A stretch of DNA of 64,000 bases from Acidobacteriota bacterium. Lineage in GTDB: Bacteria; Acidobacteriota; Terriglobia; Terriglobales; Acidobacteriaceae. The notes under the pieces are model-generated. The model worked only from the letters and a program-made list of their open reading frames with translations, was not told the origin of the DNA and did not search any database. A program made the position numbers and the translations under genes. Positions within the stretch are counted from its first letter, which is position 1; each line of letters begins with the position of its first letter. Location: positions 1 to 64,000 of the forward strand of contig QIAU01000132.1 in the NCBI GenBank assembly GCA_003225055.1, given 5' to 3'. This document shows, piece after piece, positions 1 through 64,000 of this stretch.

Positions 1-441
1 CAGCCTTACGTCGGCGATTGGTTCCGCCGATGACCGCCAGCACCGTTAGTGAGTCAAGCGCGCTTCGGGGCACGAAGATTCTTTGCGTGTTGGAACGCAG
101 GTCGGGTGGGTTAATCAGGAAGCCGTCAGCGGTGGTCTGGCTGAGGTCATTGGGCATCATGCCTTCAAGAACCTCATTGTCCTTGAACCGCAACCTCACC
201 CAGAGGCCTTCGGTTCGGGGGCGGTTGGCGAACGTCTTGCGGCTCAGGGTGTCGGAGTCGGCAAACTCCCGGACGAAATACACGCCCTTGATATCCTTCA
301 GGTCGATACCGACGACGTTGCCCGCGGTATTGAGCAGTTCGAGCTTACCTTCGTGGACAAAGTTTGCGGGCGCAACATAGCCGTTGACAGAGTCGCGGTC
401 CATCTTGCGCACAATCACTTTCTTGTGGGTCGAAGGCATGG
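1..441 (-). CDS. Conserved hypothetical protein, partial (C-terminus beyond window)
   Basis: The reading frame is open for 147 codons from an ATG at 441 to the window edge, so the C-terminus is missing. The protein starts MPSTHKKVIVRKMDRDSV. It then reads like a small all-beta domain, with segments such as GYVAPANFVHEGKLELL and a later GLWVRLRFKDNEVLEG, and shows no signal peptide or membrane segment. I recall similar short proteins from acidobacteria, but I know no function and assign none. It is divergent from the CCA-enzyme gene; the 288 bases between them hold no other gene and presumably both promoters. Confidence 0.7.
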
Positions 442-729
442 TTTCAGCCCAAAAGCCCTGAGGTCGGGCGTTTCCAGACCAGCTGCTCCTCTGATTCTCG
501 CATCTTTCCTCGAAAATCCCGCAGCTCTCTCGATTGCAGTAGCCAAAATATTAACCATATGTTATTTTCGTAGGCTTGCCGATCGTCATCCTGCGCAGTA
601 TAAGTCTAACGGACAGAGCTACTTACACGAAAGTAGCGGGCCGGTTCTGCGGCCTTCACCGACCCTGTGGAAATCTTGGTGCTTACTGAACCCGAGGGGC
701 CCGTCAGCTTGGCAGTCTGAACGATAGAC

Positions 730-2265
730 ATGGCCGATTACATCTACACTTTGGAAATCCGGCTGACTCCGGACCAGCAGCGAGCGGTGACTCTCGTCCA
801 GGACGTGGCCCGAGCCGCGGGGATGAACGTTTACCTCACCGGTGGCGCGGTGCGCGACATCATCAGTGGCTTCACCATACGCGACCTGGATTTCACGGTG
901 CAGGGCAATGCTCTCAAGCTGCAAAAGGAACTGGAGCGCGGAGGCGCGGCTACCCAGAGCGTCGATGACGATCAGAAGGCACTGCATCTGACGCTCCCCG
1001 GAAACGTGCGCGCAGAAATCAGCATGGCACGCACGGAACGCTATGAGAAGGCGGGCAAACCCCCCGTGGTGACTCCAGGAACCATTCTGGAGGATCTACG
1101 CCGGCGGGATTTCACGGTGAACGCCATGGCCCTCTCACTGAACCCCGGGTCGCGCGGTCTGCTCATGGATCCTTTCAACGGGGCCGCGGATATCGAAGCC
1201 AAGTTGATCCGCATCCTGCACAACTATGCCTTCGTCGAGGATCCGGCGCGCCTGATCCGCGCCAGCCGTTTTGCGGCGCGCTTTCACTGGCCGCTGGAAG
1301 AGCGCACGCAAGCTCGCTTCGACTCCGCCAAAGAGAACAAGTACATCGAATACATCACGAACAAAGCCATAGGCTACGAGATCGAGCAGCTGGCCTACGA
1401 AGAAGACCCGCTGCATATCGTGCGGGTTCTGGAGAAGGAAGGCTGGCTTAACCTGCTCAGCCCGCATTGGACGACCGCCAAAATGGATACGGCCAGTCTC
1501 AGTCAATTGATGAAGACGCGGCAGCAGATGAGCGAGTTTGGCTACAATCCTGATCCTGCGCCGGCGGTGCTTTACTTCCTCACCGCGCGTCTCAACGATA
1601 AGGAAATCTCCGATATCCAGAGGCTGATCCCCCGCAAAGACCTGGTCGAAGCCTGGCGCGATCTGGAAGACAACGCCAAGCAGCTCGCCAAGAAACTGAC
1701 CGGCAAGGAAGCCGCGACTCCCTCCCGCACCTGGAAGCTGCTGTCTGAGTCGCGTCCCGAAATGATTCTGTTTCTGGAGGTGACGGCGCGCCAGCAGGCG
1801 GTGGTACACAAGATTCGCAACTTCTTCGGGAAATGGCGCCAGCTTCAGCAGAAACTGCCGCTCCCCGAAATGGCGGAATTGCATATTACGCCGCTGCTGC
1901 CCGAGTATCCCAAGATCGTGCAGGATGCATTCATGCTCTTACTGGATGGCAGACTGCGTTCGCGCACCGAGATTCTGAAATTCCTAAAGCCATTGGCGCC
2001 ACCCCCCCCACCGCCGCCACCTCCTCCCCCGCCCAAGCGTGGGCGTGCCGCCAAAGCAGCGGCTGCTGCAGAGGCAGCGGCGGTGACAGGCGGCCACGAC
2101 ACTGGCCAAAAGAAGGGAAAAGGTGCTGCCGCCAAAGCTCCTGCTGCCGAGGCGCCTGCGAAAACCGAGGTCAAAGCTGCGCCCAAGCCAGCCAAACACA
2201 ATTCCCCATCTAAGGTGAGCAAGATGGCGGGAAAGAGCAAATCGAAGAACAAGAAGCGCCGCTAA
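730..2265 (+). CDS. CCA tRNA nucleotidyltransferase / poly(A) polymerase family protein with low-complexity tail
   Basis: This is a class II nucleotidyltransferase, which adds CCA or A residues to RNA 3' ends. Visible motifs are GGAVRD (residues 38-43), the metal-binding DLDFTV (Asp52 and Asp54), RRRDFTVNAMA (124-134) and the RNA-head motif EDPARLIRASRFAARF (170-185). No HD phosphohydrolase motif is seen. The catalytic part ends near residue 420. It is followed by about 12 consecutive prolines and then a Lys/Ala-rich tail to residue 511, which is unlike most family members and may bind RNA. CCA addition versus polyadenylation cannot be settled from sequence. The stop codon lies in a strong hairpin shared with the convergent TonB-receptor gene. 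Confidence 0.88.
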   Translation: MADYIYTLEIRLTPDQQRAVTLVQDVARAAGMNVYLTGGAVRDIISGFTIRDLDFTVQGNALKLQKELERGGAATQSVDDDQKALHLTLPGNVRAEISMARTERYEKAGKPPVVTPGTILEDLRRRDFTVNAMALSLNPGSRGLLMDPFNGAADIEAKLIRILHNYAFVEDPARLIRASRFAARFHWPLEERTQARFDSAKENKYIEYITNKAIGYEIEQLAYEEDPLHIVRVLEKEGWLNLLSPHWTTAKMDTASLSQLMKTRQQMSEFGYNPDPAPAVLYFLTARLNDKEISDIQRLIPRKDLVEAWRDLEDNAKQLAKKLTGKEAATPSRTWKLLSESRPEMILFLEVTARQQAVVHKIRNFFGKWRQLQQKLPLPEMAELHITPLLPEYPKIVQDAFMLLLDGRLRSRTEILKFLKPLAPPPPPPPPPPPPKRGRAAKAAAAAEAAAVTGGHDTGQKKGKGAAAKAPAAEAPAKTEVKAAPKPAKHNSPSKVSKMAGKSKSKNKKRR

Positions 2266-2280
2266 ATCAGCGCCGCTTCT
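2252..2280. terminator. Hairpin between convergent genes, candidate bidirectional terminator
   Basis: Two 12-base arms (2252-2263 and 2269-2280) pair with one mismatch around a 5-base loop. The stop codon of the CCA-enzyme gene lies in the hairpin. The convergent receptor gene ends 10 bases further on. There is no long T run, so the termination mechanism is inferred. Confidence 0.5.
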
Positions 2281-2289
2281 TCTCCGGCT

Positions 2290-5200
2290 CTAGAATCTCA
2301 GCTTCAGGCCAATCTGGATAGCTCGCGGACCGCCGCTGCCCATCACCGGGTTGGCTGCCGCTACGTCGGGAGTAGCGCTGGCAAAACCAAAAAAGCTTGG
2401 CACGGAGGGGTCGACGTTGCCGAGTTGCCCGCCGACGCCGTAGGGATTGCTGAAATTGGGGTGATTAAGAATATTGAAGAACTCCCCGCGAACTTGGGCA
2501 ATGATCCGGTCTCCAATCCTCCAGTTCTTCACGATGGAAAAATCCCAGTTGCGATAAGCGGGCCCGCGGAAGATATTGCGGCGCATGGTCCCGAAAGTCC
2601 CCCGCGCAGGTGGAGTCAAAATGCCGGAGCCCTGGACATAGCAACCGAAGCGCGCCAGTGCGTCAGCGGCCGCCGGACTGCCTGCCGAGTCGATGCACCT
2701 TTGACCATTTGGATCGGTGGTTGTCACTTGGTTGGTGATTTTATTGAAACCAAAGTCTGCGGGACTTACGTACGCTATCGGGCCGAAAGGCGACGGTTTG
2801 AAATCAGCGGGATTACCCGTGAAATTCCAGCGATCGCTAAACTCTCCGGTTGCGCTCACGTCATTCCCACCGAGGTAGCCGTCGATCACCCCCCAGGGCA
2901 GGCCGGTTTGCATGACGACGATGGAGTTAATCTGCCAGCCTTCCAGCAACTGTCCCCAACCTTCCCGGCTCGGCAGCTCGTAGGTGAGGGAAAGCGTAAA
3001 GCGCTGGCGCAGATCGAAGTCGCTATTTCCGTATTCTCGTTCAGGGTGCAGGCTATCCTGCGGCTGCCGTGGCCGGTTGAGCGATGCCTGATCCAAGGCA
3101 TGCGACCAGGTGTAACCGGCTAGGAAATAGAGTCCCCGCCATGATCGCTCTGTCAAGGTGGCCTGCAGGGCGTGATACTTGGATTCGTAGCCATTAGAGA
3201 GGAAGTTCACAAATCTGAGAAAAGGAAAGCAGCCTGGTCCCACAACAACCGGAGTCGGGCAGTTGTAAGTCAAAGGACGACCAGACTGCTCGTCGCCCGT
3301 GTCTCTGGCCGGATCCACCTGGTTGATGTCGTACACGCTGTATAGCTTTGTACCTTTGTTCCCGACATATGCCACCTGGAGCGACATGTTATTGGCCAGC
3401 CTTTGCTGGATGTTGAAGTTCCAACTAGCCACGTAAGGAGTTTCCAAATTGCGCCTCACACCCAGAATGTCGCAAGGAGAAGCACTGCAGTCGATGTTGG
3501 TTACGTTGAAAACGGGGTTGGAGGGGCTCCAAGTCTGGGCACTGAGGTCCAGGTCCACGTTGGTGGCGGCCGCAACGATATTGCCGCCTCCGGGAGTAAC
3601 TCCTGCCGCGCCAGTCGGAACCACGTTCAAGCCCTCGGTGGCAGCGTTGGTCGTCAGGGATTTCGGCCCGATAAAGGTCGAGATCGGTGGAATGGCGTAG
3701 GCTATCCCAGCACCAGCTCGAATTACGGTGTTTGACTTACCGGTCGGATCCCAAGCGAAGCTGACACGGGGCGCAAAATTGTTGGGATCGATATTGTAGG
3801 GTGTGGAGACATCCCGCGCCACTTGCACCAACCCTCGGTTGGGATCGAAGTTGCCGAGCAGGTTTTCGCGCTCTCGGATGGTCGAACTCAACTCATAGCG
3901 CAGACCCAAATTCATGACGAAGCGGGATGACATCCTCAAATCATCCTGCACATACGCTCCGAAGGATTTGAGGCTCACGTGGCGCCGGGAATCGCCCACG
4001 AAAATGCGCCCCGTGTCCGGCAATCCCGCGAGGAAATCTTCCAGAGGACTGCTTTGAGTCTCCATCTCGGGACTCCTCCAGGCATTTCCTCCTATAAAAC
4101 GAATACGCCCTTTGCCATATCGATCACGGAGGTTAGACGTACTGCCGTGGCGGATCTCTCCCCCAAAACGAAGAGTGTGCCGGCCGCGAATATAGGAAAC
4201 ATTGTCGCTGCCCTGAAGGGTTTGGCTCGGAATTGTCTCCAGCGGCCAATTGGGGTTTCCGCCAAGAGGCGTGAAGCCGAAGATTGAGATCTGGGGCATT
4301 CCGAAGTTGATTGGGTCGGTGATCCCGGTATTGATGCCATAAGTCTGGGGGTCCCTTCCGTGGTCAACCGTGAGGATGGTTTGCCAGAAGCGATTGAAGC
4401 CAAACTTGGCTTCGTTAGCCCAGCGTGAGGCGGGCGTCCACGTCCAGGTTCCGCCCGCAAGCTGGGCGCGGGTGACGGCCTGCGACTGCCATTCCGGCCG
4501 AAGCACAGGGATATCCCGCTCGGTCTGCAGGCTGTCGCCCACCAAATAGCGCGCCGTCAGCACGTGACGTTCGCCAAGGTGGAAATCGAGCTTGGCCAGT
4601 CCGTTGTCCTCGCGGGTCTGGTTCGGAAAACCTAAGGGAATATCGGTGGATGAACTGTTGTTTTGCGGAAAGAGCGCAACCAGCGTCGAGCTAATAGAGT
4701 TTATTGGAACTCCGTGTGAGCTCAGGCTCGCCATCGCGTCAGGGATACTGTCGAACCGGGTGCTGGGCACGGCACGCAAGCTGCTGGTAACCGGCGTCGC
4801 CAGAATTTCCGAGTTGCCTATCACAGCGCGAACGCCCTCGTAGGCGAGAAAGTAGAAGGCCCGGTTCGGAACGAGCGGTCCCCCGATCGTGGCGCCGAAC
4901 TGGTGCGTGCGCAAAGGATGCTGTGGGTCCGGCCTCTGGTTGAACCAGTTGCGCGCGTCCAGAGCGCTGTTGCGGCCAAAATAGTAGGTGGAGCCATGCA
5001 AGCTATTCGTGCCCGACTTCAACCCGATGTTGATGGTCGCGCCCGGTTTCCAGCCGTATTCCGCTGACGGGTTCTCCTGGGCGTTGAATTCCTGGATGGC
5101 GTCGATGGGCAAGTGCGTGGCGGGCGTGCCCTGCACACCCTCGGCATTGATCACCGTACTCGCGTAATACGGATCGTTATTGTCGACCCCATCGATGATG

Positions 5201-5754
5201 ACATTATTGTCTTCGGGAAGATTCCCGTTGGAACTGATGGATAGGAAGCCACCGCCAGGATACCGCTGTACTCCGGGACGAAGCACCACCAGGTTTTGGA
5301 AGTCCCGCCCGTTTAGAGGCAGGTCGTTGATCGCCTTGTTGGTGAAGGTACCACCGAGCGTGTCATTGGTCGTTTCAACCAGGGGCGCTTCATCGGTGAC
5401 TTCCACTACTTCGTTGGGAGCACCGGGATGAAGCTGGAGGTCGAGATGGACGTCGCGAGCCACTTCCAGGCGGGTCGACGGTCGCTCAGCCCGTTTGAAG
5501 TTGGGAGCTTGAACCGAAACCTTGTACAGGCCGGGCGGGAGGTCAGCCGCTACATATTCGCCCACTTCGTTGCTCGTGACCCGGCGAGAGGCGCCGCGCT
5601 CCAAATCTGTGATTACGATGGTTGCACCGGCAACGACAGCGCCTGTCTGGTCTCTTATGGTGCCCAGGATGCGACCGCTATTGGTCTGCCCTAAAGAGGC
5701 GGCGCAGCACAGGAGAACGAAGCCACTGATTTCCCTAAGCCTCGCGTTCTTCAC
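2290..5754 (-). CDS. TonB-dependent receptor, Oar-like, with carboxypeptidase regulatory-like N-terminal domain
   Basis: This is an outer-membrane transporter or adhesin of about 1154 residues. I place the start at the GTG at 5754. It follows an AAGGGGG ribosome site and begins a clean signal peptide (VKNARLREISGFVLLCCAAS). An upstream ATG at 5937 would add 61 residues lacking signal features. After the signal comes a CarboxypepD_reg-like beta-sandwich (GRILGTIRDQTGAVVAGA), then a plug-like segment with DLPLNGRDFQNLV, then a long beta-barrel ending in aromatic Phe (IQIGLKLRF). Acidobacteria carry many such receptors. The substrate is unknown. No TonB-box claim can be made. Confidence 0.9.
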   Translation of the reverse strand: MKNARLREISGFVLLCCAASLGQTNSGRILGTIRDQTGAVVAGATIVITDLERGASRRVTSNEVGEYVAADLPPGLYKVSVQAPNFKRAERPSTRLEVARDVHLDLQLHPGAPNEVVEVTDEAPLVETTNDTLGGTFTNKAINDLPLNGRDFQNLVVLRPGVQRYPGGGFLSISSNGNLPEDNNVIIDGVDNNDPYYASTVINAEGVQGTPATHLPIDAIQEFNAQENPSAEYGWKPGATINIGLKSGTNSLHGSTYYFGRNSALDARNWFNQRPDPQHPLRTHQFGATIGGPLVPNRAFYFLAYEGVRAVIGNSEILATPVTSSLRAVPSTRFDSIPDAMASLSSHGVPINSISSTLVALFPQNNSSSTDIPLGFPNQTREDNGLAKLDFHLGERHVLTARYLVGDSLQTERDIPVLRPEWQSQAVTRAQLAGGTWTWTPASRWANEAKFGFNRFWQTILTVDHGRDPQTYGINTGITDPINFGMPQISIFGFTPLGGNPNWPLETIPSQTLQGSDNVSYIRGRHTLRFGGEIRHGSTSNLRDRYGKGRIRFIGGNAWRSPEMETQSSPLEDFLAGLPDTGRIFVGDSRRHVSLKSFGAYVQDDLRMSSRFVMNLGLRYELSSTIRERENLLGNFDPNRGLVQVARDVSTPYNIDPNNFAPRVSFAWDPTGKSNTVIRAGAGIAYAIPPISTFIGPKSLTTNAATEGLNVVPTGAAGVTPGGGNIVAAATNVDLDLSAQTWSPSNPVFNVTNIDCSASPCDILGVRRNLETPYVASWNFNIQQRLANNMSLQVAYVGNKGTKLYSVYDINQVDPARDTGDEQSGRPLTYNCPTPVVVGPGCFPFLRFVNFLSNGYESKYHALQATLTERSWRGLYFLAGYTWSHALDQASLNRPRQPQDSLHPEREYGNSDFDLRQRFTLSLTYELPSREGWGQLLEGWQINSIVVMQTGLPWGVIDGYLGGNDVSATGEFSDRWNFTGNPADFKPSPFGPIAYVSPADFGFNKITNQVTTTDPNGQRCIDSAGSPAAADALARFGCYVQGSGILTPPARGTFGTMRRNIFRGPAYRNWDFSIVKNWRIGDRIIAQVRGEFFNILNHPNFSNPYGVGGQLGNVDPSVPSFFGFASATPDVAAANPVMGSGGPRAIQIGLKLRF

Positions 5755-6116
5755 GGGCCCCCCTTGCTGGCCATGGCCGATGCCCACCACGGAAAACTGG
5801 AATGCACGAATCCGGCTCCGCTTCGGGGGTGACAGAACTCGGGGCAACAAGATTAGGGCGGATACTCGGTGTCTGTCAAACCCGGTAGGGACCCGGCACT
5901 CGACGGCTTTCGAAGTTCCCGCTGAGTGCTGCACCATTTTCTGGCGTTGCAGGTTCCTCGAGCTTGGCTAGAATGATAGCAAGCGCCTAGAACTGATTTC
6001 ATAAACGGTGTCCGGTGCACTCGGCTAAAGCGCACCGTTAGGGGAACCGGAGCGGCAGATCAAGCCCTGCCCCTACCCCAGACCATTTATGAAAGTACGC
6101 CAGTATCCGGGAACTC

Positions 6117-9100
6117 ATGTCACAATTCGTCCATCTCCATCTCCACACCGACTACTCCATGCTCGACGGCGCCTGCGACGTCGAGAAACTTTGCCAACGC
6201 GTTCGGGAATTAGGCATGCCGGCCGTGGCCATGACCGATCACGGCAACATCTTCGGCGCGGTGCATTTCGTCAATGCCGCCCATAAAGAGGGCATCAAGC
6301 CGATTGTCGGTTGCGAGCTCTACATCTCGAAAAAAGAAGACCACAATATCGAACGCACCCCGCCGGAAGGGGATACGTACAACCATCTCCTGGTGCTGGC
6401 CGAGAGCGAAGAGGGCTACCGGAATCTGGTAAAGATTACCTCCGAGGCCTCTTTACACGGCTTTTACTACAAGCCCCGGGTCAGCAAGAGATTTCTGGCG
6501 GAGCACGCAGGGGGGCTGATTGGCCTGTCGGGCTGCCTCAAAGGGGAAGTGGCGGAGTTTCTCATGGAAGAGAAATACGAGGCGGCGCGTGCGGCGGCCG
6601 CCACGTACCGCGAAATTTTCGGCAAAGAAAACTTCTTCCTGGAAATTCAGGACCAGGGCCTGGCTCAAGAACACAAGATACAACCCGCGTTGTTTCGCCT
6701 GGAGAAAGACCTGGGCCTCCCCCTGGTGGCTACGAACGACAGCCACTATCTGTGCGAGGACGATGCCCATGCCCAGGATGTGATGGTTTGCATCCAGACC
6801 GGCAAGTCCATCCAGGAACCCAATCGCATGAAGTTCCAGGGCAATCAGTTCTTCGTGAAGAGCCACCAGGAAATGGCTCGCCTCTTTAAGGACTCGCCCG
6901 ACGTTCTGACCCGCACGCTTGCCATCGCGGAAAGGTGCAACATGCGGATGGAGAAAGTCAGCAGCCCCTTTCCGCATTTCGAAGTTCCGCCCGGTTACAC
7001 GCTTGACAGCTATTTCGAGCGCATCACGCGCGACGGTTTTGCGCGCCGCATGGAAGCCCTGCGGAGTTTCTCGGACCGCGGCCTGCTGAAGCACAGCCTC
7101 GCCGATTACGAGCAGCGCTTGGCTCGCGAAATCGAGATCATCCAGCAGATGAAGTTCTCAGGGTACTTTCTCATTGTGTGGGACTTCATCCGTTACGCGA
7201 AGGAGCGCAACATTCCGGTTGGTCCGGGCCGCGGCTCGGCAGCCGGCTCGCTGGTCTCCTACTCGATGGGCATCACCGACCTTGATCCCTTGCAGCACGA
7301 GTTGCTGTTCGAGCGCTTCTTGAATCCCGAGCGCGTGTCCATGCCGGATATCGACATCGACTTCTGCATGAACCGGCGTGGCGAAGTCATCGATTACGTC
7401 ACCCGCAAGTACGGGCGCGAGAATGTCGCCCAGATCATCACCTTCGGCACCATGGCGGCTAAGGCGGCGATCAAGGATGTGGGCCGCGCCATGGACATAC
7501 CTTATGCCGATGTGGATCGCATCGCCAAGATGGTTCCCAACCAGCTTAACATCACGCTGGAGGAGGCACTGAAGGAATCGCCGCTCATGCAGCAGGTTTA
7601 TCAGAGCGACGCCCAGGTGAGGGAACTGCTGGATACAGCTAAGAAGCTTGAGGGTCTGGTGCGCAACGCTGGCGTGCACGCCGCCGGTGTCGTGATCGCG
7701 CCGCGGCCGCTGACCGAGCTGGTCCCCCTTTATAAGACCAAGAACGAGGAAATTGTTACTGCCTTCGACATGGTCGCCATCGAAAAGATGGGCCTGCTGA
7801 AGATGGATTTTCTGGGCCTGACGACCCTGACCATTCTCGATGACGCTCTGAAACTGATCGAGCAGACGCGCGGACAGAAGATGTCGCTGGAAGCGATTCC
7901 CCTGGCCGACCAGGAGACTTACGAGAGGGTCTTCCACAAAGGACTCACGTCAGGGGTGTTCCAGTTTGAATCCCACGGCATGCGCGACGTGCTGCGCCGT
8001 TATCAGCCGAACTCGATCGGAGATCTCACCGCCCTGAATGCGCTCTACCGTCCGGGTCCGATCCAGGGCGGCATGATTGACGATTTCATCGAGCGCAAGC
8101 ATGGCCGCCGTAAGATCGAATACGAACTGCCGGAATTGAAGGAGATTCTTGCGGAAACTCTGGGGGTGATTGTCTACCAGGAACAGGTGATGCAGATCGC
8201 GAACCGCCTGGCGGGGTATTCACTGGGAGAAGCCGATCTACTTCGTCGCGCCATGGGCAAGAAGAAGCCGGAAGAGATGGCCCAACAGAGAGAACGCTTT
8301 GTCCAGGGTTCGGTGCAGCGCGGCTATCCTCCCAGGAAGATCGAGAAGATCTTTGATTTGATGGCGCAGTTTGCCGGCTACGGGTTTAACAAGTCACATT
8401 CGGCGGCGTACGCGCTGCTTGCCTACCACACGGCGTACTTGAAAACCCACTACCCGGTCGCGTTCATGGCCGCCCTGCTGACGTCGGTCACGGGAACGAC
8501 TGACGATGTCGTCAAGTACATCAATGAGTGCCGGGAGATGGGCATCGCGGTCGAACCCCCTGACATAAACGTCAGCGATGCGACCTTCACACCGCACGGG
8601 GCCGCGATCCGGTTTGGCTTGGCTGCGGTCAAAAATGTTGGCCTCAATGCCATCGAATCCATCGTTGCGGGGCGCAAGAAACTCGGGCGCTATACATCGA
8701 TTTTCGAGTTCTGCGAGTCCGTTGACCTGCGCCTGCTCAACAAGCGGGTTCTGGAATCACTGATCAAGAGCGGGGCGATGGATGGTTTCGGCCGCCGCGC
8801 GCAGCTGATGGCCGTTCTGGACAAAGCCATTGAGCGCGCGCAAAAAGTGCAGCGCGACGCCGAATCCGGCCAACATGGTTTGTTCGGCGTGTTCCAAGCG
8901 GAAGAAGTTCGCGAGAATAATGACAAAATGCCCGATCTACCTGATTGGGACGAGCACTTGCGCCTGGCTTGCGAAAAAGAAATTCTCGGTTTCTTCATCA
9001 CCGGACATCCGCTGGAGAAGTACAAGGACAAGATCGCGGACTTCCGAGCGCTCACCACCGAGGAAATTGCGGCGCTCAAGAATTCCACGGGCAAGGACGA

Positions 9101-9596
9101 AATCCATGCGGCGGGGATGATCGCCAATGTGCGGGTGCTGAAATCCAAGAAAGGCGAGTTCTACGCCCAGGCCACGTTCGAAGACATGTCCGGCTCGCTG
9201 GACCTGCTGGTTTTTCCGGAAGCCTATCGGCGGCTGCAGGATAAGGTAAAACTGGAAGTTCCTGTCCTCGTCCGCGGCGGGGTTCGCATCGAAGAAGGTT
9301 CCAATCCGAAGCTCACAGTCAGCGACATTGTTTCTCTGGAAGAGGCCAAGCCCAAGCTGCCACGCTCCATTCGTGTCCGCGTCCCGGTCGAATCGGCTAC
9401 CGACAGCATGGTCGACGCCCTCCACACCCTGTTCAGCGAACGTACGGGGGAGGCCAAGGTATTGTTCGATGTGGAACGGCAGGGCGATTTCATGGTGGTG
9501 ATGGAGGCAGAAGGCTATAATGTCCAACCGGATCGCAATTTCATCGCGCGCGTGGAGGAACTCTGCGGACGCGGCGCGGTGCGCATTATTGACTGA
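6117..9596 (+). CDS. dnaE: DNA polymerase III alpha subunit
   Basis: This is the replicative polymerase catalytic subunit, 1159 residues, the usual DnaE length. The N-terminal PHP domain starts with HLHLHTDYS (residues 6-14) and contains MTDHGN. The polymerase core has GPGRGSAAGSLVSY and the catalytic aspartates in MPDIDIDFCMNRRGE (near residue 411). An OB-fold region follows near residue 985 (DEIHAAGMIANVRVLKSKKG). The ATG at 6117 fits the PHP domain start. About 180 bases separate it from the divergent TonB receptor. accA follows on the same strand. Confidence 0.97.
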   Translation: MSQFVHLHLHTDYSMLDGACDVEKLCQRVRELGMPAVAMTDHGNIFGAVHFVNAAHKEGIKPIVGCELYISKKEDHNIERTPPEGDTYNHLLVLAESEEGYRNLVKITSEASLHGFYYKPRVSKRFLAEHAGGLIGLSGCLKGEVAEFLMEEKYEAARAAAATYREIFGKENFFLEIQDQGLAQEHKIQPALFRLEKDLGLPLVATNDSHYLCEDDAHAQDVMVCIQTGKSIQEPNRMKFQGNQFFVKSHQEMARLFKDSPDVLTRTLAIAERCNMRMEKVSSPFPHFEVPPGYTLDSYFERITRDGFARRMEALRSFSDRGLLKHSLADYEQRLAREIEIIQQMKFSGYFLIVWDFIRYAKERNIPVGPGRGSAAGSLVSYSMGITDLDPLQHELLFERFLNPERVSMPDIDIDFCMNRRGEVIDYVTRKYGRENVAQIITFGTMAAKAAIKDVGRAMDIPYADVDRIAKMVPNQLNITLEEALKESPLMQQVYQSDAQVRELLDTAKKLEGLVRNAGVHAAGVVIAPRPLTELVPLYKTKNEEIVTAFDMVAIEKMGLLKMDFLGLTTLTILDDALKLIEQTRGQKMSLEAIPLADQETYERVFHKGLTSGVFQFESHGMRDVLRRYQPNSIGDLTALNALYRPGPIQGGMIDDFIERKHGRRKIEYELPELKEILAETLGVIVYQEQVMQIANRLAGYSLGEADLLRRAMGKKKPEEMAQQRERFVQGSVQRGYPPRKIEKIFDLMAQFAGYGFNKSHSAAYALLAYHTAYLKTHYPVAFMAALLTSVTGTTDDVVKYINECREMGIAVEPPDINVSDATFTPHGAAIRFGLAAVKNVGLNAIESIVAGRKKLGRYTSIFEFCESVDLRLLNKRVLESLIKSGAMDGFGRRAQLMAVLDKAIERAQKVQRDAESGQHGLFGVFQAEEVRENNDKMPDLPDWDEHLRLACEKEILGFFITGHPLEKYKDKIADFRALTTEEIAALKNSTGKDEIHAAGMIANVRVLKSKKGEFYAQATFEDMSGSLDLLVFPEAYRRLQDKVKLEVPVLVRGGVRIEEGSNPKLTVSDIVSLEEAKPKLPRSIRVRVPVESATDSMVDALHTLFSERTGEAKVLFDVERQGDFMVVMEAEGYNVQPDRNFIARVEELCGRGAVRIID

Positions 9597-9755
9597 CCCA
9601 ACTCTGCGGAAATGGCAGCACAACGAACCCGCGGCGCTACGGCGTCTCTAGCACAGGCGCAAGCCGAAGCTCCCGAACTCTGGGCCGTTTCTGACTTTCT
9701 TTTGTCTATGGTAGAGAGCCTGTGGGCTTGTTCCGGCAACGGCTCTGGATTCAAG

Positions 9756-10715
9756 ATGGACGCGGCGCTCAAAGCACAGCAGGAACTGGAAAAAGTCGAG
9801 CAGCAGATTGCCCAAATGGAATCCATCGCGGGCGCCAGTACGGATTCTCATAAGCAGCTCGAGGAACTTCGCCAGCGGGTGGAAGCTCTGCGCAAGCAGA
9901 TCTACGCCCACCTGAATGCCTGGGAAAAAACCGAGTTGGCGCGCCATCCTCAGCGCCCCAATACCCTGGAGTACATCGAGCGCGTTTTCACGGACTGGAG
10001 TGAAATCCACGGCGACCGGGGATTTTCAGACGATCCGGCGATCGTCTGCGGCATGGCCCGTTTTCACCGGCAAGAAGTGATGATCGTTGGCCACCAGAAA
10101 GCCCGCGACACCAAGCAGAAAGTCTATCGAAACTTTGGAATGCCCAATCCCGAGGGTTACCGCAAGGCGTTGCGGGCGATGAAGATCGCGGAGAAATTCG
10201 GCCGGCCGGTCTTCACTTTCGTCGACACGCCGGGAGCTTATCCCGGACTGGGAGCGGAAGAGCGCGGCCAGGCGGAAGCGATTGCGCACAACCTGCGCGA
10301 GATGGCCCGCCTACGGGTGCCGGTCATTACCACCATCACGGGAGAAGGGGGCAGCGGTGGTGCCCTGGCGATCGCTGTCGCTGACCGGGTTCTGATGATG
10401 GAGAACGCGATTTATTCCGTCATCTCTCCCGAGGGTTGCGCTTCCATCATGTGGCGCGATGCCAGCAAGAAGGAACTGGCGGCCCAGGCGCTGCGCATAA
10501 CGGCCCCTGACCTGATCCAGCTGGGCTGCGTCGACGCCACCGTACCGGAGCCGGAAGGCGGCGCCCACACTGACCAGGAAGCTGCCGCTGCGCTGCTGGA
10601 CGCCAGTCTGCAGAAACACCTGGCGGAGCTGCAACAGCTTCCCGTATCGGAATTGGTCGCATCACGATATAATAAATTCCGCAATATGGCGCAATTCTTC
10701 AGCGTAGAAAGTTAG
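9756..10715 (+). CDS. accA: Acetyl-CoA carboxylase carboxyltransferase subunit alpha
   Basis: This subunit transfers the carboxyl group from carboxybiotin to acetyl-CoA, the first committed step of fatty-acid synthesis, together with AccD (not in this window). From the ATG at 9756 the product is 319 residues, the length of E. coli AccA. An in-frame ATG at 9612 would add 48 residues with no family counterpart. The coiled N-terminus (LEKVEQQIAQMESI), RHPQRPNTLEYI, FVDTPGAYPGLGAEERGQ and the oxyanion-type loop GEGGSGGALAI are all present. The gene lies 160 bases after dnaE. Confidence 0.96.
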   Translation: MDAALKAQQELEKVEQQIAQMESIAGASTDSHKQLEELRQRVEALRKQIYAHLNAWEKTELARHPQRPNTLEYIERVFTDWSEIHGDRGFSDDPAIVCGMARFHRQEVMIVGHQKARDTKQKVYRNFGMPNPEGYRKALRAMKIAEKFGRPVFTFVDTPGAYPGLGAEERGQAEAIAHNLREMARLRVPVITTITGEGGSGGALAIAVADRVLMMENAIYSVISPEGCASIMWRDASKKELAAQALRITAPDLIQLGCVDATVPEPEGGAHTDQEAAAALLDASLQKHLAELQQLPVSELVASRYNKFRNMAQFFSVES

Positions 10716-10780
10716 TTTCTGATCAGGTACCCGGGTTGGCGATACAGGGTCCCCGCCTGTCGGCAGTTCCGCTCGTACCG

Positions 10781-10786
10781 TATAAT
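10781..10786 (+). promoter_or_regulatory. Candidate -10 box (TATAAT) of the korAB operon
   Basis: A perfect TATAAT lies 66 bases before the korA start, in the gap after accA. No convincing -35 hexamer is seen 16-18 bases upstream. The ribosome site of korA is a strong AAGGAAGGA. Confidence 0.35.
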
Positions 10787-10851
10787 AAGAAGTTAACCGC
10801 GCACCAAAGCGCGGGCTGACATTGTCCGCCTCTCCATAAGGAAGGATAGGA

Positions 10852-12693
10852 ATGGCCACCACAGATGTTGCCCTGCGTGAGGCCTCGGGCCGATCGGGGC
10901 AGAAACACGTCGTCAACGACTTGAGCATTCAGGTCGCGACGGTGAACGGTTCCGGTTCGCAAAGCTCTAATACCGTCTTGCTGCGCAGTATTTTTCAAAT
11001 GGGAATTCCGGTTTCCGGCAAGAATCTGTTCCCCTCGAACATTGCCGGGCTGCCGACCTGGTACACCATTCGCGCCAACAAAGATGGCTACATCGCCCGC
11101 AAAAAGGAGATCGATTTCCTGGTGGCGATGAATCCGGAAACGGCCCAGGAAGACGTCAAGTCGCTTGCAGCGGGCGCGGTGGTTGTTTATGACGAGCCCC
11201 TAAATCTGCGCGCTCTCCGGGATGATCTGATCTTTTATGCCGTCCCTTACGACAAGCTGGTCGCGCCCGTCTGTCCGGAGGCGAAGCTGCGCAAACTGGT
11301 CCGGAACATGATCTATGTTGGCGTAGTAGCCAAGCTGCTGGGCATCGAAATGGCTGAGGTGGAAAAGGCCATCCGCAAGCAGTTTGCCAAGAAGGTTAAG
11401 GCGGCGAACCTGAACTTGGCCGCGGTCGAGGCCGGCTTTCACCATGCAACCGCGACGCTGCCCAAGCAGGACCCCTATTTCGTCGAGCGCTCGGACCAGA
11501 CCGCCGGCAAAATCATCATCGACGGTAACTCCGCAGCTGCACTGGGTTCGATGTTTGCGGGCGTCACCGTGGTGACCTGGTATCCGATCACCCCCTCTTC
11601 CTCGCTCGTGGAAACCCTCATCGATTACATGAAGGAATACCGCATCGGGCCGGACGGCAAAGCAAGCTTCGCCATTGTGCAGGCGGAAGACGAGTTGGCG
11701 GCTATCGGGATGGTGCTGGGGGCGGGCTGGGCAGGCGCGCGCGCTATGACCGCGACTGCCGGTCCGGGAATCTCCCTGATGAGCGAGTTTGCTGGTTTGT
11801 CGTACTACGCCGAAGTTCCGGGAGTGGTGTGGGATATCCAGCGGGTCGGACCCTCTACGGGTCTGCCCACGCGTACGTCGCAGGGTGACATCCTCTCGAC
11901 GGCGTTTCTTTCTCACGGCGACACCAAGCATATTCTGCTGATTCCATCGTCGGTCGAAGAGTGTTTCACGATGGCCACTGACGCCTTCAATCTGGCAGAA
12001 CATTTCCAGACGCTCGTGTTCGTCATGTCCGATCTCGACCTGGGTATGAACAACTGGATGTCTGATCCATTCCGGTATCCCGACACTCCGATCAAGCGCG
12101 GTAAGGTCCTGAGCAAGAAAGATCTCGATCGGCTCGGCGGGTTTGCCCGCTACAAGGACGTGGATGGAGACGGTATCGGCTACCGCACCCTGCCGGGAAC
12201 GGATCATCCCGCCGCCGCTTACTTTGCCCGCGGCAGCGGCCACAACGAAAACTCGCAGTACAGCGAGCGCCCCGACGATTTCGAGCGGAATATGGAGCGC
12301 CTTAACCGCAAGTTTGAGACCGCACGCTCGTTTGTGCCCCGGCCGGAAATCATCGAGAACGGCAAGTCTAATCAGGTGGGGATCATTGCCTACGGCACAT
12401 CGCACTGGGCCATCCTCGAGGCCCGCGACCAACTGCGCAAGGAATACAACCTCGAGGCGGACTATCTCCGCTTGAAAGCATTCCCCTTTACCCGTGACGT
12501 GCACGAGTTCATCGAGCGCCATGAGCGGATCTATGTCGTGGAACAAAACCGCGACGCGCAGATGCTCAGCCTGCTCAAATTGGATGTGCGTGCCGACCTG
12601 GTCACGCGGCTGCGCAGCATCGCGCACATTCACGGGCTGCCGCTGGACGCGCGCTCGGTCACTGACGAACTCACCAGCATGGAAGGTAAATAA
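10852..12693 (+). CDS. korA: 2-oxoacid:acceptor oxidoreductase subunit alpha (fused gamma-alpha)
   Basis: This is the large subunit of a two-subunit 2-oxoacid:ferredoxin oxidoreductase (2-oxoglutarate or a related acid to acyl-CoA plus reduced ferredoxin). Residues about 20-190 form the gamma-type domain (VNGSGSQSSNTVLLRSIFQMG). From about residue 220 comes the pyrimidine-binding alpha domain, with WYPITPSSSL, QAEDELAAIGMVLGAGWAGA and TATAGPGISLMSEFAGL. The C-terminal domain (NQVGIIAYGTSHWAILEARDQ) is complete. The stop overlaps the korB start by one base, so the subunits are probably translationally coupled. 2-oxoglutarate specificity is inferred from architecture only. Confidence 0.92.
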   Translation: MATTDVALREASGRSGQKHVVNDLSIQVATVNGSGSQSSNTVLLRSIFQMGIPVSGKNLFPSNIAGLPTWYTIRANKDGYIARKKEIDFLVAMNPETAQEDVKSLAAGAVVVYDEPLNLRALRDDLIFYAVPYDKLVAPVCPEAKLRKLVRNMIYVGVVAKLLGIEMAEVEKAIRKQFAKKVKAANLNLAAVEAGFHHATATLPKQDPYFVERSDQTAGKIIIDGNSAAALGSMFAGVTVVTWYPITPSSSLVETLIDYMKEYRIGPDGKASFAIVQAEDELAAIGMVLGAGWAGARAMTATAGPGISLMSEFAGLSYYAEVPGVVWDIQRVGPSTGLPTRTSQGDILSTAFLSHGDTKHILLIPSSVEECFTMATDAFNLAEHFQTLVFVMSDLDLGMNNWMSDPFRYPDTPIKRGKVLSKKDLDRLGGFARYKDVDGDGIGYRTLPGTDHPAAAYFARGSGHNENSQYSERPDDFERNMERLNRKFETARSFVPRPEIIENGKSNQVGIIAYGTSHWAILEARDQLRKEYNLEADYLRLKAFPFTRDVHEFIERHERIYVVEQNRDAQMLSLLKLDVRADLVTRLRSIAHIHGLPLDARSVTDELTSMEGK

Positions 12694-13739
12694 TGGCGAC
12701 AACTCCCACCAGCACTCCTATGCCCAAAACCAACCGGATCGGCCTTACGGTATTGGACTATCGCGGCGGCAAGACTACGCTATGCGCCGGTTGCGGGCAT
12801 AATGCGATCTCCGAACGCATCATCGATGCGTTTTACGAAATGGGTGTGAAGCCGGAGCGCGTAATCAAGCCCAGCGGAATCGGCTGCTCGTCCAAGAGTC
12901 CTGCGTACTTCATGAGTCGCTCGCACAGCTTCAATGCCGTTCATGGACGCATGCCTTCGGTCGCCACCGGCGCAATTCTGGCGAACCACAAGCTGCTCGC
13001 GCTGGGTGTGAGCGGAGATGGCGATACCGCCTCGATCGGCATCGGTCAGTTCGTGCACCTGATGCGCCGCAATTTGCCCCTCATTTACGTCATCGAAGAT
13101 AACGGTGTGTACGGCCTCACCAAGGGGCAGTTTTCCGCCACAGCCGACCTGGGATCAAAGCTGAAGAGCGGCGTGAGCAACGATCTACCGCCCATCGACA
13201 CCTGCGCGCTGGCCATTGAGTTGGGCGCCACTTTCGTAGGGCGTTCATTTTCGGGCGATAAGAAACAATTGCTGGCAATGCTGAAGGCAGCCATTGCCCA
13301 TCGCGGCACGGTCATGCTCGACGTGGTCTCGCCTTGCGTGACATTCAACGACCACGAGGGCTCGACCAAGTCGTACAAGTACATGAAAGATCATGAAGAG
13401 CCGCTGCAGGACATCAACCTGATCCCTGCGTTTGAGGAAATTGACGTCGAGTACGATCCCGGCACGACCGTGGACGTGACCATGCATGATGGTTCGCATC
13501 TGCGCCTGCGCAAGCTTGAGGAAGACTACGATCCGACCAACAAGATCAATGCGGTCCGGCGACTTCTGGAAGCCCATGAACGCAATGAAGTGCTGACCGG
13601 GGTTTTTTACCTCAACTCGCAGGCCCCGACCTTCATCGACATGCTCAACATAACCGATGAATCCCTGGCCACGTTGCCGGACTCGGTGGTGCGTCCGGGG
13701 AGGGAAGTGCTCGACGAGGTGATGGAACAACTGCGGTGA
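12693..13739 (+). CDS. korB: 2-oxoacid:ferredoxin oxidoreductase subunit beta
   Basis: This is the thiamine-diphosphate-binding subunit, partner of the preceding alpha subunit. LCAGCGHNAISERII and KPSGIGCSSKSPAYF give the beta-subunit cysteines. GDGDTASIGIGQFVH followed by DNGVYGLTKGQ is the ThDP/Mg binding segment. Length is 348 residues. No ferredoxin-like delta subunit is encoded nearby, which is normal for the two-subunit KorAB type. Confidence 0.93.
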   Translation: MATTPTSTPMPKTNRIGLTVLDYRGGKTTLCAGCGHNAISERIIDAFYEMGVKPERVIKPSGIGCSSKSPAYFMSRSHSFNAVHGRMPSVATGAILANHKLLALGVSGDGDTASIGIGQFVHLMRRNLPLIYVIEDNGVYGLTKGQFSATADLGSKLKSGVSNDLPPIDTCALAIELGATFVGRSFSGDKKQLLAMLKAAIAHRGTVMLDVVSPCVTFNDHEGSTKSYKYMKDHEEPLQDINLIPAFEEIDVEYDPGTTVDVTMHDGSHLRLRKLEEDYDPTNKINAVRRLLEAHERNEVLTGVFYLNSQAPTFIDMLNITDESLATLPDSVVRPGREVLDEVMEQLR

Positions 13740-13785
13740 GATAGGACTTTCCGGCAACCGAAGAAAAGAGTTCCCCCCTGAGGTG

Positions 13786-13821
13786 TCATCCTGAGCGGCC
13801 TTCCGGCCGCGGAGGATCTCC
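13786..13821. repeat. REP-like intergenic palindrome
   Basis: TGTCATCCTGA is followed by the palindrome GCGGCCTTCCGGCCGC and then GGAGGATCT. Such 'TCATCCTGAG...GGATCT' units are recognisable as short dispersed palindromic repeats. Related sequence occurs elsewhere in this window (59449 and 62708). The gap 13740-13909 holds no other feature I can support. Confidence 0.5.
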
Positions 13822-13909
13822 CGACTTGCTTTAGAATCGATCGGTCCTTGGGCTTGGTTGAGCTTGGGCTTGGTGGTGGATGACCATGTCGAAAATCAAG
13901 TTTTCCTAA

Positions 13910-14119
13910 CTAAGCCACATCGCCTAAGTTACTTTCCTCCGGTTCCCCGCTGTGCTCAGGGTTCTCTCCGGGCTCCGGGAAGTCGGTATCGAATTGTTTC
14001 AGGAGTGGATCCTGATCACGGTGTCCCAACTGTCCCTGCAGACTGGTATTGCCGGGCTGTCCACGGTCGTCCTGCTCGAGCGCACCTTTCAGACGGTCCT
14101 GATCCTTGAGCTTGTCCAT
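13910..14119 (-). CDS. Small hydrophilic hypothetical protein
   Basis: The frame encodes 69 residues, almost all polar (MDKLKDQDRLKGALEQDD, then HRDQDPLLKQFDTDFPEPGE), with no membrane or signal segment. The ATG at 14119 is preceded by GGAG at suitable spacing. The composition is unlike a random reading frame, and the 'DTDFPEPGENPEH' tail recalls small acidobacterial proteins of unknown role. It may be intrinsically disordered. No function is assigned. Confidence 0.5.
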   Translation of the reverse strand: MDKLKDQDRLKGALEQDDRGQPGNTSLQGQLGHRDQDPLLKQFDTDFPEPGENPEHSGEPEESNLGDVA

Positions 14120-14256
14120 CGATGATTGCTCCGGAATTGATTAGCCGGGAGTAATCTGCACCAAGCACCCCTAGCTTCTTGAAACATTTTCCGAAGGAAG
14201 GGTTTAAAAAGGTTCAGATCGAAACTATCTGTCCCGTTTCGAGGAGGACGCTAAGA

Positions 14257-14376
14257 ATGAATTCCGGGATGTTGCCGATAATCCTACTGCTTGGCCTGAG
14301 CGCATGGACCGAGACCCCGGCTGTTGCGCCCGCGCAGCACACAAAACCGATTCGAAATGCGACAGAGTCGAGCTGA
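14257..14376 (+). CDS. Possible tiny secreted/membrane peptide (39 aa)
   Basis: An ATG at 14257 follows a strong GAGGAGG ribosome site at 7-8 bases spacing. It opens a short frame beginning MNSGMLPIILLLGLSAW, which looks like a signal or membrane helix. There is no homology I recognise. The surrounding stretch 14120-14485 holds no better gene. It could be chance or a remnant. Confidence 0.22.
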   Translation: MNSGMLPIILLLGLSAWTETPAVAPAQHTKPIRNATESS

Positions 14377-14485
14377 CCGCCGACACCAGCGCGAGCGGCG
14401 GGAACAGCGTCGCGACAAGCGGCGCCGCCAAGGCAAGCACGAACGAGGTCGCGGTCAAATACAGATCGGGAATCGGAAACTCCTG

Positions 14486-15325
14486 CTACTCTCCCCTTCG
14501 TCCCGCGCTGACGGCGACGCCCAGCTTACGCAGCTGCTCCCGTGCCTGCAGAGCCTCGTTGGTTCGGGGGTAGCGCTGGATCACGTGCCGCAGTTCGCGG
14601 ACGCCGTCGTCCTTTTGGCCCAGTTGTATGAGCGCCATCCCCTTCTTTAATTGGGCGGCGGCAGCCTTGCTGCCACTCGGGAAATTCTGCATCACCTGGT
14701 CGTAATTCTTGGCGGCTTCCTGGAAGTTGTTCTGCCGGAATTGAATTTCTGCCAGGTAGAAGAACGCATTTCCCGCCAGGTCCGTGTTGGGATAAAACTT
14801 GACGTAATCGTTGAATTCCTGAGTAGCCACGTCATTCTTGCCCGCGTTGTAATCGCGCAGTGCGTTGTTGTAGAGGACATCCGGCGGTGGCGCCTGCTGC
14901 TGCTGTGCGGCCTGTTGCTGTTGGGCGTTTAGATTCTGTTGCGCCGACTGCATGGTCTCCAATTGCTGGCTGAGCTTGTTGAGGCGGGCTTTCAGCTCGT
15001 CCATCGTGTCATTCAGCGCCTGGATCTGCCCGGACAGTTGGTCGACTTTCCCGGAGGAGTCGCCCTGTTGTTTTTGCAGGGTGGCTTCGAGCGCGGCGAC
15101 CGTATTGGCCGCCTTGTTGACCGCGTCCGTATCGGTCTCGACCAGGTTCTTCATGACCCCCATGCGCTCATCGAAGGTCTGCTGCATGCGCGACATCTGT
15201 TCCTGGAGCGCCTGAACTTGTGTCTGCAATTGGACGATCTCCTTGCTTACACCCCAGGCCGGTGTCACGCTGAAAACCAATACGGCCATTAACGCAAGCA
15301 GTGCGGAAACTCGGTTTGTGCTCAT
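14486..15325 (-). CDS. cpoB: Tol-Pal system protein CpoB/YbgF (coiled coil plus TPR)
   Basis: This periplasmic protein coordinates Tol-Pal function with peptidoglycan synthesis at division. From the ATG at 15325 (TGGAAGTG ribosome site just upstream) it has a signal peptide ending near TPAWG. A coiled coil follows (about residues 28-125, VQLQTQVQALQEQMSRM), then a Gln-rich linker (QQQQAAQQQQA), then three TPR-like repeats (DVLYNNALRDYNAGKND; GNAFFYLAEIQFRQNNFQEA; LKKGMALIQLGQKDDGV). It is the last gene of the tolQ-to-cpoB run. Confidence 0.92.
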   Translation of the reverse strand: MSTNRVSALLALMAVLVFSVTPAWGVSKEIVQLQTQVQALQEQMSRMQQTFDERMGVMKNLVETDTDAVNKAANTVAALEATLQKQQGDSSGKVDQLSGQIQALNDTMDELKARLNKLSQQLETMQSAQQNLNAQQQQAAQQQQAPPPDVLYNNALRDYNAGKNDVATQEFNDYVKFYPNTDLAGNAFFYLAEIQFRQNNFQEAAKNYDQVMQNFPSGSKAAAAQLKKGMALIQLGQKDDGVRELRHVIQRYPRTNEALQAREQLRKLGVAVSAGRRGE

Positions 15326-15547
15326 AGTCACTTCCATTGGATGCCCGATAGTTGCTGCCAGTCCAGCTAGGAACGGGCCAAGTCTCAAGAGTATCTACCT
15401 TACGAAGGATAACCCGTCCCGACGCGCCTGGGTGAGCGGCTGACCAGCCAGAAGTGCCGGCCCTTCCCCTCCCGTCCGCAGCGCTAGATCGAGGGCTCGA
15501 GATAACTCGAGGACGGCGCAGTTTCCACCGCCGTCCTCATTTGACAA

Positions 15548-16294
15548 CTATCTCTGATAGACAAAGTGCCCGCGCCGGTTCTGCTGCCAGCATGGCTCGT
15601 TGGACTCGGTGCAGAACGGTTTTTCTTTGCCGTAGCTGATGGTCCTGATGCGGCTGGCATTCACGCCGGCTTGCACCAGGGCATTCTTCACGGCATTGGC
15701 GCGGTTATCGCCCAACGCGAGGTTGTATTCGGTCGAGCCGCGCTCGTCGCAGTGTCCTTCAAGCGTGAAACTCACATTGGAATGCTGATTCAGGAACTGC
15801 GCATCGGCTTGGATCGGCCCCGACTGGTCGGCTCGAATATCGTACTTGTCATAATCGAAGTAGATGTCCTTCACGTTTCGCGCGAACAGCTCTTCTTCCG
15901 TAGCGGAGGGCTTCGGGGGTGGCGGTGGCGGCGGAGTCGTCACCGTGACGCGAGCGGTAGCTTCTTGCGTGCCCCCCGGACCCTTGGCGGTCAAATGGTA
16001 GGTGGTCGAGTCACTGGGCGTGACCTCCTCGGAGCCGCTAGGCTTGACTGCTCCAATTCCATCGATATTCACATCGCTGGCATTGGTGGTCTCCCAGGTC
16101 AACGTGGTGGCTTGCCCCTTCTGAACCGTATTGGGATTCGCGGTCAACGAAGCCGTAGGTGCTGCCGGCGGCGGTGGTGGAGGCGGCGGGGGTGGTGCCA
16201 CCTTCTTTTTGCAAGCACCAAGCGTCATGATGGCGCCCAGCGCAAATACAACCATAATCCACTTCATCCTTCCTTGCTTCACCTTGTCCTCCAT
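15548..16294 (-). CDS. pal: Peptidoglycan-associated lipoprotein with extra Ig-like domain
   Basis: This outer-membrane lipoprotein binds peptidoglycan and works with TolB. I use the ATG at 16294 (MEDKVKQGRMKW); an internal ATG at 16267 is also possible. The lipobox is LGAC, followed by a polyproline stretch. About 75 residues of Ig-like fold then appear (ASLTANPNTVQKGQATTLTW), another proline stretch, and the OmpA-like domain (DIYFDYDKYDIR, LEGHCDERGSTEYNLALGDN). The Ig-like insert is absent from E. coli Pal. It lies between tolB and cpoB. Confidence 0.93.
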   Translation of the reverse strand: MEDKVKQGRMKWIMVVFALGAIMTLGACKKKVAPPPPPPPPPPAAPTASLTANPNTVQKGQATTLTWETTNASDVNIDGIGAVKPSGSEEVTPSDSTTYHLTAKGPGGTQEATARVTVTTPPPPPPPKPSATEEELFARNVKDIYFDYDKYDIRADQSGPIQADAQFLNQHSNVSFTLEGHCDERGSTEYNLALGDNRANAVKNALVQAGVNASRIRTISYGKEKPFCTESNEPCWQQNRRGHFVYQR

Positions 16295-16332
16295 GCGGTG
16301 CTCGCCTTGTGCTCCAGGCTCGCGGTTATGAG

Positions 16333-17697
16333 TCATTTCCAGCTCCAATTGGGCTGACTATTAGTACCGGTAAAAGTAAGCTGCGTTTGCTTCGTGCCAT
16401 CGGCCAGCATGGTCCAGATCTGCAGGCTGCCGGAGCGGTTGGATTGAAAAATAACGTGCCGACCGTCCGGCGACCAGGAGGGAAAATCGTTGCGTCCGCC
16501 ATCATGCGTGAGCTGCGCCCACTGCCTGCTGGCGATATCCATGAGGTAAATGTCGCTGGCTCCGGGCTCGCCCGGACCATACTTGCGAATCCAGGCCAAT
16601 GCCAGGAACTGCCCGTTCGGCGACCATGAAGGAGAAACCGCATAGCCTTGGTCAGTCATGCGCTGGACGTTGGTGCCGTCGGCCTCCATGGTGTAAATCT
16701 GCGGCAGGCCGGTGCGTCCGCTGACCCAGGCAATCTGCGCCCCGGTTTTTTGGTTCCACACGGGCGACACGTCCGGCCCATGACTCGTTGTCAGCCGCTT
16801 CAGATCGCCGCCCGAAGCGTCAACCACATAAATCTCGGGATCCCCCGTGCGTGACGACGAGAACGCCAAATGTAGCCCATCGGGTGTCCACGCCGGAGAA
16901 AGATTCGTACCTCCGAAGTGCGGGAACGACACCATGCGATTCAAATCCAGGGAATACATCATGATGTCCCAGCCGTTCTTAGTCAGGGCGCTGAAGGCAA
17001 TGCGGGAATTGTCAGGCGAGATGCGTGGCGACAGGGCATCGGAGCCGAGATGCGTGATCTGGTGCTGGTTGGCGCCGTCATAATCCATGGACCAGATTTC
17101 TTTCTGTCCGCTGCGGGTGCTGACGTAATAAATCCTGGTTTCAGCAATGCCCTGAATTCCGCCACCCAGGCGGAAGATGATTTCGTCGGCAAACTTGTGG
17201 GCCATAACACGCACGACATCGGCCGTGGCTGTGTCTTGGTATTGCTTGCCGAGAACCTGGGGAGAACTGATGTTCTTTACGTCGTACAGCCAGCCCTGGA
17301 CAGTAACGTTATCGCCAGAAGCGCCGAGATTGCCGAATGCCAGCATAGAAGCGTTCGGGGGAGGAGCGCTCCAGGTATCGAACTTGACGTCTGCGGGCTG
17401 ACCCGGTTGCTCGAGCGGATAAAAACTCTTCGAAACCAGTTCGAAAATCCCGGCGTTGTCCAGGTCATTGGAGAGCGTGTCATTGAATGCCTTCAGGAGG
17501 TCCGGATTCTTGGCGTTGTTGGTAGAAGCCTTGAAATCGGGGACGGCTAGGCGGATTTTTTCTACAGCCAGGCCGGTCCCCGTGCGGATCCAATCCTGCT
17601 GCGCAAAACTCGGAATGGCCAGCAGCAACCAGACAAGCAGCCCTAGAAAAGGCCGCAAGTTCGACCAGGTTTGAGAGCAGCAGGGCTTGCCGGGCAT
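16333..17697 (-). CDS. tolB: Tol-Pal system beta-propeller protein TolB
   Basis: This is the periplasmic propeller that links Pal to TolA. The start is uncertain. The ATG at 17697 gives a compact signal peptide (FLGLLVWLLLAIPSFAQ). In-frame ATGs at 17742 and 17769 are alternatives, none with a clear ribosome site. The N-terminal domain (IRLAVPDFKASTNNAKN) is followed by PD40 repeats: SPRISPDNSRIAFSAL, SPAWTPDGLHLAFSSSR, SPSWSPNGQFLALAW and FPSWSPDGRHVIFQSNRSG. The order tolA-like, tolB, pal is the canonical one. Confidence 0.93.
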   Translation of the reverse strand: MPGKPCCSQTWSNLRPFLGLLVWLLLAIPSFAQQDWIRTGTGLAVEKIRLAVPDFKASTNNAKNPDLLKAFNDTLSNDLDNAGIFELVSKSFYPLEQPGQPADVKFDTWSAPPPNASMLAFGNLGASGDNVTVQGWLYDVKNISSPQVLGKQYQDTATADVVRVMAHKFADEIIFRLGGGIQGIAETRIYYVSTRSGQKEIWSMDYDGANQHQITHLGSDALSPRISPDNSRIAFSALTKNGWDIMMYSLDLNRMVSFPHFGGTNLSPAWTPDGLHLAFSSSRTGDPEIYVVDASGGDLKRLTTSHGPDVSPVWNQKTGAQIAWVSGRTGLPQIYTMEADGTNVQRMTDQGYAVSPSWSPNGQFLALAWIRKYGPGEPGASDIYLMDIASRQWAQLTHDGGRNDFPSWSPDGRHVIFQSNRSGSLQIWTMLADGTKQTQLTFTGTNSQPNWSWK

Positions 17698-17845
17698 CGG
17701 TCGGGTGGAATCGGAGTACGGTTTTATCGTATTGCGATGCATAAAGAAGTTCAAGTTAGCGATTATCATCTTGGTTGCCGAAATGGGAATTCGAGCGATT
17801 GGCAGTTCGCTCAGCAAGCATCGAGCTAAGAAGCAGCGCCCACAG

Positions 17846-18628
17846 CTATTTTTTGTAGTCAAACCAAAACTCAACCGAGACCTTACTTCCTGAATACTCC
17901 GATGGTAACGGGCCAAAAGTATCAATGCGCTGGACTGCCCGGATGGCTGAAATATCCAGTGAGGGTATACCGCTGGACTGCTCAACCCGTACATTGGTGG
18001 GCCTCCCGTCTCGCGTGATGTCGAACACGAGATAAAAGCGGTTGGCCTCCTTGATGCGCGGGTCCACTTCATAAGCCAGCCAGTTTTGCCGGACTTTCTG
18101 CTGGACTACTTGCACGTACCAACCGTAGCGCGACCCAAAATCGCCGCCCCCGCCGCTGAACCCAAATCCACCCTTGGCGCCGCCCGCTGCGAAACTGCCA
18201 TAAGGCCCGCTCACCGGGCCGCCTTCGCCAAATGAGACTAGGTTGCTTTCTTCCTCGACGATTTGAGGCTTGGCCTTGGTCGCGGTGGTGACTTTCTTAG
18301 GTTTTTTCTTGGATTCGCGCTGAGGAACGGGAATGGCTTCTTTTTCTTCTTCGACCGTCTGGGGCAAAGACTTGGTCAATCCCTTCGATTCATTGGCGAG
18401 AACATTCTGCGTTTGCGTGGAACTCGCAGGGAGAGGAACGGTAGTCACCAGGCTGACGCCGATAGCGTCGCCTCCGCCGCCGGAACCCCAACTCACGCCC
18501 GGTCCACGGTGCACCACCGCCGAGTAGAGGAGGATTGCCCCCGCCACCCCCACGTGCAGCAAGGCCGACCAGGTTAGCGGCCGCTTCCACTGCTCGTGTT
18601 CGAGAAAGATGTCAGCGCTTGCTGCCAT
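17846..18628 (-). CDS. TolA/TonB-like energy transducer
   Basis: This protein is anchored in the inner membrane by one helix (WSALLHVGVAGAILLYSAVV, about residues 20-40). A glycine-rich stretch follows, then a Lys/Glu-rich linker (RESKKKPKKVTTATKAK), then a second Gly-rich segment. The C-terminal TonB-type domain (about 165-260) contains VVQQKVRQNWLAYEVDP and FDITRDGRPTNVRVEQSSG. Its place between tolR and tolB says it acts as TolA. It overlaps the tolR end by 17 bases. Confidence 0.88.
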   Translation of the reverse strand: MAASADIFLEHEQWKRPLTWSALLHVGVAGAILLYSAVVHRGPGVSWGSGGGGDAIGVSLVTTVPLPASSTQTQNVLANESKGLTKSLPQTVEEEKEAIPVPQRESKKKPKKVTTATKAKPQIVEEESNLVSFGEGGPVSGPYGSFAAGGAKGGFGFSGGGGDFGSRYGWYVQVVQQKVRQNWLAYEVDPRIKEANRFYLVFDITRDGRPTNVRVEQSSGIPSLDISAIRAVQRIDTFGPLPSEYSGSKVSVEFWFDYKK

Positions 18629-19043
18629 GTTGATCTAGCGGCTGGGTCACAATGCTCACGTTGCCGATCCCCGACTGCTTCACCGAATCCATCACCGTGG
18701 CAAACGCGCCAAAAGGAACATTTTCGTCAGCGCGCACGAAGATGGACTGGTGTTGCGGATCGCGAATCTTCTGCCGCAGCTTGGCCGCAATTTCGTTGAT
18801 GTTGACAGGATCATTGCCCAGGAAGACGCGCTGCGACTTATCAATCGTAATCACCATCCGCTCTTCGGTGATCTCCTTGACCGTGCGCGTCTTGGGCACC
18901 GCAACTTCAATGCCAGATTGCAGCACCGGCGCCGTCACCATGAAAATAATCAAAAGCACCAGCACCACGTCCACCAGGGGAGTGATGTTGATGTCGGAAA
19001 GCGAGGTTTGAGTACGCCCGTTCGAAGTCGTGAAGGCCATCAC
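18612..19043 (-). CDS. tolR: TolR/ExbD family proton-channel subunit
   Basis: This is a biopolymer transport protein of 143 residues. The single transmembrane helix carries the essential aspartate (Asp25) in SDINITPLVDVVLVLLIIFM. The periplasmic domain follows, with IDKSQRVFLGNDPVNINEIA. The start overlaps the tolQ stop by four bases (ATGA), so translation is coupled. With TolQ it forms the proton-driven motor energising the TolA-like protein. Confidence 0.95.
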   Translation of the reverse strand: MMAFTTSNGRTQTSLSDINITPLVDVVLVLLIIFMVTAPVLQSGIEVAVPKTRTVKEITEERMVITIDKSQRVFLGNDPVNINEIAAKLRQKIRDPQHQSIFVRADENVPFGAFATVMDSVKQSGIGNVSIVTQPLDQHGSKR

Positions 19044-19756
19044 CGCCGGACCTCTTCCGGTACGCGTGCCGCTTGCGGTTGCTGGCGCTCAACTGCATTC
19101 AATACCTCCAAGGCGAAGTCATCGGTGCGCGCCGCAAAGTCACGGATGGAGTGGGTAATCAGGTTATAGGCGATCACGGCGGGAATGGCGGTCACCAGGC
19201 CGGCTGCGGTCGTGATCAGCGCCTCGGAGATGCCGGGTGCGACGGCACGCAGGGTAGCCGCACCCTGAATGCCTAGGCCATGGAAGGCATCAATGATGCC
19301 CCACACGGTCCCAAATAGACCGACAAACGGCGTCACCGCGCCCGTCGTCGCGAGCCAGGGCAAATTGCGCTCCAAGCGCGAGATCTCTTCCGAAGCAGCG
19401 ATCTGCATCGCCCGTTGAACCGCCACCAGGTTGCGCACTGCTCCGGTCGCGCCCATCTGTCGCTTGTGCTCGTCGAGGGCGCCCGCGAACACGCCGACCA
19501 GCGGGCTGGGACGGAATTGCTCCGCCACCGCTGCCACGTCCTGCATACGCTGCGCTTTCCGGAAGGCGCGGATAAAGCGCCCGCTCTGGATTCGGGCGCG
19601 CTTCAGTTTCCCCCACTTGGACAGAATCAGCGCCCAGGAAAGCACGCTGAAGACGAGGAGAACGAGAAGAACCATTTTGGCGACGGCACCGCTTTGCGCA
19701 ACGAGGTCAACGATTTCGCCGCCGACGAATACTGCCAGCAAGGGAAAAAGATGCAT
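19040..19756 (-). CDS. tolQ: TolQ/ExbB/MotA family proton-channel subunit
   Basis: This 238-residue inner-membrane protein is the first gene of the Tol-Pal operon. Helices are visible near residues 20-45 (VLLVLLVFSVLSWALILSKW), 125-150 (TTGAVTPFVGLFGTVWGII) and 175-200 (GISEALITTAAGLVTAIPA). The MotA/TolQ/ExbB signature GLFGTVWGIIDAF is intact. A TATAAT box lies about 28 bases upstream of the ATG. Confidence 0.95.
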   Translation of the reverse strand: MHLFPLLAVFVGGEIVDLVAQSGAVAKMVLLVLLVFSVLSWALILSKWGKLKRARIQSGRFIRAFRKAQRMQDVAAVAEQFRPSPLVGVFAGALDEHKRQMGATGAVRNLVAVQRAMQIAASEEISRLERNLPWLATTGAVTPFVGLFGTVWGIIDAFHGLGIQGAATLRAVAPGISEALITTAAGLVTAIPAVIAYNLITHSIRDFAARTDDFALEVLNAVERQQPQAARVPEEVRR

Positions 19757-19783
19757 TGGTTTTTGGAGAGTACCTTAAGTTCG

Positions 19784-19789
19784 ATTATA
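19784..19789 (-). promoter_or_regulatory. Candidate -10 box of the tol-pal operon
   Basis: Read on the minus strand this is a perfect TATAAT, 28 bases before the tolQ ATG. The -35 region 17 bases further is poor (TCTTCG). Confidence 0.38.
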
Positions 19790-19958
19790 GACCAAGGCTG
19801 CGGGTCCGAAGACGATGCGCATCCCAGGCATTAACAGGATTTTTCCACTCCCAAACCTTCTCCGACCAATGCCAACCCGGCCTCTGCCATTGCATCCAAG
19901 AAAAAGTCCGCATGAACGGCTCGAGGGCGAGCACAAACCCAGTGATCAGGAGGCAGCA

Positions 19959-20660
19959 ATGACCCACTTCGGCAGCTTACGCGATTATCGTTTTTCTGAT
20001 ACCGACCGGGTCAAGGACGACATCCGGGGCGCAAAAGTCTACGGGCCCAAAGACGAAAGGCTGGGCAGGATTGACGACGTGATCTTTGACCACCTAAGCG
20101 GAGCCATCCGCTACGTAGTGGTCGATACTGGCGGCTGGTTGCATAGCCAGAAATTCATCGTTCCTCCCCACCGGCTGCGGGCGTCGACCCAGCACCAAGA
20201 CGACTTTCGCGTCGACTTGAGCAAGCAACAGATTGAAGACTTCCCGGCTTTCAATGAGAAGGATCTTGAGTCTGAGAAAAACTGGGGTGATTATGAGCGC
20301 CGATACCGCTCGAAATGGGAACAGCACCCCGTTATGCATCGGGTTGAAACGGACCGGAACGTGACACCCACGACTTCCCAGATGACTGAAGGCACAGGAG
20401 CTACCGGTCCGATGCGGGGCGCTCGGCCTGTCGAACAGCCGCCCGCCGGCATGAATGTTGTCCCCAGCGAGCAACGGAGCGTGACCCCGATGCGATCTGA
20501 GACTGAGCTCCAGATCGAACCACACGGGCCTGCTCGGCGTTGGACGAGTTTCCAAGAAAGGCTACGCCAGCGCCGTAGCCAGCTGGTTGCGGGTTGCCGC
20601 TACTGTGGAACGCAGCCCTCCGGCGAGCCATTGTCCGAGAGAGAACGCAAGGCGGGCTAG
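19959..20660 (+). CDS. PRC-barrel domain protein
   Basis: The protein has 233 residues from an ATG preceded by AGGAGG at five bases. An upstream in-frame ATG (19815) is not needed. The N-terminal half is a PRC-barrel: DDIRGAKVYGPKDERLGRID, then GAIRYVVVDTGGWLHSQKF and IVPPHRLRAS. The C-terminal half is polar and probably disordered, ending in a Cys-containing basic tail (CRYCGTQPSG). PRC-barrels serve RNA processing or photosynthetic assembly. In soil bacteria many are stress-linked and uncharacterised, so the specific role is unknown. Confidence 0.8.
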   Translation: MTHFGSLRDYRFSDTDRVKDDIRGAKVYGPKDERLGRIDDVIFDHLSGAIRYVVVDTGGWLHSQKFIVPPHRLRASTQHQDDFRVDLSKQQIEDFPAFNEKDLESEKNWGDYERRYRSKWEQHPVMHRVETDRNVTPTTSQMTEGTGATGPMRGARPVEQPPAGMNVVPSEQRSVTPMRSETELQIEPHGPARRWTSFQERLRQRRSQLVAGCRYCGTQPSGEPLSERERKAG

Positions 20661-20683
20661 GGCAACTAGGGATTCTCAGTATC

Positions 20684-20776
20684 CCAGTTGCCAGTTCCTA
20701 GTCCGCGGTTTTCCGGAATCAAGCAGCGCCAGACGGGGAACTGAGAACTGATGCAACTGATGCAAAACTGATGCAG
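20684..20776. repeat. Intergenic AACTG-rich repeats
   Basis: The gap before recN contains short mutually inverted elements (AGTTGCCAGTTCC and GGAACTGAGAACTG). These are followed by three near-tandem copies of ACTGATGCA (20748-20775). Related AACTGGGAACT/GTTCTCAGTTCC sequence fills the shc-hpnA gap. No coding potential is seen. Confidence 0.5.
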
Positions 20777-20840
20777 AACCGATAACTATAGCTAATTTTC
20801 GTGCTATGCTTCCGACAACCTCGTCATCCCAGGGAAGCCG

Positions 20841-22529
20841 GTGCTGCTCGAACTGCGTCTCGAGAACTACGCGGTCATCGACAATGTCGCGGTGGAGTTT
20901 GCCTCCGGTTTGAACCTGCTGACCGGCGAAACCGGCGCCGGCAAATCCATTCTGATCGACGCCCTCTCTTTGCTGCTCGGGGATAAGGCTTCCAGTGAGG
21001 TCATCCGCTCGGGCGCGGAGCGTGCGGTCATCTCGGCCGTTTTTGAACTGGACGAGACGAAAGTCGCACCCATCCTGGAGCAAAACGGCATTGATGGGGA
21101 GGAGGGGTCGCTCGTTTTGCGCCGCGAAATTGCTGCCGGAGGTAAAGGGCGCGTCTTCGTCAATAACCAGCCGGCCACCGTCTCTGTACTTAAGGCACTG
21201 TCCGCGCACCTGGCGACCGTCCACGCGCAAAACGAATCCATCCTGGCGTTCGACGCGGCGGTCCGCTTAGCTCTGCTGGATGCATTTTCGGGTACGGACC
21301 TTGAAGCTGTATGCAACGCATTTGCTGCCTGGAACGGCATCCAGCGCCGGATGCTGGAACTGGAGAGCGACGAGCAGGACCGGCTGCGCCTGGTGGATCT
21401 GTGGACGTTTCAGAGGCGCGACATCGAGGAGGCCAAACCTCAGCCAGGCGAAGACCAGCGGCTTGAAGCAGAGAAGCGAGTCCTGGCTAACGCCGAGAAA
21501 ATTTACAACCTCGCCCTGAACGCCTTCGATCTGCTCTATGAGGGCGAACGCTCGACGTCATCTTCGCTTCGTGCGGCACAGAAAAATCTTGAGGAACTCG
21601 CCCGGTATGAGCCCAAGTTCCGCGAAGCCTTGACCGCGCTCGAGACAGCGCGCATCAGCGTGGAGGACGTTGGCGCGACCTTGCGCGATTATGCCGGAGG
21701 CATTCAGGCCTCGCCCGAGCACCTGGCCGCAGTCGAAGACCGGCTCGCGTTGCTCGATCGCCTCAAGCGCAAGTATGGGCCGACTCTCGAAGACGTAATC
21801 AATCTCGGTGCCCAAGTTGCTCGCAAACTTTCGGAAATAGAAAACAAGGACGAAGTCTTGCGAAGTCTTCGTCAAGATCTTGCCAGAGCCGCGGCCAAAT
21901 ATTTGGAAGCTGCCCGCGCTTTGTCGAAGAAACGTCGCGAGGGCGCCCGCCAGCTGGAAAAATTAGTAGAAGCGGAAATCAATGATTTGGCTATGAACGC
22001 TTCTTTCCGTATCGAAGTCAGCGGTTCGGAGGAAGAAAGCAACTGGACAAGCTCGGGCTTCGATAGGGTTGTCTACTTTATCTCACCCAATCCCGGCGAA
22101 CCGCTGCGGCCTGTCGAGCAGATTGCGTCAGGAGGGGAACTCTCCCGGGTCCTGCTGGCCTTGAAGGCGACCGTAGAGACCGGGGCTCGTCGGGGCCGGA
22201 AGCGAGACTCCGGGACCGAGCGCACGTTGGTGTTCGATGAGATCGACACCGGAATTGGCGGTCGGGCGGCCGAAGCGGTGGGGAAAAAGTTGAAGGCGCT
22301 GTCGCGCGCCAACCAGGTACTCTGCGTCACTCACTTGCCGCAGATTGCCACCTTCGCCGACCACCATTACCTGATCGAAAAGAAGGAATTTGGCAGCCGC
22401 ACCCGAACCTCAGTTCGACTTATCATCGGCGAGGAACGAACTGAGGAGATCGCCCGCATGCTCTCCGGGGCGAAACTTACCGAAGCCTCCCGCAAACACG
22501 CTGAGCAGATGCTAAGAAGCAACGCTTAG
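20841..22529 (+). CDS. recN: DNA repair protein RecN
   Basis: This SMC-like ATPase acts in recombinational repair of double-strand breaks. The GTG start follows AGGGA. Walker A is GETGAGKSIL (residues 29-38). Long coiled-coil arms flank the middle (LVEAEINDLAMNASFRIEV leads back to the head). The ABC signature region is QIASGGELSRVLLALKA, and Walker B is TLVFDEIDTGIGG (near residue 461), followed by LCVTHLPQIA. Length is 562 residues, typical. Confidence 0.96.
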   Translation: MLLELRLENYAVIDNVAVEFASGLNLLTGETGAGKSILIDALSLLLGDKASSEVIRSGAERAVISAVFELDETKVAPILEQNGIDGEEGSLVLRREIAAGGKGRVFVNNQPATVSVLKALSAHLATVHAQNESILAFDAAVRLALLDAFSGTDLEAVCNAFAAWNGIQRRMLELESDEQDRLRLVDLWTFQRRDIEEAKPQPGEDQRLEAEKRVLANAEKIYNLALNAFDLLYEGERSTSSSLRAAQKNLEELARYEPKFREALTALETARISVEDVGATLRDYAGGIQASPEHLAAVEDRLALLDRLKRKYGPTLEDVINLGAQVARKLSEIENKDEVLRSLRQDLARAAAKYLEAARALSKKRREGARQLEKLVEAEINDLAMNASFRIEVSGSEEESNWTSSGFDRVVYFISPNPGEPLRPVEQIASGGELSRVLLALKATVETGARRGRKRDSGTERTLVFDEIDTGIGGRAAEAVGKKLKALSRANQVLCVTHLPQIATFADHHYLIEKKEFGSRTRTSVRLIIGEERTEEIARMLSGAKLTEASRKHAEQMLRSNA

Positions 22530-22557
22530 TGCTATTTGGCAGGCCTGATCTTGGCTA

Positions 22558-22955
22558 ATGGAAGTCCTGCTCGATGCGCACGCGCTGGTTTGGTGGCCCA
22601 GCGATCCCACAAAGTTGTCCCAGCGAGCCTCCGGCGTTATCGCCAGCTCGACCAACACCGTCATGGTCTCGGCCCTTACGGCTCTGGGAGCTGAATCAAA
22701 GTCAAACTAGCGGGAGTTTCCTAGGGCTAGGAAAGCTCGATGCTCTTGTCTTCGTGGTCGATCCAGCCCGCCATATCGAGGACGAGGGTTTTACAAAGCT
22801 GCCTATCAGCATCGGAAGCAACTAGGGCAGGATTGCTGCCGCTCGACCACCGTGACCCGTTCGACCGCTCGCTGGTTGCCCAAGCCCAGGCTGTGCCTAT
22901 GCCCATCTTGAGTGCCGGTATGATTTTGGATCGTTACGACATAAAGGGTTGGTAG
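22558..22955 (+). pseudogene. Frameshifted PIN-domain (VapC-like) toxin remnant
   Basis: Three consecutive reading frames together rebuild a PIN protein. Frame 1 from the ATG at 22558 gives MEVLLDAHALVWWPSDP with the first catalytic Asp. It stops near 22710 and homology continues in another frame (LGLGKLDALVF, then FTKLPISIG). The end is in a third frame, PLDHRDPFDRSLVAQAQA and MILDRYDIKGW, closing at 22955. At least two indels are needed, so the gene is dead. No VapB antitoxin partner is visible upstream. Confidence 0.75.
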
Positions 22956-22967
22956 CGCTCCGACAGC

Positions 22968-22982
22968 CCCGCCTAGGGCGGG
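22968..22982. terminator. Short GC hairpin downstream of the PIN remnant
   Basis: CCCGCC and GGCGGG pair across a three-base loop. A TTAAAAA run follows about 15 bases later rather than directly, so function as a terminator is only possible. Confidence 0.3.
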
Positions 22983-23044
22983 CGACCATTCGCTGTTAAA
23001 AACCCGCCACCCGCTGCTAATCCTTGGTGTTTCTAGCGTTTACT

Positions 23045-23074
23045 TTGACCAACCCGGTTCCCGGCGGGTACTTT
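23045..23074 (+). promoter_or_regulatory. Candidate sigma-70 type promoter upstream of ispH
   Basis: TTGACC and TACTTT are separated by 18 bases and lie about 60 bases before the GTG of ispH. If real it would drive the ispH-shc-hpn gene run. Confidence 0.35.
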
Positions 23075-23132
23075 TTGTGGATACAAACAGTGGGGAACGT
23101 GTAACCTAATAAAGAGCAGGGAAGAGGAATTC

Positions 23133-24107
23133 GTGTCAAGCGAAAGTAAGACGCTACTTTTACTGAAACCCCGTGGCTTCTGTGCCGGTGTGGTGCGGGC
23201 CATCGACATCGTCCGTATCGCTCTGGAAGCCTTCGGCCCGCCCATTTATGTACGCAAAGAAATTGTCCACAATCGGTTTGTGGTCGAAGAACTGCAGGGC
23301 AAAGGCGCCATATTCGTCGACAGCGTCGACGAGGTCCCAAACGGCGAGCGGGTAATTTACAGCGCCCACGGAGTCTCGCCCGAGGTCCGCGACGCCAGCC
23401 GGCAACGCGGTTTGCGGGTAATCGATGCCACCTGTCCGCTGGTCACAAAGGTGCATGTGGAGGCGGTTAAGTTTGCCAAGGAGGGTTATTCGCTTATCCT
23501 CATTGGCCATCGCGACCATGACGAGGTGATTGGCACTCTCGGCGAGGCACCACTCGTGACCCAAGTTGTAGGCAGCCCTCTAGAAGTGGGAGCGCTGACC
23601 GTGCCCGATCCGAACCGGGTTGCTTATCTCACTCAGACTACCTTGAGCCTGGACGAGACCAAGGACATCATCGAAGCCTTGCGCCAGCGATTCCCCAACA
23701 TTAAAGGCCCGGCCGCGCAGGATATCTGCTACGCCACCGAAAACCGGCAGGTGGCTGTCAAGCATGTAGCTTCTGAAGCTGATCTGCTGCTGGTAGTGGG
23801 CTCGGACAACAGTTCCAACTCCAAACGTCTCGTGGAGGTGGCCCGCAGTCTCGGAACCAGCGCGCACTTGATCGACAGTTACAAGAACATCGAGCCGAAT
23901 TGGCTGGGGGGCGTCAAAACGATCGCCTTGACGGCCGGAGCTTCGGCTCCCGAGTGCCTAGTGGAAGAAGTGGTGGAATTCCTCGCCGGGAAGGGCTTCG
24001 GGAACGTACAGGAAGTTGAGGTCATGCCCGAGAACGTACGCTTCGGCTTGCCGCCGGAGATCGTGGAAGCAATCGCCAGCGCGCCTGCCGGTGCGGCGGT
24101 GGAGTAG
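23133..24107 (+). CDS. ispH: 4-hydroxy-3-methylbut-2-enyl diphosphate reductase
   Basis: This [4Fe-4S] enzyme makes IPP and DMAPP in the last step of the MEP pathway. The three cluster ligands are at Cys17 (KPRGFCAGVVRAI), Cys101 (ATCPLVTKVHVEA) and Cys199 (QDICYATENRQ). The conserved SAHGVSP and TAGASAPE motifs are present. A GTG start follows AGAGGAA. Only nine bases separate it from shc, so isoprenoid supply and hopanoid synthesis share one transcript here. Confidence 0.96.
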   Translation: MSSESKTLLLLKPRGFCAGVVRAIDIVRIALEAFGPPIYVRKEIVHNRFVVEELQGKGAIFVDSVDEVPNGERVIYSAHGVSPEVRDASRQRGLRVIDATCPLVTKVHVEAVKFAKEGYSLILIGHRDHDEVIGTLGEAPLVTQVVGSPLEVGALTVPDPNRVAYLTQTTLSLDETKDIIEALRQRFPNIKGPAAQDICYATENRQVAVKHVASEADLLLVVGSDNSSNSKRLVEVARSLGTSAHLIDSYKNIEPNWLGGVKTIALTAGASAPECLVEEVVEFLAGKGFGNVQEVEVMPENVRFGLPPEIVEAIASAPAGAAVE

Positions 24108-24116
24108 GTAGGCCCC

Positions 24117-26099
24117 ATGGAAGACAACTCCCCCTCCAGGCCGGCTGCCCCGCAGCTGCGCTTCGGTAAGATCGATGACTTAGTGAGCCGAGTAGCCGTC
24201 GGAATTGACGCGGCTCGCAAGTATCTTTTTTCCCACCAGTACGAGCAGGGTTACTGGTCCGGCGAACTAGTCGCCGACACCACCCTGGAATCCGATTACA
24301 TCCTGCTGCACACGCTTCTGGGTACTGGAAATAAGGAGCGTTTTCACAAATGTGCCAACTACATTCTCCGGCACCAGAACGAGGATGGCGGCTGGCCCAT
24401 CTACATCAAGGGTCCTTCCAACATCAGCGCGTCGGTGAAAGCCTATTTCGGACTAAAGCTTGCCGGATATAAAGCCGACCATCCGGCGCTGGTGCGTGCG
24501 CGCAAGAAGATTCTGGAAATGGGCGGCGCGACCGAGGTCAACACCTTCACTAAGATTTATCTCTGTTTCTTGGGCCAGTATGACTACGACGCCGTTCCGG
24601 CGGTCCCACCCGAGATCGTTCTTTTTCCCAATTGGTTCTGGTTCAACATCTACGAGATTTCTTCCTGGTCGCGGGCCATCCTGGTGCCGCTGTCGATTTG
24701 CTATGCCAAGAAACCGCTGAAGAAGATTCCCGACGAAATGGGCGTGGCAGAGCTGTTCGTAGGGGGACGCGATAAGTCGCGCATGCACCTGCGCTGGAGC
24801 AATCAGCTCCTCTCCTGGCGCAACTTCTTCCTCGTGCTCGATCGGATGGTTCATTGGTTCGAGCGCGTGCATATTCGTCCGCTGCGCTGGCTCGCGCTCC
24901 TGCGCGCCGAGAGGTGGATGCTGGAGCGCTTCGAAATGAGTGATGGACTGGGTGCGATCTACCCGTCCATGATGAACGCCATCATCGCACTGCGCTGCCT
25001 AGGTTACTCGCTCGATGATCCGCAAGTGATCCGCGCCATGGACGAATTTGAAAAGCTCGGCATCGAGGAAGGCGACACTTTCCGCATGCAGCCCTGTATG
25101 TCGCCGGTGTGGGACACTGCCTACGCGCTGTTTGCCTTGGCCGAAGCCGGCGTCCCCGCCAATGACAAACGGATGATCAAGTGCGCCGACTGGCTCTTGC
25201 AGAAACAGGTACGCAATGCCGGCGACTGGAAAGTAAAAAACACCCGGGGCCAGCCTGGCGGCTGGTATTTCGAATTCAACAACGAGTTTTATCCCGACGT
25301 AGACGACAGCGCCATGGTGTGCCTGGCCCTGAGCCGCGTGGAACATCCTAACGGACGCTACCAGCGCGAATCGGTGCAGCGCGCAATCGACTGGATCTTC
25401 TCCATGCAGTGCAAGAACGGCGGCTGGGCCTCGTTCGACAAAGACAATGACCGCATGGTGTTCCAGCACATTCCCTTCGCCGATCACAACGCCATGCTCG
25501 ACCCGCCCACCGTAGACATCACCGGCCGCATTCTGGAGATGCTTGCCACCTATGGCTATGACAAAAATGACAAGCGCGTGAAGCGCGCCATCAACTTCAT
25601 TCGAAAAGAGCAGGAACCCGATGGCTCCTGGTTCGGCCGCTGGGGTGTGAACTACATCTACGGAACGATGCTGGTGCTGCGCGGTTTGGAAGCCATGGGC
25701 GTGGACCATCACGAGCCCTATGTCCAACAGGGCGCGGAATGGTTGCGCATGGTGCAGAACCCCGATGGGGGTTGGGGTGAGACCGCGGACTCCTACCACC
25801 ATCCCAGCCAGCGTGGCGTCGGTCCCAGCACTCCGTCCCAGACGGCCTGGGCGATCATGGGTCTGCTCGCTGCCAACGACACGCGCAGCGACTCGGTCGC
25901 GCGCGGCATTGCTTATCTGCTGCGCACGCAAAAGAAAGACGGCTCATGGGACGAGCCGGCCACCACCGGCACCGGCTTCCCGCGTGTCTTCTACCTGGTC
26001 TATACGCTCTACCGCGAGTACTTCCCGCTGATCGCGCTGACCAATTACGCGAAGGTCATGGCCGGCGGCGAGACAAGCACTCTGAATCGCAGCGCGTAA
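24117..26099 (+). CDS. shc: Squalene-hopene cyclase
   Basis: This membrane-associated cyclase converts squalene to hopene/hopanol. The catalytic DXDD is DVDD at residues 394-397 (YPDVDDSAMVCLALS). QW repeats are present, for example QNEDGGWPIYIKGPS, QCKNGGWASFDKDNDRM, QEPDGSWFGRWGVNYIYG and QNPDGGWGETADSY. At 660 residues it is full length. It is followed by a repeat-rich 150-base gap and hpnA. Confidence 0.97.
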   Translation: MEDNSPSRPAAPQLRFGKIDDLVSRVAVGIDAARKYLFSHQYEQGYWSGELVADTTLESDYILLHTLLGTGNKERFHKCANYILRHQNEDGGWPIYIKGPSNISASVKAYFGLKLAGYKADHPALVRARKKILEMGGATEVNTFTKIYLCFLGQYDYDAVPAVPPEIVLFPNWFWFNIYEISSWSRAILVPLSICYAKKPLKKIPDEMGVAELFVGGRDKSRMHLRWSNQLLSWRNFFLVLDRMVHWFERVHIRPLRWLALLRAERWMLERFEMSDGLGAIYPSMMNAIIALRCLGYSLDDPQVIRAMDEFEKLGIEEGDTFRMQPCMSPVWDTAYALFALAEAGVPANDKRMIKCADWLLQKQVRNAGDWKVKNTRGQPGGWYFEFNNEFYPDVDDSAMVCLALSRVEHPNGRYQRESVQRAIDWIFSMQCKNGGWASFDKDNDRMVFQHIPFADHNAMLDPPTVDITGRILEMLATYGYDKNDKRVKRAINFIRKEQEPDGSWFGRWGVNYIYGTMLVLRGLEAMGVDHHEPYVQQGAEWLRMVQNPDGGWGETADSYHHPSQRGVGPSTPSQTAWAIMGLLAANDTRSDSVARGIAYLLRTQKKDGSWDEPATTGTGFPRVFYLVYTLYREYFPLIALTNYAKVMAGGETSTLNRSA

Positions 26100-26104
26100 C
26101 CAAG

Positions 26105-26248
26105 TTCTCCTTTGCCAGTTCGCGGTTCTCGGACCTGAATCGGGTTAAGCTGAGAGCCGGGAACTGGGAACTACCGTCAAGTTCTCAGTTCCCGGTTCTC
26201 AATCTGCTTGGCGGTTGAACTGAGAACTGGGGACTGAGAAGCGAAAAC
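26105..26248. repeat. Intergenic cluster of AACTGGGAACT-type repeats
   Basis: Between shc and hpnA at least six short units of GTTCTC/AACTGGGAACT/GTTCCCGGTTCTC type occur in both orientations. They can pair with each other as hairpins. They are similar to the elements upstream of recN. No gene is seen. Confidence 0.5.
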
Positions 26249-26252
26249 TAAG

Positions 26253-27239
26253 TTGAAGGCTTTTGTCACAGGGGCGACGGGATTCGTCGGCAGCCACGTG
26301 GCTCGGGTGTTGGCCGATCAGGGTGCCGACCTGCGCCTTCTGGTTCGTTCCACCAGCAATCCCAAGAACATAGAAGGTGTTCGGGCGGACCGTGTCGTTG
26401 GTGACTTGCGCGATGCCGCCTCCTTGGAAAAAGCTATCTCAGGATGCGACACGGTCTTCCACGTGGCCGCGGACTATCGTCTTTGGATACACGATCCGGA
26501 CCAGATGTACCGATCGAATGTGGAAGGCACGCTAGCAGTTCTCGAAGCAGCGCGCAAGGACGGCGTTCGTCGCGTGGTCTACACCTCAAGCGTGGCCACC
26601 GTGGGCTTCACTGGAACCGGCCCGCCCGCTGACGAGAACTCGCCCGTGTCGCTCGACCACATGATCGGCCACTACAAGCGTTCTAAATTCATGGCCGAAC
26701 AGGTCGCGATTGAGGCTGGCAAGAGCGGCATGGACGTCGTGATTGTGAATCCCACGACCCCAGTTGGAGAAAGGGACATCAAACCGACTCCTACGGGTCG
26801 CATCATTGTTGATTTTCTGAAGCGAAGGTTTCCGGCTTACGTGGATACCGGACTTAACTTGGTCGACGTCACCGAATGCGCTCATGGGCACGTAGCCGCC
26901 TTGGAAAAGGGCCGGAGCGGCGAACGTTACATCCTGGGAGGCGAGAATCTGACATTGAAACAGATTCTCGACAAGCTGGCGGCAATCACGGGACTGCCGT
27001 CGCCGCATGTCCGGGTGCCCTATATAGTCGCGCTGGCCACGGGAGTTGTCGACGAAGTCGTGACCGGCCGTATTCTCCGCCGCGAACCTCGTGCCACGAT
27101 TGACGCGGTGCGCATGGGGCGGAAGAAAATGTGGGTCTCGTCGGCAAAAGCCGAGCGCGAACTGGGCTGGAAAGTAGTGCTGGTAGAAGGGGCTCTCCGT
27201 CGAGCCGTGGACTGGTTCCGCGCCCACGGTTACGCCTGA
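26253..27239 (+). CDS. hpnA: Hopanoid-associated sugar epimerase HpnA
   Basis: This NAD-dependent extended short-chain dehydrogenase has a TTG start (MKAFVTGATGFVGSHVA), with the Rossmann glycines at residues 7-13. FHVAADYRLWIHDPDQMYRS and VYTSSVATVGF match the HpnA subfamily, and the active-site YxxxK is in GHYKRSKFMAEQ. Length is 328 residues. HpnA is widespread in hopanoid clusters, but its reaction is not firmly known. Confidence 0.9.
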   Translation: MKAFVTGATGFVGSHVARVLADQGADLRLLVRSTSNPKNIEGVRADRVVGDLRDAASLEKAISGCDTVFHVAADYRLWIHDPDQMYRSNVEGTLAVLEAARKDGVRRVVYTSSVATVGFTGTGPPADENSPVSLDHMIGHYKRSKFMAEQVAIEAGKSGMDVVIVNPTTPVGERDIKPTPTGRIIVDFLKRRFPAYVDTGLNLVDVTECAHGHVAALEKGRSGERYILGGENLTLKQILDKLAAITGLPSPHVRVPYIVALATGVVDEVVTGRILRREPRATIDAVRMGRKKMWVSSAKAERELGWKVVLVEGALRRAVDWFRAHGYA

Positions 27240-27315
27240 CAGAATATGGAGGGACGGGCGTCCTCGCCGTCCGGCCGAGGCAGGCTCGGCAGGTTTTCGA
27301 CGCAACCACACAATC

Positions 27316-28044
27316 ATGTCTAACCAAATTGCCATCGTCGCCGCCCTAGAGTACGAAGTGAAAGCGGGTGTCAAGAACTGGCGCGTGAACGAGCGCGAAC
27401 ACGCCGGCCGGGTTTTCAAGTTTTATGAAAGCGAACGCGCGGTGCTGGTCTGCGGCGGAATTGGAGCGGAACCTGCTCGCCGCGCCGCCGAGGCTGTCAT
27501 TTCTTTGTACAAACCGATGCTGGTGGTTTCAATTGGTTTAGCCGGCGGCCTGGATCCGGAATTGAAGGTCGGCAATCTGTTCACTCCTCGTACGGTCATC
27601 GATGCTGGCGATGGCAGCAGCGTGGGTACGGGGGTCGGGAACGGTGTGCTGGTGAGCTTTGCCGAAGTGGCCAGCGCGGACCAGAAGAGCAACTTGGCGA
27701 AGGCCTTTAACGCGCAGGCAGTCGACATGGAAGCAGCCGCCGTGGCGCGGGGGGCCAAGGCACGCGGCGTTCGCTTCGGAGCCGTAAAAGCCATTTCAGA
27801 TGAGAGAGACTTCGTGATGCCTCCGCTCGAGCGCTTTATCCAAGACGGTCAACTACAATATGGAAAGTTCGCATTGTTCGCCGCTGCCCAGCCCTGGCTC
27901 TGGCCAACGGTAATACTCCTAGCTTTGAACACTTGGCGTGCCTCCAAGACCCTCTGCGCATGGCTGGATCAGTACAATAGCCAACCTGAGTCTCTGGAGA
28001 GAAAGCCTGCTGAGATGCATCCTATAAGCAAGGACAAAATCTGA
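27316..28044 (+). CDS. hpnG: Hopanoid nucleosidase/phosphorylase HpnG
   Basis: This is a purine nucleoside phosphorylase-fold enzyme. In bacteriohopanepolyol synthesis HpnG removes adenine from adenosylhopane to give (phospho)ribosylhopane. The motifs VCGGIGAEPARRAAEAV, SIGLAGGLDPELKVGNLF and the ribose/base-binding VDMEAAAVARGA plus AISDERDF are visible. Length is 242 residues. The gene is three bases from the next dehydrogenase. HpnH, which makes adenosylhopane, is not in this window. Confidence 0.85.
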   Translation: MSNQIAIVAALEYEVKAGVKNWRVNEREHAGRVFKFYESERAVLVCGGIGAEPARRAAEAVISLYKPMLVVSIGLAGGLDPELKVGNLFTPRTVIDAGDGSSVGTGVGNGVLVSFAEVASADQKSNLAKAFNAQAVDMEAAAVARGAKARGVRFGAVKAISDERDFVMPPLERFIQDGQLQYGKFALFAAAQPWLWPTVILLALNTWRASKTLCAWLDQYNSQPESLERKPAEMHPISKDKI

Positions 28045-28047
28045 GAC

Positions 28048-29169
28048 ATGGCAGTCGCAGGGCAGGCGGTAATCCGGAAGCGGGATAACCCTATCCCGAC
28101 CACCATGCTGGCCGCCGTGTACCGCGGCGTAAACGACGTGCGCATGGAAACTGTGCCCGTGCCTGAAATCGGCCCGGGCGAACTCCTCGTGCGCGTGCAT
28201 ACCTGTGGGATCTGCGGCACGGATTTAAAAAAGATCGCCACCGGCTCCCATTCGGCGCCTCGCATCTTCGGCCATGAGACCTCCGGTTTGGTAGCTCGAG
28301 TGGGCAAGGGCGTCAAGAATTTCCAGCCCGGCGACCGGGTGATGGTCTTCCATCACATCCCGTGCGGTGAGTGCTACTACTGCCGCCACAAGGCGTTTGC
28401 TCAATGTCCAACTTATAGAAAGGTCGGTTGTACCGCAGGCTTCGAGCCGTCCGGCGGGGGGTTTGCCCAGTACGTGCGCGTGATGGATTGGATTGCCGAG
28501 CGCGGCGCGATTCCGGTTCCGGACGATGTTTCTTTCGAGCAAGCCTGCTTTGTCGAGCCGGTCAATACCTGCATGAAGGGGATTGATTCGCTCCATCTGG
28601 AGAAGGGCGAGACCGTCTTGGTAATCGGCCAAGGCCCCATTGGCATCATCCTGGGCGTACTGGCCCAACGGACGGGCGCTAGCGTTATCACTTCCGACTT
28701 GCGTCCGGAAAGGCTTAAAATAAGTCAAACCTTTGGCTTAGGCCTGACAATTGATGCATCGTGTGCCGACACGGTGAGGTCGATACGCGAGCGAACCGAG
28801 GGTCGGGGTGCGGATGCCACCCTCCTTGCTGTGGGTGGCAACAACCTGATCCGAACCGCTATGGATGCGACGCGTCCTGGAGGCCGGGTTTTGTTGTTTG
28901 CGCAAACCGTGCACGGGGAAGCTACGATTGATCCGGCCGCCGTTTGCGTGGACGAGAAGACGCTTTTGGGTTCCTATAGTGCGTCTGTCGATTTGCAAGA
29001 GGAGTCAGCGCGTTTTGTGATGAGCCACGACATGGATTGGGCCCGCCTGATCTCCCATCGTTTTCCGCTGGCCGAGAGCGTAGAGGCTCTGAACTTAGCC
29101 GCCCAGCCTCAAGCCGACTCGTTAAAAGTCGTGATCCAGCCGGGCAGCACGTGGGAAGGAACCTTGTGA
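28048..29169 (+). CDS. Zinc-dependent alcohol dehydrogenase (MDR family), first of pair
   Basis: This is a medium-chain dehydrogenase with catalytic zinc ligands in CGICGTDL and FGHETSG. The four-cysteine structural zinc lobe is CGECYYCRHKAFAQC. The NAD-binding turn is VLVIGQGPIGIILGVLAQ. The start may be the ATG at 28105 (MLAAVYRGVNDVRMETVP); the longer form adds 19 residues. It sits between hpnG and hpnC and its stop overlaps the next dehydrogenase gene. Its substrate is unknown. A role in finishing the hopanoid side chain is an inference from position. Confidence 0.82.
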   Translation: MAVAGQAVIRKRDNPIPTTMLAAVYRGVNDVRMETVPVPEIGPGELLVRVHTCGICGTDLKKIATGSHSAPRIFGHETSGLVARVGKGVKNFQPGDRVMVFHHIPCGECYYCRHKAFAQCPTYRKVGCTAGFEPSGGGFAQYVRVMDWIAERGAIPVPDDVSFEQACFVEPVNTCMKGIDSLHLEKGETVLVIGQGPIGIILGVLAQRTGASVITSDLRPERLKISQTFGLGLTIDASCADTVRSIRERTEGRGADATLLAVGGNNLIRTAMDATRPGGRVLLFAQTVHGEATIDPAAVCVDEKTLLGSYSASVDLQEESARFVMSHDMDWARLISHRFPLAESVEALNLAAQPQADSLKVVIQPGSTWEGTL

Positions 29170-30215
29170 CGGGCAAGATGACCGCTGCCGTCCTCTACGG
29201 CAAAGAGGACATGAAGATCGAGAAGGTGCCGATTCCTCGACTCGAAGAAGGCGAACTGCTGATCAAAGTCCAGGTGGCTCTCACCTGCGGCACTGACGTA
29301 AAAGTCTATCGCCGTGGCTATCACGCGCGCATGATCGTGCCGCCCGCTCTTTTCGGACACGAACTGGCGGGAACAATCGACGAAGTCGGGCCGGGAGTTC
29401 GCAAGTTCAAGAAAGGGGAGCGAGTTGTCGCCCTCAATTCGGCCCCCTGCGGTGTCTGTTTCTTCTGCAAGAAACATCAGGAAAATCTCTGCGAAGACCT
29501 GCTCTTCAACAACGGTGCCTACGCTGAATATATTCGCGTTCCGCGACGCATTGTTGAAACCAACCTGCTGACCATCCCCGATTACGTGAACTACCAGGAT
29601 GCGGCGATGGTGGAGCCGCTGGCCTGCGTGCTGCGCGGGTTGCACGAGACCGGGGTGGAAATCGGCGACACCGTGGCGGTGATCGGCGGCGGTCCGATTG
29701 GCCTGATGTTTGTCCAGGTGGCGCATGCCATCGGTTGTAACGTGATTGCGGTTGTGAAGCACGATTCCCAAGTCGCAGCCGCCAAGCGCAAAGGAGCCCA
29801 TGACGTAATTCAAATCGGCCACGTCAGTGATCCTGTGGAAGCGGTGCGGACAATTTCTTCAGCCAAGCGAGGCCCGGATGTTGTCATCGAGGCAGTCGGT
29901 CGTCCCGAGGCCTGGGAAGGGGCCGTCAACATGGTGCGCAAGGGCGGTACGGTGAATTTCTTCGGCGGATGCGCGGCCGGGACGAAAGTGCAGATTGATA
30001 CCAACCGGCTGCACTATTCCGAGATTACGCTGAAGGCGACCTTCCACCACACCCCCGAGACCGTGCGCCGCGCCTTCGCCCTGATTGCGGAGAAAAAGGT
30101 GAAAGGCTCGGACTACATCACCGGAGAAGCCCCTTTGTCTCGCTTGCATGACGTGCTGCGTCTCATGCTCAATCGCAATGGCGACATTAAGACCGCGATC
30201 ATTCCTGGACACTGA
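29166..30215 (+). CDS. Zinc-dependent alcohol dehydrogenase (MDR family), second of pair
   Basis: I choose the GTG at 29166. It overlaps the previous stop codon (GTGA) and follows a GGAAGGA site at five bases; the ATG at 29178 is the alternative. The 349-residue product has the zinc motifs LTCGTDVKVY and FGHELAGTIDEVG. The structural lobe is CGVCFFCKKHQENLC. The Rossmann motif is AVIGGGPIGLMFVQ. It differs clearly in sequence from its neighbour, so the pair is not a recent duplication. Substrate unknown. Confidence 0.85.
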   Translation: MTGKMTAAVLYGKEDMKIEKVPIPRLEEGELLIKVQVALTCGTDVKVYRRGYHARMIVPPALFGHELAGTIDEVGPGVRKFKKGERVVALNSAPCGVCFFCKKHQENLCEDLLFNNGAYAEYIRVPRRIVETNLLTIPDYVNYQDAAMVEPLACVLRGLHETGVEIGDTVAVIGGGPIGLMFVQVAHAIGCNVIAVVKHDSQVAAAKRKGAHDVIQIGHVSDPVEAVRTISSAKRGPDVVIEAVGRPEAWEGAVNMVRKGGTVNFFGGCAAGTKVQIDTNRLHYSEITLKATFHHTPETVRRAFALIAEKKVKGSDYITGEAPLSRLHDVLRLMLNRNGDIKTAIIPGH

Positions 30216-30238
30216 CACACGAACCAGACACGCACGCC

Positions 30239-31180
30239 ATGATGCCACCCGTCGTTACGAATGCGGCCGAACGTTCTGCCCTGCCCGGCTGGGACAGCCT
30301 TCCTGCCGAATACCTAATTCCCGAAGTCGCACCCACGGAAGACGAAGCCCGCCAGTACTGCCGACAGCTGGCCCGCAGGCATTACGAGAACTTCTCGGTG
30401 GCCACGTGGTTCTTGCCGAAACGCCTGCAACAGCATTTTTTCAACCTGTATGCCTATTGCCGAATCGCGGACGACTTGGGGGATGAAGTTGGCGATCCCG
30501 CGGCTTCCTTGAAGCTGCTTGACCAGTGGCAAGCTGAGTTGGATGCCTGCTATCGCGGCCAGCCCAAACATCCGGTGTTGGTTGCCCTGGCTGCCACGGT
30601 TCGAGCTTTTGACATCCCTAAGCATGAATTCTCGGACCTGCTCACCGCATTTCGCCGCGATCAGACCGTTAGGCGGTATGCGACCTTTGACGATGTCGTG
30701 GGTTACTGCAAGTATTCGGCCAACCCGGTCGGGCATCTGGTGCTGTATGTTTGCGGCTATCGCGACCAAGAGCGGCAGAAACTCTCCGATTTCACCTGCA
30801 CGGCTCTGCAACTGGCAAATTTTTGGCAGGACGTCAGCCTGGATTACGGGAAAGGACGCATCTATCTGCCCATCGAAGACCTGCGTCGCTTTGGCGTCAG
30901 TGAAGATGACATTGCTACCCGGCGGAACACCGCTCCATTCCTGGAAATGATGCGCTTCGAAGTGGAACGTGCCCGGGAATGGTTCCGGCAAGGTTTGCCG
31001 CTGGTGGGAAAGGTGAATCGGGCTCTCGCCATCGATATCGAATTGTTCAGCCGTGGCGGACAGGAGATTTTGAACGCCATCGAGCGGCAAGGCTATGCCG
31101 TGCTGGGCCAGCGCCCGGCCATTTCCAAGTCCCGCAAACTGGCGCTGGTAGCCCGCGCTGCGCTGGGAAGCCTGATATGA
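30239..31180 (+). CDS. hpnC: Squalene synthase-like protein HpnC (hydroxysqualene synthase)
   Basis: This is a trans-isoprenyl diphosphate synthase-fold protein. In the HpnCDE route HpnC converts presqualene diphosphate to hydroxysqualene. The aspartate motifs are RIADDLGDEVGD and NFWQDVSLDYGKGRIYLP. The N-terminal CRQLARRHYENFSVATWFLP is characteristic of HpnC. Length is 313 residues. The stop overlaps the hpnD start (ATGA). Confidence 0.93.
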   Translation: MMPPVVTNAAERSALPGWDSLPAEYLIPEVAPTEDEARQYCRQLARRHYENFSVATWFLPKRLQQHFFNLYAYCRIADDLGDEVGDPAASLKLLDQWQAELDACYRGQPKHPVLVALAATVRAFDIPKHEFSDLLTAFRRDQTVRRYATFDDVVGYCKYSANPVGHLVLYVCGYRDQERQKLSDFTCTALQLANFWQDVSLDYGKGRIYLPIEDLRRFGVSEDDIATRRNTAPFLEMMRFEVERAREWFRQGLPLVGKVNRALAIDIELFSRGGQEILNAIERQGYAVLGQRPAISKSRKLALVARAALGSLI

Positions 31181-32130
31181 GTGCCAGTGTGCAACAAGCT
31201 CCAGTCCAGCCCGCGGTTCCGGCATCGCAACTGGCAGTTGCTTATTCGGTTTGCCGCACGATTACGCGCCGTTCGGCCAAAAATTTCTACTACGCATTCC
31301 TGGTCCTGCCCAGACGAAAGCGTTCCGCCCTCTGCGCCGTGTACGCTTTTATGCGCCGCTGCGACGATATTGCAGATGAACCCGGTCTCTCGCTCCGCGA
31401 ACGGCGCCTCAAACTGGCGGACTGGCTCGATGCCATGCACCGGGTGGTCACCGGCGAGCAGACCGACGATCCCGTGCTGCTTGCCTTATCCGATGCCCAT
31501 CGCCGTTTCAAGATTCCGGTAGAACTTCTCGACCAGCTTGCCTTCGGCACCGCCATGGATCTGCAGGAAAGCACTACTCCCATAGATGGAACCCGGGGGT
31601 TGGCCGCTAACGAACTGACTGCCCGCTATAAGACGTTCGACGATCTTTACCAGTACTGCTACCGCGTAGCGTCAGTCGTGGGACTGGTATGCATCCGGGT
31701 ATTCGGCTATCGCAAGCCGGAGGCGGAGCCTTTGGCCGAGCGCTGCGGACTGGCTTTCCAGCTTACCAACATCATCCGCGACGTGAAGGAAGACGCGGCC
31801 ATGAAGCGGGTTTATCTGCCAGACGAGGACCTGGCGAAATTCGGGCTGAGCGCGACCGAATTGCGCAACCCGCAGAGCGCTCGTTTTCGGCCGCTCCTGG
31901 CGATGGAGGCTGAGCGGGCCCGGGAGTACTATCGCTCCGCTGACGAGCTGATCCCGCTGATGGATCACGACAGTCAGCCCGCGCTCTGGGTGCTGGTTAC
32001 CATTTACCGGCAGCTTCTGGAAAAGATCGCCGCCAAGCAATACGAAGTTTTTGACGAGAAGATCAGCCTCACTACCCGGGAAAAGCTGAAGGTGCTGTTT
32101 AACGGCTTTCTGAAACGCTTGGCGGGATGA
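31177..32130 (+). CDS. hpnD: Presqualene diphosphate synthase HpnD
   Basis: This enzyme joins two farnesyl diphosphates into presqualene diphosphate. The ATG at 31177 overlaps the hpnC stop; a longer in-frame upstream extension only shadows hpnC. Motifs are SAKNFYYAFLVLPRRKR, RRCDDIADEPG and TNIIRDVKEDAAMKRVYLP. The product is 317 residues. The gene is also coupled by ATGA overlap to hpnE. Confidence 0.94.
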   Translation: MSASVQQAPVQPAVPASQLAVAYSVCRTITRRSAKNFYYAFLVLPRRKRSALCAVYAFMRRCDDIADEPGLSLRERRLKLADWLDAMHRVVTGEQTDDPVLLALSDAHRRFKIPVELLDQLAFGTAMDLQESTTPIDGTRGLAANELTARYKTFDDLYQYCYRVASVVGLVCIRVFGYRKPEAEPLAERCGLAFQLTNIIRDVKEDAAMKRVYLPDEDLAKFGLSATELRNPQSARFRPLLAMEAERAREYYRSADELIPLMDHDSQPALWVLVTIYRQLLEKIAAKQYEVFDEKISLTTREKLKVLFNGFLKRLAG

Positions 32131-33536
32131 ACCGGCCCTCGGCAGAATCACCCACCGTGGCGGTCGTCGGCGGCGGACTGGCCGGACTGGCTGCCGGATG
32201 CGCTCTCTCCGAAGCTGGTTTTCGAGTAACTCTGTTCGAGCGCCGCCCCTTTCTTGGTGGCCGTGCTTCTTCGTATCAACATCCCGGAACCGGCGAAATG
32301 GTCGACAACTGCCAGCATGTACTGTTAGGCTGCTGCACCAATCTCATCGCGTTCTATGAGCGCGCAGGCGTGGCCGACAAGATTCGCTGGTACGATCGAC
32401 TCACCTTTCTCGAGCCGGGGGGAAGAGCTTCGGAGATTGGGGCCTCACTGCTGCCCGCCCCTTTCCACACGGCGCCCTCGTTCTTGGCAGCAGACTGTTT
32501 AGGTATACGAGACAAAGTGGCGATTGCCCACTCGATGCTGGCTCTTATGCCGTCAACCGTCAAAGATACCGGGGAGTCTTTCCTGGATTGGTTGAAGCGT
32601 CATCGTCAAACTGAGCTCGCCATCGAGCGTTTTTGGAAGACCGTGCTGGTGAGCGCCCTGAATGAAGATCTGGATCGCATATCCGTCGCCTACGCCGCGC
32701 AGGTGTTTCGAGAATCCTTCCTCAAGTCACGAGCGGCGGGGCGCGTGGGCGTTCCGACGGTTCCCTTAACTGAGCTCTACCATGCCGCCGGCAGTTACAT
32801 CTGTGCCCGCCAGGGCGACGTACGATTCCGGTCAGCGGTAGACACTTTTAGGGCCGCCGCCTCCGAGCCAAGCCTGTCGATCAACGGACAGGAATTTCGC
32901 TGTGACTATCTCGTTCTGGCAGTGCGGTTCGACCAGTTGAGCCGGCTCTTGTCTAATTTGCCGGAGGCCCAAGCTTTGCGGGAATCGCTGACCCAATTCG
33001 AGCCTTCGCCCATCACTGGAATTCATCTCTGGTTTGATCGTGAGATCAGCGAGCTTGACCATGCCGTATTGCTCGACCGAACTATCCAGTGGATGTTTCA
33101 CAAATCCCGCCTGCTTGATCGGGAGCGACAGCGAGCCGCGTCCGGCAGTTACATCGAACTGGTGGTCAGCTCATCCAAGTCACTGGTAGGACGATCTCGT
33201 ACCCAAATCATCGATCTGGCTCTGAAGGAAACGCGTGAGTTTTTCCCTGGAGCAGTGGCCGCGAATCTCGCCAAAGCCACGGTGATTAAGGAAGTACACG
33301 CCACCTATTCGCCGCGCCCTGGAATTGATCGCTACCGTCTCGGTAATGTGACCGTCTGGCCACGGGTCTTCCTTGCCGGCGATTGGACTCGTACGGGCTG
33401 GCCCGCCACCATGGAAGGCGCTGTCCGCAGTGGTTACCTGGCGGCCCAGGCCCTGGCTCGGGAAGCGGGGCAGCGCGATGCTGTGTACCTGGTTCCCGAC
33501 CTTCCACCATCTGGACTGATGCACCTGTTTCGCTAA
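32127..33536 (+). CDS. hpnE: Hydroxysqualene dehydroxylase HpnE
   Basis: This FAD-dependent amine-oxidase/desaturase-fold enzyme reduces hydroxysqualene to squalene, closing the HpnCDE route. The dinucleotide motif is VAVVGGGLAGLAAGCALSEA. GGRASSYQHPGTGEMVDNCQ and the C-terminal FLAGDWTRTGWPATMEGAV are typical. Length is 469 residues. It is the last gene of the ispH-to-hpnE run. Confidence 0.94.
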   Translation: MNRPSAESPTVAVVGGGLAGLAAGCALSEAGFRVTLFERRPFLGGRASSYQHPGTGEMVDNCQHVLLGCCTNLIAFYERAGVADKIRWYDRLTFLEPGGRASEIGASLLPAPFHTAPSFLAADCLGIRDKVAIAHSMLALMPSTVKDTGESFLDWLKRHRQTELAIERFWKTVLVSALNEDLDRISVAYAAQVFRESFLKSRAAGRVGVPTVPLTELYHAAGSYICARQGDVRFRSAVDTFRAAASEPSLSINGQEFRCDYLVLAVRFDQLSRLLSNLPEAQALRESLTQFEPSPITGIHLWFDREISELDHAVLLDRTIQWMFHKSRLLDRERQRAASGSYIELVVSSSKSLVGRSRTQIIDLALKETREFFPGAVAANLAKATVIKEVHATYSPRPGIDRYRLGNVTVWPRVFLAGDWTRTGWPATMEGAVRSGYLAAQALAREAGQRDAVYLVPDLPPSGLMHLFR

Positions 33537-33540
33537 GAGC

Positions 33541-33789
33541 CCCTTTCCGAGTTTTTCGGATAAGTTTGTCCGGGCCTTGGGCGTTGTTCCGGGAGCGACT
33601 CTAAATGAAGTAATGGTTAGGGGTTACTAAAGGTCAGGGCTGGTTTGGGAATTGGAAAGGTTCATGCAAAAGCCTAAGCTAGAGCTGTAGGCGCCATTTG
33701 GGAGTTGGCTACCCTCCCCCACGTTTCGGCGCTATTGCCTCAGCGACCCTCTGAGGCTGGTACCCAATGTTTCAGCTGCCGATACGCAC
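33541..33789 (+). promoter_or_regulatory. Structured non-coding leader ahead of the TPR-barrel/HEAT/GT2 cassette
   Basis: This gap folds on paper into several hairpins. GCCTA...TAGGC is at about 33671-33691, and GCGCC...GGCGC encloses GGGAG...CTCCC at about 33691-33732. GCCTCAG...CTGAGGC is at about 33737-33757. The density of perfect stems is high for an intergenic region and suggests a leader RNA or attenuator. It does not match a riboswitch consensus that I know. Confidence 0.35.
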
Positions 33790-33804
33790 TTGCTGGAGTG
33801 TCGA

Positions 33805-35067
33805 TTGAGGATTTTGCCCAAAGTTCGACGAGTCGACCGCGCGGGGTACGCCGCGATTGCGGCCCTGCTGTTCTCGACGACACTAGTCGTTGCCCAAGAA
33901 GTCAGCCTCGATTGGCAACAGCAAATGCGGCAGCAGGTCAGGAATCAACAATTGGATGCAGCCCTGGTCACGATCGAGCAACGTCTCAACAGCCATCCCC
34001 AGGACCTCGAAGCTCGTACGTGGCACGGGCGGGTGCTCGCTTGGAGGGGACGGTGGACGGAGGCGGAGACCGAGTACCGCCGGGTGCTCGAACAAGCTCC
34101 GGATGACACCGAGACCATGGGCGGGCTTTCCGACGTGCTCCTCTGGCAGGGAAAACCGGAAGAAGCGCTTCCCCTTCTGGATCGGGCATCGAGCCTGGCG
34201 CCGCACCAGTCGGAAATTCTTCTGCGCCGCGCCCGAGTTCTGCGTGAGCTGGGACGAACCGCCGATGCCAAAAAACAGTTTCGACAAGTCCTCGCCTTCG
34301 AGCCCGCGAACAAAGAAGCCGAGCGCGGTCTGACCGGGTTGGCGGAGCAAACGCATCACGAACTACGCCTCGGCATCGACCTTGACACTTTCAATTACGC
34401 CGACACCGCGCAGGCGCAAGCTCTCACTGTCGGCTCGCGCTGGGGTCGCCGCTGGTCCACGCGCCTCGGCACAACCTTCTACCAGCGATTCGGCGCGAAT
34501 CCCGGCAAGTTTTTCGCCAGCTCTGGGTTTCGTTTTAGCGGTAAAGACTGGCTCAATGCTGGTGGCGCGCTGGCCAACCAGAACGATGTGATTCCGACCA
34601 ACGAAGCCTTCCTCGAGTACGGCCACGGATTCAAGTTCGATAACCCTTGGGTACGAGGGCTGGAAGCTTCCTACCAGCAGCACTGGCTGTGGTATCGCGG
34701 AGCGCATGTCCTCACGCTGAGCCTCAACCAGATCTATTACCTGCCCCAGGACTGGACCTGGACGCTTACCGTAACGGGCGCACGCAACGGGTTCGCGGGT
34801 ACCGGCATCGAATGGGTCCCCTCGGGATCGAGCAGGCTTGGTTTCCCGCTATACCGCCGATTGACCGGTAGTTTTTCCTTTGCCGTGGGTAGCGAAAATT
34901 TCGCTCAAGTCGACCAAATCGGCCGCTTTTCGGCGCGCACTTTCGGCGGGGGACTCGGCTACCGCTTCAACCATCGCCAGGATCTCAGCGGCTATGTGGC
35001 TGCGCAACATCGCACGCAGGGTCGCACTCAGAACAGTTTCGGGTTGAGCTATGGATTTCGTTTCTAG
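33805..35067 (+). CDS. TPR protein with YaiO-type outer-membrane beta-barrel
   Basis: A TTG at 33805 follows GGAG at seven bases; a TTG at 33790 is the alternative. The product has a signal peptide ending ...TTLVVAQ. Four TPR-like units follow (about residues 35-185; for example HPQDLEARTWHGRVLAWRG and VLRELGRTADAKKQFRQVL). The rest is a beta-barrel of the YaiO type (SRWGRRWSTRLGTTFYQR, then FGGGLGYRFNHRQDLSGYV), ending in Phe (LSYGFRF). TPR plus barrel is the layout of polysaccharide exporters such as PgaA and BcsC. It overlaps the HEAT gene by 17 bases. Confidence 0.8.
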   Translation: MRILPKVRRVDRAGYAAIAALLFSTTLVVAQEVSLDWQQQMRQQVRNQQLDAALVTIEQRLNSHPQDLEARTWHGRVLAWRGRWTEAETEYRRVLEQAPDDTETMGGLSDVLLWQGKPEEALPLLDRASSLAPHQSEILLRRARVLRELGRTADAKKQFRQVLAFEPANKEAERGLTGLAEQTHHELRLGIDLDTFNYADTAQAQALTVGSRWGRRWSTRLGTTFYQRFGANPGKFFASSGFRFSGKDWLNAGGALANQNDVIPTNEAFLEYGHGFKFDNPWVRGLEASYQQHWLWYRGAHVLTLSLNQIYYLPQDWTWTLTVTGARNGFAGTGIEWVPSGSSRLGFPLYRRLTGSFSFAVGSENFAQVDQIGRFSARTFGGGLGYRFNHRQDLSGYVAAQHRTQGRTQNSFGLSYGFRF

Positions 35068-36256
35068 GCTGATCTCTCAACTCGGCCCTGTAGCTGGGAT
35101 GGTGCTGAAAGCAATCTTCTTTTCTCTGCTCGGCATATTTCTGCTCGTCGCCTTCATTGTGACTCGCCGCTGGTATCGCGCCCGCTACTTCCGCCGGCTC
35201 AACCAGCGTACTTTTGCCTTGCGGGCGGTCTGGGACGACCTTGTCGCCGGACGCCTGCCGGTGAAGGAATGGCGGTTGAACCCGTTTGATTGTGAGATCG
35301 TCGAAGCCATTCTGCTGGACAACATCGAGACCGCCAATCCCGATCAATTAGCACCCCTGCTGTCGTGTCTGCGCGACAGCGGCTTATTGGATATGCGCAT
35401 TCGGGAGGCCCGGGTTTCCGGCGGCTGGAAGCGGCGCACCGCCCTGGTGGCCCTGGGCCGAACTCGCGCGCCGGAAGCAGTTCCTGCGCTGGCCGAGGCC
35501 CTGGACTCGCCTTCCGAAGAAACTCGCGTTGCCGCGGTGCGCGGACTGGGGCGCACCGGTCTGCCTGGGGCCGCTGTGCCGTTGCTCGATCGTCTGGTCG
35601 GGAATGAAATCGAGGTGCCGGAGCACACTTTGAAGAACGCACTGGCGAATTGCTGCCGCAAGTCACCGAGCGTACTGATCAGTTACTTGAACAAGTCCAC
35701 CAGGCAAACCCGTGAACTGATCGCGCGCGTGCTAGGAGAGGTGGCCAGCGCGGAGCTGGGGGACGAGTTGATGATCCTTGCGGCCGACCCGCTTGCGGAA
35801 GTGCGTGCTTCCGCGGCGCGGGCCCTGGCTGCGGCGCCGCCCTCGATTGCTCTGCCCGCGTTAACCGTCCTGGTCTGCGACGACGAGTGGTTTGTGCGGC
35901 TGCGTGCGGTGGTGGCTTTAGGATTCATGGAGCACCAGGGGCGAGTCAGGCCGCTGATCCGGGCGCTATGCGACAGGAACCGCTACGTGCGGCAGCGGGC
36001 GGCGTGGGCATTGGCCCGGCTCGGACCTCAGCTGGAGGATGTTCTTGAGCAAGTGGTCGACACGCGTGACAGTTACGCCCTACAAGCGTTCGTTTCGGAA
36101 CTGGAGCGATCGGGAGCGATCGAAAAAGTCATCGAGGCACTGGGGGGATCGGAGGAAGACAACTCGGCGGGAAACGTCCTGCTGGACGCTCTCAACGCGG
36201 GGAAGAAGCGCGTGGAGGCGGCCTTGATCTCTGCGGCGGCCGCAGGGAGAGGTTGA
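35051..36256 (+). CDS. Membrane-anchored HEAT-repeat protein
   Basis: One N-terminal membrane helix (about residues 18-40, IFFSLLGIFLLVAFIV) is followed by a basic patch (TRRWYRARYFRRLNQR). At least five HEAT/PBS-type helical repeats then run to the end (TALVALGRTRAPEAVPALAE, RVAAVRGLGRTGLPGAAVPL, VRASAARALAAAP, RLRAVVALGFMEHQGRVRPL, RQRAAWALARLG). The 401-residue protein probably scaffolds a complex on the cytoplasmic face. It overlaps genes on both sides, so it is surely co-translated with the barrel protein and the glycosyltransferase. Confidence 0.8.
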   Translation: MDFVSRLISQLGPVAGMVLKAIFFSLLGIFLLVAFIVTRRWYRARYFRRLNQRTFALRAVWDDLVAGRLPVKEWRLNPFDCEIVEAILLDNIETANPDQLAPLLSCLRDSGLLDMRIREARVSGGWKRRTALVALGRTRAPEAVPALAEALDSPSEETRVAAVRGLGRTGLPGAAVPLLDRLVGNEIEVPEHTLKNALANCCRKSPSVLISYLNKSTRQTRELIARVLGEVASAELGDELMILAADPLAEVRASAARALAAAPPSIALPALTVLVCDDEWFVRLRAVVALGFMEHQGRVRPLIRALCDRNRYVRQRAAWALARLGPQLEDVLEQVVDTRDSYALQAFVSELERSGAIEKVIEALGGSEEDNSAGNVLLDALNAGKKRVEAALISAAAAGRG

Positions 36257-37662
36257 TGCGCCCAATCCTCGACTTGGCGAACCACACGTTCTTCGTTTAC
36301 TACCTTCTTTCCAATGTCATCTACCTGGTGCTGCTCGTCACCGCGCTCGCCAAGAACACCTTGCATCGTTACCGCCTGGCTAGCTTGCGTCTGGAAGGGC
36401 TGAAAAGCTCGCCTTTTACCCCGCCTATCACGCTAGTGGTCCCGGCGCATAACGAGCAAAACTTCATCGTGGACAGCGTCCGCTCTCTGCTGACGCTCGA
36501 CTACCCGGAACTCGAAGTGGTCGTGGTCAACGACGGCTCGCGCGACAACACGCTGGAAGCGCTAAAGCGGGCTTTCGAATTGCGTCCGGCCCGTCTTCTC
36601 TACATTCCCGATCTTCCCAGCGCTCCCGTAAAGGCGATCTACAACAGTTGGAGCGAGCCTCGCCTGCTGGTTCTGGACAAGGACTCGGCGGGAAGTAAGG
36701 CTGACGCTATCAATGCCGGGCTGAATCTGGCTACTAGCCCGTATGTTTGCGTGGTCGATGCAGATTCAATTCTGGAGAAAGAGTCGCTGCTGCGTATTAT
36801 GGCGGGAGTCTTCTCCGACCCGAGCCGTGTGGTGGCCGTGGGCGGAATTGTGCGCGTACTCAATGGTTGCCGGGTGGAGCACGGAGAACTCGAACAGGTG
36901 CGCCTCCCAAAACGTGGCATCGAGGTTCTCCAGGTAATCGAATATCTGCGCGCTTTCCTGATCGGCCGCGAAGCCTGGGCTCACTTCAATGCATTGCCCA
37001 TCATCTCCGGAGCGTTCGGAATCTTTCGCAAGGATCTGCTGAAAAAGGTGGGCGGCTTTCGTGCACGCGCCATTGGGGAAGACCTGGATTTGGTGGTGCG
37101 TTTGCATCGCCACCTGCAAGAGCAGAATCAGCCCTATCACATCACCTTTATTCCCGATCCAACCTGCTGGACGGAAGTGCCGTTTGATTTGAGGTCGCTG
37201 GCGCGGCAACGAGCGCGTTGGCACAAGGGTCTCCTGGACACGCTATGGCCCAACCGCGACATGCTCTTCAACCCGCGCTACGGCCGGGTCGGTTTGCTGA
37301 TTCTGCCCTACATGTGGCTCTTTGAACTGTTCGCACCAGTCGTGGAGTTCACCGGTTACGCGAGCATCATTGCGGCGGCGATCCTTGGCCTGCTGAGCCG
37401 GCAGTTCCTGCTGCTATTCCTCGTCTTTGGATACGCTTTCGCCACGCTCATCTCCATCGGTTCGGTCCTGCTGGAAGAGATGACGTACCGTCGCTACAGC
37501 GACTGGCGGGAAGTCGCCCGCCTCCTCCTCTACGCGATGGTCGAGCATTTCCCATACCGGCAGTTGACCATGATCTGGCGGCTGCAGGGTTTGTGGCAGT
37601 ATCTGCGTGGGGACCTGAAGTGGCGCGAGATGAAGCGCGTCGGAACGGGCGCCGGAGCCTGA
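36256..37662 (+). CDS. Membrane glycosyltransferase family 2 (processive, PgaC-like)
   Basis: The ATG at 36256 shares one base with the preceding stop (TGATG). The N-terminal helix is FFVYYLLSNVIYLVLLVTA. The GT-A domain has PITLVVPAHNEQNFIVDSV, VVVNDGSRDN and CVVDADSILEKESLL. AIGEDLDLVVRLHR and RQRARWHKG, the QxxRW-type product-binding motif of processive synthases, follow. C-terminal helices come after it (IIAAAILGLLSRQFLLLFLV). 468 residues. It most resembles poly-GlcNAc or hyaluronan-type synthases; the polymer is unknown. Confidence 0.85.
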   Translation: MRPILDLANHTFFVYYLLSNVIYLVLLVTALAKNTLHRYRLASLRLEGLKSSPFTPPITLVVPAHNEQNFIVDSVRSLLTLDYPELEVVVVNDGSRDNTLEALKRAFELRPARLLYIPDLPSAPVKAIYNSWSEPRLLVLDKDSAGSKADAINAGLNLATSPYVCVVDADSILEKESLLRIMAGVFSDPSRVVAVGGIVRVLNGCRVEHGELEQVRLPKRGIEVLQVIEYLRAFLIGREAWAHFNALPIISGAFGIFRKDLLKKVGGFRARAIGEDLDLVVRLHRHLQEQNQPYHITFIPDPTCWTEVPFDLRSLARQRARWHKGLLDTLWPNRDMLFNPRYGRVGLLILPYMWLFELFAPVVEFTGYASIIAAAILGLLSRQFLLLFLVFGYAFATLISIGSVLLEEMTYRRYSDWREVARLLLYAMVEHFPYRQLTMIWRLQGLWQYLRGDLKWREMKRVGTGAGA

Positions 37663-37792
37663 CGGTGCGGGTGAGAGAGTGGGTAGTGGTCCGTCATTAG
37701 TCTGGCCGCTCGGGACTAGTTAGCCACTAACCACAGATACCCGGAAAGCCCCCCTGAGTTCACAATCGGAATCGTTCTCTCCGGGTGCAGGG

Positions 37793-38173
37793 TTACCTCG
37801 CGAGCAGGAAAACTCCAGCGGCCACAAACACGGCAGATGTCCAGCGGCGCCGGTCCACTCTCTCTTTGAGAAAAATGCGGGCTGCAAAAACGTTCGCCAC
37901 AAAGGTGAGGGAAGCAGCTGCTGGACCCACCAAGCTCACGTCATTCCATGATAAAGCAAACAGCAGGCTATAGAAGGCGACTGCCATACAACCGAGGCCA
38001 ACGAGAAACGTGCGGGTACGCAATAGGCGTCCCACTAACACCCGCGTTCCCAAGCGCCGCCGTAACTCGCCGACATCCCCGACCTTTTTCATGGCTCCCG
38101 AGAGGAGAACGTCGCCCGATGTGGAAGCCAGCACGACGGCGAGGACGGAGCACCACGTGTAGAGCTCTTTCAC
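37793..38173 (-). CDS. Half-size EamA/SMR-like membrane transporter (second of pair)
   Basis: From a GTG at 38173, preceded by GGGAGGG, the product is 126 residues with four predicted helices (VLAVVLASTSGDVLLSGAMK, FLVGLGCMAVAFYSLLFALS, VSLVGPAAASLTFVANVFAA, WTSAVFVAAGVFLLA). The start overlaps the stop of the partner gene (GTGA). Such half-EamA pairs, like ArnE/ArnF, form heterodimers that flip lipid-linked sugars. It lies downstream of hpnJ on one transcript. Confidence 0.8.
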   Translation of the reverse strand: MKELYTWCSVLAVVLASTSGDVLLSGAMKKVGDVGELRRRLGTRVLVGRLLRTRTFLVGLGCMAVAFYSLLFALSWNDVSLVGPAAASLTFVANVFAARIFLKERVDRRRWTSAVFVAAGVFLLAR

Positions 38174-38619
38174 CCCTGCCCTCCCGTCGAGACGGTCTCG
38201 GGTTCGCACTCCATCTGCGGCCGCGAACCGTGCCCACGATGATGCTTCGTCAGTTCCGGGCCGCCGGCAACAAACCCCACCCCGGTTGTGATCAATACGA
38301 TTCCCAACCAGCGGGCGGTATGGATGTGCTCATGCAACTGGTACTGGGCAGTGAACGCCAGCAAAACGTAGCCAAGCGAAGTCGCCGGCAAGACGTAAGT
38401 CAGGTCAGCCCAGGAGAGCGCAGTCATGTAGCAGGCGAAGAAAGTCAGCAGGAAAAGGATACCAAGCGCGACCGAGGGGTTCAGGATGGCCAGGATGACA
38501 TGCGGAACGTTCCCCAGGGAGATGTTACCCACTTGCTTCATGCCGCGGGAAAGCAGGGAATCGCCCATCGCCGAGAAGACAGTTATGCCGGCCAGGACTA
38601 AGTACTTGCGCAGACTCAC
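38170..38619 (-). CDS. Half-size EamA/SMR-like membrane transporter (first of pair)
   Basis: This 149-residue protein has a GTG start overlapping the hpnJ stop (GTGA). Four helices are seen (LVLAGITVFSAMGDSLLSRG, ILFLLTFFACYMTALSWADL, YVLPATSLGYVLLAFTAQYQ, WLGIVLITTGVGFVAGG), followed by a His/Arg-rich tail. It shares the helix pattern and the GD.LLS.GMK/VG motif with the next gene, so the two are paralogous halves. A heterodimer moving a hopanoid or lipid-linked intermediate is an inference from linkage. Confidence 0.8.
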   Translation of the reverse strand: MSLRKYLVLAGITVFSAMGDSLLSRGMKQVGNISLGNVPHVILAILNPSVALGILFLLTFFACYMTALSWADLTYVLPATSLGYVLLAFTAQYQLHEHIHTARWLGIVLITTGVGFVAGGPELTKHHRGHGSRPQMECEPETVSTGGQG

Positions 38620-40109
38620 ATGGCTCCCGAAGCGTTGACGGGTTCGACCGGTTCGGGAGCCTGGGCTGTGACCTTGGCCTTCTGTTTGACCAACTTGTTG
38701 CGCATGGAGCGCACCTTGAGGAAGGTCTTGGCTTCTTTGTAAAGACGTTTGCGCTCACCGCCGTGAAAAACCGCCTTCTTCAGGATCCGGAACACGGCCT
38801 TGGGACGGAAATAATACTCATCGTAGAAGCGGTGCACTGAAGCCAGGATCTGGTCGGCGGGCAAACCCGGGTACTGAATGTGTGCCAGTTGATGGCCGCC
38901 CTCGTCCACCATCTTGCTGCCGCTCACCATAAAGCCGTTCTTCACGGCGTAGTCATAGAGCTCGGTGCCAGGATAGGCATGTGCCACCGAAACCTGAATG
39001 GTTTCTACATCGAGTTCCTTGGCAAAAGCGATGGTGTTGTTAATGGTCTGGCGAGTTTCACCCGGCAAACCAAGTATGAAATCGCCGTGAATTACCAGCC
39101 CGAGCTTGTGGCAGTCTTTGGTGAACTGGTGAGCGCGCTCGACGGTGGCCCCCTTTTTGATGTTCTTGAGAATCTGCGCATCGCCAGACTCGAAGCCTAC
39201 GATCAGCAACCGGCACCCCCCTTCCTTCATGGCCTTCAGGGTTTCGTAGTCGGTGGTGACGCGCGAAGTGCATGACCAGGTCAGGTTAAGCGGCTTCAAC
39301 TTGGCGCAAAGCTCTAGGGTACGAGCCTTCTGGATATTGAAGGTATCGTCGTCGAAGAAGAATTCTTTGACATTCGGCCAGTATTGTTTGGCCTTGGCCA
39401 TCTCGCTAGCCACATCATCGCTGGAACGTTTGCGCCAGGGATGGCCGCTCAGAGTCTGCGGCCACAAGCAGAAGGTGCACTGAGCCGGACAGCCACGCGT
39501 GGTGTAGAGGGAAACATAGGGGTTCAGCAGGAATGGAACGTTGTAGCGGGTGACGTCAAGGTCCCGCTTGTAAACATCGGTGACATGCGGCAGAGAATCC
39601 AGATCCTGGACTTGCGGAGCGTCGGGATTGTGAACCACCCGTCCGTCCTCGAGATACGAGACACCCAGGATTTCTTCGAGTGACTTGCCATGGGCATAGT
39701 CGACAACCGCGTAATCAAATTCTTTGCGGCAAACGAAATCAATGGCCGAACAGTCGCGTAAGGACTTCTCGGGAAGCACGCTGACGTGTGGCCCGACGAA
39801 GGCAATCTTTATCCCCGGATTGGCCTTCTTGATGGCCTGGGCCAAACGGATATCGCCCGGAAACCCTGGCGTGCTGGTGAACAGTACCAGGAACTCATAC
39901 CGGTTGGCGATGTCGATTGTGTCCTCGGTCGAAACGTAATGAGGCGGAGCGTCCAAGAGCCGCGCTCCCTCTAGCATTCCCGCCGGATAAGCCAGCCACA
40001 CCGGATACCAGTAGGACTCAATCTCGCGGGTAGCCGGCCAACGCGAGCCCGCCCCGCCGTCGAAATTTTCAAAGGACGGAGGATTCAGGAACAGTGTTTT
40101 CAATGGCAT
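38616..40109 (-). CDS. hpnJ: Hopanoid B12-binding radical SAM protein HpnJ
   Basis: This 497-residue protein has an N-terminal cobalamin-binding-like domain (about 60-170, VLFTSTPGFPGDIRLAQ and AFVGPHVSVLP). A radical SAM domain follows with cluster cysteines 207, 211 and 214 (RGCPAQCTFCLWPQTLSG). HPWRKRSSDDVASEM and GFESGDAQILKNIKKG fit the HpnJ family. HpnJ contributes to forming the cyclitol ether head group of composite hopanoids. It lies 2.4 kb from hpnE, on the opposite strand, leading the EamA pair. Confidence 0.88.
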   Translation of the reverse strand: MPLKTLFLNPPSFENFDGGAGSRWPATREIESYWYPVWLAYPAGMLEGARLLDAPPHYVSTEDTIDIANRYEFLVLFTSTPGFPGDIRLAQAIKKANPGIKIAFVGPHVSVLPEKSLRDCSAIDFVCRKEFDYAVVDYAHGKSLEEILGVSYLEDGRVVHNPDAPQVQDLDSLPHVTDVYKRDLDVTRYNVPFLLNPYVSLYTTRGCPAQCTFCLWPQTLSGHPWRKRSSDDVASEMAKAKQYWPNVKEFFFDDDTFNIQKARTLELCAKLKPLNLTWSCTSRVTTDYETLKAMKEGGCRLLIVGFESGDAQILKNIKKGATVERAHQFTKDCHKLGLVIHGDFILGLPGETRQTINNTIAFAKELDVETIQVSVAHAYPGTELYDYAVKNGFMVSGSKMVDEGGHQLAHIQYPGLPADQILASVHRFYDEYYFRPKAVFRILKKAVFHGGERKRLYKEAKTFLKVRSMRNKLVKQKAKVTAQAPEPVEPVNASGAM

Positions 40110-40306
40110 ATAAGATATCGCGCTATAGTAACACCCACCCGCAGATTACGGAACTTACCCGGTTATCGCTTTTGGGTACACCTTCGCGCTTCTCTCTCAA
40201 GAGTATAAGGCGCGCAGCAGATTGGCCCTGCGCCTTTACGCCGAACGCACACTTTTAGGGGGTGGAAGGCGGTTAAGGGCAGTGGGCGGGAAACCACCCG
40301 AGTATC

Positions 40307-41617
40307 TTACTTCCCGCTGAGCGCCCACTGCTCCAACTCGCCGGTATGGCGAAGCAACTCGACTCTTGCCTTGTCGAGCGCCAGGTTCGCGTCGATCAGT
40401 GCATTGTAGCTCTGCTCTACTTTGCTGCGCGCGTCCTGCTCTTCACGCAGCGTCCCGGTTTCGGTCTGCACTCGTACTTGTGCGGCTTCCAACTCCGACT
40501 GTGCCAAGTCGTATTGGAGCTGCGCGACTTCGACCGATGCTGCCAGTTGCTCGACTATGCGCTGCAAGCGCAGAGTCTCGAGCGAGACTTTCTGTTTTGC
40601 CTCTTCTGCCTGCCTGGTGCTGCGGATCGCCTCGGCCTTGGCTTCAGCGGCACGAGCTCGTTGCACGGGATCAAAGAATGGTAGGCGAAAGACCAGCCCG
40701 CCGCTCGCGTTGTGATGCTGGAAGTTTCTGATGTACACATCGTAGTTGTTGAAGTTGGCCAGCAGCGCGTATTGTGCGGCGAAATCCACCGACGGGAGCA
40801 ATGATTTGTACTCTGCCTCCGCGTGGAACCGCTTGGCGATGGCTTGCTGCTCGGCGGCCTTGACCGCGGGATTCACCTCCACGGCCTTGCGGGCGAGGTC
40901 CTCATCCTGCTTGAACTCGGGAAGTGAAGGGATCGAGTTGGGATCAGTTCCCAGCTCTTCGGCGGGCAATCCGGTGAGCTGCGCCAAGTGTAAGCGCATG
41001 ACATCAGCCGATCCTTGAGCTTCGGCCGCGCGCATGCGCACGCGCGCGCTGGCCAGTTTGACCTTGTTCAGTTCCACCGGTTTATCCACTCCGGCTTGAA
41101 TGCGTTCCTGCTCGACCGCTTCCATCTTCTGATTGTTGCCCACTTCCGTTTTCAGCAGGTCCAGTTCCTGACTCCATTTGTTCAGCTCGACGTAAGTCAG
41201 CACCGCATCCTGGATGAGCCCGTCACGCTGATCCTGTCCTTGCCATCTGGCGGATTGATAGCCGGAATTCGCGGAGCGTACGAACGACTTCTGCGCCGGG
41301 CTGAATAGCGCCTGCTGCGACGTGACATTGAAGAGGGAGGGGGCGGCGTTTTCCAGGCTCAAGGGGAAGCCGTAGCTTCCCCCGATACCCGATCCCGACA
41401 CCAGGCGCGGCAAATACCCGTTGCGTGCCTCGCGGTAAGCCGCATAAGCGCGCGCCTGGTCGGGATCGGCCATTCCCGTCATTCCGCTGTGGCTGAGAGT
41501 GAGTTCCACGGCACGGCGCAAAGTGATCGTCTGGGCGGCAGTGCAGGTGGTTAACACCACGGTTAGGAGCGCGCAGGTGTGACGGCAGCGGAGAATGCGA
41601 CGGCAAATGAGCCTCAT
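40307..41617 (-). CDS. TolC-family outer-membrane efflux protein
   Basis: From the ATG at 41617 (GGGGTG upstream) the protein has a signal peptide ending TTCTAAQ. Two helical-hairpin OEP repeats follow: ELNKWSQELDLLKTEVGNNQ with RIQAGVDKPVELNKVKLASA, and KVSLETLRLQRIVEQLAASV with VQTETGTLREEQDARSKVEQ. Length is 436 residues. It is the last of three same-strand genes and forms the outer-membrane duct of a tripartite exporter. Confidence 0.88.
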   Translation of the reverse strand: MRLICRRILRCRHTCALLTVVLTTCTAAQTITLRRAVELTLSHSGMTGMADPDQARAYAAYREARNGYLPRLVSGSGIGGSYGFPLSLENAAPSLFNVTSQQALFSPAQKSFVRSANSGYQSARWQGQDQRDGLIQDAVLTYVELNKWSQELDLLKTEVGNNQKMEAVEQERIQAGVDKPVELNKVKLASARVRMRAAEAQGSADVMRLHLAQLTGLPAEELGTDPNSIPSLPEFKQDEDLARKAVEVNPAVKAAEQQAIAKRFHAEAEYKSLLPSVDFAAQYALLANFNNYDVYIRNFQHHNASGGLVFRLPFFDPVQRARAAEAKAEAIRSTRQAEEAKQKVSLETLRLQRIVEQLAASVEVAQLQYDLAQSELEAAQVRVQTETGTLREEQDARSKVEQSYNALIDANLALDKARVELLRHTGELEQWALSGK

Positions 41618-41698
41618 CTGGTTCACCCCGATAAGATGGTCCAAATAGAATCAGGCAATCTGTTGCAATCTACAAAGGCGAACTTTGCGAGGCGCGTT

Positions 41699-42667
41699 CT
41701 ACCGGCTGACCCGCTCGAGGGCTTGCCGGGCGCTGGAAAATCCGCTGGCAAGCGCGAGGGCGGCGGTGTACTCCTGGGCGGCGCCCAGCTTGTCACCTTG
41801 CTTCTCCAACGCCGTCCCCAGGACGTAGTGCGCCTTGAACATGGGAGACTTTTCGGTGGCGGAGTTGGACAGAATGTACCGACGCGCAAATTGCGCCGCA
41901 GTGCGTGCGTTGCGGTTTGTACGCAGCAGAATCTCCGCGCATTCGACCAGAACTTCATTCTGCGCGGTTCGCGCGTTGGCGGCTTCCTCCAGCGCCTGTT
42001 CCATGTTCTCCAGGCGGTGGATGTGCTTGTAGAAGAGCGCCAGATTCAGCCAGTCGTTGGCATTGCCCTGGCTGTCCCGGATGGCAGCGCGGTACTCGTT
42101 TTCCGCAGTGATCTGGTCTTTATTCTTCTCGGCAATTCGGCCGTTTATGTAGTGAGCCTTGGCTTGCGAAACAGAACTCAGCGCGGCGGCTTGGGAGCGC
42201 GCCTTATCCTGTCCTCCGCCCACCATCCCTGGGGCATCCAGATAGAACTCAGCCAGATCGGCTCGCGCATCCACGCTTCTTGGATTCAACTGCACGGCGC
42301 GTTCGAATTCGCGACGCACCTTGCCCGCCAGGCTGGCGGCGGAAAAGGGATTCACACGGTCGGCTTTTTCGCCGTAGGCGCGTCCTAACCACAGGTGGTA
42401 ATCACTGTTTTCAGAGGCGAGCGCTACGGATTTCTCGCAAGCGGAGATAGCCCGGTCCCAGTCTGCCAGGGCGAAATAGGCGCGGCAGAGATAGTGGTAG
42501 GAAGCAGCGTCATTAGGCGAAGACTTCAGTTGGGCCTGGAGCGACGCTATGGCGTCGTCGACGCGGCCGGCCGCCAGAAGGTCGCCCGAGGAGGCGGCCG
42601 CCTGGGTTGCGGGCAACAGCAAGACGAACAGAATACTTAAAGCGACCGATTTCACAACCGACCACAT
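41699..42667 (-). CDS. Exported TPR-repeat protein
   Basis: A signal peptide (SVALSILFVLLLPATQAAA) precedes several TPR units (LLAAGRVDDAIASLQAQLKS, YHYLCRAYFALADWDRAISA, LNLALFYKHIHRLENMEQAL, AHYVLGTALEKQGDKLGAAQ). 322 residues. It starts two bases after the adaptor gene stops, and the TolC-like gene follows. It is probably a periplasmic partner of the exporter; its role is not known. Confidence 0.82.
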   Translation of the reverse strand: MWSVVKSVALSILFVLLLPATQAAASSGDLLAAGRVDDAIASLQAQLKSSPNDAASYHYLCRAYFALADWDRAISACEKSVALASENSDYHLWLGRAYGEKADRVNPFSAASLAGKVRREFERAVQLNPRSVDARADLAEFYLDAPGMVGGGQDKARSQAAALSSVSQAKAHYINGRIAEKNKDQITAENEYRAAIRDSQGNANDWLNLALFYKHIHRLENMEQALEEAANARTAQNEVLVECAEILLRTNRNARTAAQFARRYILSNSATEKSPMFKAHYVLGTALEKQGDKLGAAQEYTAALALASGFSSARQALERVSR

Positions 42668-42669
42668 GG

Positions 42670-43917
42670 TTAATAAACCACCTTCACGGGTTGTCCATCG
42701 CGCATGGGCTTGTTATTAAGGGGACCCAAGGCGAGAAGATCTTTGTCGCTCAAACCGCCGGTGACCTCTACCTGGGTGAGATTAGAAAGCGCGGTCTCGA
42801 CCTCGCGGCGGTGCAGCTCGTCGTCCGCGATACGGTAAACATAGGGCTTGCTGGCGTCCATGCGAACCGCCTCCCGAGGAGCAATCAACACGTTCTCATG
42901 CTCGGCGGTGATCAGCTCTACGGTAACGTTCGTATTAGGCAGCAGCTTGCCGTCAGTGTTATCCAACTGGGTCGTGATTTCACCCACATTGCGGGTGCCA
43001 AAAAGCTCGATCGTCGAGGGTCTGGCGGCCACGGAGCTTCTCCAGACGCGGCCCGGCAGCCCGTCCCATTTCACTTCGATCTTCTGACCTGGCGCCAGCC
43101 GTCCTACATCGGGCTCATCCACAAAGGCACGCAGCCTGACCTTGGAAAGGTCGGCCTCCTCAAGCAGCAACTGGCCCGGGGAGACGTAGTTGCCCTGCTG
43201 TACCGGCAGGGCGTAGACAACGCCATCGAAGGGGGCGCGGATGTTGGACTTGCTCAGGATATCCTGGGCGGCATCGTAGGCCGCCTGCGCCTCGCTCTGC
43301 TGGGCTTCTACTTTGGCGACTTCCGGCGGGGAGTAACGAGCTTTCCGTTTCTGTTCCAGCAGGTTCAGGTTGGCCAGCGCCGTGTTGTATTCGGCTTCGG
43401 CGGCGCGTACTTCGCCAGCAGAGGCAGCACCGTCTTTTTGCAGGCGTTCGAAGGCGTCCAGGTTCCGTTGGGCATTATCGCGATCCGCTTGAGCTTTGAC
43501 GAGTTGGGCATCCGTGGTGAGCACCTCTTCGCGGGTACCGCCGTGGGTCACAGCGTGGATGTCGGCTTGGGCGCCACGAAGTTGCGCGATGGCCTTGGCT
43601 GCGGATGTGCGGGCTTCGGCATCATCGAGCTGCATCAGCAGTTGCCCACGCTTGACCTGTTGCCCTTCTTTCACCAGGATGCGTTTGATCGTCGTGGCAA
43701 CCGGGGAGTGGGCTTCGAAATTCTGGATGGGTTCGATCTTCCCGTTGGTGGAAATCAGGCTGCGAATGCGCCCGCGCACCACCCCGGCCGCCCGCACCGG
43801 GATGATATCGCCCCGCATGGAGTTGAAGGCGGCCAACAAAACCACAGCAGCCACGATGGCAGCGGCTATGATCCACCACCGGTTGCGCGCAAAGAAACTG
43901 GAATACTCTCGGTGCAA
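42670..43917 (-). CDS. Efflux periplasmic adaptor (HlyD/MFP family)
   Basis: A TTG start follows AAAGGA at five bases. One N-terminal membrane anchor (WWIIAAAIVAAVVLLAAF) is followed by a barrel-sandwich lipoyl domain (ISTNGKIEPIQNFEAHSPVA and IKRILVKEGQQVKRGQLLMQ). A coiled-coil hairpin and a C-terminal beta-barrel come next (SNIRAPFDGVVYALPVQQGN). 415 residues, MacA-like. No ABC or RND pump gene is adjacent, so the inner-membrane partner must be elsewhere. Confidence 0.88.
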   Translation of the reverse strand: MHREYSSFFARNRWWIIAAAIVAAVVLLAAFNSMRGDIIPVRAAGVVRGRIRSLISTNGKIEPIQNFEAHSPVATTIKRILVKEGQQVKRGQLLMQLDDAEARTSAAKAIAQLRGAQADIHAVTHGGTREEVLTTDAQLVKAQADRDNAQRNLDAFERLQKDGAASAGEVRAAEAEYNTALANLNLLEQKRKARYSPPEVAKVEAQQSEAQAAYDAAQDILSKSNIRAPFDGVVYALPVQQGNYVSPGQLLLEEADLSKVRLRAFVDEPDVGRLAPGQKIEVKWDGLPGRVWRSSVAARPSTIELFGTRNVGEITTQLDNTDGKLLPNTNVTVELITAEHENVLIAPREAVRMDASKPYVYRIADDELHRREVETALSNLTQVEVTGGLSDKDLLALGPLNNKPMRDGQPVKVVY

Positions 43918-44086
43918 AGTCGTCCTTTAGGCTTAACGCCTAGCTTGTAAGTTAACACCGTATGCGCGGCGGCAGGCGCTACTAACTTGATTACGGCCTT
44001 ATAGTTGGATGCACCAAGGTTATTTGCGGACCGAAAATTTCCGGCCTTTGGGGTGTTCAAATACCTGTCATGGTTACAATGGTGGC

Positions 44087-44485
44087 ATGGCCAAATCGCC
44101 GCGCTACACGCCGGAGCACGCCAAGGCGGGACTGGACGCGCGCTTCCCCGAAATAGAAACTTGGCCCAACCAGTTTCCCGGATATGAAATCGTGGTCGAC
44201 GACCCGGAGTTCACCTCCGTCTGTCCCAAAACCGGACTGCCCGACTTCGGCACGGTCACCATCCGCTACATGCCGGACACGCAATGTCTGGAACTGAAAT
44301 CGTTAAAGGAATACTTGCAGTTCTATCGCAACCTGGGAATCTTTCAGGAGAATATCGTCAACCGTGTGCTCGAAGATGTGGTGCGCTCGGCCAAGCCAGT
44401 CTGGGCGGAAGTGAAAGGCGAGTTTCGCCCGCGCGGAGGCATTTCCTCCGTAGTAGTAGCGAAGTGGCCCCGACCCAAAAACTGA
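44087..44485 (+). CDS. queF: NADPH-dependent 7-cyano-7-deazaguanine reductase
   Basis: This enzyme reduces preQ0 to preQ1 in queuosine synthesis. From the ATG at 44087 the product is 132 residues, the unimodular QueF type. The catalytic Cys46 sits in FTSVCPKTGLPDFGTVTIRY, and the QueF signature is LELKSLKEYLQFYRN. No preQ1 riboswitch was recognised in the 170 bases upstream. No other queuosine gene is in the window. Confidence 0.94.
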   Translation: MAKSPRYTPEHAKAGLDARFPEIETWPNQFPGYEIVVDDPEFTSVCPKTGLPDFGTVTIRYMPDTQCLELKSLKEYLQFYRNLGIFQENIVNRVLEDVVRSAKPVWAEVKGEFRPRGGISSVVVAKWPRPKN

Positions 44486-44543
44486 TCGATTCTCCCGGCC
44501 GGTGCGCAAGCCCTGACGCCGAGCATGCTATATTCCCACCCGC

Positions 44544-45785
44544 GTGTCTCCCCATCGCCTCTATCCGCGCACGGCGCTGCTGGTTCTGACGGCGCTGAAT
44601 CTGCTCAATTACATCGACCGCTCCGTACTGAATGCCGTTCAGCCCTTAATCCAGGACGAATTTCATGTCAGCGATGCCCAGATCGGCCGGCTGACCACCG
44701 TCTTTCTCATTTTCTACACGCTGGCTGCCCCGGTCATGGGACCACTGGCCGACCGCTATTCGCGCCGGCTCATCGTGGCGTTGGGCGCATTCGCGTGGAG
44801 CGGAGTAACCCTGCTGACGGCGTTCGTGCACTCATACGACTCGCTGCTAATCCGGCACACGCTGGTCGGCGTCGGGGAGGCCAGCTTCGTAACAATCTCG
44901 CCCACTTTTGTCGCTGACCTGTTTCCCGAGTCCCGGCGCGGCCGCGTGCTGGGAGTCTTCTATCTGGCAATTCCGGTGGGCTTCGCCCTGGGCTATCTTG
45001 TGGGCGGATATTTCGGTACTCGCTACGGGTGGCGGGCTCCTTTTTACGTTGGCGGAGGTCCCGGCTTTCTGCTCGCCGCCCTCATGCTGTTCATGCCCGA
45101 ACCCGAGCGCGGCCGCTTTGACACGTTGCGTGAAACTCCGGAGCGCGCCAGTGTTCTTGGCCTGGCGCGCAATCCGGCGTTCCTGACAGCCACTCTGGGC
45201 ATGGCGATGATGACGTTCGCGCAGGGCGGCCTGCTGGTTTGGATGCCCACGTTCCTGTCCCGCATGCGTGGGTACAGCTTGCTGGATGCGAACCAACTGT
45301 TCGGCTACATCATTGCCGCCGATGGCATGATCGCCGCGCTCCTCGGCGGATGGCTGGGCGATCTATGGTTACGCCGTACCAAGAGCGCCTACTATCTGGT
45401 TTCCGCTGCGAGCATGGGGCTGGGAATCCCGATCATGATGATCGCTTTGTTCGATCGCGGCCCGGCGATGGTGCCGGGAATTGCCCTAGCCGGCTTTCTT
45501 CTCCTGCTGAACACCGCGCCGCTCAATGCGGCGATTATCAATTCCGTTGGCGCGCACATTCGGGCCACAGCCATTGCCGTCAACCTGTTCGTGATTCATT
45601 TCCTGGGAGACGCGTTTTCTCCCTGGTTGATCGGCAAGGTTTCAGATCGTTCGTCTCTGGAGTCTGGCTTCATCAGCACGGTCGTGGCGACGGCACTCTC
45701 CTCTGCCATATTGTTTTATGGAATGAGATTTGCGCCGCCCGTGGCCAGTACCCAGTACCCGACTACAGAGCGAGTGAATTCCTAA
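44544..45785 (+). CDS. MFS transporter, Spinster-like
   Basis: This 413-residue major-facilitator protein starts at a GTG. The first helix is LLVLTALNLLNYIDRSVLNA. The loop motif GPLADRYSRRLIVALG follows, then GVGEASFVTISPTFVADLFP and RRGRVLGVFYLAIPVGFALG. The second half repeats six helices. The N-terminal NYIDR and GEA motifs fit Spinster-type (Spns) carriers of lysolipids or organic solutes. It precedes the HpnB-like glycosyltransferase on the same strand. Substrate unknown. Confidence 0.85.
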   Translation: MSPHRLYPRTALLVLTALNLLNYIDRSVLNAVQPLIQDEFHVSDAQIGRLTTVFLIFYTLAAPVMGPLADRYSRRLIVALGAFAWSGVTLLTAFVHSYDSLLIRHTLVGVGEASFVTISPTFVADLFPESRRGRVLGVFYLAIPVGFALGYLVGGYFGTRYGWRAPFYVGGGPGFLLAALMLFMPEPERGRFDTLRETPERASVLGLARNPAFLTATLGMAMMTFAQGGLLVWMPTFLSRMRGYSLLDANQLFGYIIAADGMIAALLGGWLGDLWLRRTKSAYYLVSAASMGLGIPIMMIALFDRGPAMVPGIALAGFLLLLNTAPLNAAIINSVGAHIRATAIAVNLFVIHFLGDAFSPWLIGKVSDRSSLESGFISTVVATALSSAILFYGMRFAPPVASTQYPTTERVNS

Positions 45786-45939
45786 TGGCTTTTCGGACGC
45801 CCAATCAGTTTTGCCATCTTGAGCGCAGCCTCCCCTTCGCCGCGCGAAGAAGAGGCGAAGTCGAAGGACCCCGGCCCAGACACTGCCATCGGGATGCAAA
45901 AGCGAATTGGCAAGGGAACGCCTTGCCCGGGCATGGACG

Positions 45940-47106
45940 ATGATCTGGATCCACTGGATGGTTGGCGGTATTCTCGCGCTGGCCTGGTTTTCCCGTATTG
46001 TCGATGCGGCCCTCGGGATGCCAAAGATCGCCGACATCGCGCGGCGGGAATGGGACCGCCGGCCAAACCAAACCCCCCGGGTCAGCATCATTATTCCAGC
46101 CTGCAACGAAGAAGCCGACATCGAGCAAACTCTGATCCAGCTTCTCGCCCTCGATTACGACAACTATGAGGTAATCGCCGTCAACGATCGGTCCACCGAC
46201 CGAACCGGGGAGATCGCCGACCGCGTGGCCGCAACTCCCGAGGCGCGTGGGTTGCTGCATGTGATCCACATCCGGCAACTGCCTGGTGGTTGGCTGGGCA
46301 AAACCCACGCGATGTGGACGGCGGGCAAGCACGCCACAGGAGACTGGCTGCTGTTCACCGACGCGGACGTGCTCTTCAAGCCCGATTCGCTCCGCCGAGC
46401 CCTGGCTTACGCCGAGACGGTCAACGCCGATCACGTCGTTCTCTTTCCCCGCATGATTATGAAGCAGGCCGGGGAGCGCATGATGATTGCCTTTTTCCAA
46501 ACCCTGTTCGTATTCGGGCATCGACCATGGAAAGTCGCTGACCCCGGCGCCGACGACCACATGGGTGTGGGCGCGTTTAACCTGATCCGGCGCAGCGTGT
46601 ACGAAGCGGTCGGCACCTACGAAAAACTTCGGCTGGAGGTGCTCGATGACATGAAGCTCGGCAAAGTAGTCAAGCAAGCAGGCTACCGTCAGCGCAACGT
46701 CTTCGGCGAAGACCTGATCTCGCTCTACTGGGCCAAAGGCACCTTCGGCGTGGTGAACAACCTCAGCAAGAATTTTTTCGCAGTTCTGTCGTTCCAATGG
46801 CCACGAGCGCTGCTGTCGTGTGGGGCACTGGCGTTTCTCAACCTCATGCCTTTTGTCGGCGTCTGGATTGCCCCTGGTGGGGCGCGGCTGCCATATGCCT
46901 TGGCCCTCGGCTCGATGTTCCTGATCTACGTCGGAATGTCCTGGAAGTCTTCCATCCCGCCTTATTACTTCGTCCTTCATCCCGTCAGCACGGCGCTGTT
47001 CGCCTACGCCGTTCTGCGCTCGATGTATTTGACCCTGGCGCAGGGCGGCGTGGTCTGGCGAGGGACAAAATATCCGTTGGAAGAGTTGAAGAGAGGGATA
47101 GTTTAG
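45940..47106 (+). CDS. Membrane glycosyltransferase family 2 (HpnB-like)
   Basis: I take the ATG at 45940 (MIWIHWMVGGILALAWFSR); a TTG at 45907 would add 11 residues. The GT-A core has VSIIIPACNEEADIEQTLIQ, VIAVNDRSTDRTGEI and GWLGKTHAMWTAGKHATGDW with LLFTDADVLF, then EVLDDMKLGKVVKQAGY. Three or so helices follow. The 388-residue length and GKTHAMW/DDMKLG motifs resemble the hopene-associated HpnB group and carotenoid glycosyltransferases. Assignment to HpnB is tentative. Confidence 0.8.
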   Translation: MIWIHWMVGGILALAWFSRIVDAALGMPKIADIARREWDRRPNQTPRVSIIIPACNEEADIEQTLIQLLALDYDNYEVIAVNDRSTDRTGEIADRVAATPEARGLLHVIHIRQLPGGWLGKTHAMWTAGKHATGDWLLFTDADVLFKPDSLRRALAYAETVNADHVVLFPRMIMKQAGERMMIAFFQTLFVFGHRPWKVADPGADDHMGVGAFNLIRRSVYEAVGTYEKLRLEVLDDMKLGKVVKQAGYRQRNVFGEDLISLYWAKGTFGVVNNLSKNFFAVLSFQWPRALLSCGALAFLNLMPFVGVWIAPGGARLPYALALGSMFLIYVGMSWKSSIPPYYFVLHPVSTALFAYAVLRSMYLTLAQGGVVWRGTKYPLEELKRGIV

Positions 47107-47114
47107 GTCGCGAG

Positions 47115-47410
47115 CTACTTCTCACCGAAGAGCAGGTAGAACGAGCCCAGAGCCACGCAGAGAAGGGAACTCGCGGCTCCCAGCAAGGCGTATCCGCCCG
47201 CAGCAGAAAATGCTTGTTGCAGCTGGGCCGAAATAGCGGGATAAGTGAGTCGCCTGAGCCGAATTCACCAAGAACCAAAGCAGCCTGCCGCTGCTGGCCA
47301 CATAGGCGGGCGTTCTGAGAAGCTCGATGGGTCGAGTAGCCTGCTTCATAGCACGATGCTTCGCGCGCAATTGAGACTTCCACCAGAGAAAGTCAGGACT
47401 GGGCAGAGAG
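47115..47410 (-). pseudogene. Decayed small membrane protein gene
   Basis: The minus-strand frame ending in a TAG at 47115 encodes a convincing C-terminal membrane tail (YALLGAASSLLCVALGSFYL then LFGEK), but it has a stop about 55 codons upstream and no start. The frame further upstream (SGRLLWFLVNSAQA) appears to continue the same protein after a frameshift. The original family is not recognised. The stretch 47411-47937 holds only short frames that I cannot support. Confidence 0.4.
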
Positions 47411-47937
47411 ACCAAATTCGCTCCCCGAGAGCCGCTTCTCTTCCTCTTGGAACTCCGCTACCAGCAACGCATCGGGACAGACTGAACAACTACTGACAGG
47501 CTGGCGCAAGTCCATGTTCCAGTGGCCTGACCGCGACGGGTTGCGCACCGCCGCTTCCTGATCACAGTAGAGTCGCCTCATTCCGTCAGCTTCTGTTAAA
47601 CCATTGCCGATACAGAGGGTTTGGGCGCTAACCGAGTCGCTTATATCCCCACCCTAAAGGGCGAGGTTTTACAGGGAGAGATACAGGCCCGGCTGCTGAG
47701 CACGCTGATCAGCGACGAGATGAAAATGGGCGCGAGACCCTACACGCTTTCCTGGAAGAGTCAATTCGAGCTTTTCACGATGCCAGAGGTGAAGCGGCTT
47801 AGCGCGCGCCAGTCTGCCTTGACGTGCCGGAATCTTGTTCCGCTCTGTTCAGCACCAGACCTAGGGCTAGCTGCTGCAGGTGCAGTTTTCCGCTAGAAAA
47901 GGTTAACAGATCCCCCTAGGGACACGGGTCGCAGAAT

Positions 47938-48420
47938 CTACAGCGGCAATCGCTTGAGGCCCTGAGCGAAACGCAGGAAGAGGTAAGGAATGAACAAGCC
48001 CGAAATCAGTCCAAAGTACGTATGAGCGAGAATCTCCTCCGTGACATAAGCCTGCGGATTGCTTACATGCGAGATTTGCGATCGCACGACTTGCGACTCC
48101 AGTAGCATAAGTCCAACCAGGGTCAAAGCCGTCAGCACACCCAATATCGCCGAGCCGGCCAGGCCCGGTTTTGCCGAGCGCAGATGAGCTACACGCAGAT
48201 AGACTCCTGCATTCAGTAAACCCGCAATCACAATCAGCGCCGGCGTCAGACGACCCGTGAACCAGCCATCGGCGAGCATCCGTGGAAACGATACGGGGAA
48301 AATCAGCACCAGAACTGCGAACAGCAGGGATCCATAAGCTGCCGCAGCCGCAGGATCGCTCAAGCGTATCCGCAGCATACGGCGCTGCTGGGGAGCGGTT
48401 GCTGGCGCGGGAGCGCTCAT
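47938..48420 (-). CDS. Hypothetical membrane protein (4-5 helices)
   Basis: The 160-residue product has helices AYGSLLFAVLVLIFPVSFP, LTPALIVIAGLLNAGVYLRV, GLAGSAILGVLTALTLVGLM and YFGLISGLFIPYLFLRF. The cytoplasmic start is Pro/Arg-rich. The ATG overlaps the stop of the preceding membrane protein gene (ATGA). I recognise no family. Confidence 0.65.
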   Translation of the reverse strand: MSAPAPATAPQQRRMLRIRLSDPAAAAAYGSLLFAVLVLIFPVSFPRMLADGWFTGRLTPALIVIAGLLNAGVYLRVAHLRSAKPGLAGSAILGVLTALTLVGLMLLESQVVRSQISHVSNPQAYVTEEILAHTYFGLISGLFIPYLFLRFAQGLKRLPL

Positions 48421-48851
48421 TGATGAACCACCTTAGTAAGCCGGTCCAGCAGAATCTCGGTGACGATCGAAATGCTGAAGACAAGCAAGGACAGGTTGCG
48501 GGAGGCCACCCAGCTTCGGCGCAGGTCGAGATGGCTGCTGGTGGCATCGCGGCAGTAGGTTTCGACCCAGACGCTGGCGGCCATGATCCCGCTCATCGCC
48601 AGCAGCACGGAGCCAACCGCCACCATCGTCGGCGAAAATCCAGAGCGCTCAAGATCCCAGCTCACGGAAAGAGCAAGCAGCAGGCTGAGCAAGCCCAGTT
48701 CTCCCCGGCGAAACAGCCGGCTGGGCGCGGGCTTGAAGTCTTTCTGGTGCCGGCGGGCCCAGCTGCGCGTCATTGACCAGGGTAGGAACACGCCCAAAGC
48801 GAGGTACAGGCCTGCCCACCATAGCCATTTGGCGGTTATCCACTCTGGCAT
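48417..48851 (-). CDS. Hypothetical membrane protein, coupled to the next gene
   Basis: The ATG at 48851 has GGAG five bases upstream; ATG 48866 and TTG 48869 are alternatives. The 144-residue product has about four helices (WLWWAGLYLALGVFLPWS, LGLLSLLLALSVSWDLE, TMVAVGSVLLAMSGIMAAS, NLSLLVFSISIVTEILL) with a basic loop TRSWARRHQKDFKP. Together with the following gene it looks like a two-subunit membrane complex. No family recognised. Confidence 0.62.
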   Translation of the reverse strand: MPEWITAKWLWWAGLYLALGVFLPWSMTRSWARRHQKDFKPAPSRLFRRGELGLLSLLLALSVSWDLERSGFSPTMVAVGSVLLAMSGIMAASVWVETYCRDATSSHLDLRRSWVASRNLSLLVFSISIVTEILLDRLTKVVHQ

Positions 48852-49074
48852 TGCTGCTCCACTCATCAACTGCCCGTATGGCGATTATCTACTCGCGCTC
48901 GGAAGGGTCAAGTTACCCTGGTTCAGCAATTGCGACTGTACGGATCAAATGGCTTTCTGCTAGGTTATGTAAAATCAACTACTTGCCGTGTTCATTTCAG
49001 CCAAAGTGGGAGCCCGGGAGGCAGCACTAGGCCTCCCCGGCAAGATCGGACTAAGGCGGCAATTCCGGTCGGAA

Positions 49075-49422
49075 CTACCTGCCGAATGCCTTTACGGCGG
49101 CGGCCTCGTCATCCTTTACGTCAAAGACGGTGTACAGCTTGGTGATCTGCAGCAGGTCGTGAACCTTCTTGGTGAGCTTGAGGAGTTTGAGCTCGCCGCC
49201 CTGGTTGCGGACGGTGGTGAACGCGCTGACCAGCTCACCGATACCCGAGCTGTCGATATAGTTGACGTCGCCCAGGTTGAGCAGGATCTTCTTATTTCCT
49301 TTGCCGATCAGTTCACGGACCGTGTCACGCAGGATCACGCTGCCTTCGCCGAGAGTGATACGGCCACTGAGATCCACGATGGTGACACCATCGACTTGCC
49401 GAGTACTGGCTTTCATGGTCAC
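49075..49422 (-). CDS. STAS-domain anti-sigma factor antagonist
   Basis: This 115-residue SpoIIAA/RsbV-like protein has the phosphorylatable serine in [33 protein letters not shown] forms the first strand pair. Its start overlaps the stop of the ATP-binding partner (ATGA). In this family the unphosphorylated form sequesters the kinase and releases a sigma factor or another target. No sigma factor gene is adjacent. Confidence 0.9.
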
Positions 49423-49865
49423 TGGGAAGCCTCCTTACCGCCCGCGGCCGAGCCGTGGACGTGCTTGACGAGTTTGATTTCGGTGCCCGCCTGCGAGGGG
49501 TGGATCTCCACCTCGTCCATAAACGAGCGAATCAGAAATATTCCCCGGCCCGAGGTCTTGAGCAGGTTTTCCGGCGCCAAAGGGTCGGGAATGGCATTCA
49601 GGTCAATCCCTTTGCCTTGATCGCGGATCGTGATCACCAGATCGCGCACGGTGCGCTCGAAAGCCAGAGTGACCTTCTTGCTCGGGTCATAAGCATTGCC
49701 ATGCAGAACCGCATTCACTGCTGCCTCACGCACCGCCATCGAGATCTTCACTACCTCATCGTCGTCGAAACCGGCTTCGGTAGCCATCTTGCTGGCGGTG
49801 GCTTCGGCGCTGTTGACAGTCTCCAAAGTTGAATCGAGGGTGTAGGAGACCCGGTTTCGGCTCAT
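49419..49865 (-). CDS. Anti-sigma regulatory factor, RsbW-like serine kinase
   Basis: This is a HATPase_c family protein of 148 residues. The N box is [20 protein letters not shown] and the G1 box is [12 protein letters not shown], with [16 protein letters not shown] as the G2 region. It would phosphorylate the STAS partner encoded next, with translation coupled by a four-base overlap. Confidence 0.9.
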
Positions 49866-50214
49866 GGCAACATTAAGGACTCTTCAGACCCGGGACTGCG
49901 TTCGGCGGCCGATTAGACCTGCATACGCCCTGGCCTCCGTGTTGACAGCGGAAAAGCCCAAGGGCCAACGAATCCGGTAGTTTGCCTGTGGGGCGGGGAA
50001 ATGTCAACGCGGGCGTGGTCCGGGTGTCGAGCCTCGCGTGGTCAGGTGTCCGCGTGGTCCGCGGCGTGGTCTGTCGGGTCCGTCGGGTTGGCGGCCGCGC
50101 CGATATTTTCGCATCCGGAATCGCTAGCGGGCAGCAAAGATGACGTCAAAAACATCGAATTAATGCGAAACGTGTCTGGATTCTGCCACCGATGTTGGTT
50201 ATTCTGCGAGAGGA
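49866..50214. repeat. Intergenic region with CGTGGTC repeats
   Basis: No gene is seen. Four copies of CGTGGTC lie at 50014, 50037, 50053 and 50065, in GC-rich sequence between two divergent genes. The right part (50100-50214) is more AT-rich and presumably carries the promoter of the MgtE-N/CBS gene. Confidence 0.35.
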
Positions 50215-51459
50215 ATGAACCACACGCTCGCACTAACGGAACTGCTGGGCGCGCCGGTCATTGATTCCGGCGGGGCCGTCTGCGGACGTGTGCGCGAGGT
50301 AGCTCTGGCTCCGCAGGAAGACCGGGCCAAGGTCGCCATGCTGGTCGTGAAGACCAAGGCAGGGAACCGCAACCTGCCGTTTGCCGCAGTGGTCGCGATC
50401 CATGGCGGAGTTCGCACAGACACCAGTTGCGGCGAGTGGGCAGACAGCGACGGTTCGGAGGGTCTACTGCTACTGGAGCGCGACCTGCTCGACCAGCAGG
50501 TGATCGATGTGGATGGCCGCAAAGTGGTGCGGGTGAACGACGTCGATTTGCATGAGGAGTTGGTCGCCGATCGCGTAGTGCTCAAGGTAGGCTCGGTCGA
50601 TGTCGGCGCCCGCGGGGCGATCCGGCGGTTGTTGAAGGGCGTGGTTCCGACTCCGGCCCTGAACGCGCTGTTGCGACGGATTCCTCCGCGCGAAATTCCT
50701 TGGGAGTTCGTGGACCTGATCGAGACCGATCCGGCGCGCCGGGTAAAGCTGAAAATTTCACACGACCGCCTGGCCAAGCTGCACCCGGCAGACATCGCCG
50801 ACATTGTCGAGGAATTGGCTCCCGACGAGCGCGAGGCCGTCTTCGAAACGCTCGACGAAGGAGTTGCCGCCGAGGCTCTGGAAGAGGTCGAGCCCAAGCT
50901 GCAGAAGGCGATTGTGGAGTCGCTCGACTCGGAACGCGCTGCCGATATCGTCGAAGAAATGGATCCGGACGCGGCCGCCGACCTGCTCAAGGATCTTCCC
51001 GAACAGCAGAAAGAAGAAATCCTGGAGGAGATGGCTCCCGACGAGCGCGAGGAGGTCTCCGGACTGCTTGAGTTCCGCGAAAATACCGCTGCCGGCCGGA
51101 TGACCACCGAGTACATTGCCTTGGGCTCCGACGCAACGGTCAACGAAGCCATCGACGCGCTGCGCAATTATGAAGGAGGCATCGAGACCGTGAACACCAT
51201 GTTCCTGGTGGATGCGGAAGGCAAGCTGATAGGCGCCGTGCCGCTGGCCAAGTTGGTAGTTGGTAGCGCTACCGATCCCTTGCAGTCGCTGGTCCAGGAG
51301 CCGTTGGTTTTCGCGCAGCGGGAGACCCCCGAAAACGAAGTGGCAGAAATTTTCGACAAGTATAACCTGCTCACTTTACCGGTAGTCGACGAGAACCGGA
51401 AGCTGGAAGGCGTAATCACCTCCGACGACGTCATCAGCCTGCTGCGCGCGAAACTGTAA
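50215..51459 (+). CDS. PRC-barrel-like / MgtE N-domain / CBS-pair protein
   Basis: This is a soluble 414-residue protein. Residues about 1-75 look like a PRC-barrel (LLGAPVIDSGGAVCGRVREV) and a second similar unit follows (QQVIDVDGRKVVRVNDVDL). Residues about 185-290 are the MgtE N-terminal helical domain with its acidic repeats (HPADIADIVEELAPDEREAV, AADIVEEMDPDAAADLLKDL). A CBS pair follows (about 295-414: GRMTTEYIALGSDATVNEAI, LLTLPVVDENRKLEGVITSD). The MgtE membrane channel is missing. The next same-strand gene, past a minus-strand HAD gene, is an NRAMP-like transporter. Confidence 0.87.
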   Translation: MNHTLALTELLGAPVIDSGGAVCGRVREVALAPQEDRAKVAMLVVKTKAGNRNLPFAAVVAIHGGVRTDTSCGEWADSDGSEGLLLLERDLLDQQVIDVDGRKVVRVNDVDLHEELVADRVVLKVGSVDVGARGAIRRLLKGVVPTPALNALLRRIPPREIPWEFVDLIETDPARRVKLKISHDRLAKLHPADIADIVEELAPDEREAVFETLDEGVAAEALEEVEPKLQKAIVESLDSERAADIVEEMDPDAAADLLKDLPEQQKEEILEEMAPDEREEVSGLLEFRENTAAGRMTTEYIALGSDATVNEAIDALRNYEGGIETVNTMFLVDAEGKLIGAVPLAKLVVGSATDPLQSLVQEPLVFAQRETPENEVAEIFDKYNLLTLPVVDENRKLEGVITSDDVISLLRAKL

Positions 51460-51568
51460 GGCCGGTGTGGTGCGGACACTCCTGTTCGCGCTTGTTTCCC
51501 TCCCTTCACCGAGGTGTGGGGCCTTTGGATCCGCTGGAGCGCCGAGGCGGCTGCCCCCCTACGTGAGC

Positions 51569-52429
51569 CTAATGGGCCGGAGCGGAATGGGCCGCGTCCG
51601 GGCCGGCTTCCTCGTCAAGAGGTTTCAAGGTCAGCCAATCGGTGCGGACGCTTTCCCATTCCTGGATGGAGAAGCCATAGGACTCGAAGAAGTCGCGAAT
51701 GGCAGGGCGCTGCCAGCCGATAATCTCCTCGAGTATGGGGATCAGCACGGAGAGCGCGTTGCCGCCCAGGATGCTGCGTTTGGCGACCTGGGCGATATCT
51801 TTGGTCTCGGAAACCGCGATGGTGAAGCCGTCGCGCAAGTTCACGTGCAGCATGACGTGCAAATCGGAGCTGCCGTCGCCGGAATAAACGATGTGATCAG
51901 GGCTGACCTGGAGATTGCTCTGCAGCTGGTCGAGTGCGGCGACCTTGCCGTAACCGGCGGTGGTGCGCACGATGGTCTCGATGTGCCCGCTGTCGCTGTA
52001 GCGAAACTCGGTGCCAAAAATGTGGTCGAGCGGAACCATCCCTTCCAGGGCGGACTGGATGACCTCGACGGGAGCAGCCGAGAGCACGTAAAAATCGAAA
52101 CGGTAGCCGTCAATCCCCTTAGCCAGGATCTGATAGAGCAACTCAATATTTTGCTTCAGGCGGATACGCTTGCCGACCTCGTGCAGGTGCTCTTGCCGCA
52201 CCTGGCCGCGAAACATAGGATCGTGCAGCAGCAAGTACGCGAGCTCAGCGCCCTGCTGCACGAAATTCAGCTTGGCCATGCCGCGGGCTTTGCGCTCGAA
52301 TTCATCCGTGGGAATGCCGAGCAGCTCGCTAAGAACGTAGCCGGAGTCGTTGAAGGTCAGCGTGTGGTCGAAATCGCTGGCAAACAGAAACCGCTTGATG
52401 GGTTTTTCGATCATGCGTGTTAGATTCAC
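51569..52429 (-). CDS. HAD-family phosphatase (phosphoserine phosphatase-like)
   Basis: This 286-residue haloacid dehalogenase hydrolase carries the nucleophile and acid aspartates Asp19 and Asp21 in [11 protein letters not shown]. Motif II is [11 protein letters not shown] and motif IV is [14 protein letters not shown]. The helical cap between I and II is of the PSP type. Substrate is not evident. An ATG at 52414 is an alternative start. It lies convergent to the MgtE-N/CBS gene and divergent from the NRAMP-like gene. Confidence 0.85.
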
Positions 52430-52631
52430 CCAGAGCTGTTGAGGACAGATTAAAAAGACGATAAAAAATTGTGATGGGAACGATAAGGTGAATAGGGGCT
52501 GGTTAGCGGTCAGTGGGCCGCAAGTCCCTCACTATTCACGATCCACGGTTCACCACTTTTTCTTTTCATAATTCTGTCCTGCATTTATTCTGTTGCCGCG
52601 GTTGCGAAATTTATGCTTCCGAATTGTGCGA

Positions 52632-53888
52632 ATGAGATTCCTGAAGCGTTGGAAGACCCGGATCCTGCTGTTCTTTGCAGTCGTCGGTCCGGGGTTCATC
52701 ACGGCGAATGTCGACAACGATGCCAACGGCATCTACACGTATTCGGCTGCCGGCGCGCAGTTCGGGCATACTTTGCTGTGGACGATGATTCCGGTCACGC
52801 TGGCGCTGATCGTGATCCAGGAAATCGCGGCGCGCATGGGCGCTGTGACCGGCAAGGGGCTCAGCGACCTGATTCGCGAAGAATTCGGATTCCGCATCAC
52901 GTTCTTCATGATGATCGGCATTTTGCTCATCAACTTCGGCAACGTGGTGGGCGAGTTCGCCGGGATCGCGGGCAGCATGGAACTGTTTGGCGTTGAGAGA
53001 ATCTATTCAGTTCCGGTCTGTGCGGTCATTGTTTGGCTGATCATTGTTAAGGGTCAGTATAAAGGGGTAGAGAAAGTATTCCTCGCCGCCTCCTTCTTCT
53101 ATGTGACATACATCCTGGCCGGGGTCCTGGCCAAGCCTGCCTGGATTGAGGCAATCGTAGCCACAGTAAAGCTGCCAGCGAAAAACGCTCTGCGGCGACA
53201 GGATTACCTTTACATGGCGCTCGGTGTAGTCGGCACGACCATTGCCCCCTGGATGCAGTTTTATCTGCAATCGTCGATTGTGGAGAAGGGAGTGACGCGC
53301 CGCGACTACCGGGCTTCGAGAATCGACGTGGTGGCAGGCTGCATTTTCACCGATGTGGTCGCCTGGTTCATCATTGTCGCCTGCGCGGCGACGCTATTCG
53401 CCCACGGATATCGCAATATAAGCGACGCCAAGGATGCGGCCCAGGCGCTGCATCCGCTGGCGGGAGACTACGCCTACATCCTGTTCGCCCTGGGATTGTT
53501 CAACGCATCGTTGTTCGCAGCATCCATCCTGCCCCTTTCGACCGCCTACACGGTCTGCGAAGGGCTAGGTTTTGAGTCGGGAATAGGAAAGAAGTTCGGC
53601 GAGGCGCCGGTGTTTTACTGGCTCTATACGATTCTGATCGCGGCTGGTGCGGGTGTGATTCTGACCCCCAATCTGCCTTTGATAAAGATCTCGATTTTGT
53701 CGCAGGTGGTGAACGGAATTGCCATCCCGTTCGTGCTCATCTTTATGTTGCTGTTGGTGAACAAGAAGGAGTTGATGGGTAAATACGTCAACTCACGCAC
53801 GTACAACGTCATCGCCTGGGTGACGACGCTCGTGATGATCGCGCTGAGCGTGGCTTACCTGTGGACGCTTAAGGCTGGAACCGGCTAG
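52632..53888 (+). CDS. Divergent NRAMP (SLC11)-fold metal transporter
   Basis: The 418-residue product from ATG 52632 (a TTG at 52593 is also possible) has about 11 helices. The first reads FFAVVGPGFITANVDNDANG, so the canonical DPGN metal motif is replaced by DND (residues 28-30). In helix 6 the canonical MPH motif is replaced by GTTIAPWMQFYLQS, with Ala205 at the methionine position. Loss of that methionine is known for Mg2+-transporting NRAMP relatives (NRMTs), so Mg2+ is a reasonable guess. The MgtE-N/CBS gene lies about 1.2 kb upstream. Confidence 0.85.
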   Translation: MRFLKRWKTRILLFFAVVGPGFITANVDNDANGIYTYSAAGAQFGHTLLWTMIPVTLALIVIQEIAARMGAVTGKGLSDLIREEFGFRITFFMMIGILLINFGNVVGEFAGIAGSMELFGVERIYSVPVCAVIVWLIIVKGQYKGVEKVFLAASFFYVTYILAGVLAKPAWIEAIVATVKLPAKNALRRQDYLYMALGVVGTTIAPWMQFYLQSSIVEKGVTRRDYRASRIDVVAGCIFTDVVAWFIIVACAATLFAHGYRNISDAKDAAQALHPLAGDYAYILFALGLFNASLFAASILPLSTAYTVCEGLGFESGIGKKFGEAPVFYWLYTILIAAGAGVILTPNLPLIKISILSQVVNGIAIPFVLIFMLLLVNKKELMGKYVNSRTYNVIAWVTTLVMIALSVAYLWTLKAGTG

Positions 53889-53983
53889 CTGTCGCCGGGA
53901 GCGCTGGATTCCATGTAACCATAATGCTGGCAACCCGCATCTAGGTATGATAGAGAGATAGGGTTGCCTACCTGGGGTGAGCC

Positions 53984-55060
53984 ATGAATCAGCGTGTCGG
54001 GAGTGCCGTCCCTGTAGTTTTCCTCCTTCTTTTCTGTCTTTTCAGCGCATGGGCCTGGGCGGGCAGCGATCCTGCCTCGAGTGACACTCCCCCTCTGCAT
54101 CGCGTAAAGGTGTATCACGACCGCAGCCTGCGCGATCTGGATGCGATTGGAAATCGCAACGTGGGTTGCGGCCGGGGACTGGGGAACTGGTACAGCATCG
54201 AAGGTCAGATCCGGATGGGAAAGGAATACTCCCAGCAGGTGGAACAGACGGCCAAGATGGTGAAGGATCCGGTTATCACCGAGTATATCAATCGCATCGG
54301 GCAGAACCTGGTGCGGAACTCGGATTCGCCGGTTCCATTTACGATCAGGGTGATTGATTCTGACGACGTCAACGCCTTTGCTCTGCCCGGTGGGTTTTTC
54401 TACGTGAATTCGGGGTTGATTCTGGCCGCTGACAATGAAGCAGAACTCGCTGGCGTGATGGCGCACGAGATCGCGCACGTGGCGGCGTGCCACGCAGCGC
54501 GGGAGAATACGCGGGGACAGTTGATGAATCTGGCTTCCATTCCACTGATTTTCGTGGGCGGCGGAATCGGCTATGCGGCCCAGAATTTAGCCGGCTTGGC
54601 ATTCCCGATGACTTTCCTGAAGTTCTCGCGCGGGTTCGAGACGGAAGCCGATTTCCTCGGAGTGCAGTACTTGTACAAAACGGGCTACGATCCGCAAGCC
54701 TTCACCGCCTTCTTCGAGAAAGTGCAGGCCTTGGAGAAGAAGAAGCCCGGAACCCTGGCCAAGGCTTTTGACACGCATCCCCAGACGCCGGACCGTATGT
54801 CACGATCGCAGCGTGAAATCCAGACTTTGCTGCCGCCCGAGCCCGAGTACAAGCTGGATTCATCCGAATTTCAGGACGTGAAGGCGCGGCTGGCAGAGCT
54901 GGAGAACCGCCATAAGGTCAACGATCAGAAAGAAGGCAATCGTCCAACCCTGCGACGCGGTACCTCCAAGCCCGACGCTACCAGCGGCACCGGCAAAGAC
55001 AATGGGGATGATCGGCCGACTCTCAAACGGCGGCCGGTGGGCGATCAGGCGCCGCAGTAA
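53984..55060 (+). CDS. M48-family periplasmic metalloprotease
   Basis: A signal peptide (VVFLLLFCLFSAWAWAG) begins this 358-residue protein. The zinc motif is AHEIAHVAACHAAR, with the third ligand in the EADFLGVQYLYKTGYDP segment, and an HPQTPDRMSRSQRE motif follows. This is the BepA/YfgC and YcaL arrangement used in outer-membrane protein quality control. The C-terminal 70 residues are polar low complexity (RPTLRRGTSKPDATSG). The ribosome site GGTGAG precedes the ATG. Confidence 0.92.
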   Translation: MNQRVGSAVPVVFLLLFCLFSAWAWAGSDPASSDTPPLHRVKVYHDRSLRDLDAIGNRNVGCGRGLGNWYSIEGQIRMGKEYSQQVEQTAKMVKDPVITEYINRIGQNLVRNSDSPVPFTIRVIDSDDVNAFALPGGFFYVNSGLILAADNEAELAGVMAHEIAHVAACHAARENTRGQLMNLASIPLIFVGGGIGYAAQNLAGLAFPMTFLKFSRGFETEADFLGVQYLYKTGYDPQAFTAFFEKVQALEKKKPGTLAKAFDTHPQTPDRMSRSQREIQTLLPPEPEYKLDSSEFQDVKARLAELENRHKVNDQKEGNRPTLRRGTSKPDATSGTGKDNGDDRPTLKRRPVGDQAPQ

Positions 55061-55063
55061 GCG

Positions 55064-55456
55064 TTAAAGCAGCTTGCCGTTCGCCAGGGCCTGCACCAAT
55101 TCGAAATCCGCCTCCAGGAAGTCGTAGGCGGGGAGTGCCTTGCGGTCGGCCCATTGTAGGTCGCGAAAAATCCGGTTCTCAATCTCACCCCGGTAATCAG
55201 GGACAACATAAAAATAAAGATCAACTGCGCCGCCGCCCTTGTAGACGTGGTGAATGCGGGCGACTTGTTTTCCGATGTGCGCCTCGATGCCCAACTCCTC
55301 CTCGAGTTCGCGGCGCAGAGCCTCGCGAGGCTCTTCTCCGTACTCGATCTTGCCTCCGGGAAACTCCCATTTGAGCGGCATCACCTGGTGGCGGGTGCGC
55401 TGGCAGACGAGAATCTTCCCGTTCTTCACAATGAGGGCTGCGACCACCCGCTTCAT
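55064..55456 (-). CDS. Nudix hydrolase, MutT-like (8-oxo-dGTP diphosphatase)
   Basis: The Nudix box GGKIEYGEEPREALRRELEE(E) is complete, preceded by LKWEFP as in MutT. Length is 130 residues from the ATG at 55456, which overlaps the stop of the GAF gene (ATGA). A TTG six bases upstream is an alternative start. It likely sanitises oxidised nucleotides; other NTP substrates are possible. Confidence 0.9.
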   Translation of the reverse strand: MKRVVAALIVKNGKILVCQRTRHQVMPLKWEFPGGKIEYGEEPREALRRELEEELGIEAHIGKQVARIHHVYKGGGAVDLYFYVVPDYRGEIENRIFRDLQWADRKALPAYDFLEADFELVQALANGKLL

Positions 55457-55953
55457 TCGCAACCGGGGACTTTCATGGGAGCGGAGGTTTCCAGGTATTC
55501 ACCGACGAGGGCAGCCGAATGTTCTATCAACTCGCGATCTTCCGCAGAAAAGGCAGCAGGGTAATGGCTGTCAATGTCGAGCTCGCCGACGACTTTGCCC
55601 TTCACCAAGATTGGGACCACGATCTCTGACTTGGTTTCCGTCGAGCAAGCCAGGTATCGGGGATCGGCACTGACGTCGTCGACGACAACTGTCTTGCCGG
55701 TCGATGCTGCGGCGCCACAAATGCCCTGGTTCAGGGGGATGCGAGGGTGCGGCGTCATCGCGCCTTGAAACGGTCCCAGCACCAGCACCGGGGGCTGCAC
55801 ATCTGTATCCAGTATGTAAAAGCCGACCCAGTTGTACTTGGGCATGCTGTCGTGCAGCAGCCGGCTGATACCTGACATCAGCTCGTCGGGCGAGTTGACG
55901 GAGAGCACGAGCCGGTTGAGGTCTCTCCTGACTTCGAGGGGCTTGTCGGGCAT
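55453..55953 (-). CDS. GAF-domain protein, free methionine-R-sulfoxide reductase-like
   Basis: The 166-residue single GAF domain carries the fRMsr signature (NWVGFYIL, LVLGPFQG, RIPLNQGICGAA, LACSTETKSEIVVP, GELDIDSH). Cys79 and Cys103 match E. coli Cys94 and Cys118. The position of Cys84 is His69 (MTPHPRIP), so a recycling cysteine is missing. It is translationally coupled to the MutT-like gene, an oxidative-damage pairing. Confidence 0.87.
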   Translation of the reverse strand: MPDKPLEVRRDLNRLVLSVNSPDELMSGISRLLHDSMPKYNWVGFYILDTDVQPPVLVLGPFQGAMTPHPRIPLNQGICGAAASTGKTVVVDDVSADPRYLACSTETKSEIVVPILVKGKVVGELDIDSHYPAAFSAEDRELIEHSAALVGEYLETSAPMKVPGCE

Positions 55954-55969
55954 ATCTGAAGATATTAAA

Positions 55970-56812
55970 TCACACGCGCGAACGATGCTCGCCGGCGGTA
56001 CGTCTCAGTTCGCTGATCTGTCGCATGCCAGACGGAGCCGGGAAAAGGTGGGGATGAATAGCGGCGCCTAACGCGCGTAGGCCGGTGAGGAGCGTGGGTG
56101 CGGGAGTGTTCAAGAATTCGTCGCAGACGCAGTAGACGCGTCTTTGACGGACGGCGGTCATCTCGTCCCAGCCCCGGTCGCGAACGACCCTCTCCAGCGG
56201 GACACGGTTACCGGCGCCGCACCAGGCGGCAATCAGGACATCCGGATCGTCGGCGAGAACAGATTCTGGCGAGCATTGGACGCCGGGCTCGCCGAGGAAT
56301 TGGCCACCTGCCGCGTCCACCAACTCGGCAACCCAAGGCTGGGAGGCGATCAGCGGCTTGCCCCATTCTTCGCAGAACACTTTGGGCCGGACAAGACTGC
56401 GGGTCTGGTTGCTAACCGATTCGATCTGCTGTTGCATGTCGCCGATCACCTCTTGGCCGCGATCGGAGGCACCCACGGTGCCCGCGATGGTAACGATGTC
56501 GGTGTAAATGTCCGCCAGGGTCTTGGGCGCGAGGCCGAGAAAGCGAGCGCCGGATTTGAGAATCTCGGAGACGGCTTTTTCCTGGTAGGGAACGGCGGCG
56601 ATGACCAGGTCCGGATGCGCGCCTAGAATTTCGGCGGAGTTGGCGGTCCACGAGTCGGCGATGATCGCGCGGCCGTTGGCGGCTTCGGGGCAGACGTCGG
56701 CGCAGTACTTCGTACAGGCGACTAGGCGATCGAGCTGGCCCAGGCACGCGAGGATTACCGTCGCGCTGGGTTGCAGGCTTGCGATGCGACGGGGTATGTG
56801 GTCGGAGGCCAT
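55970..56812 (-). CDS. Cobalamin-binding-type periplasmic-binding-fold protein (BtuF-like)
   Basis: The 280-residue protein has the class III substrate-binding fold: RRIASLQPSATVILACLGQL, SAEILGAHPDLVIAAVPYQE, a long linking helix, and VLADDPDVLIAAWCGAG. No signal peptide or lipobox is seen at the start (MASDHIPRR). It may therefore be cytoplasmic or use a missed upstream start. No ABC permease is nearby. Family known for vitamin B12 or siderophore binding; ligand unknown. Confidence 0.82.
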   Translation of the reverse strand: MASDHIPRRIASLQPSATVILACLGQLDRLVACTKYCADVCPEAANGRAIIADSWTANSAEILGAHPDLVIAAVPYQEKAVSEILKSGARFLGLAPKTLADIYTDIVTIAGTVGASDRGQEVIGDMQQQIESVSNQTRSLVRPKVFCEEWGKPLIASQPWVAELVDAAGGQFLGEPGVQCSPESVLADDPDVLIAAWCGAGNRVPLERVVRDRGWDEMTAVRQRRVYCVCDEFLNTPAPTLLTGLRALGAAIHPHLFPAPSGMRQISELRRTAGEHRSRV

Positions 56813-56910
56813 TTTTGGTCGGAAGACGGTTCTGCTAGTTTAAATGGAGCGCCGGCCAGCCTGGGTCTGGCGCCTGGCAGGTTGCCGACCGGGGGGCGGG
56901 ATTAATTCCA

Positions 56911-57270
56911 ATGTACTCTCCCAAACTGCTCGACCACTTTCAGCATCCGCGGAATGCCGGGGAGGTGCCGGACGCCGACGCCGGCGTCGAGGTCGCGAAC
57001 CCAGCTTGCGGCGACATTTTGCGGCTCACGATGAAAGTGGTTGACGGGCGGGTTACCGAGATCCGGTTCAAGGCCAAAGGGTGCGTGCCGGCTATGGCGT
57101 GCGGCTCGGCCTTGACCGAGCTCGTCGGCGGCAAGACTTTGGCCGAAACCCGTGCGCTGCGCCGGGAAGATGTGATCCAAGCCGTGGGAGGGGTGCCGGA
57201 AGCCTCTACCCATGCCGGCCAATTGGCCATCGATGCGCTGAGCGCCGCCCTCCAAAGGCTGCAAAAATAG
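56911..57270 (+). CDS. IscU/NifU-N-like iron-sulfur scaffold with altered third ligand
   Basis: The 119-residue product aligns with IscU: NPACGDILRLTMKV (Cys33, Asp35), then KGCVPAMACGSALTE (Cys58). At the third ligand, where IscU has HCS, this protein has STHAGQLAIDAL (His101-Ala102). Cys64 is an extra nearby cysteine that might substitute. No iscS, sufS or hscA homolog is adjacent. It could be a scaffold variant or carrier. Confidence 0.85.
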   Translation: MYSPKLLDHFQHPRNAGEVPDADAGVEVANPACGDILRLTMKVVDGRVTEIRFKAKGCVPAMACGSALTELVGGKTLAETRALRREDVIQAVGGVPEASTHAGQLAIDALSAALQRLQK

Positions 57271-57675
57271 CCGACGAAAATGCCCGACTCGGGCCGCAAG
57301 TATGCGACTCAACTCCTTTCCGGACAGCGAGTTCCACTAACTCATTCCAGCCAACTCTACGCGGTAGAACTACTTAAAGTATCGCCCTAACCGAGTGTTT
57401 AAGCGCCTCACGAAAGTATACAGACATGAAGTAACGCTTTAATGCAAGGCGAAAGGACCCCTTGAGCAGGGCATTAACCATAAAGTTAACAGGGCTAGCG
57501 TATTAACTTATGAGTAAACACTATATGTTGGCGGGCGGGCACTTGTTTGCTTAAAGGTTTCCATGTAACTATATGAAACAGCGTCCTTTAGTCTCATAGA
57601 CGAGAAGCGCTGGATGAGCGGCGATTACTTTAAGAATCGCAGCCGACACCCAGCAAGGCTCCGTGATCGCAGGCT
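57271..57675. other. AT-richer non-coding stretch before the partition cassette
   Basis: No gene is supported. The composition shifts to A+T-rich with repeated TTAAC/AACTATATG-like words at 57470-57580. A partial inverted repeat (GGCGATT...AATCGCAGCC) lies at about 57619-57646. It marks a clear change from the coding DNA to the left and may be an island edge. Confidence 0.35.
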
Positions 57676-58080
57676 TATCGGACATTGTGTGTAGCGCGGC
57701 GGCGGGATCTAGGGGAGAGGCCGTCAGGGCGACGCGGGGGTGGGCATTGGGGGGCGCGTCTGGATCGCAAAAAGTGAACTGGAGGGCCAGGCGATGGAAT
57801 GCCGGAGCAGGATGTGCAGCCGCCAGCGCCGCCGCAGCACAGGGAGAGCGCGCGGCTCCTACTGAGAGCGGGTGGAGGTGACAGTGGGCGCGAGGTAGGG
57901 GAGAGGTGCGGTGCGCGCGGCGGTTGGTAGAACGGTTTGGCAGAGAGGGGCGCGGCAGATGCCTTCCGGCTGCGGCGCCGAGAGAGATGGGGGCTAGCCG
58001 TCTGCGGACGTAATAGCGATGTACCGGGAGGTAGAGCGGAAGGTGGATAGTATGCGAGCGGTGTGGATCGCGCCGTCCCG
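57676..58080. other. G-rich non-coding stretch
   Basis: About 400 bases are strongly purine/G-skewed on the plus strand, with several GGGGAGAGG and GAGAGCG words (GGGGAGAGG at 57712 and 57898). The only long open frame is a Pro/Ser/Arg-rich minus-strand one that is typical of chance. This stretch may be part of a centromere-like region for the following ParA system. Confidence 0.35.
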
Positions 58081-58081
58081 A

Positions 58082-58118
58082 TGTCTGTCTGACGGTCTGT
58101 CAGACCGTATGTAAGACA
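58082..58118. promoter_or_regulatory. 37-bp dyad, candidate operator/parS-like site
   Basis: The core ACGGTCTG-T-CAGACCGT is a perfect inverted repeat with a one-base centre at 58100. Outer TGTCT and AGACA lie symmetrically, five bases away on each side. It is 145 bases upstream of the ParA-like start. Such dyads upstream of parA are bound by ribbon-helix-helix partners in type Ib partition systems. Confidence 0.5.
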
Positions 58119-58262
58119 GCGTGTAATACACATTGCAGCCGCGCCCTCAGCCAGATGCGGCCGCTCGCCATCGGATAGAAGGTGGGGCCATAAGCCGCGT
58201 CACACTGAAGAACCATAGTAGTTACTCGGCGGGGGTTTCCGAATGGAGTTAGGCTGCCAGAT

Positions 58263-59012
58263 ATGGCGACGATCATTGCTATTGCAAACAAAAAGGGCGG
58301 GAGCGGAAAGACCACGACCGCCACCAACTTAGCGGGTGCGTTCGTGGCCAGAGGCTATCGAACGTTGATTGTGGACGCAGACGGAAGCCAGGCAAGCGCT
58401 TATTCGTGGCGTAGAACCGGAGAAGGCGCCGGCTGCTGTTACGAGGTTTTAGGGTTGCAGTCCACCAACGTCAGGAACTTTCTGAAAGCGGCGCTGACGG
58501 TCGATCCTTATGATGTGGTGCTGATTGATTGTCCGCCGAGAGATCCTGGCGAGAAGGATGGGGAAGTGCTCCGTAACGCTGTGCTGGTATCGAATGCCGT
58601 TTTGATACCGGTTATGCCGTCGGGACATGACTTGCGGGCACTGATCGGTTTTCTGCAATGGCTCCTGGCTGTTCGGGAAGGCACGAAACCCGAGCTTGAT
58701 CTTCTGGCGTTCATCAACAATCGCGATGCGCGCACCAACTCAGCCAAAGGTGCTCGGACGCAACTGATGCTGAACCTGGCGGGCCTGCCCATCCGGGTTT
58801 TGGAGAGCGAGATTGTGCATCGCGAACAAATCCGGCGCACGGGCGACACGGGGTTGACGGTCTTCGAGCTGGCGCGGGACAGCAAAGGAGCAAACGAATA
58901 CATCTCTTTGAGGGAGGAGATTCTGAAATGGCTAGCGGCAACAAGCGAGAGGGCAGCGGCGGTATTGACTTCGGCGCCGACTTCAGCGGGCTCCACGAGC
59001 GCCCCGTTCTGA
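58263..59012 (+). CDS. ParA/ParF-family partition ATPase
   Basis: The 249-residue ATPase has the deviant Walker A KKGGSGKTTTATNLAGAF with the signature lysine. Switch I region is VDADGSQASAYSW, and Walker B is YDVVLIDCPPRDPGE. There is no N-terminal helix-turn-helix, so it is the small type Ib (ParF-like) form. The Ala/Ser-rich C-terminus overlaps the next gene by 85 bases. Partition of a plasmid or island, or positioning of a cellular cargo, is possible. Confidence 0.88.
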   Translation: MATIIAIANKKGGSGKTTTATNLAGAFVARGYRTLIVDADGSQASAYSWRRTGEGAGCCYEVLGLQSTNVRNFLKAALTVDPYDVVLIDCPPRDPGEKDGEVLRNAVLVSNAVLIPVMPSGHDLRALIGFLQWLLAVREGTKPELDLLAFINNRDARTNSAKGARTQLMLNLAGLPIRVLESEIVHREQIRRTGDTGLTVFELARDSKGANEYISLREEILKWLAATSERAAAVLTSAPTSAGSTSAPF

Positions 59013-59338
59013 AAGGCGCAGATCTCGATCTGCCAACATCTATGGAGATTGTCACCCCGGCGGAGGAGCCGGTTAGTAAGTCCGAAGAGATGGCGGTAAC
59101 TCCCGAGAGCGCCGCTGAGGCTGAAATTGATCCGCTGACCAAGCTGATCACTGCAGCCGAAAGGGAACGGGGGCTGCCCTATACGTTTCGTATACCGATC
59201 AGTATGGACAGGGAGTTTCGAGCCCTGGCTAAAGAATTTGATCTAGATCTCTCCGACATCGCCCGCTCGGGGTTGGAGATGGCTCTGCACAAGTTGCGCC
59301 AGATGTCCAGGAACCGGAAGCGGCCGCGGGTGCAGTAG
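58928..59338 (+). CDS. Putative ribbon-helix-helix DNA-binding partner of ParA
   Basis: This 136-residue protein starts at an ATG with GGAGGAG upstream, inside the ParA gene; an in-frame ATG at 59042 would avoid the overlap but has no ribosome site. Residues 1-75 are acidic and disordered-looking. Residues about 88-125 fit an RHH fold (YTFRIPISMDREFRALAKEF, then LDLSDIARSGLEMALHKLRQ), with a basic end (RNRKRPR). A disordered N-terminus plus RHH is the ParG/omega layout that binds centromere repeats and stimulates ParF. Confidence 0.72.
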   Translation: MASGNKREGSGGIDFGADFSGLHERPVLKGADLDLPTSMEIVTPAEEPVSKSEEMAVTPESAAEAEIDPLTKLITAAERERGLPYTFRIPISMDREFRALAKEFDLDLSDIARSGLEMALHKLRQMSRNRKRPRVQ

Positions 59339-59934
59339 GGCCGGGCGGGCCAACTCTGCGCCACGCCTGCCCCCACCTGACGCTGCCCACTTCGCGCTTT
59401 TCGAAGGCGGGAAACCACGCAGCCGGCACTGACACCGGCGTTGTTAATCCGAATCTCAGCCAGGCAGGTGCTTCGCTTCGTTCAGGATGGGCAAGCGGTA
59501 AGGGACCGGACGGGCGACGCGGAGACGGTTCGAGCGATCGCCTAGTTAGCACCCGCGGAAAGGGGGCGTTGCGCGCCAAAGTTTTTCGACGTCGTTCGGA
59601 TCTTCCACATTGGGATTGCCCGGCTTTGCACGGAATGAACCAATCTGAGCCTCCGACCTCCACACCAGACACCCGCACGACAAGGCATCGGTACAGCCGG
59701 TGCCGGTTTCTTCTCACCCGGTCAGCTCTTGCTCAAGTTGAGATGGAAAATACGCAACTCAGTCCATTTGTCGTGGAGGTTGATCTCAATGTCCCCCGCA
59801 ACCGACCGCGAGAATTCCACCGAGCTGACGAATGGATGATGGGCAGACCTGGACGAAGGCGGTGGCAAAGTTACGCCGGGCAACTACGGTTGGCGGTTCG
59901 CAGGCTGGAGAGTACGAGTCCGCGCCACACCGTA
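59339..59934. other. Non-coding gap with a dispersed repeat
   Basis: No gene is supported between the partition cassette and the convergent DUF5916-like gene. Frames here are Pro/Arg-rich and lack ribosome sites. The only recognisable element is the repeat at 59449-59489. Confidence 0.4.
59449..59489. repeat. Dispersed intergenic repeat, copy 1
   Basis: It starts CCGAATCTCAGCCAGGCAGG and ends TTCAGGATG. It is roughly 88% identical to the element at 62708-62748, in the same orientation. It belongs to the TCATCCTGA-type repeat class. Confidence 0.6.
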
Positions 59935-62220
59935 TTAGAAACGGAACAGGTAAGAGACCTTGACGAAGAACTGGCGGCTGTCGTTGAGAAGAGAGTCGCG
60001 GGTACGGAGGAGGCTGCCGTCGGGAGCGAGAAGGAGGTGGTGATCGAGATTCTGAAGGTTGCTGTTGTAGCCGACGTAAACCGCGGTGCCGGGGTGGAGA
60101 AGGTAGGTGATAAGAAAATCGGCGTTGAGGTTCTTGGTGGTCGGCAGGCTGGTAAAGTTTGGGTTCGCGAGCACGGCAGAGTACTCGAGGATGACGCGAA
60201 CGGAGAGCTCGGGAGTGAACTGGTAATTCCACTTAGAGCGAATGATGTGATTGTTGAAGGCGACGCCGCGCTGGTTCAGGTCGGCGAGGCGGAACCAGAG
60301 ATAGGTATTGTCGATGCGCAGGCGACTGGTGGCAATGATGCTGAGGTCGGTGGTCGTGCTGTGGCGTCGCGCGAGGAATGGCTGCACGCTAACCGGCGCG
60401 GCGTAGTTGATACGTTGTCCCCAGCGAGTGTCCGTATCAAAAATGACCTTCTTGAGGGGTGCGGTGCGGAAGTAAAAGAACTTGGTGTTGCGGACAAAGT
60501 CCTTATTGTAGGTGAGAACAGAAAAGTCGCGCGGGCGGAGGAGTTCGGCCTCCTTGGCGTAGCCGACACGTAGAAATGTTTGCCCCGGCATCTCGAAGAA
60601 GAGTTCCGGCGTGTAACCCCAGTTCAGGGTGTTTCCTTCGTGATCGTAGATGCGGTAGACGGGGAACTCCGGTCCCCAGCGCAGGAGATGCCTCTTCGGC
60701 CAGAAGTTATACCAGGGATCGAGGTTGATGTTGTGAATATCCGGCTGAGGATCAAAACCAGTCTCGGTGCGGAAACCGTCGCTGCGGCCGGTGTAGTGAA
60801 GGTCGGCATTAAAGCTGTGGCCATAACGGCTAACGTCGCCTTCGAAAGCGGGGCCCGCGAGACGGGTGCCGTCGGTCTGGCGGGTCGAACTTGCAACCGC
60901 CTGGAACCTCGTGACCACGGTCTTTGACAGGCGGAGGGTGGTGTCCACGCCGCCGACGCGATTGAAGGCGCCGTCGAACTCGCGATCGGTATACATCAGG
61001 CCGATGAAGGAGTCCTTCATGACGTCCCGGCTGATTCGTCCAATGGCAAAATAGGCGCGCTTCATCGCCAGCGGATCGGTGGGAGCCACCCGCAGGCCGG
61101 GCGAGCGGTCGTCGGCCAGCAGCATGCCAACGGAGTATTTCCCCACTTTCCCTGTCAGCCGTGAACCCAACTGAGGGTGGGCGATGCGGCGGGTAAAGAA
61201 AAGGTTGATAGGCGTGTCGAAGTAATTCGAGTTCTCGAGAAAGAAGGGGCGCTTTTCCGGAAAGAAAACTTCGAAGCGCTGACTGACGGTGACCTGTGGC
61301 TGGTCTGACTCAACCTGACTGAAGTCGGGCTCAACGGTCGTGTCCAGGACCAGGCTGTCCTTGATGACGAACTTTGAATCCAAGCCGCCGTCGAATTTAG
61401 CGGCGCTGGAGTCAAAGCGCGGAACACTGGGGTCACGCAGGTCGAGACCGCGGAAGGAGCGGAACAGGCCATAGGGAATGAACTGCATGTTGCGGCCCGG
61501 CGAGATGTTCTCCATGCCCTTCAGATCACCGTTCTGGGCGATGATGCCTTCTTCGCGCCGCGTCGTATAAGGCCAAAAAGATTTCTCGTTCGCGCGGTGG
61601 ATTTCCCGTTGCAGGGTTATCCCCCAGGTCTGGACGCGAGCCTTGGGGAAGCGCAGGGACTTGAAGGGAATGGCGAACCAAGCGACCCATCCTTGCTTAG
61701 TGATCTGGCCGCGCGAGTACCAGAGAGTATCGAAGCTGAAATCTTCGTTGCTATCGGTGGCGAGGCCGTCCCCCTGTAGCCCCAGCGGGTTGACCACGAA
61801 CTCGTAAGCGCGACGGTGGTCGTGGAAACTGTCAATCCAGATATCGACGAAGTCGTCATCCCAGATGTCGTCTCGATGTCCGAGATGAGCACGAATCTTG
61901 TTCGGCTCGTTGTCAAAACATATAAACACGGCGTAGAAATTTTTGCTGTCGAAGGCGAGATAGGCGACAGTACGCTGGCTGACCGGCTGACCGTCGTGCG
62001 GAATCCACTGCCGGAAACCCTCGACCCGCGCCATTTTGCCGGCCATCCGTGGGCTGGGGTCCATGGTGAGGAAGTCCTCGATGGCCGGAGGCTGGTCCAC
62101 ACGCGGAATGGTGACGGAGTGGTCAGAGGTACGGATAACCGCAGGCTCGTCTGCGAACGAAAAGGAGGCCAGCGCCGTCAATGTCAAACCACAGGGCAAA
62201 ATCCGAGTGAGCAGGTTCAT
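59935..62220 (-). CDS. DUF5916-type outer-membrane protein with CBM9-like N-terminal domain
   Basis: From ATG 62220 (signal peptide LPCGLTLTALASFSFAD) the product is 761 residues. Residues about 45-220 form a CBM9-like/DOMON sandwich (YLAFDSKNFYAVFICFDNEP, DDDFVDIWIDSFHDHRRAYE, GWVAWFAIPFKSLRFPK). The rest is a DUF5916 barrel region (FFPEKRPFFLENSNYFDTPI, LFFTRRIAHPQLGSRLTGKV), ending in Phe (FVKVSYLFRF). The family is often found in Bacteroidetes and Acidobacteria; function unknown, possibly glycan binding or transport. Confidence 0.88.
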   Translation of the reverse strand: MNLLTRILPCGLTLTALASFSFADEPAVIRTSDHSVTIPRVDQPPAIEDFLTMDPSPRMAGKMARVEGFRQWIPHDGQPVSQRTVAYLAFDSKNFYAVFICFDNEPNKIRAHLGHRDDIWDDDFVDIWIDSFHDHRRAYEFVVNPLGLQGDGLATDSNEDFSFDTLWYSRGQITKQGWVAWFAIPFKSLRFPKARVQTWGITLQREIHRANEKSFWPYTTRREEGIIAQNGDLKGMENISPGRNMQFIPYGLFRSFRGLDLRDPSVPRFDSSAAKFDGGLDSKFVIKDSLVLDTTVEPDFSQVESDQPQVTVSQRFEVFFPEKRPFFLENSNYFDTPINLFFTRRIAHPQLGSRLTGKVGKYSVGMLLADDRSPGLRVAPTDPLAMKRAYFAIGRISRDVMKDSFIGLMYTDREFDGAFNRVGGVDTTLRLSKTVVTRFQAVASSTRQTDGTRLAGPAFEGDVSRYGHSFNADLHYTGRSDGFRTETGFDPQPDIHNINLDPWYNFWPKRHLLRWGPEFPVYRIYDHEGNTLNWGYTPELFFEMPGQTFLRVGYAKEAELLRPRDFSVLTYNKDFVRNTKFFYFRTAPLKKVIFDTDTRWGQRINYAAPVSVQPFLARRHSTTTDLSIIATSRLRIDNTYLWFRLADLNQRGVAFNNHIIRSKWNYQFTPELSVRVILEYSAVLANPNFTSLPTTKNLNADFLITYLLHPGTAVYVGYNSNLQNLDHHLLLAPDGSLLRTRDSLLNDSRQFFVKVSYLFRF

Positions 62221-62413
62221 CTCGGCGCAGCTCCCCAGGCGCTCAGATTTGACGTTCGGGCGGGCGAAACGAAAGCCGGTCCCTCGTCCCATGCTACGGC
62301 GGCAAAGCGCGCAGCCGGTTAATTCAACTGGGTCTCACATGGGAAAAAACCCGATTTTCTACAGCATTCACCTCATGCACCGATGCTGCCGGGCAGGTAC
62401 GATATGGGTCGGT

Positions 62414-62701
62414 ATGTACTGCACTACCTCAGCTGATGTTTTCGATCGAGTGCTCGACAAGGGCATCGTGATCGACGGGTATCACCATTATTCCGTGGGC
62501 GGCGTTTACCTGGGTGACATCAAGTCCCACATGGTCGTCGCCTCTTTGAGCACCTATCTGGATCGGGTGGAATTGCTGGCGGACGCGGAGTTGCTGTCGC
62601 CGTCGTGGTTACGTGGCCCCATGGGCAGCCAAACGAGGCGAGTGCGAATCATCCGACCGAAGCGAGTGCGAATCATCCGACGTGTCATCCGAAGACCCTG
62701 A
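62414..62701 (+). CDS. Orphan GvpA/GvpJ-family (gas vesicle) protein with aberrant tail
   Basis: From ATG 62414 the frame gives ADVFDRVLDKGIVIDGYHHY, then SVGGVYLGDIKSHMVVASLS and TYLDRVELL. This matches the core of gas vesicle structural protein GvpA (LDKGIVID, SLVGIEL, IVIASVETYL). The last ~25 residues are Arg-rich and come from two copies of a 20-base DNA repeat (62638-62657, 62662-62681), so the native end is probably lost. An in-frame ATG at 62339 is an alternative start. No other gvp genes are in the window. Confidence 0.7.
   Translation: MYCTTSADVFDRVLDKGIVIDGYHHYSVGGVYLGDIKSHMVVASLSTYLDRVELLADAELLSPSWLRGPMGSQTRRVRIIRPKRVRIIRRVIRRP
62638..62681 (+). repeat. Two direct copies of a 20-base repeat
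   Basis: GCGAGTGCGAATCATCCGAC occurs at 62638-62657 and 62662-62681, with a third partial match (TCATCCGA) just after. It forms the 3' end of the GvpA-like frame. Confidence 0.7.
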
Positions 62702-62707
62702 TTAATA

Positions 62708-62748
62708 CCGAATCTCAGCCAAGCAGGTCCTTCGCTTGCTTCAGCATG
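62708..62748. repeat. Dispersed intergenic repeat, copy 2
   Basis: It starts CCGAATCTCAGCCAAGCAGG, is the partner of the element at 59449-59489, and abuts the direct repeats in the GvpA-like tail. Confidence 0.6.
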
Positions 62749-62807
62749 ACAAGTCTTGATTGTTACCGGCCCTTATGGCTGAGGAGGGTGGCCGCCAGGA
62801 CGGTGAA

Positions 62808-63233
62808 TCAGCTTGCAGATTTCCTCATGGCCTGGAGGATGGTCTCGTCGACGGGGAAGAAGGTCTCGTTGCGCAGGAGGGCTTCGATGCCGGCCACGAC
62901 TTCGCTGCCGCGGTCTTTGGTGACCGCTCCTTTCAGCCCGGCTTCGCGAGCGGCTAGCGCCAGCGCGGGCGATACCTGTTGAACGCTGACCAGCAGCATG
63001 GGCAGCGCGGGAAAGGTTTTGGCGATTTCGCTGGCGGCTTGCAAGCCGGTCATAACCGGCATCGCGCAATCGAGAATCACAAGATCAGGGACGAGCTGGC
63101 GAGCCTTTTCGAGCGCCTCGCTACCGTTCTGAGCTTCGCCGCAGACTTCCCAGAAACCGTGGCCCTCGACGAACCTGCGTAGCAGAAGACGAATGGTCGG
63201 GTCGTCATCCGCGATCAAGATCCGTATCGGCAT
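62808..63233 (-). CDS. Single-domain response regulator (CheY-like receiver)
   Basis: The 141-residue receiver domain has ILIADDDPTIRLLL (acidic pair), the phospho-acceptor Asp in DLVILDCAMPVMTG, Ser at LLVSVQQ and the conserved Lys in GAVTKDRGSE. It has no output domain. The start at 63233 (MPIRILIADDD) is preferred over an ATG-less extension upstream. No histidine kinase is adjacent. Confidence 0.88.
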   Translation of the reverse strand: MPIRILIADDDPTIRLLLRRFVEGHGFWEVCGEAQNGSEALEKARQLVPDLVILDCAMPVMTGLQAASEIAKTFPALPMLLVSVQQVSPALALAAREAGLKGAVTKDRGSEVVAGIEALLRNETFFPVDETILQAMRKSAS

Positions 63234-63726
63234 TGCTCTGAAACCCCCCGGCACGCGAGGAACTGGCTCACCTGGACTCGCTCCGAACGTAGCCTCGAGC
63301 TAGGTCGTTCCGCGGCAAATCTGTCACGAGTAGTGCCACAAATCCCTGGCTTGAGCAATACAGGAGTTAGGGTACTCGTTTCACCAGGCAGGTTCCCAGG
63401 CCGCCGCGGCACCAAGGGGCAGCTCCATCATCTTGCATCTTGTCTAACATCTTGTCTAAAAAGGTACATACAGCAAATCTTTGAGGGGAGTACAGAAACC
63501 GCCCGATGGCTCCAGAGCAGAAGCAAAGTACGATGCGGCTGACTTACTTTGGAACCGGTGATTCTTGGGTTCACTTCAGAGTCCGATGCTTCGCGTTAAT
63601 GTCAGTCGCAAACCCTCCCCACGCAGCCTGAATCCTGGCGCTCAACCTCCTTCTTTTTCAGGAGAGGTTGAACTCGAAGGACGACGTTTATCACTGATGG
63701 GATAGACACAACCGTGGAGGGGTAAT
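63234..63726. other. Non-coding gap between response regulator and Crp/Fnr-type gene
   Basis: No gene is seen. A tandem CATCTTGTCTAA pair lies at about 63434-63459. An inverted repeat (TCAACCTCC...GGAGAGGTTGA, 63642-63671) is 56 bases before the next start, suitable as an operator or leader hairpin of the Crp/Fnr-type gene. Confidence 0.4.
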
Positions 63727-64000
63727 ATGGCGAGCCTTAACGTTCCACAGCCTTATCCGCAGAGCAAGTTTGCGTGCGAGTTCCTGACGCCCGCGCCGCT
63801 TTCCGCTCGAACACTTCCGCTCGATCCGCGAGTCTCTTGCATCCAGGAGTCGCGACTCTTCCGTGGCCTGTCGCTGGCAGAGTGTGCGGAGGTGGCTTCG
63901 CGGGCACAGGAACGACGCTTCACAAAGGGACAGACCATTTTCCGCGAAGGCGGTCCCGCCCAGCTTGTGTTCGTGCTGGTCGCGGGGCGAGTCAAGATGT
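63727..64000 (+). CDS. Crp/Fnr-family transcriptional regulator, partial (C-terminus beyond window)
   Basis: The ATG follows GGAGGGG. The 91 codons present encode a Pro-rich start (NVPQPYPQSKFACEF), then the cyclic-nucleotide-binding fold (SRLFRGLSLAECAEVASRAQ, RRFTKGQTIFREGGPAQLVF, VLVAGRVKM). The DNA-binding helix-turn-helix part is outside the window. The effector cannot be told. Confidence 0.85.
   Translation, partial: MASLNVPQPYPQSKFACEFLTPAPLSARTLPLDPRVSCIQESRLFRGLSLAECAEVASRAQERRFTKGQTIFREGGPAQLVFVLVAGRVKM

Follow-up and report, generated by a model that had tools for sequence, protein, structure and literature searches.

A gene cassette for a TPR-barrel protein, a HEAT-repeat protein and a GT2 in Acidobacteriota: a putative compact synthase-dependent polysaccharide secretion system

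Results

Gene organization of the cassette

Three overlapping genes lie on the plus strand at 33805-37662 of the window (the whole stretch of 64,000 nucleotides that was analysed) and encode, in this order, an outer-membrane protein (OMP) with TPRs and a barrel, a HEAT-repeat protein and a GT2 (Table 1). This is the arrangement of the original prediction, which had placed the OMP start at 33541. That start is 264 bp too early, because the upstream part of its frame contains stop codons, before 33790; position 33541 is only where the intergenic stretch after hpnE begins. The OMP start is likely the TTG at 33805, judging by a GGAG six bases upstream. The HEAT ATG at 35051 overlaps the OMP stop by 17 bp, and the GT2 ATG at 36256 lies within a TGATG overlap with the HEAT gene, which suggests that the expression of the three genes is coupled. 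A promoter and terminator scan at the cassette returned nothing beyond chance.

Table 1 Features of the cassette and signalling genes near related cassettes (type A as defined in the text)
Feature	Position	Strand	Basis
OMP: signal sequence, ~4.5 TPRs, C-terminal β-barrel; putative polysaccharide exporter	33805..35067	+	TPR families, model, Foldseek, gene order
OMP barrel domain, remote YaiO (TIGR04390) relative	34348..35067	+	hhalign E 5.6e-6; relative L033
HEAT-repeat protein, one N-terminal TM helix, predicted cytosolic solenoid; putative synthase partner	35051..36256	+	HEAT_2, model
Membrane GT2, putative processive polysaccharide synthase; possible alternative start TTG 36253	36256..37662	+	Glyco_tranf_2_3, motifs
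Diguanylate cyclase (GGDEF) genes near type A cassettes	L032:8117-8941; L033:3035-3913; L036:1004-1813		

Predicted properties of the three proteins

TPR repeats were found in the OMP by family profile search, and its model (pLDDT 80), built on a 14-sequence alignment, comprises an N-terminal signal helix, ~4.5 TPRs and 14 β-strands, in keeping with the proposed TPR protein ending in a barrel. The top Foldseek matches include the nearest solved TPR-barrels, E. coli BcsC (1.2e-10) and PelB (5e-9), with fits spanning TPRs and barrel at high rmsd, and VIA-align relates the barrel to the pores FadL, OmpG and CymA (Z about 19-20). PgaA is not among the structural matches listed, which is evidence neither for nor against kinship. 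The barrel had been called YaiO-like. The window barrel matches no Pfam or NCBIfam model, including TIGR04390 and PF19413, the YaiO cut-offs not being reached, and the OMP of the relative L033 scores 3.3e-4 with TIGR04390, below the cut-off. An hhalign comparison of the window-type barrel with YaiO-type barrels at relatives' loci gives E 5.6e-6 at a probability of 85.6, so the label is correct for a remote kinship but not for a direct family match. A comparison of the window OMP with plasmids returned no match.

The HEAT protein matches HEAT_2 at 3.4e-32, and its model (pLDDT 87) has a long N-terminal helix followed by a solenoid with HEAT and armadillo-like structural matches; the predicted one-helix HEAT-repeat protein, with a single N-terminal TM helix, is thus confirmed. 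Among the HEAT open reading frames of relatives, 88 of 91 have an N-terminal TM helix, and in 80 of these 88 the positive charge is greater after the helix, from which a membrane-anchored, cytosolic solenoid is predicted. Models of PilZ and PgaD gave no match with the OMP, HEAT or GT2 proteins.

The GT2 matches Glyco_tranf_2_3 (8.3e-24) and carries the motifs DGS, DAD, ED and QRARW. This full motif set, the catalytic residues of which (D, DxD, ED, QxxRW) are the same in all 88 relatives compared, agrees with its earlier description as a processive-type GT2 with a QxxRW-like motif, and the protein is regarded here as a putative processive polysaccharide synthase. Its profile reaches cellulose synthase (BcsA) in the PDB over the QxxRW region. 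Among the curated models PgaC_IcaA fits best, with 130.5 bits (cut-off 422.3); the cut-offs of the CelA (39.6 bits, cut-off 699.1), HpnI (12.4 bits, cut-off 310) and HpnB (39.5 bits, cut-off 379) models are not reached either.

Relatives of the cassette

A survey of GT2 orthologues in 60 related genomes separated two identity tiers. Type A GT2s, at 60-66% identity, have the gene order OMP-HEAT-GT2, which recurs in 13 loci besides the window, and they form one clade with the window (SH-aLRT 100), made up of Acidobacteriota. Type B GT2s, at 40-44% identity, are found in HEAT-GT2 pairs followed by a 960-aa protein, which combines TPRs with conserved glycosidase-like motifs, and then by a large TPR OMP; the best 60 PDB matches listed for the 960-aa protein cover the TPR part only. 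Its gene is seen in L038-L044 (e.g., L040:10682-13603), and profile matches to it lie near HEAT-GT2 in loci labelled Bacillota (L082, L084, L090, L097 and L118). The original prediction had noted the absence of a deacetylase or hydrolase and had missed that this glycosidase-like protein occurs in several relatives outside the window's clade.

Departures from the three-gene order are HEAT-GT2 lacking an adjacent OMP at L032 and GT2 alone, lacking HEAT, at L035 and L055. Sampling of 179 good genomes from the phylum revealed the GT2 subfamily in 43, and a draft genome of the same genus yielded no close GT2 relative. The three families thus co-occur across genomes, as anticipated, with the same order in the 13 other loci and in Mesorhizobium ciceri. 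Chance neighbourhood is ruled out by the conserved gene order together with control GT2 loci.

HEAT-GT2 as the constant core

A scan of 84,980 species genomes, from which the best 80 loci were taken, was run with a GT2-only profile that used no HEAT information, though its GT2 rows came mostly from HEAT-bearing loci. The best 80 loci come from a wide range of phyla, among them Bacillota, Actinomycetota and Chloroflexota, and include monoderms and archaea. Most relatives are MAGs, whose records may carry some wrong phylum labels; in two cases the complete Haloarcula and Mesorhizobium plasmid records are a safeguard against contamination. In 75 of the 76 best loci with upstream DNA, as in the window, a HEAT gene lies directly upstream of the GT2 gene on the same strand. 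The scanned DNA holds only 2 other HEAT matches in 1.35 Mb, and HEAT occurs at 0 of 18 control GT2 loci, the flanks of which are only about 1.5 kb. HEAT and GT2 distances correlate with r 0.83 (permuted maximum 0.10), a value inflated by shared descent. HEAT-GT2 is the constant core and the exporter is an optional part. The proposed TPR-barrel/HEAT/GT2 cassette is indeed a three-gene unit, but this division into core and option had been missed. The pair is not described in the open-access literature that we searched, and within that literature the claim of an undescribed system holds.

Signalling genes beside the core

Most relatives carry a response regulator (RR) near HEAT-GT2, which the original prediction had missed: in 45 of the 56 loci outside type A a receiver-domain RR is encoded on the same strand <=4 kb upstream, with a background of 33 other matches in 882 kb. 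Ten further Acidobacteriota loci, picked mainly for long open frames in a hunt for fusions and not at random, have a same-strand RR beside HEAT-GT2 in 10/10 cases, and among them no HEAT is fused to a GT2 or RR. The phospho-acceptor Asp is kept in 58 of 63 adjacent RRs and 40 of the 63 are at most 200 aa; many seem to be lone receivers with no output domain, a type that usually acts through protein contact. The RR slot is empty in type A, the window's clade; none was found near the window cassette, and the sole match in the window is at 62970-63236 on the minus strand. A GGDEF gene is found near four type A loci (L032, L033, L036 and L048), which hints at c-di-GMP control within this clade.

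Genomic surroundings

The cassette is flanked by hpnE on one side and on the other by a small pair of EamA-like genes, after which comes hpnJ. The surrounding hopanoid cluster (window 23133-40109) comprises ispH, squalene-hopene cyclase, hpnA, an hpnG-like gene, two alcohol dehydrogenases, hpnC, hpnD, hpnE and then hpnJ. The EamA-like pair (37796-38619), two short overlapping membrane proteins, is conserved at the hopanoid junction of relatives and gave no NCBIfam match at 1e-10. A second glycosyltransferase, encoded at 45907-47106, is HpnB-like, its 140.7 bits falling short of the HpnB cut-off (379). Six relatives have 0.86-1.02 kb between hpnE and hpnJ, with only the EamA-like pair in this gap, vs about 5.1 kb in the window; one of these six (G015) has the cassette on another contig. 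Given the cassette-free junction and the different location in G015, the OMP, HEAT and GT2 genes were most likely inserted as one block, and the hopanoid neighbours are most likely incidental.

Discussion

Comparison with known systems

Synthase-dependent exopolysaccharide systems, five of which were known to a 2020 survey, are defined by an inner-membrane synthase and a periplasmic TPR part coupled to an outer-membrane pore, and typically include a c-di-GMP-binding part (PMC7112194). An inner-membrane synthase and a TPR-coupled pore are what the predicted domains, the OMP model and Foldseek indicate for the cassette. The closest annotated locus, which bears no system name, is MESCI_RS31990-RS32020 on M. 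ciceri pMESCI01, with a YaiO OMP, HEAT and GT2 in the same order and on one strand. Compared with the window, its OMP has a longer TPR region and a barrel that matches the YaiO model directly, and the three genes are preceded by an ATP-binding protein, which matches a kinase profile, and two RRs, and are followed by an Hpt protein. In Emticicia the order is RR-(hypothetical)-GT2-(hypothetical)-YaiO, and among 48 neighbour proteins scanned TIGR04390 matches 17 and PF19413 matches 14. Haloarcula halophila (P0204_RS16140-RS16165, likewise annotated under no system name) has HEAT directly before a GT2 of the same subfamily in the order kinase-RR-HEAT-GT2-kinase; this archaeon, however, has neither an outer membrane nor an OMP gene.

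E. coli PgaABCD, which makes PNAG, likewise combines a TPR-barrel OMP with a processive GT2, but it includes the deacetylase PgaB and PgaD, both absent from the cassette, which has the HEAT protein instead; furthermore, the Pga exporter barrel has 16 strands (PMC12141448), whereas the OMP model has 14. The Bcs system shares the TPR-barrel exporter fold (BcsC) and the D, DxD, ED and QxxRW residues of the GT2 (BcsA), and differs by a PilZ domain and BcsB, which the cassette lacks. In E. coli yaiO-yaiP-yaiS a YaiO-type barrel is likewise encoded near a GT2 gene, but YaiO has only 257 aa and the locus has a putative deacetylase gene, yaiS. With these three genes together in E. coli, a YaiO-like barrel and PgaC_IcaA as the best GT2 model, the cassette could be taken for a Pga or YaiO-YaiP locus reduced by the loss of its deacetylase. 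We consider this very improbable: the E. coli GT2s are distant from the subfamily, scoring 114 (PgaC) and 54 bits (YaiP) with its profile and having very long branches, the Pga equivalog cut-offs are far off (PgaA 45.9 vs 366.65 bits; PgaC as given above), and inspection of the E. coli yai and pga loci revealed no HEAT gene.

Proposed mechanism and alternatives

The reading that we favour, with a probability of about 0.6, is that the three genes form a compact synthase-dependent polysaccharide secretion system with the HEAT protein as a synthase co-subunit. Family co-occurrence and the processive-type motifs agree with the original prediction as regards synthase-dependent secretion; polymerization, export, HEAT-GT2 contact and the direction of regulation are what we infer. 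The inner-membrane GT2 would build the chain from a nucleotide sugar at its cytosolic face and translocate it to the periplasm, where the TPRs of the OMP would take it over; release would then be through the predicted 14-strand barrel. The TM-anchored HEAT protein, with a cytosolic solenoid next to the active site of the GT2, may position or switch the synthase, the part played in other systems by PilZ domains or PgaD; such a substitution, proposed from the start, fits the constant pairing with the GT2 and the predicted topology, the substitute role itself being putative. Since an RR is encoded beside HEAT in most relatives, phosphorylation would be the probable signal. In the window's clade the regulator would have gone from the operon, either acting in trans or having been replaced.

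Against this reading count the two loci where the GT2 has no HEAT partner, the one HEAT-GT2 locus with no adjacent OMP, the failure of the fusion hunt to turn up a HEAT joined to a GT2 or RR, a TPR region that is short for spanning the periplasm, and the 14 strands of the model, since solved exporters of such polysaccharides have 16 or 18 (PMC12141448); this difference is either a model error or genuine. The barrel's resemblance to the small-molecule pores FadL, OmpG and CymA, and the few TM helices predicted in the GT2, would suit a non-processive or lipid-linked enzyme that makes a surface glycolipid, with the OMP as a porin or anchor and not a polymer channel. This is unlikely in view of the invariance of QxxRW and the other processive-type residues, PgaC_IcaA as the best curated GT2 model, and the TPR-plus-barrel architecture of the exporters BcsC and PelB. 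A glycosylated hopanoid as the product, suggested by the position between hpnE and hpnJ, with hpnC and hpnD also nearby, is barely credible and was ruled out by the HpnI and HpnB scores, far under their cut-offs, and by the hopanoid clusters of six relatives, which are intact without the cassette (one of the six has it on another contig); moreover, hpn neighbours are absent at the other 14 type A loci checked.

A more serious alternative leaves secretion unchanged and makes the HEAT protein a factor that assembles or stabilizes the synthase and not a regulator, the nearby RRs having their targets in transcription or elsewhere. In its favour are the general use of HEAT solenoids as scaffolds and the loci that keep the pair with no RR next to it, namely those of the window's clade and 11 others; the short length of many adjacent RRs, which resemble output-less receivers, argues against it, and we hold this alternative to be possible but on balance doubtful. 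A wider form of the co-subunit reading, in which HEAT relays a signal from a receiver phosphorelay to a processive GT2 and thereby replaces c-di-GMP, would make the pair an unrecognised class of bacterial and archaeal synthases to which many outer-membrane bacteria add a YaiO-type exporter; this we put forward tentatively, at somewhat less than even odds.

If these assignments are true, the HEAT-GT2 pair would add a further synthase-dependent exopolysaccharide system, with a different partner protein, and would assign a function to HEAT and YaiO genes that so far have only generic annotations; cultured hosts, such as M. ciceri and haloarchaea, would become direct test cases.
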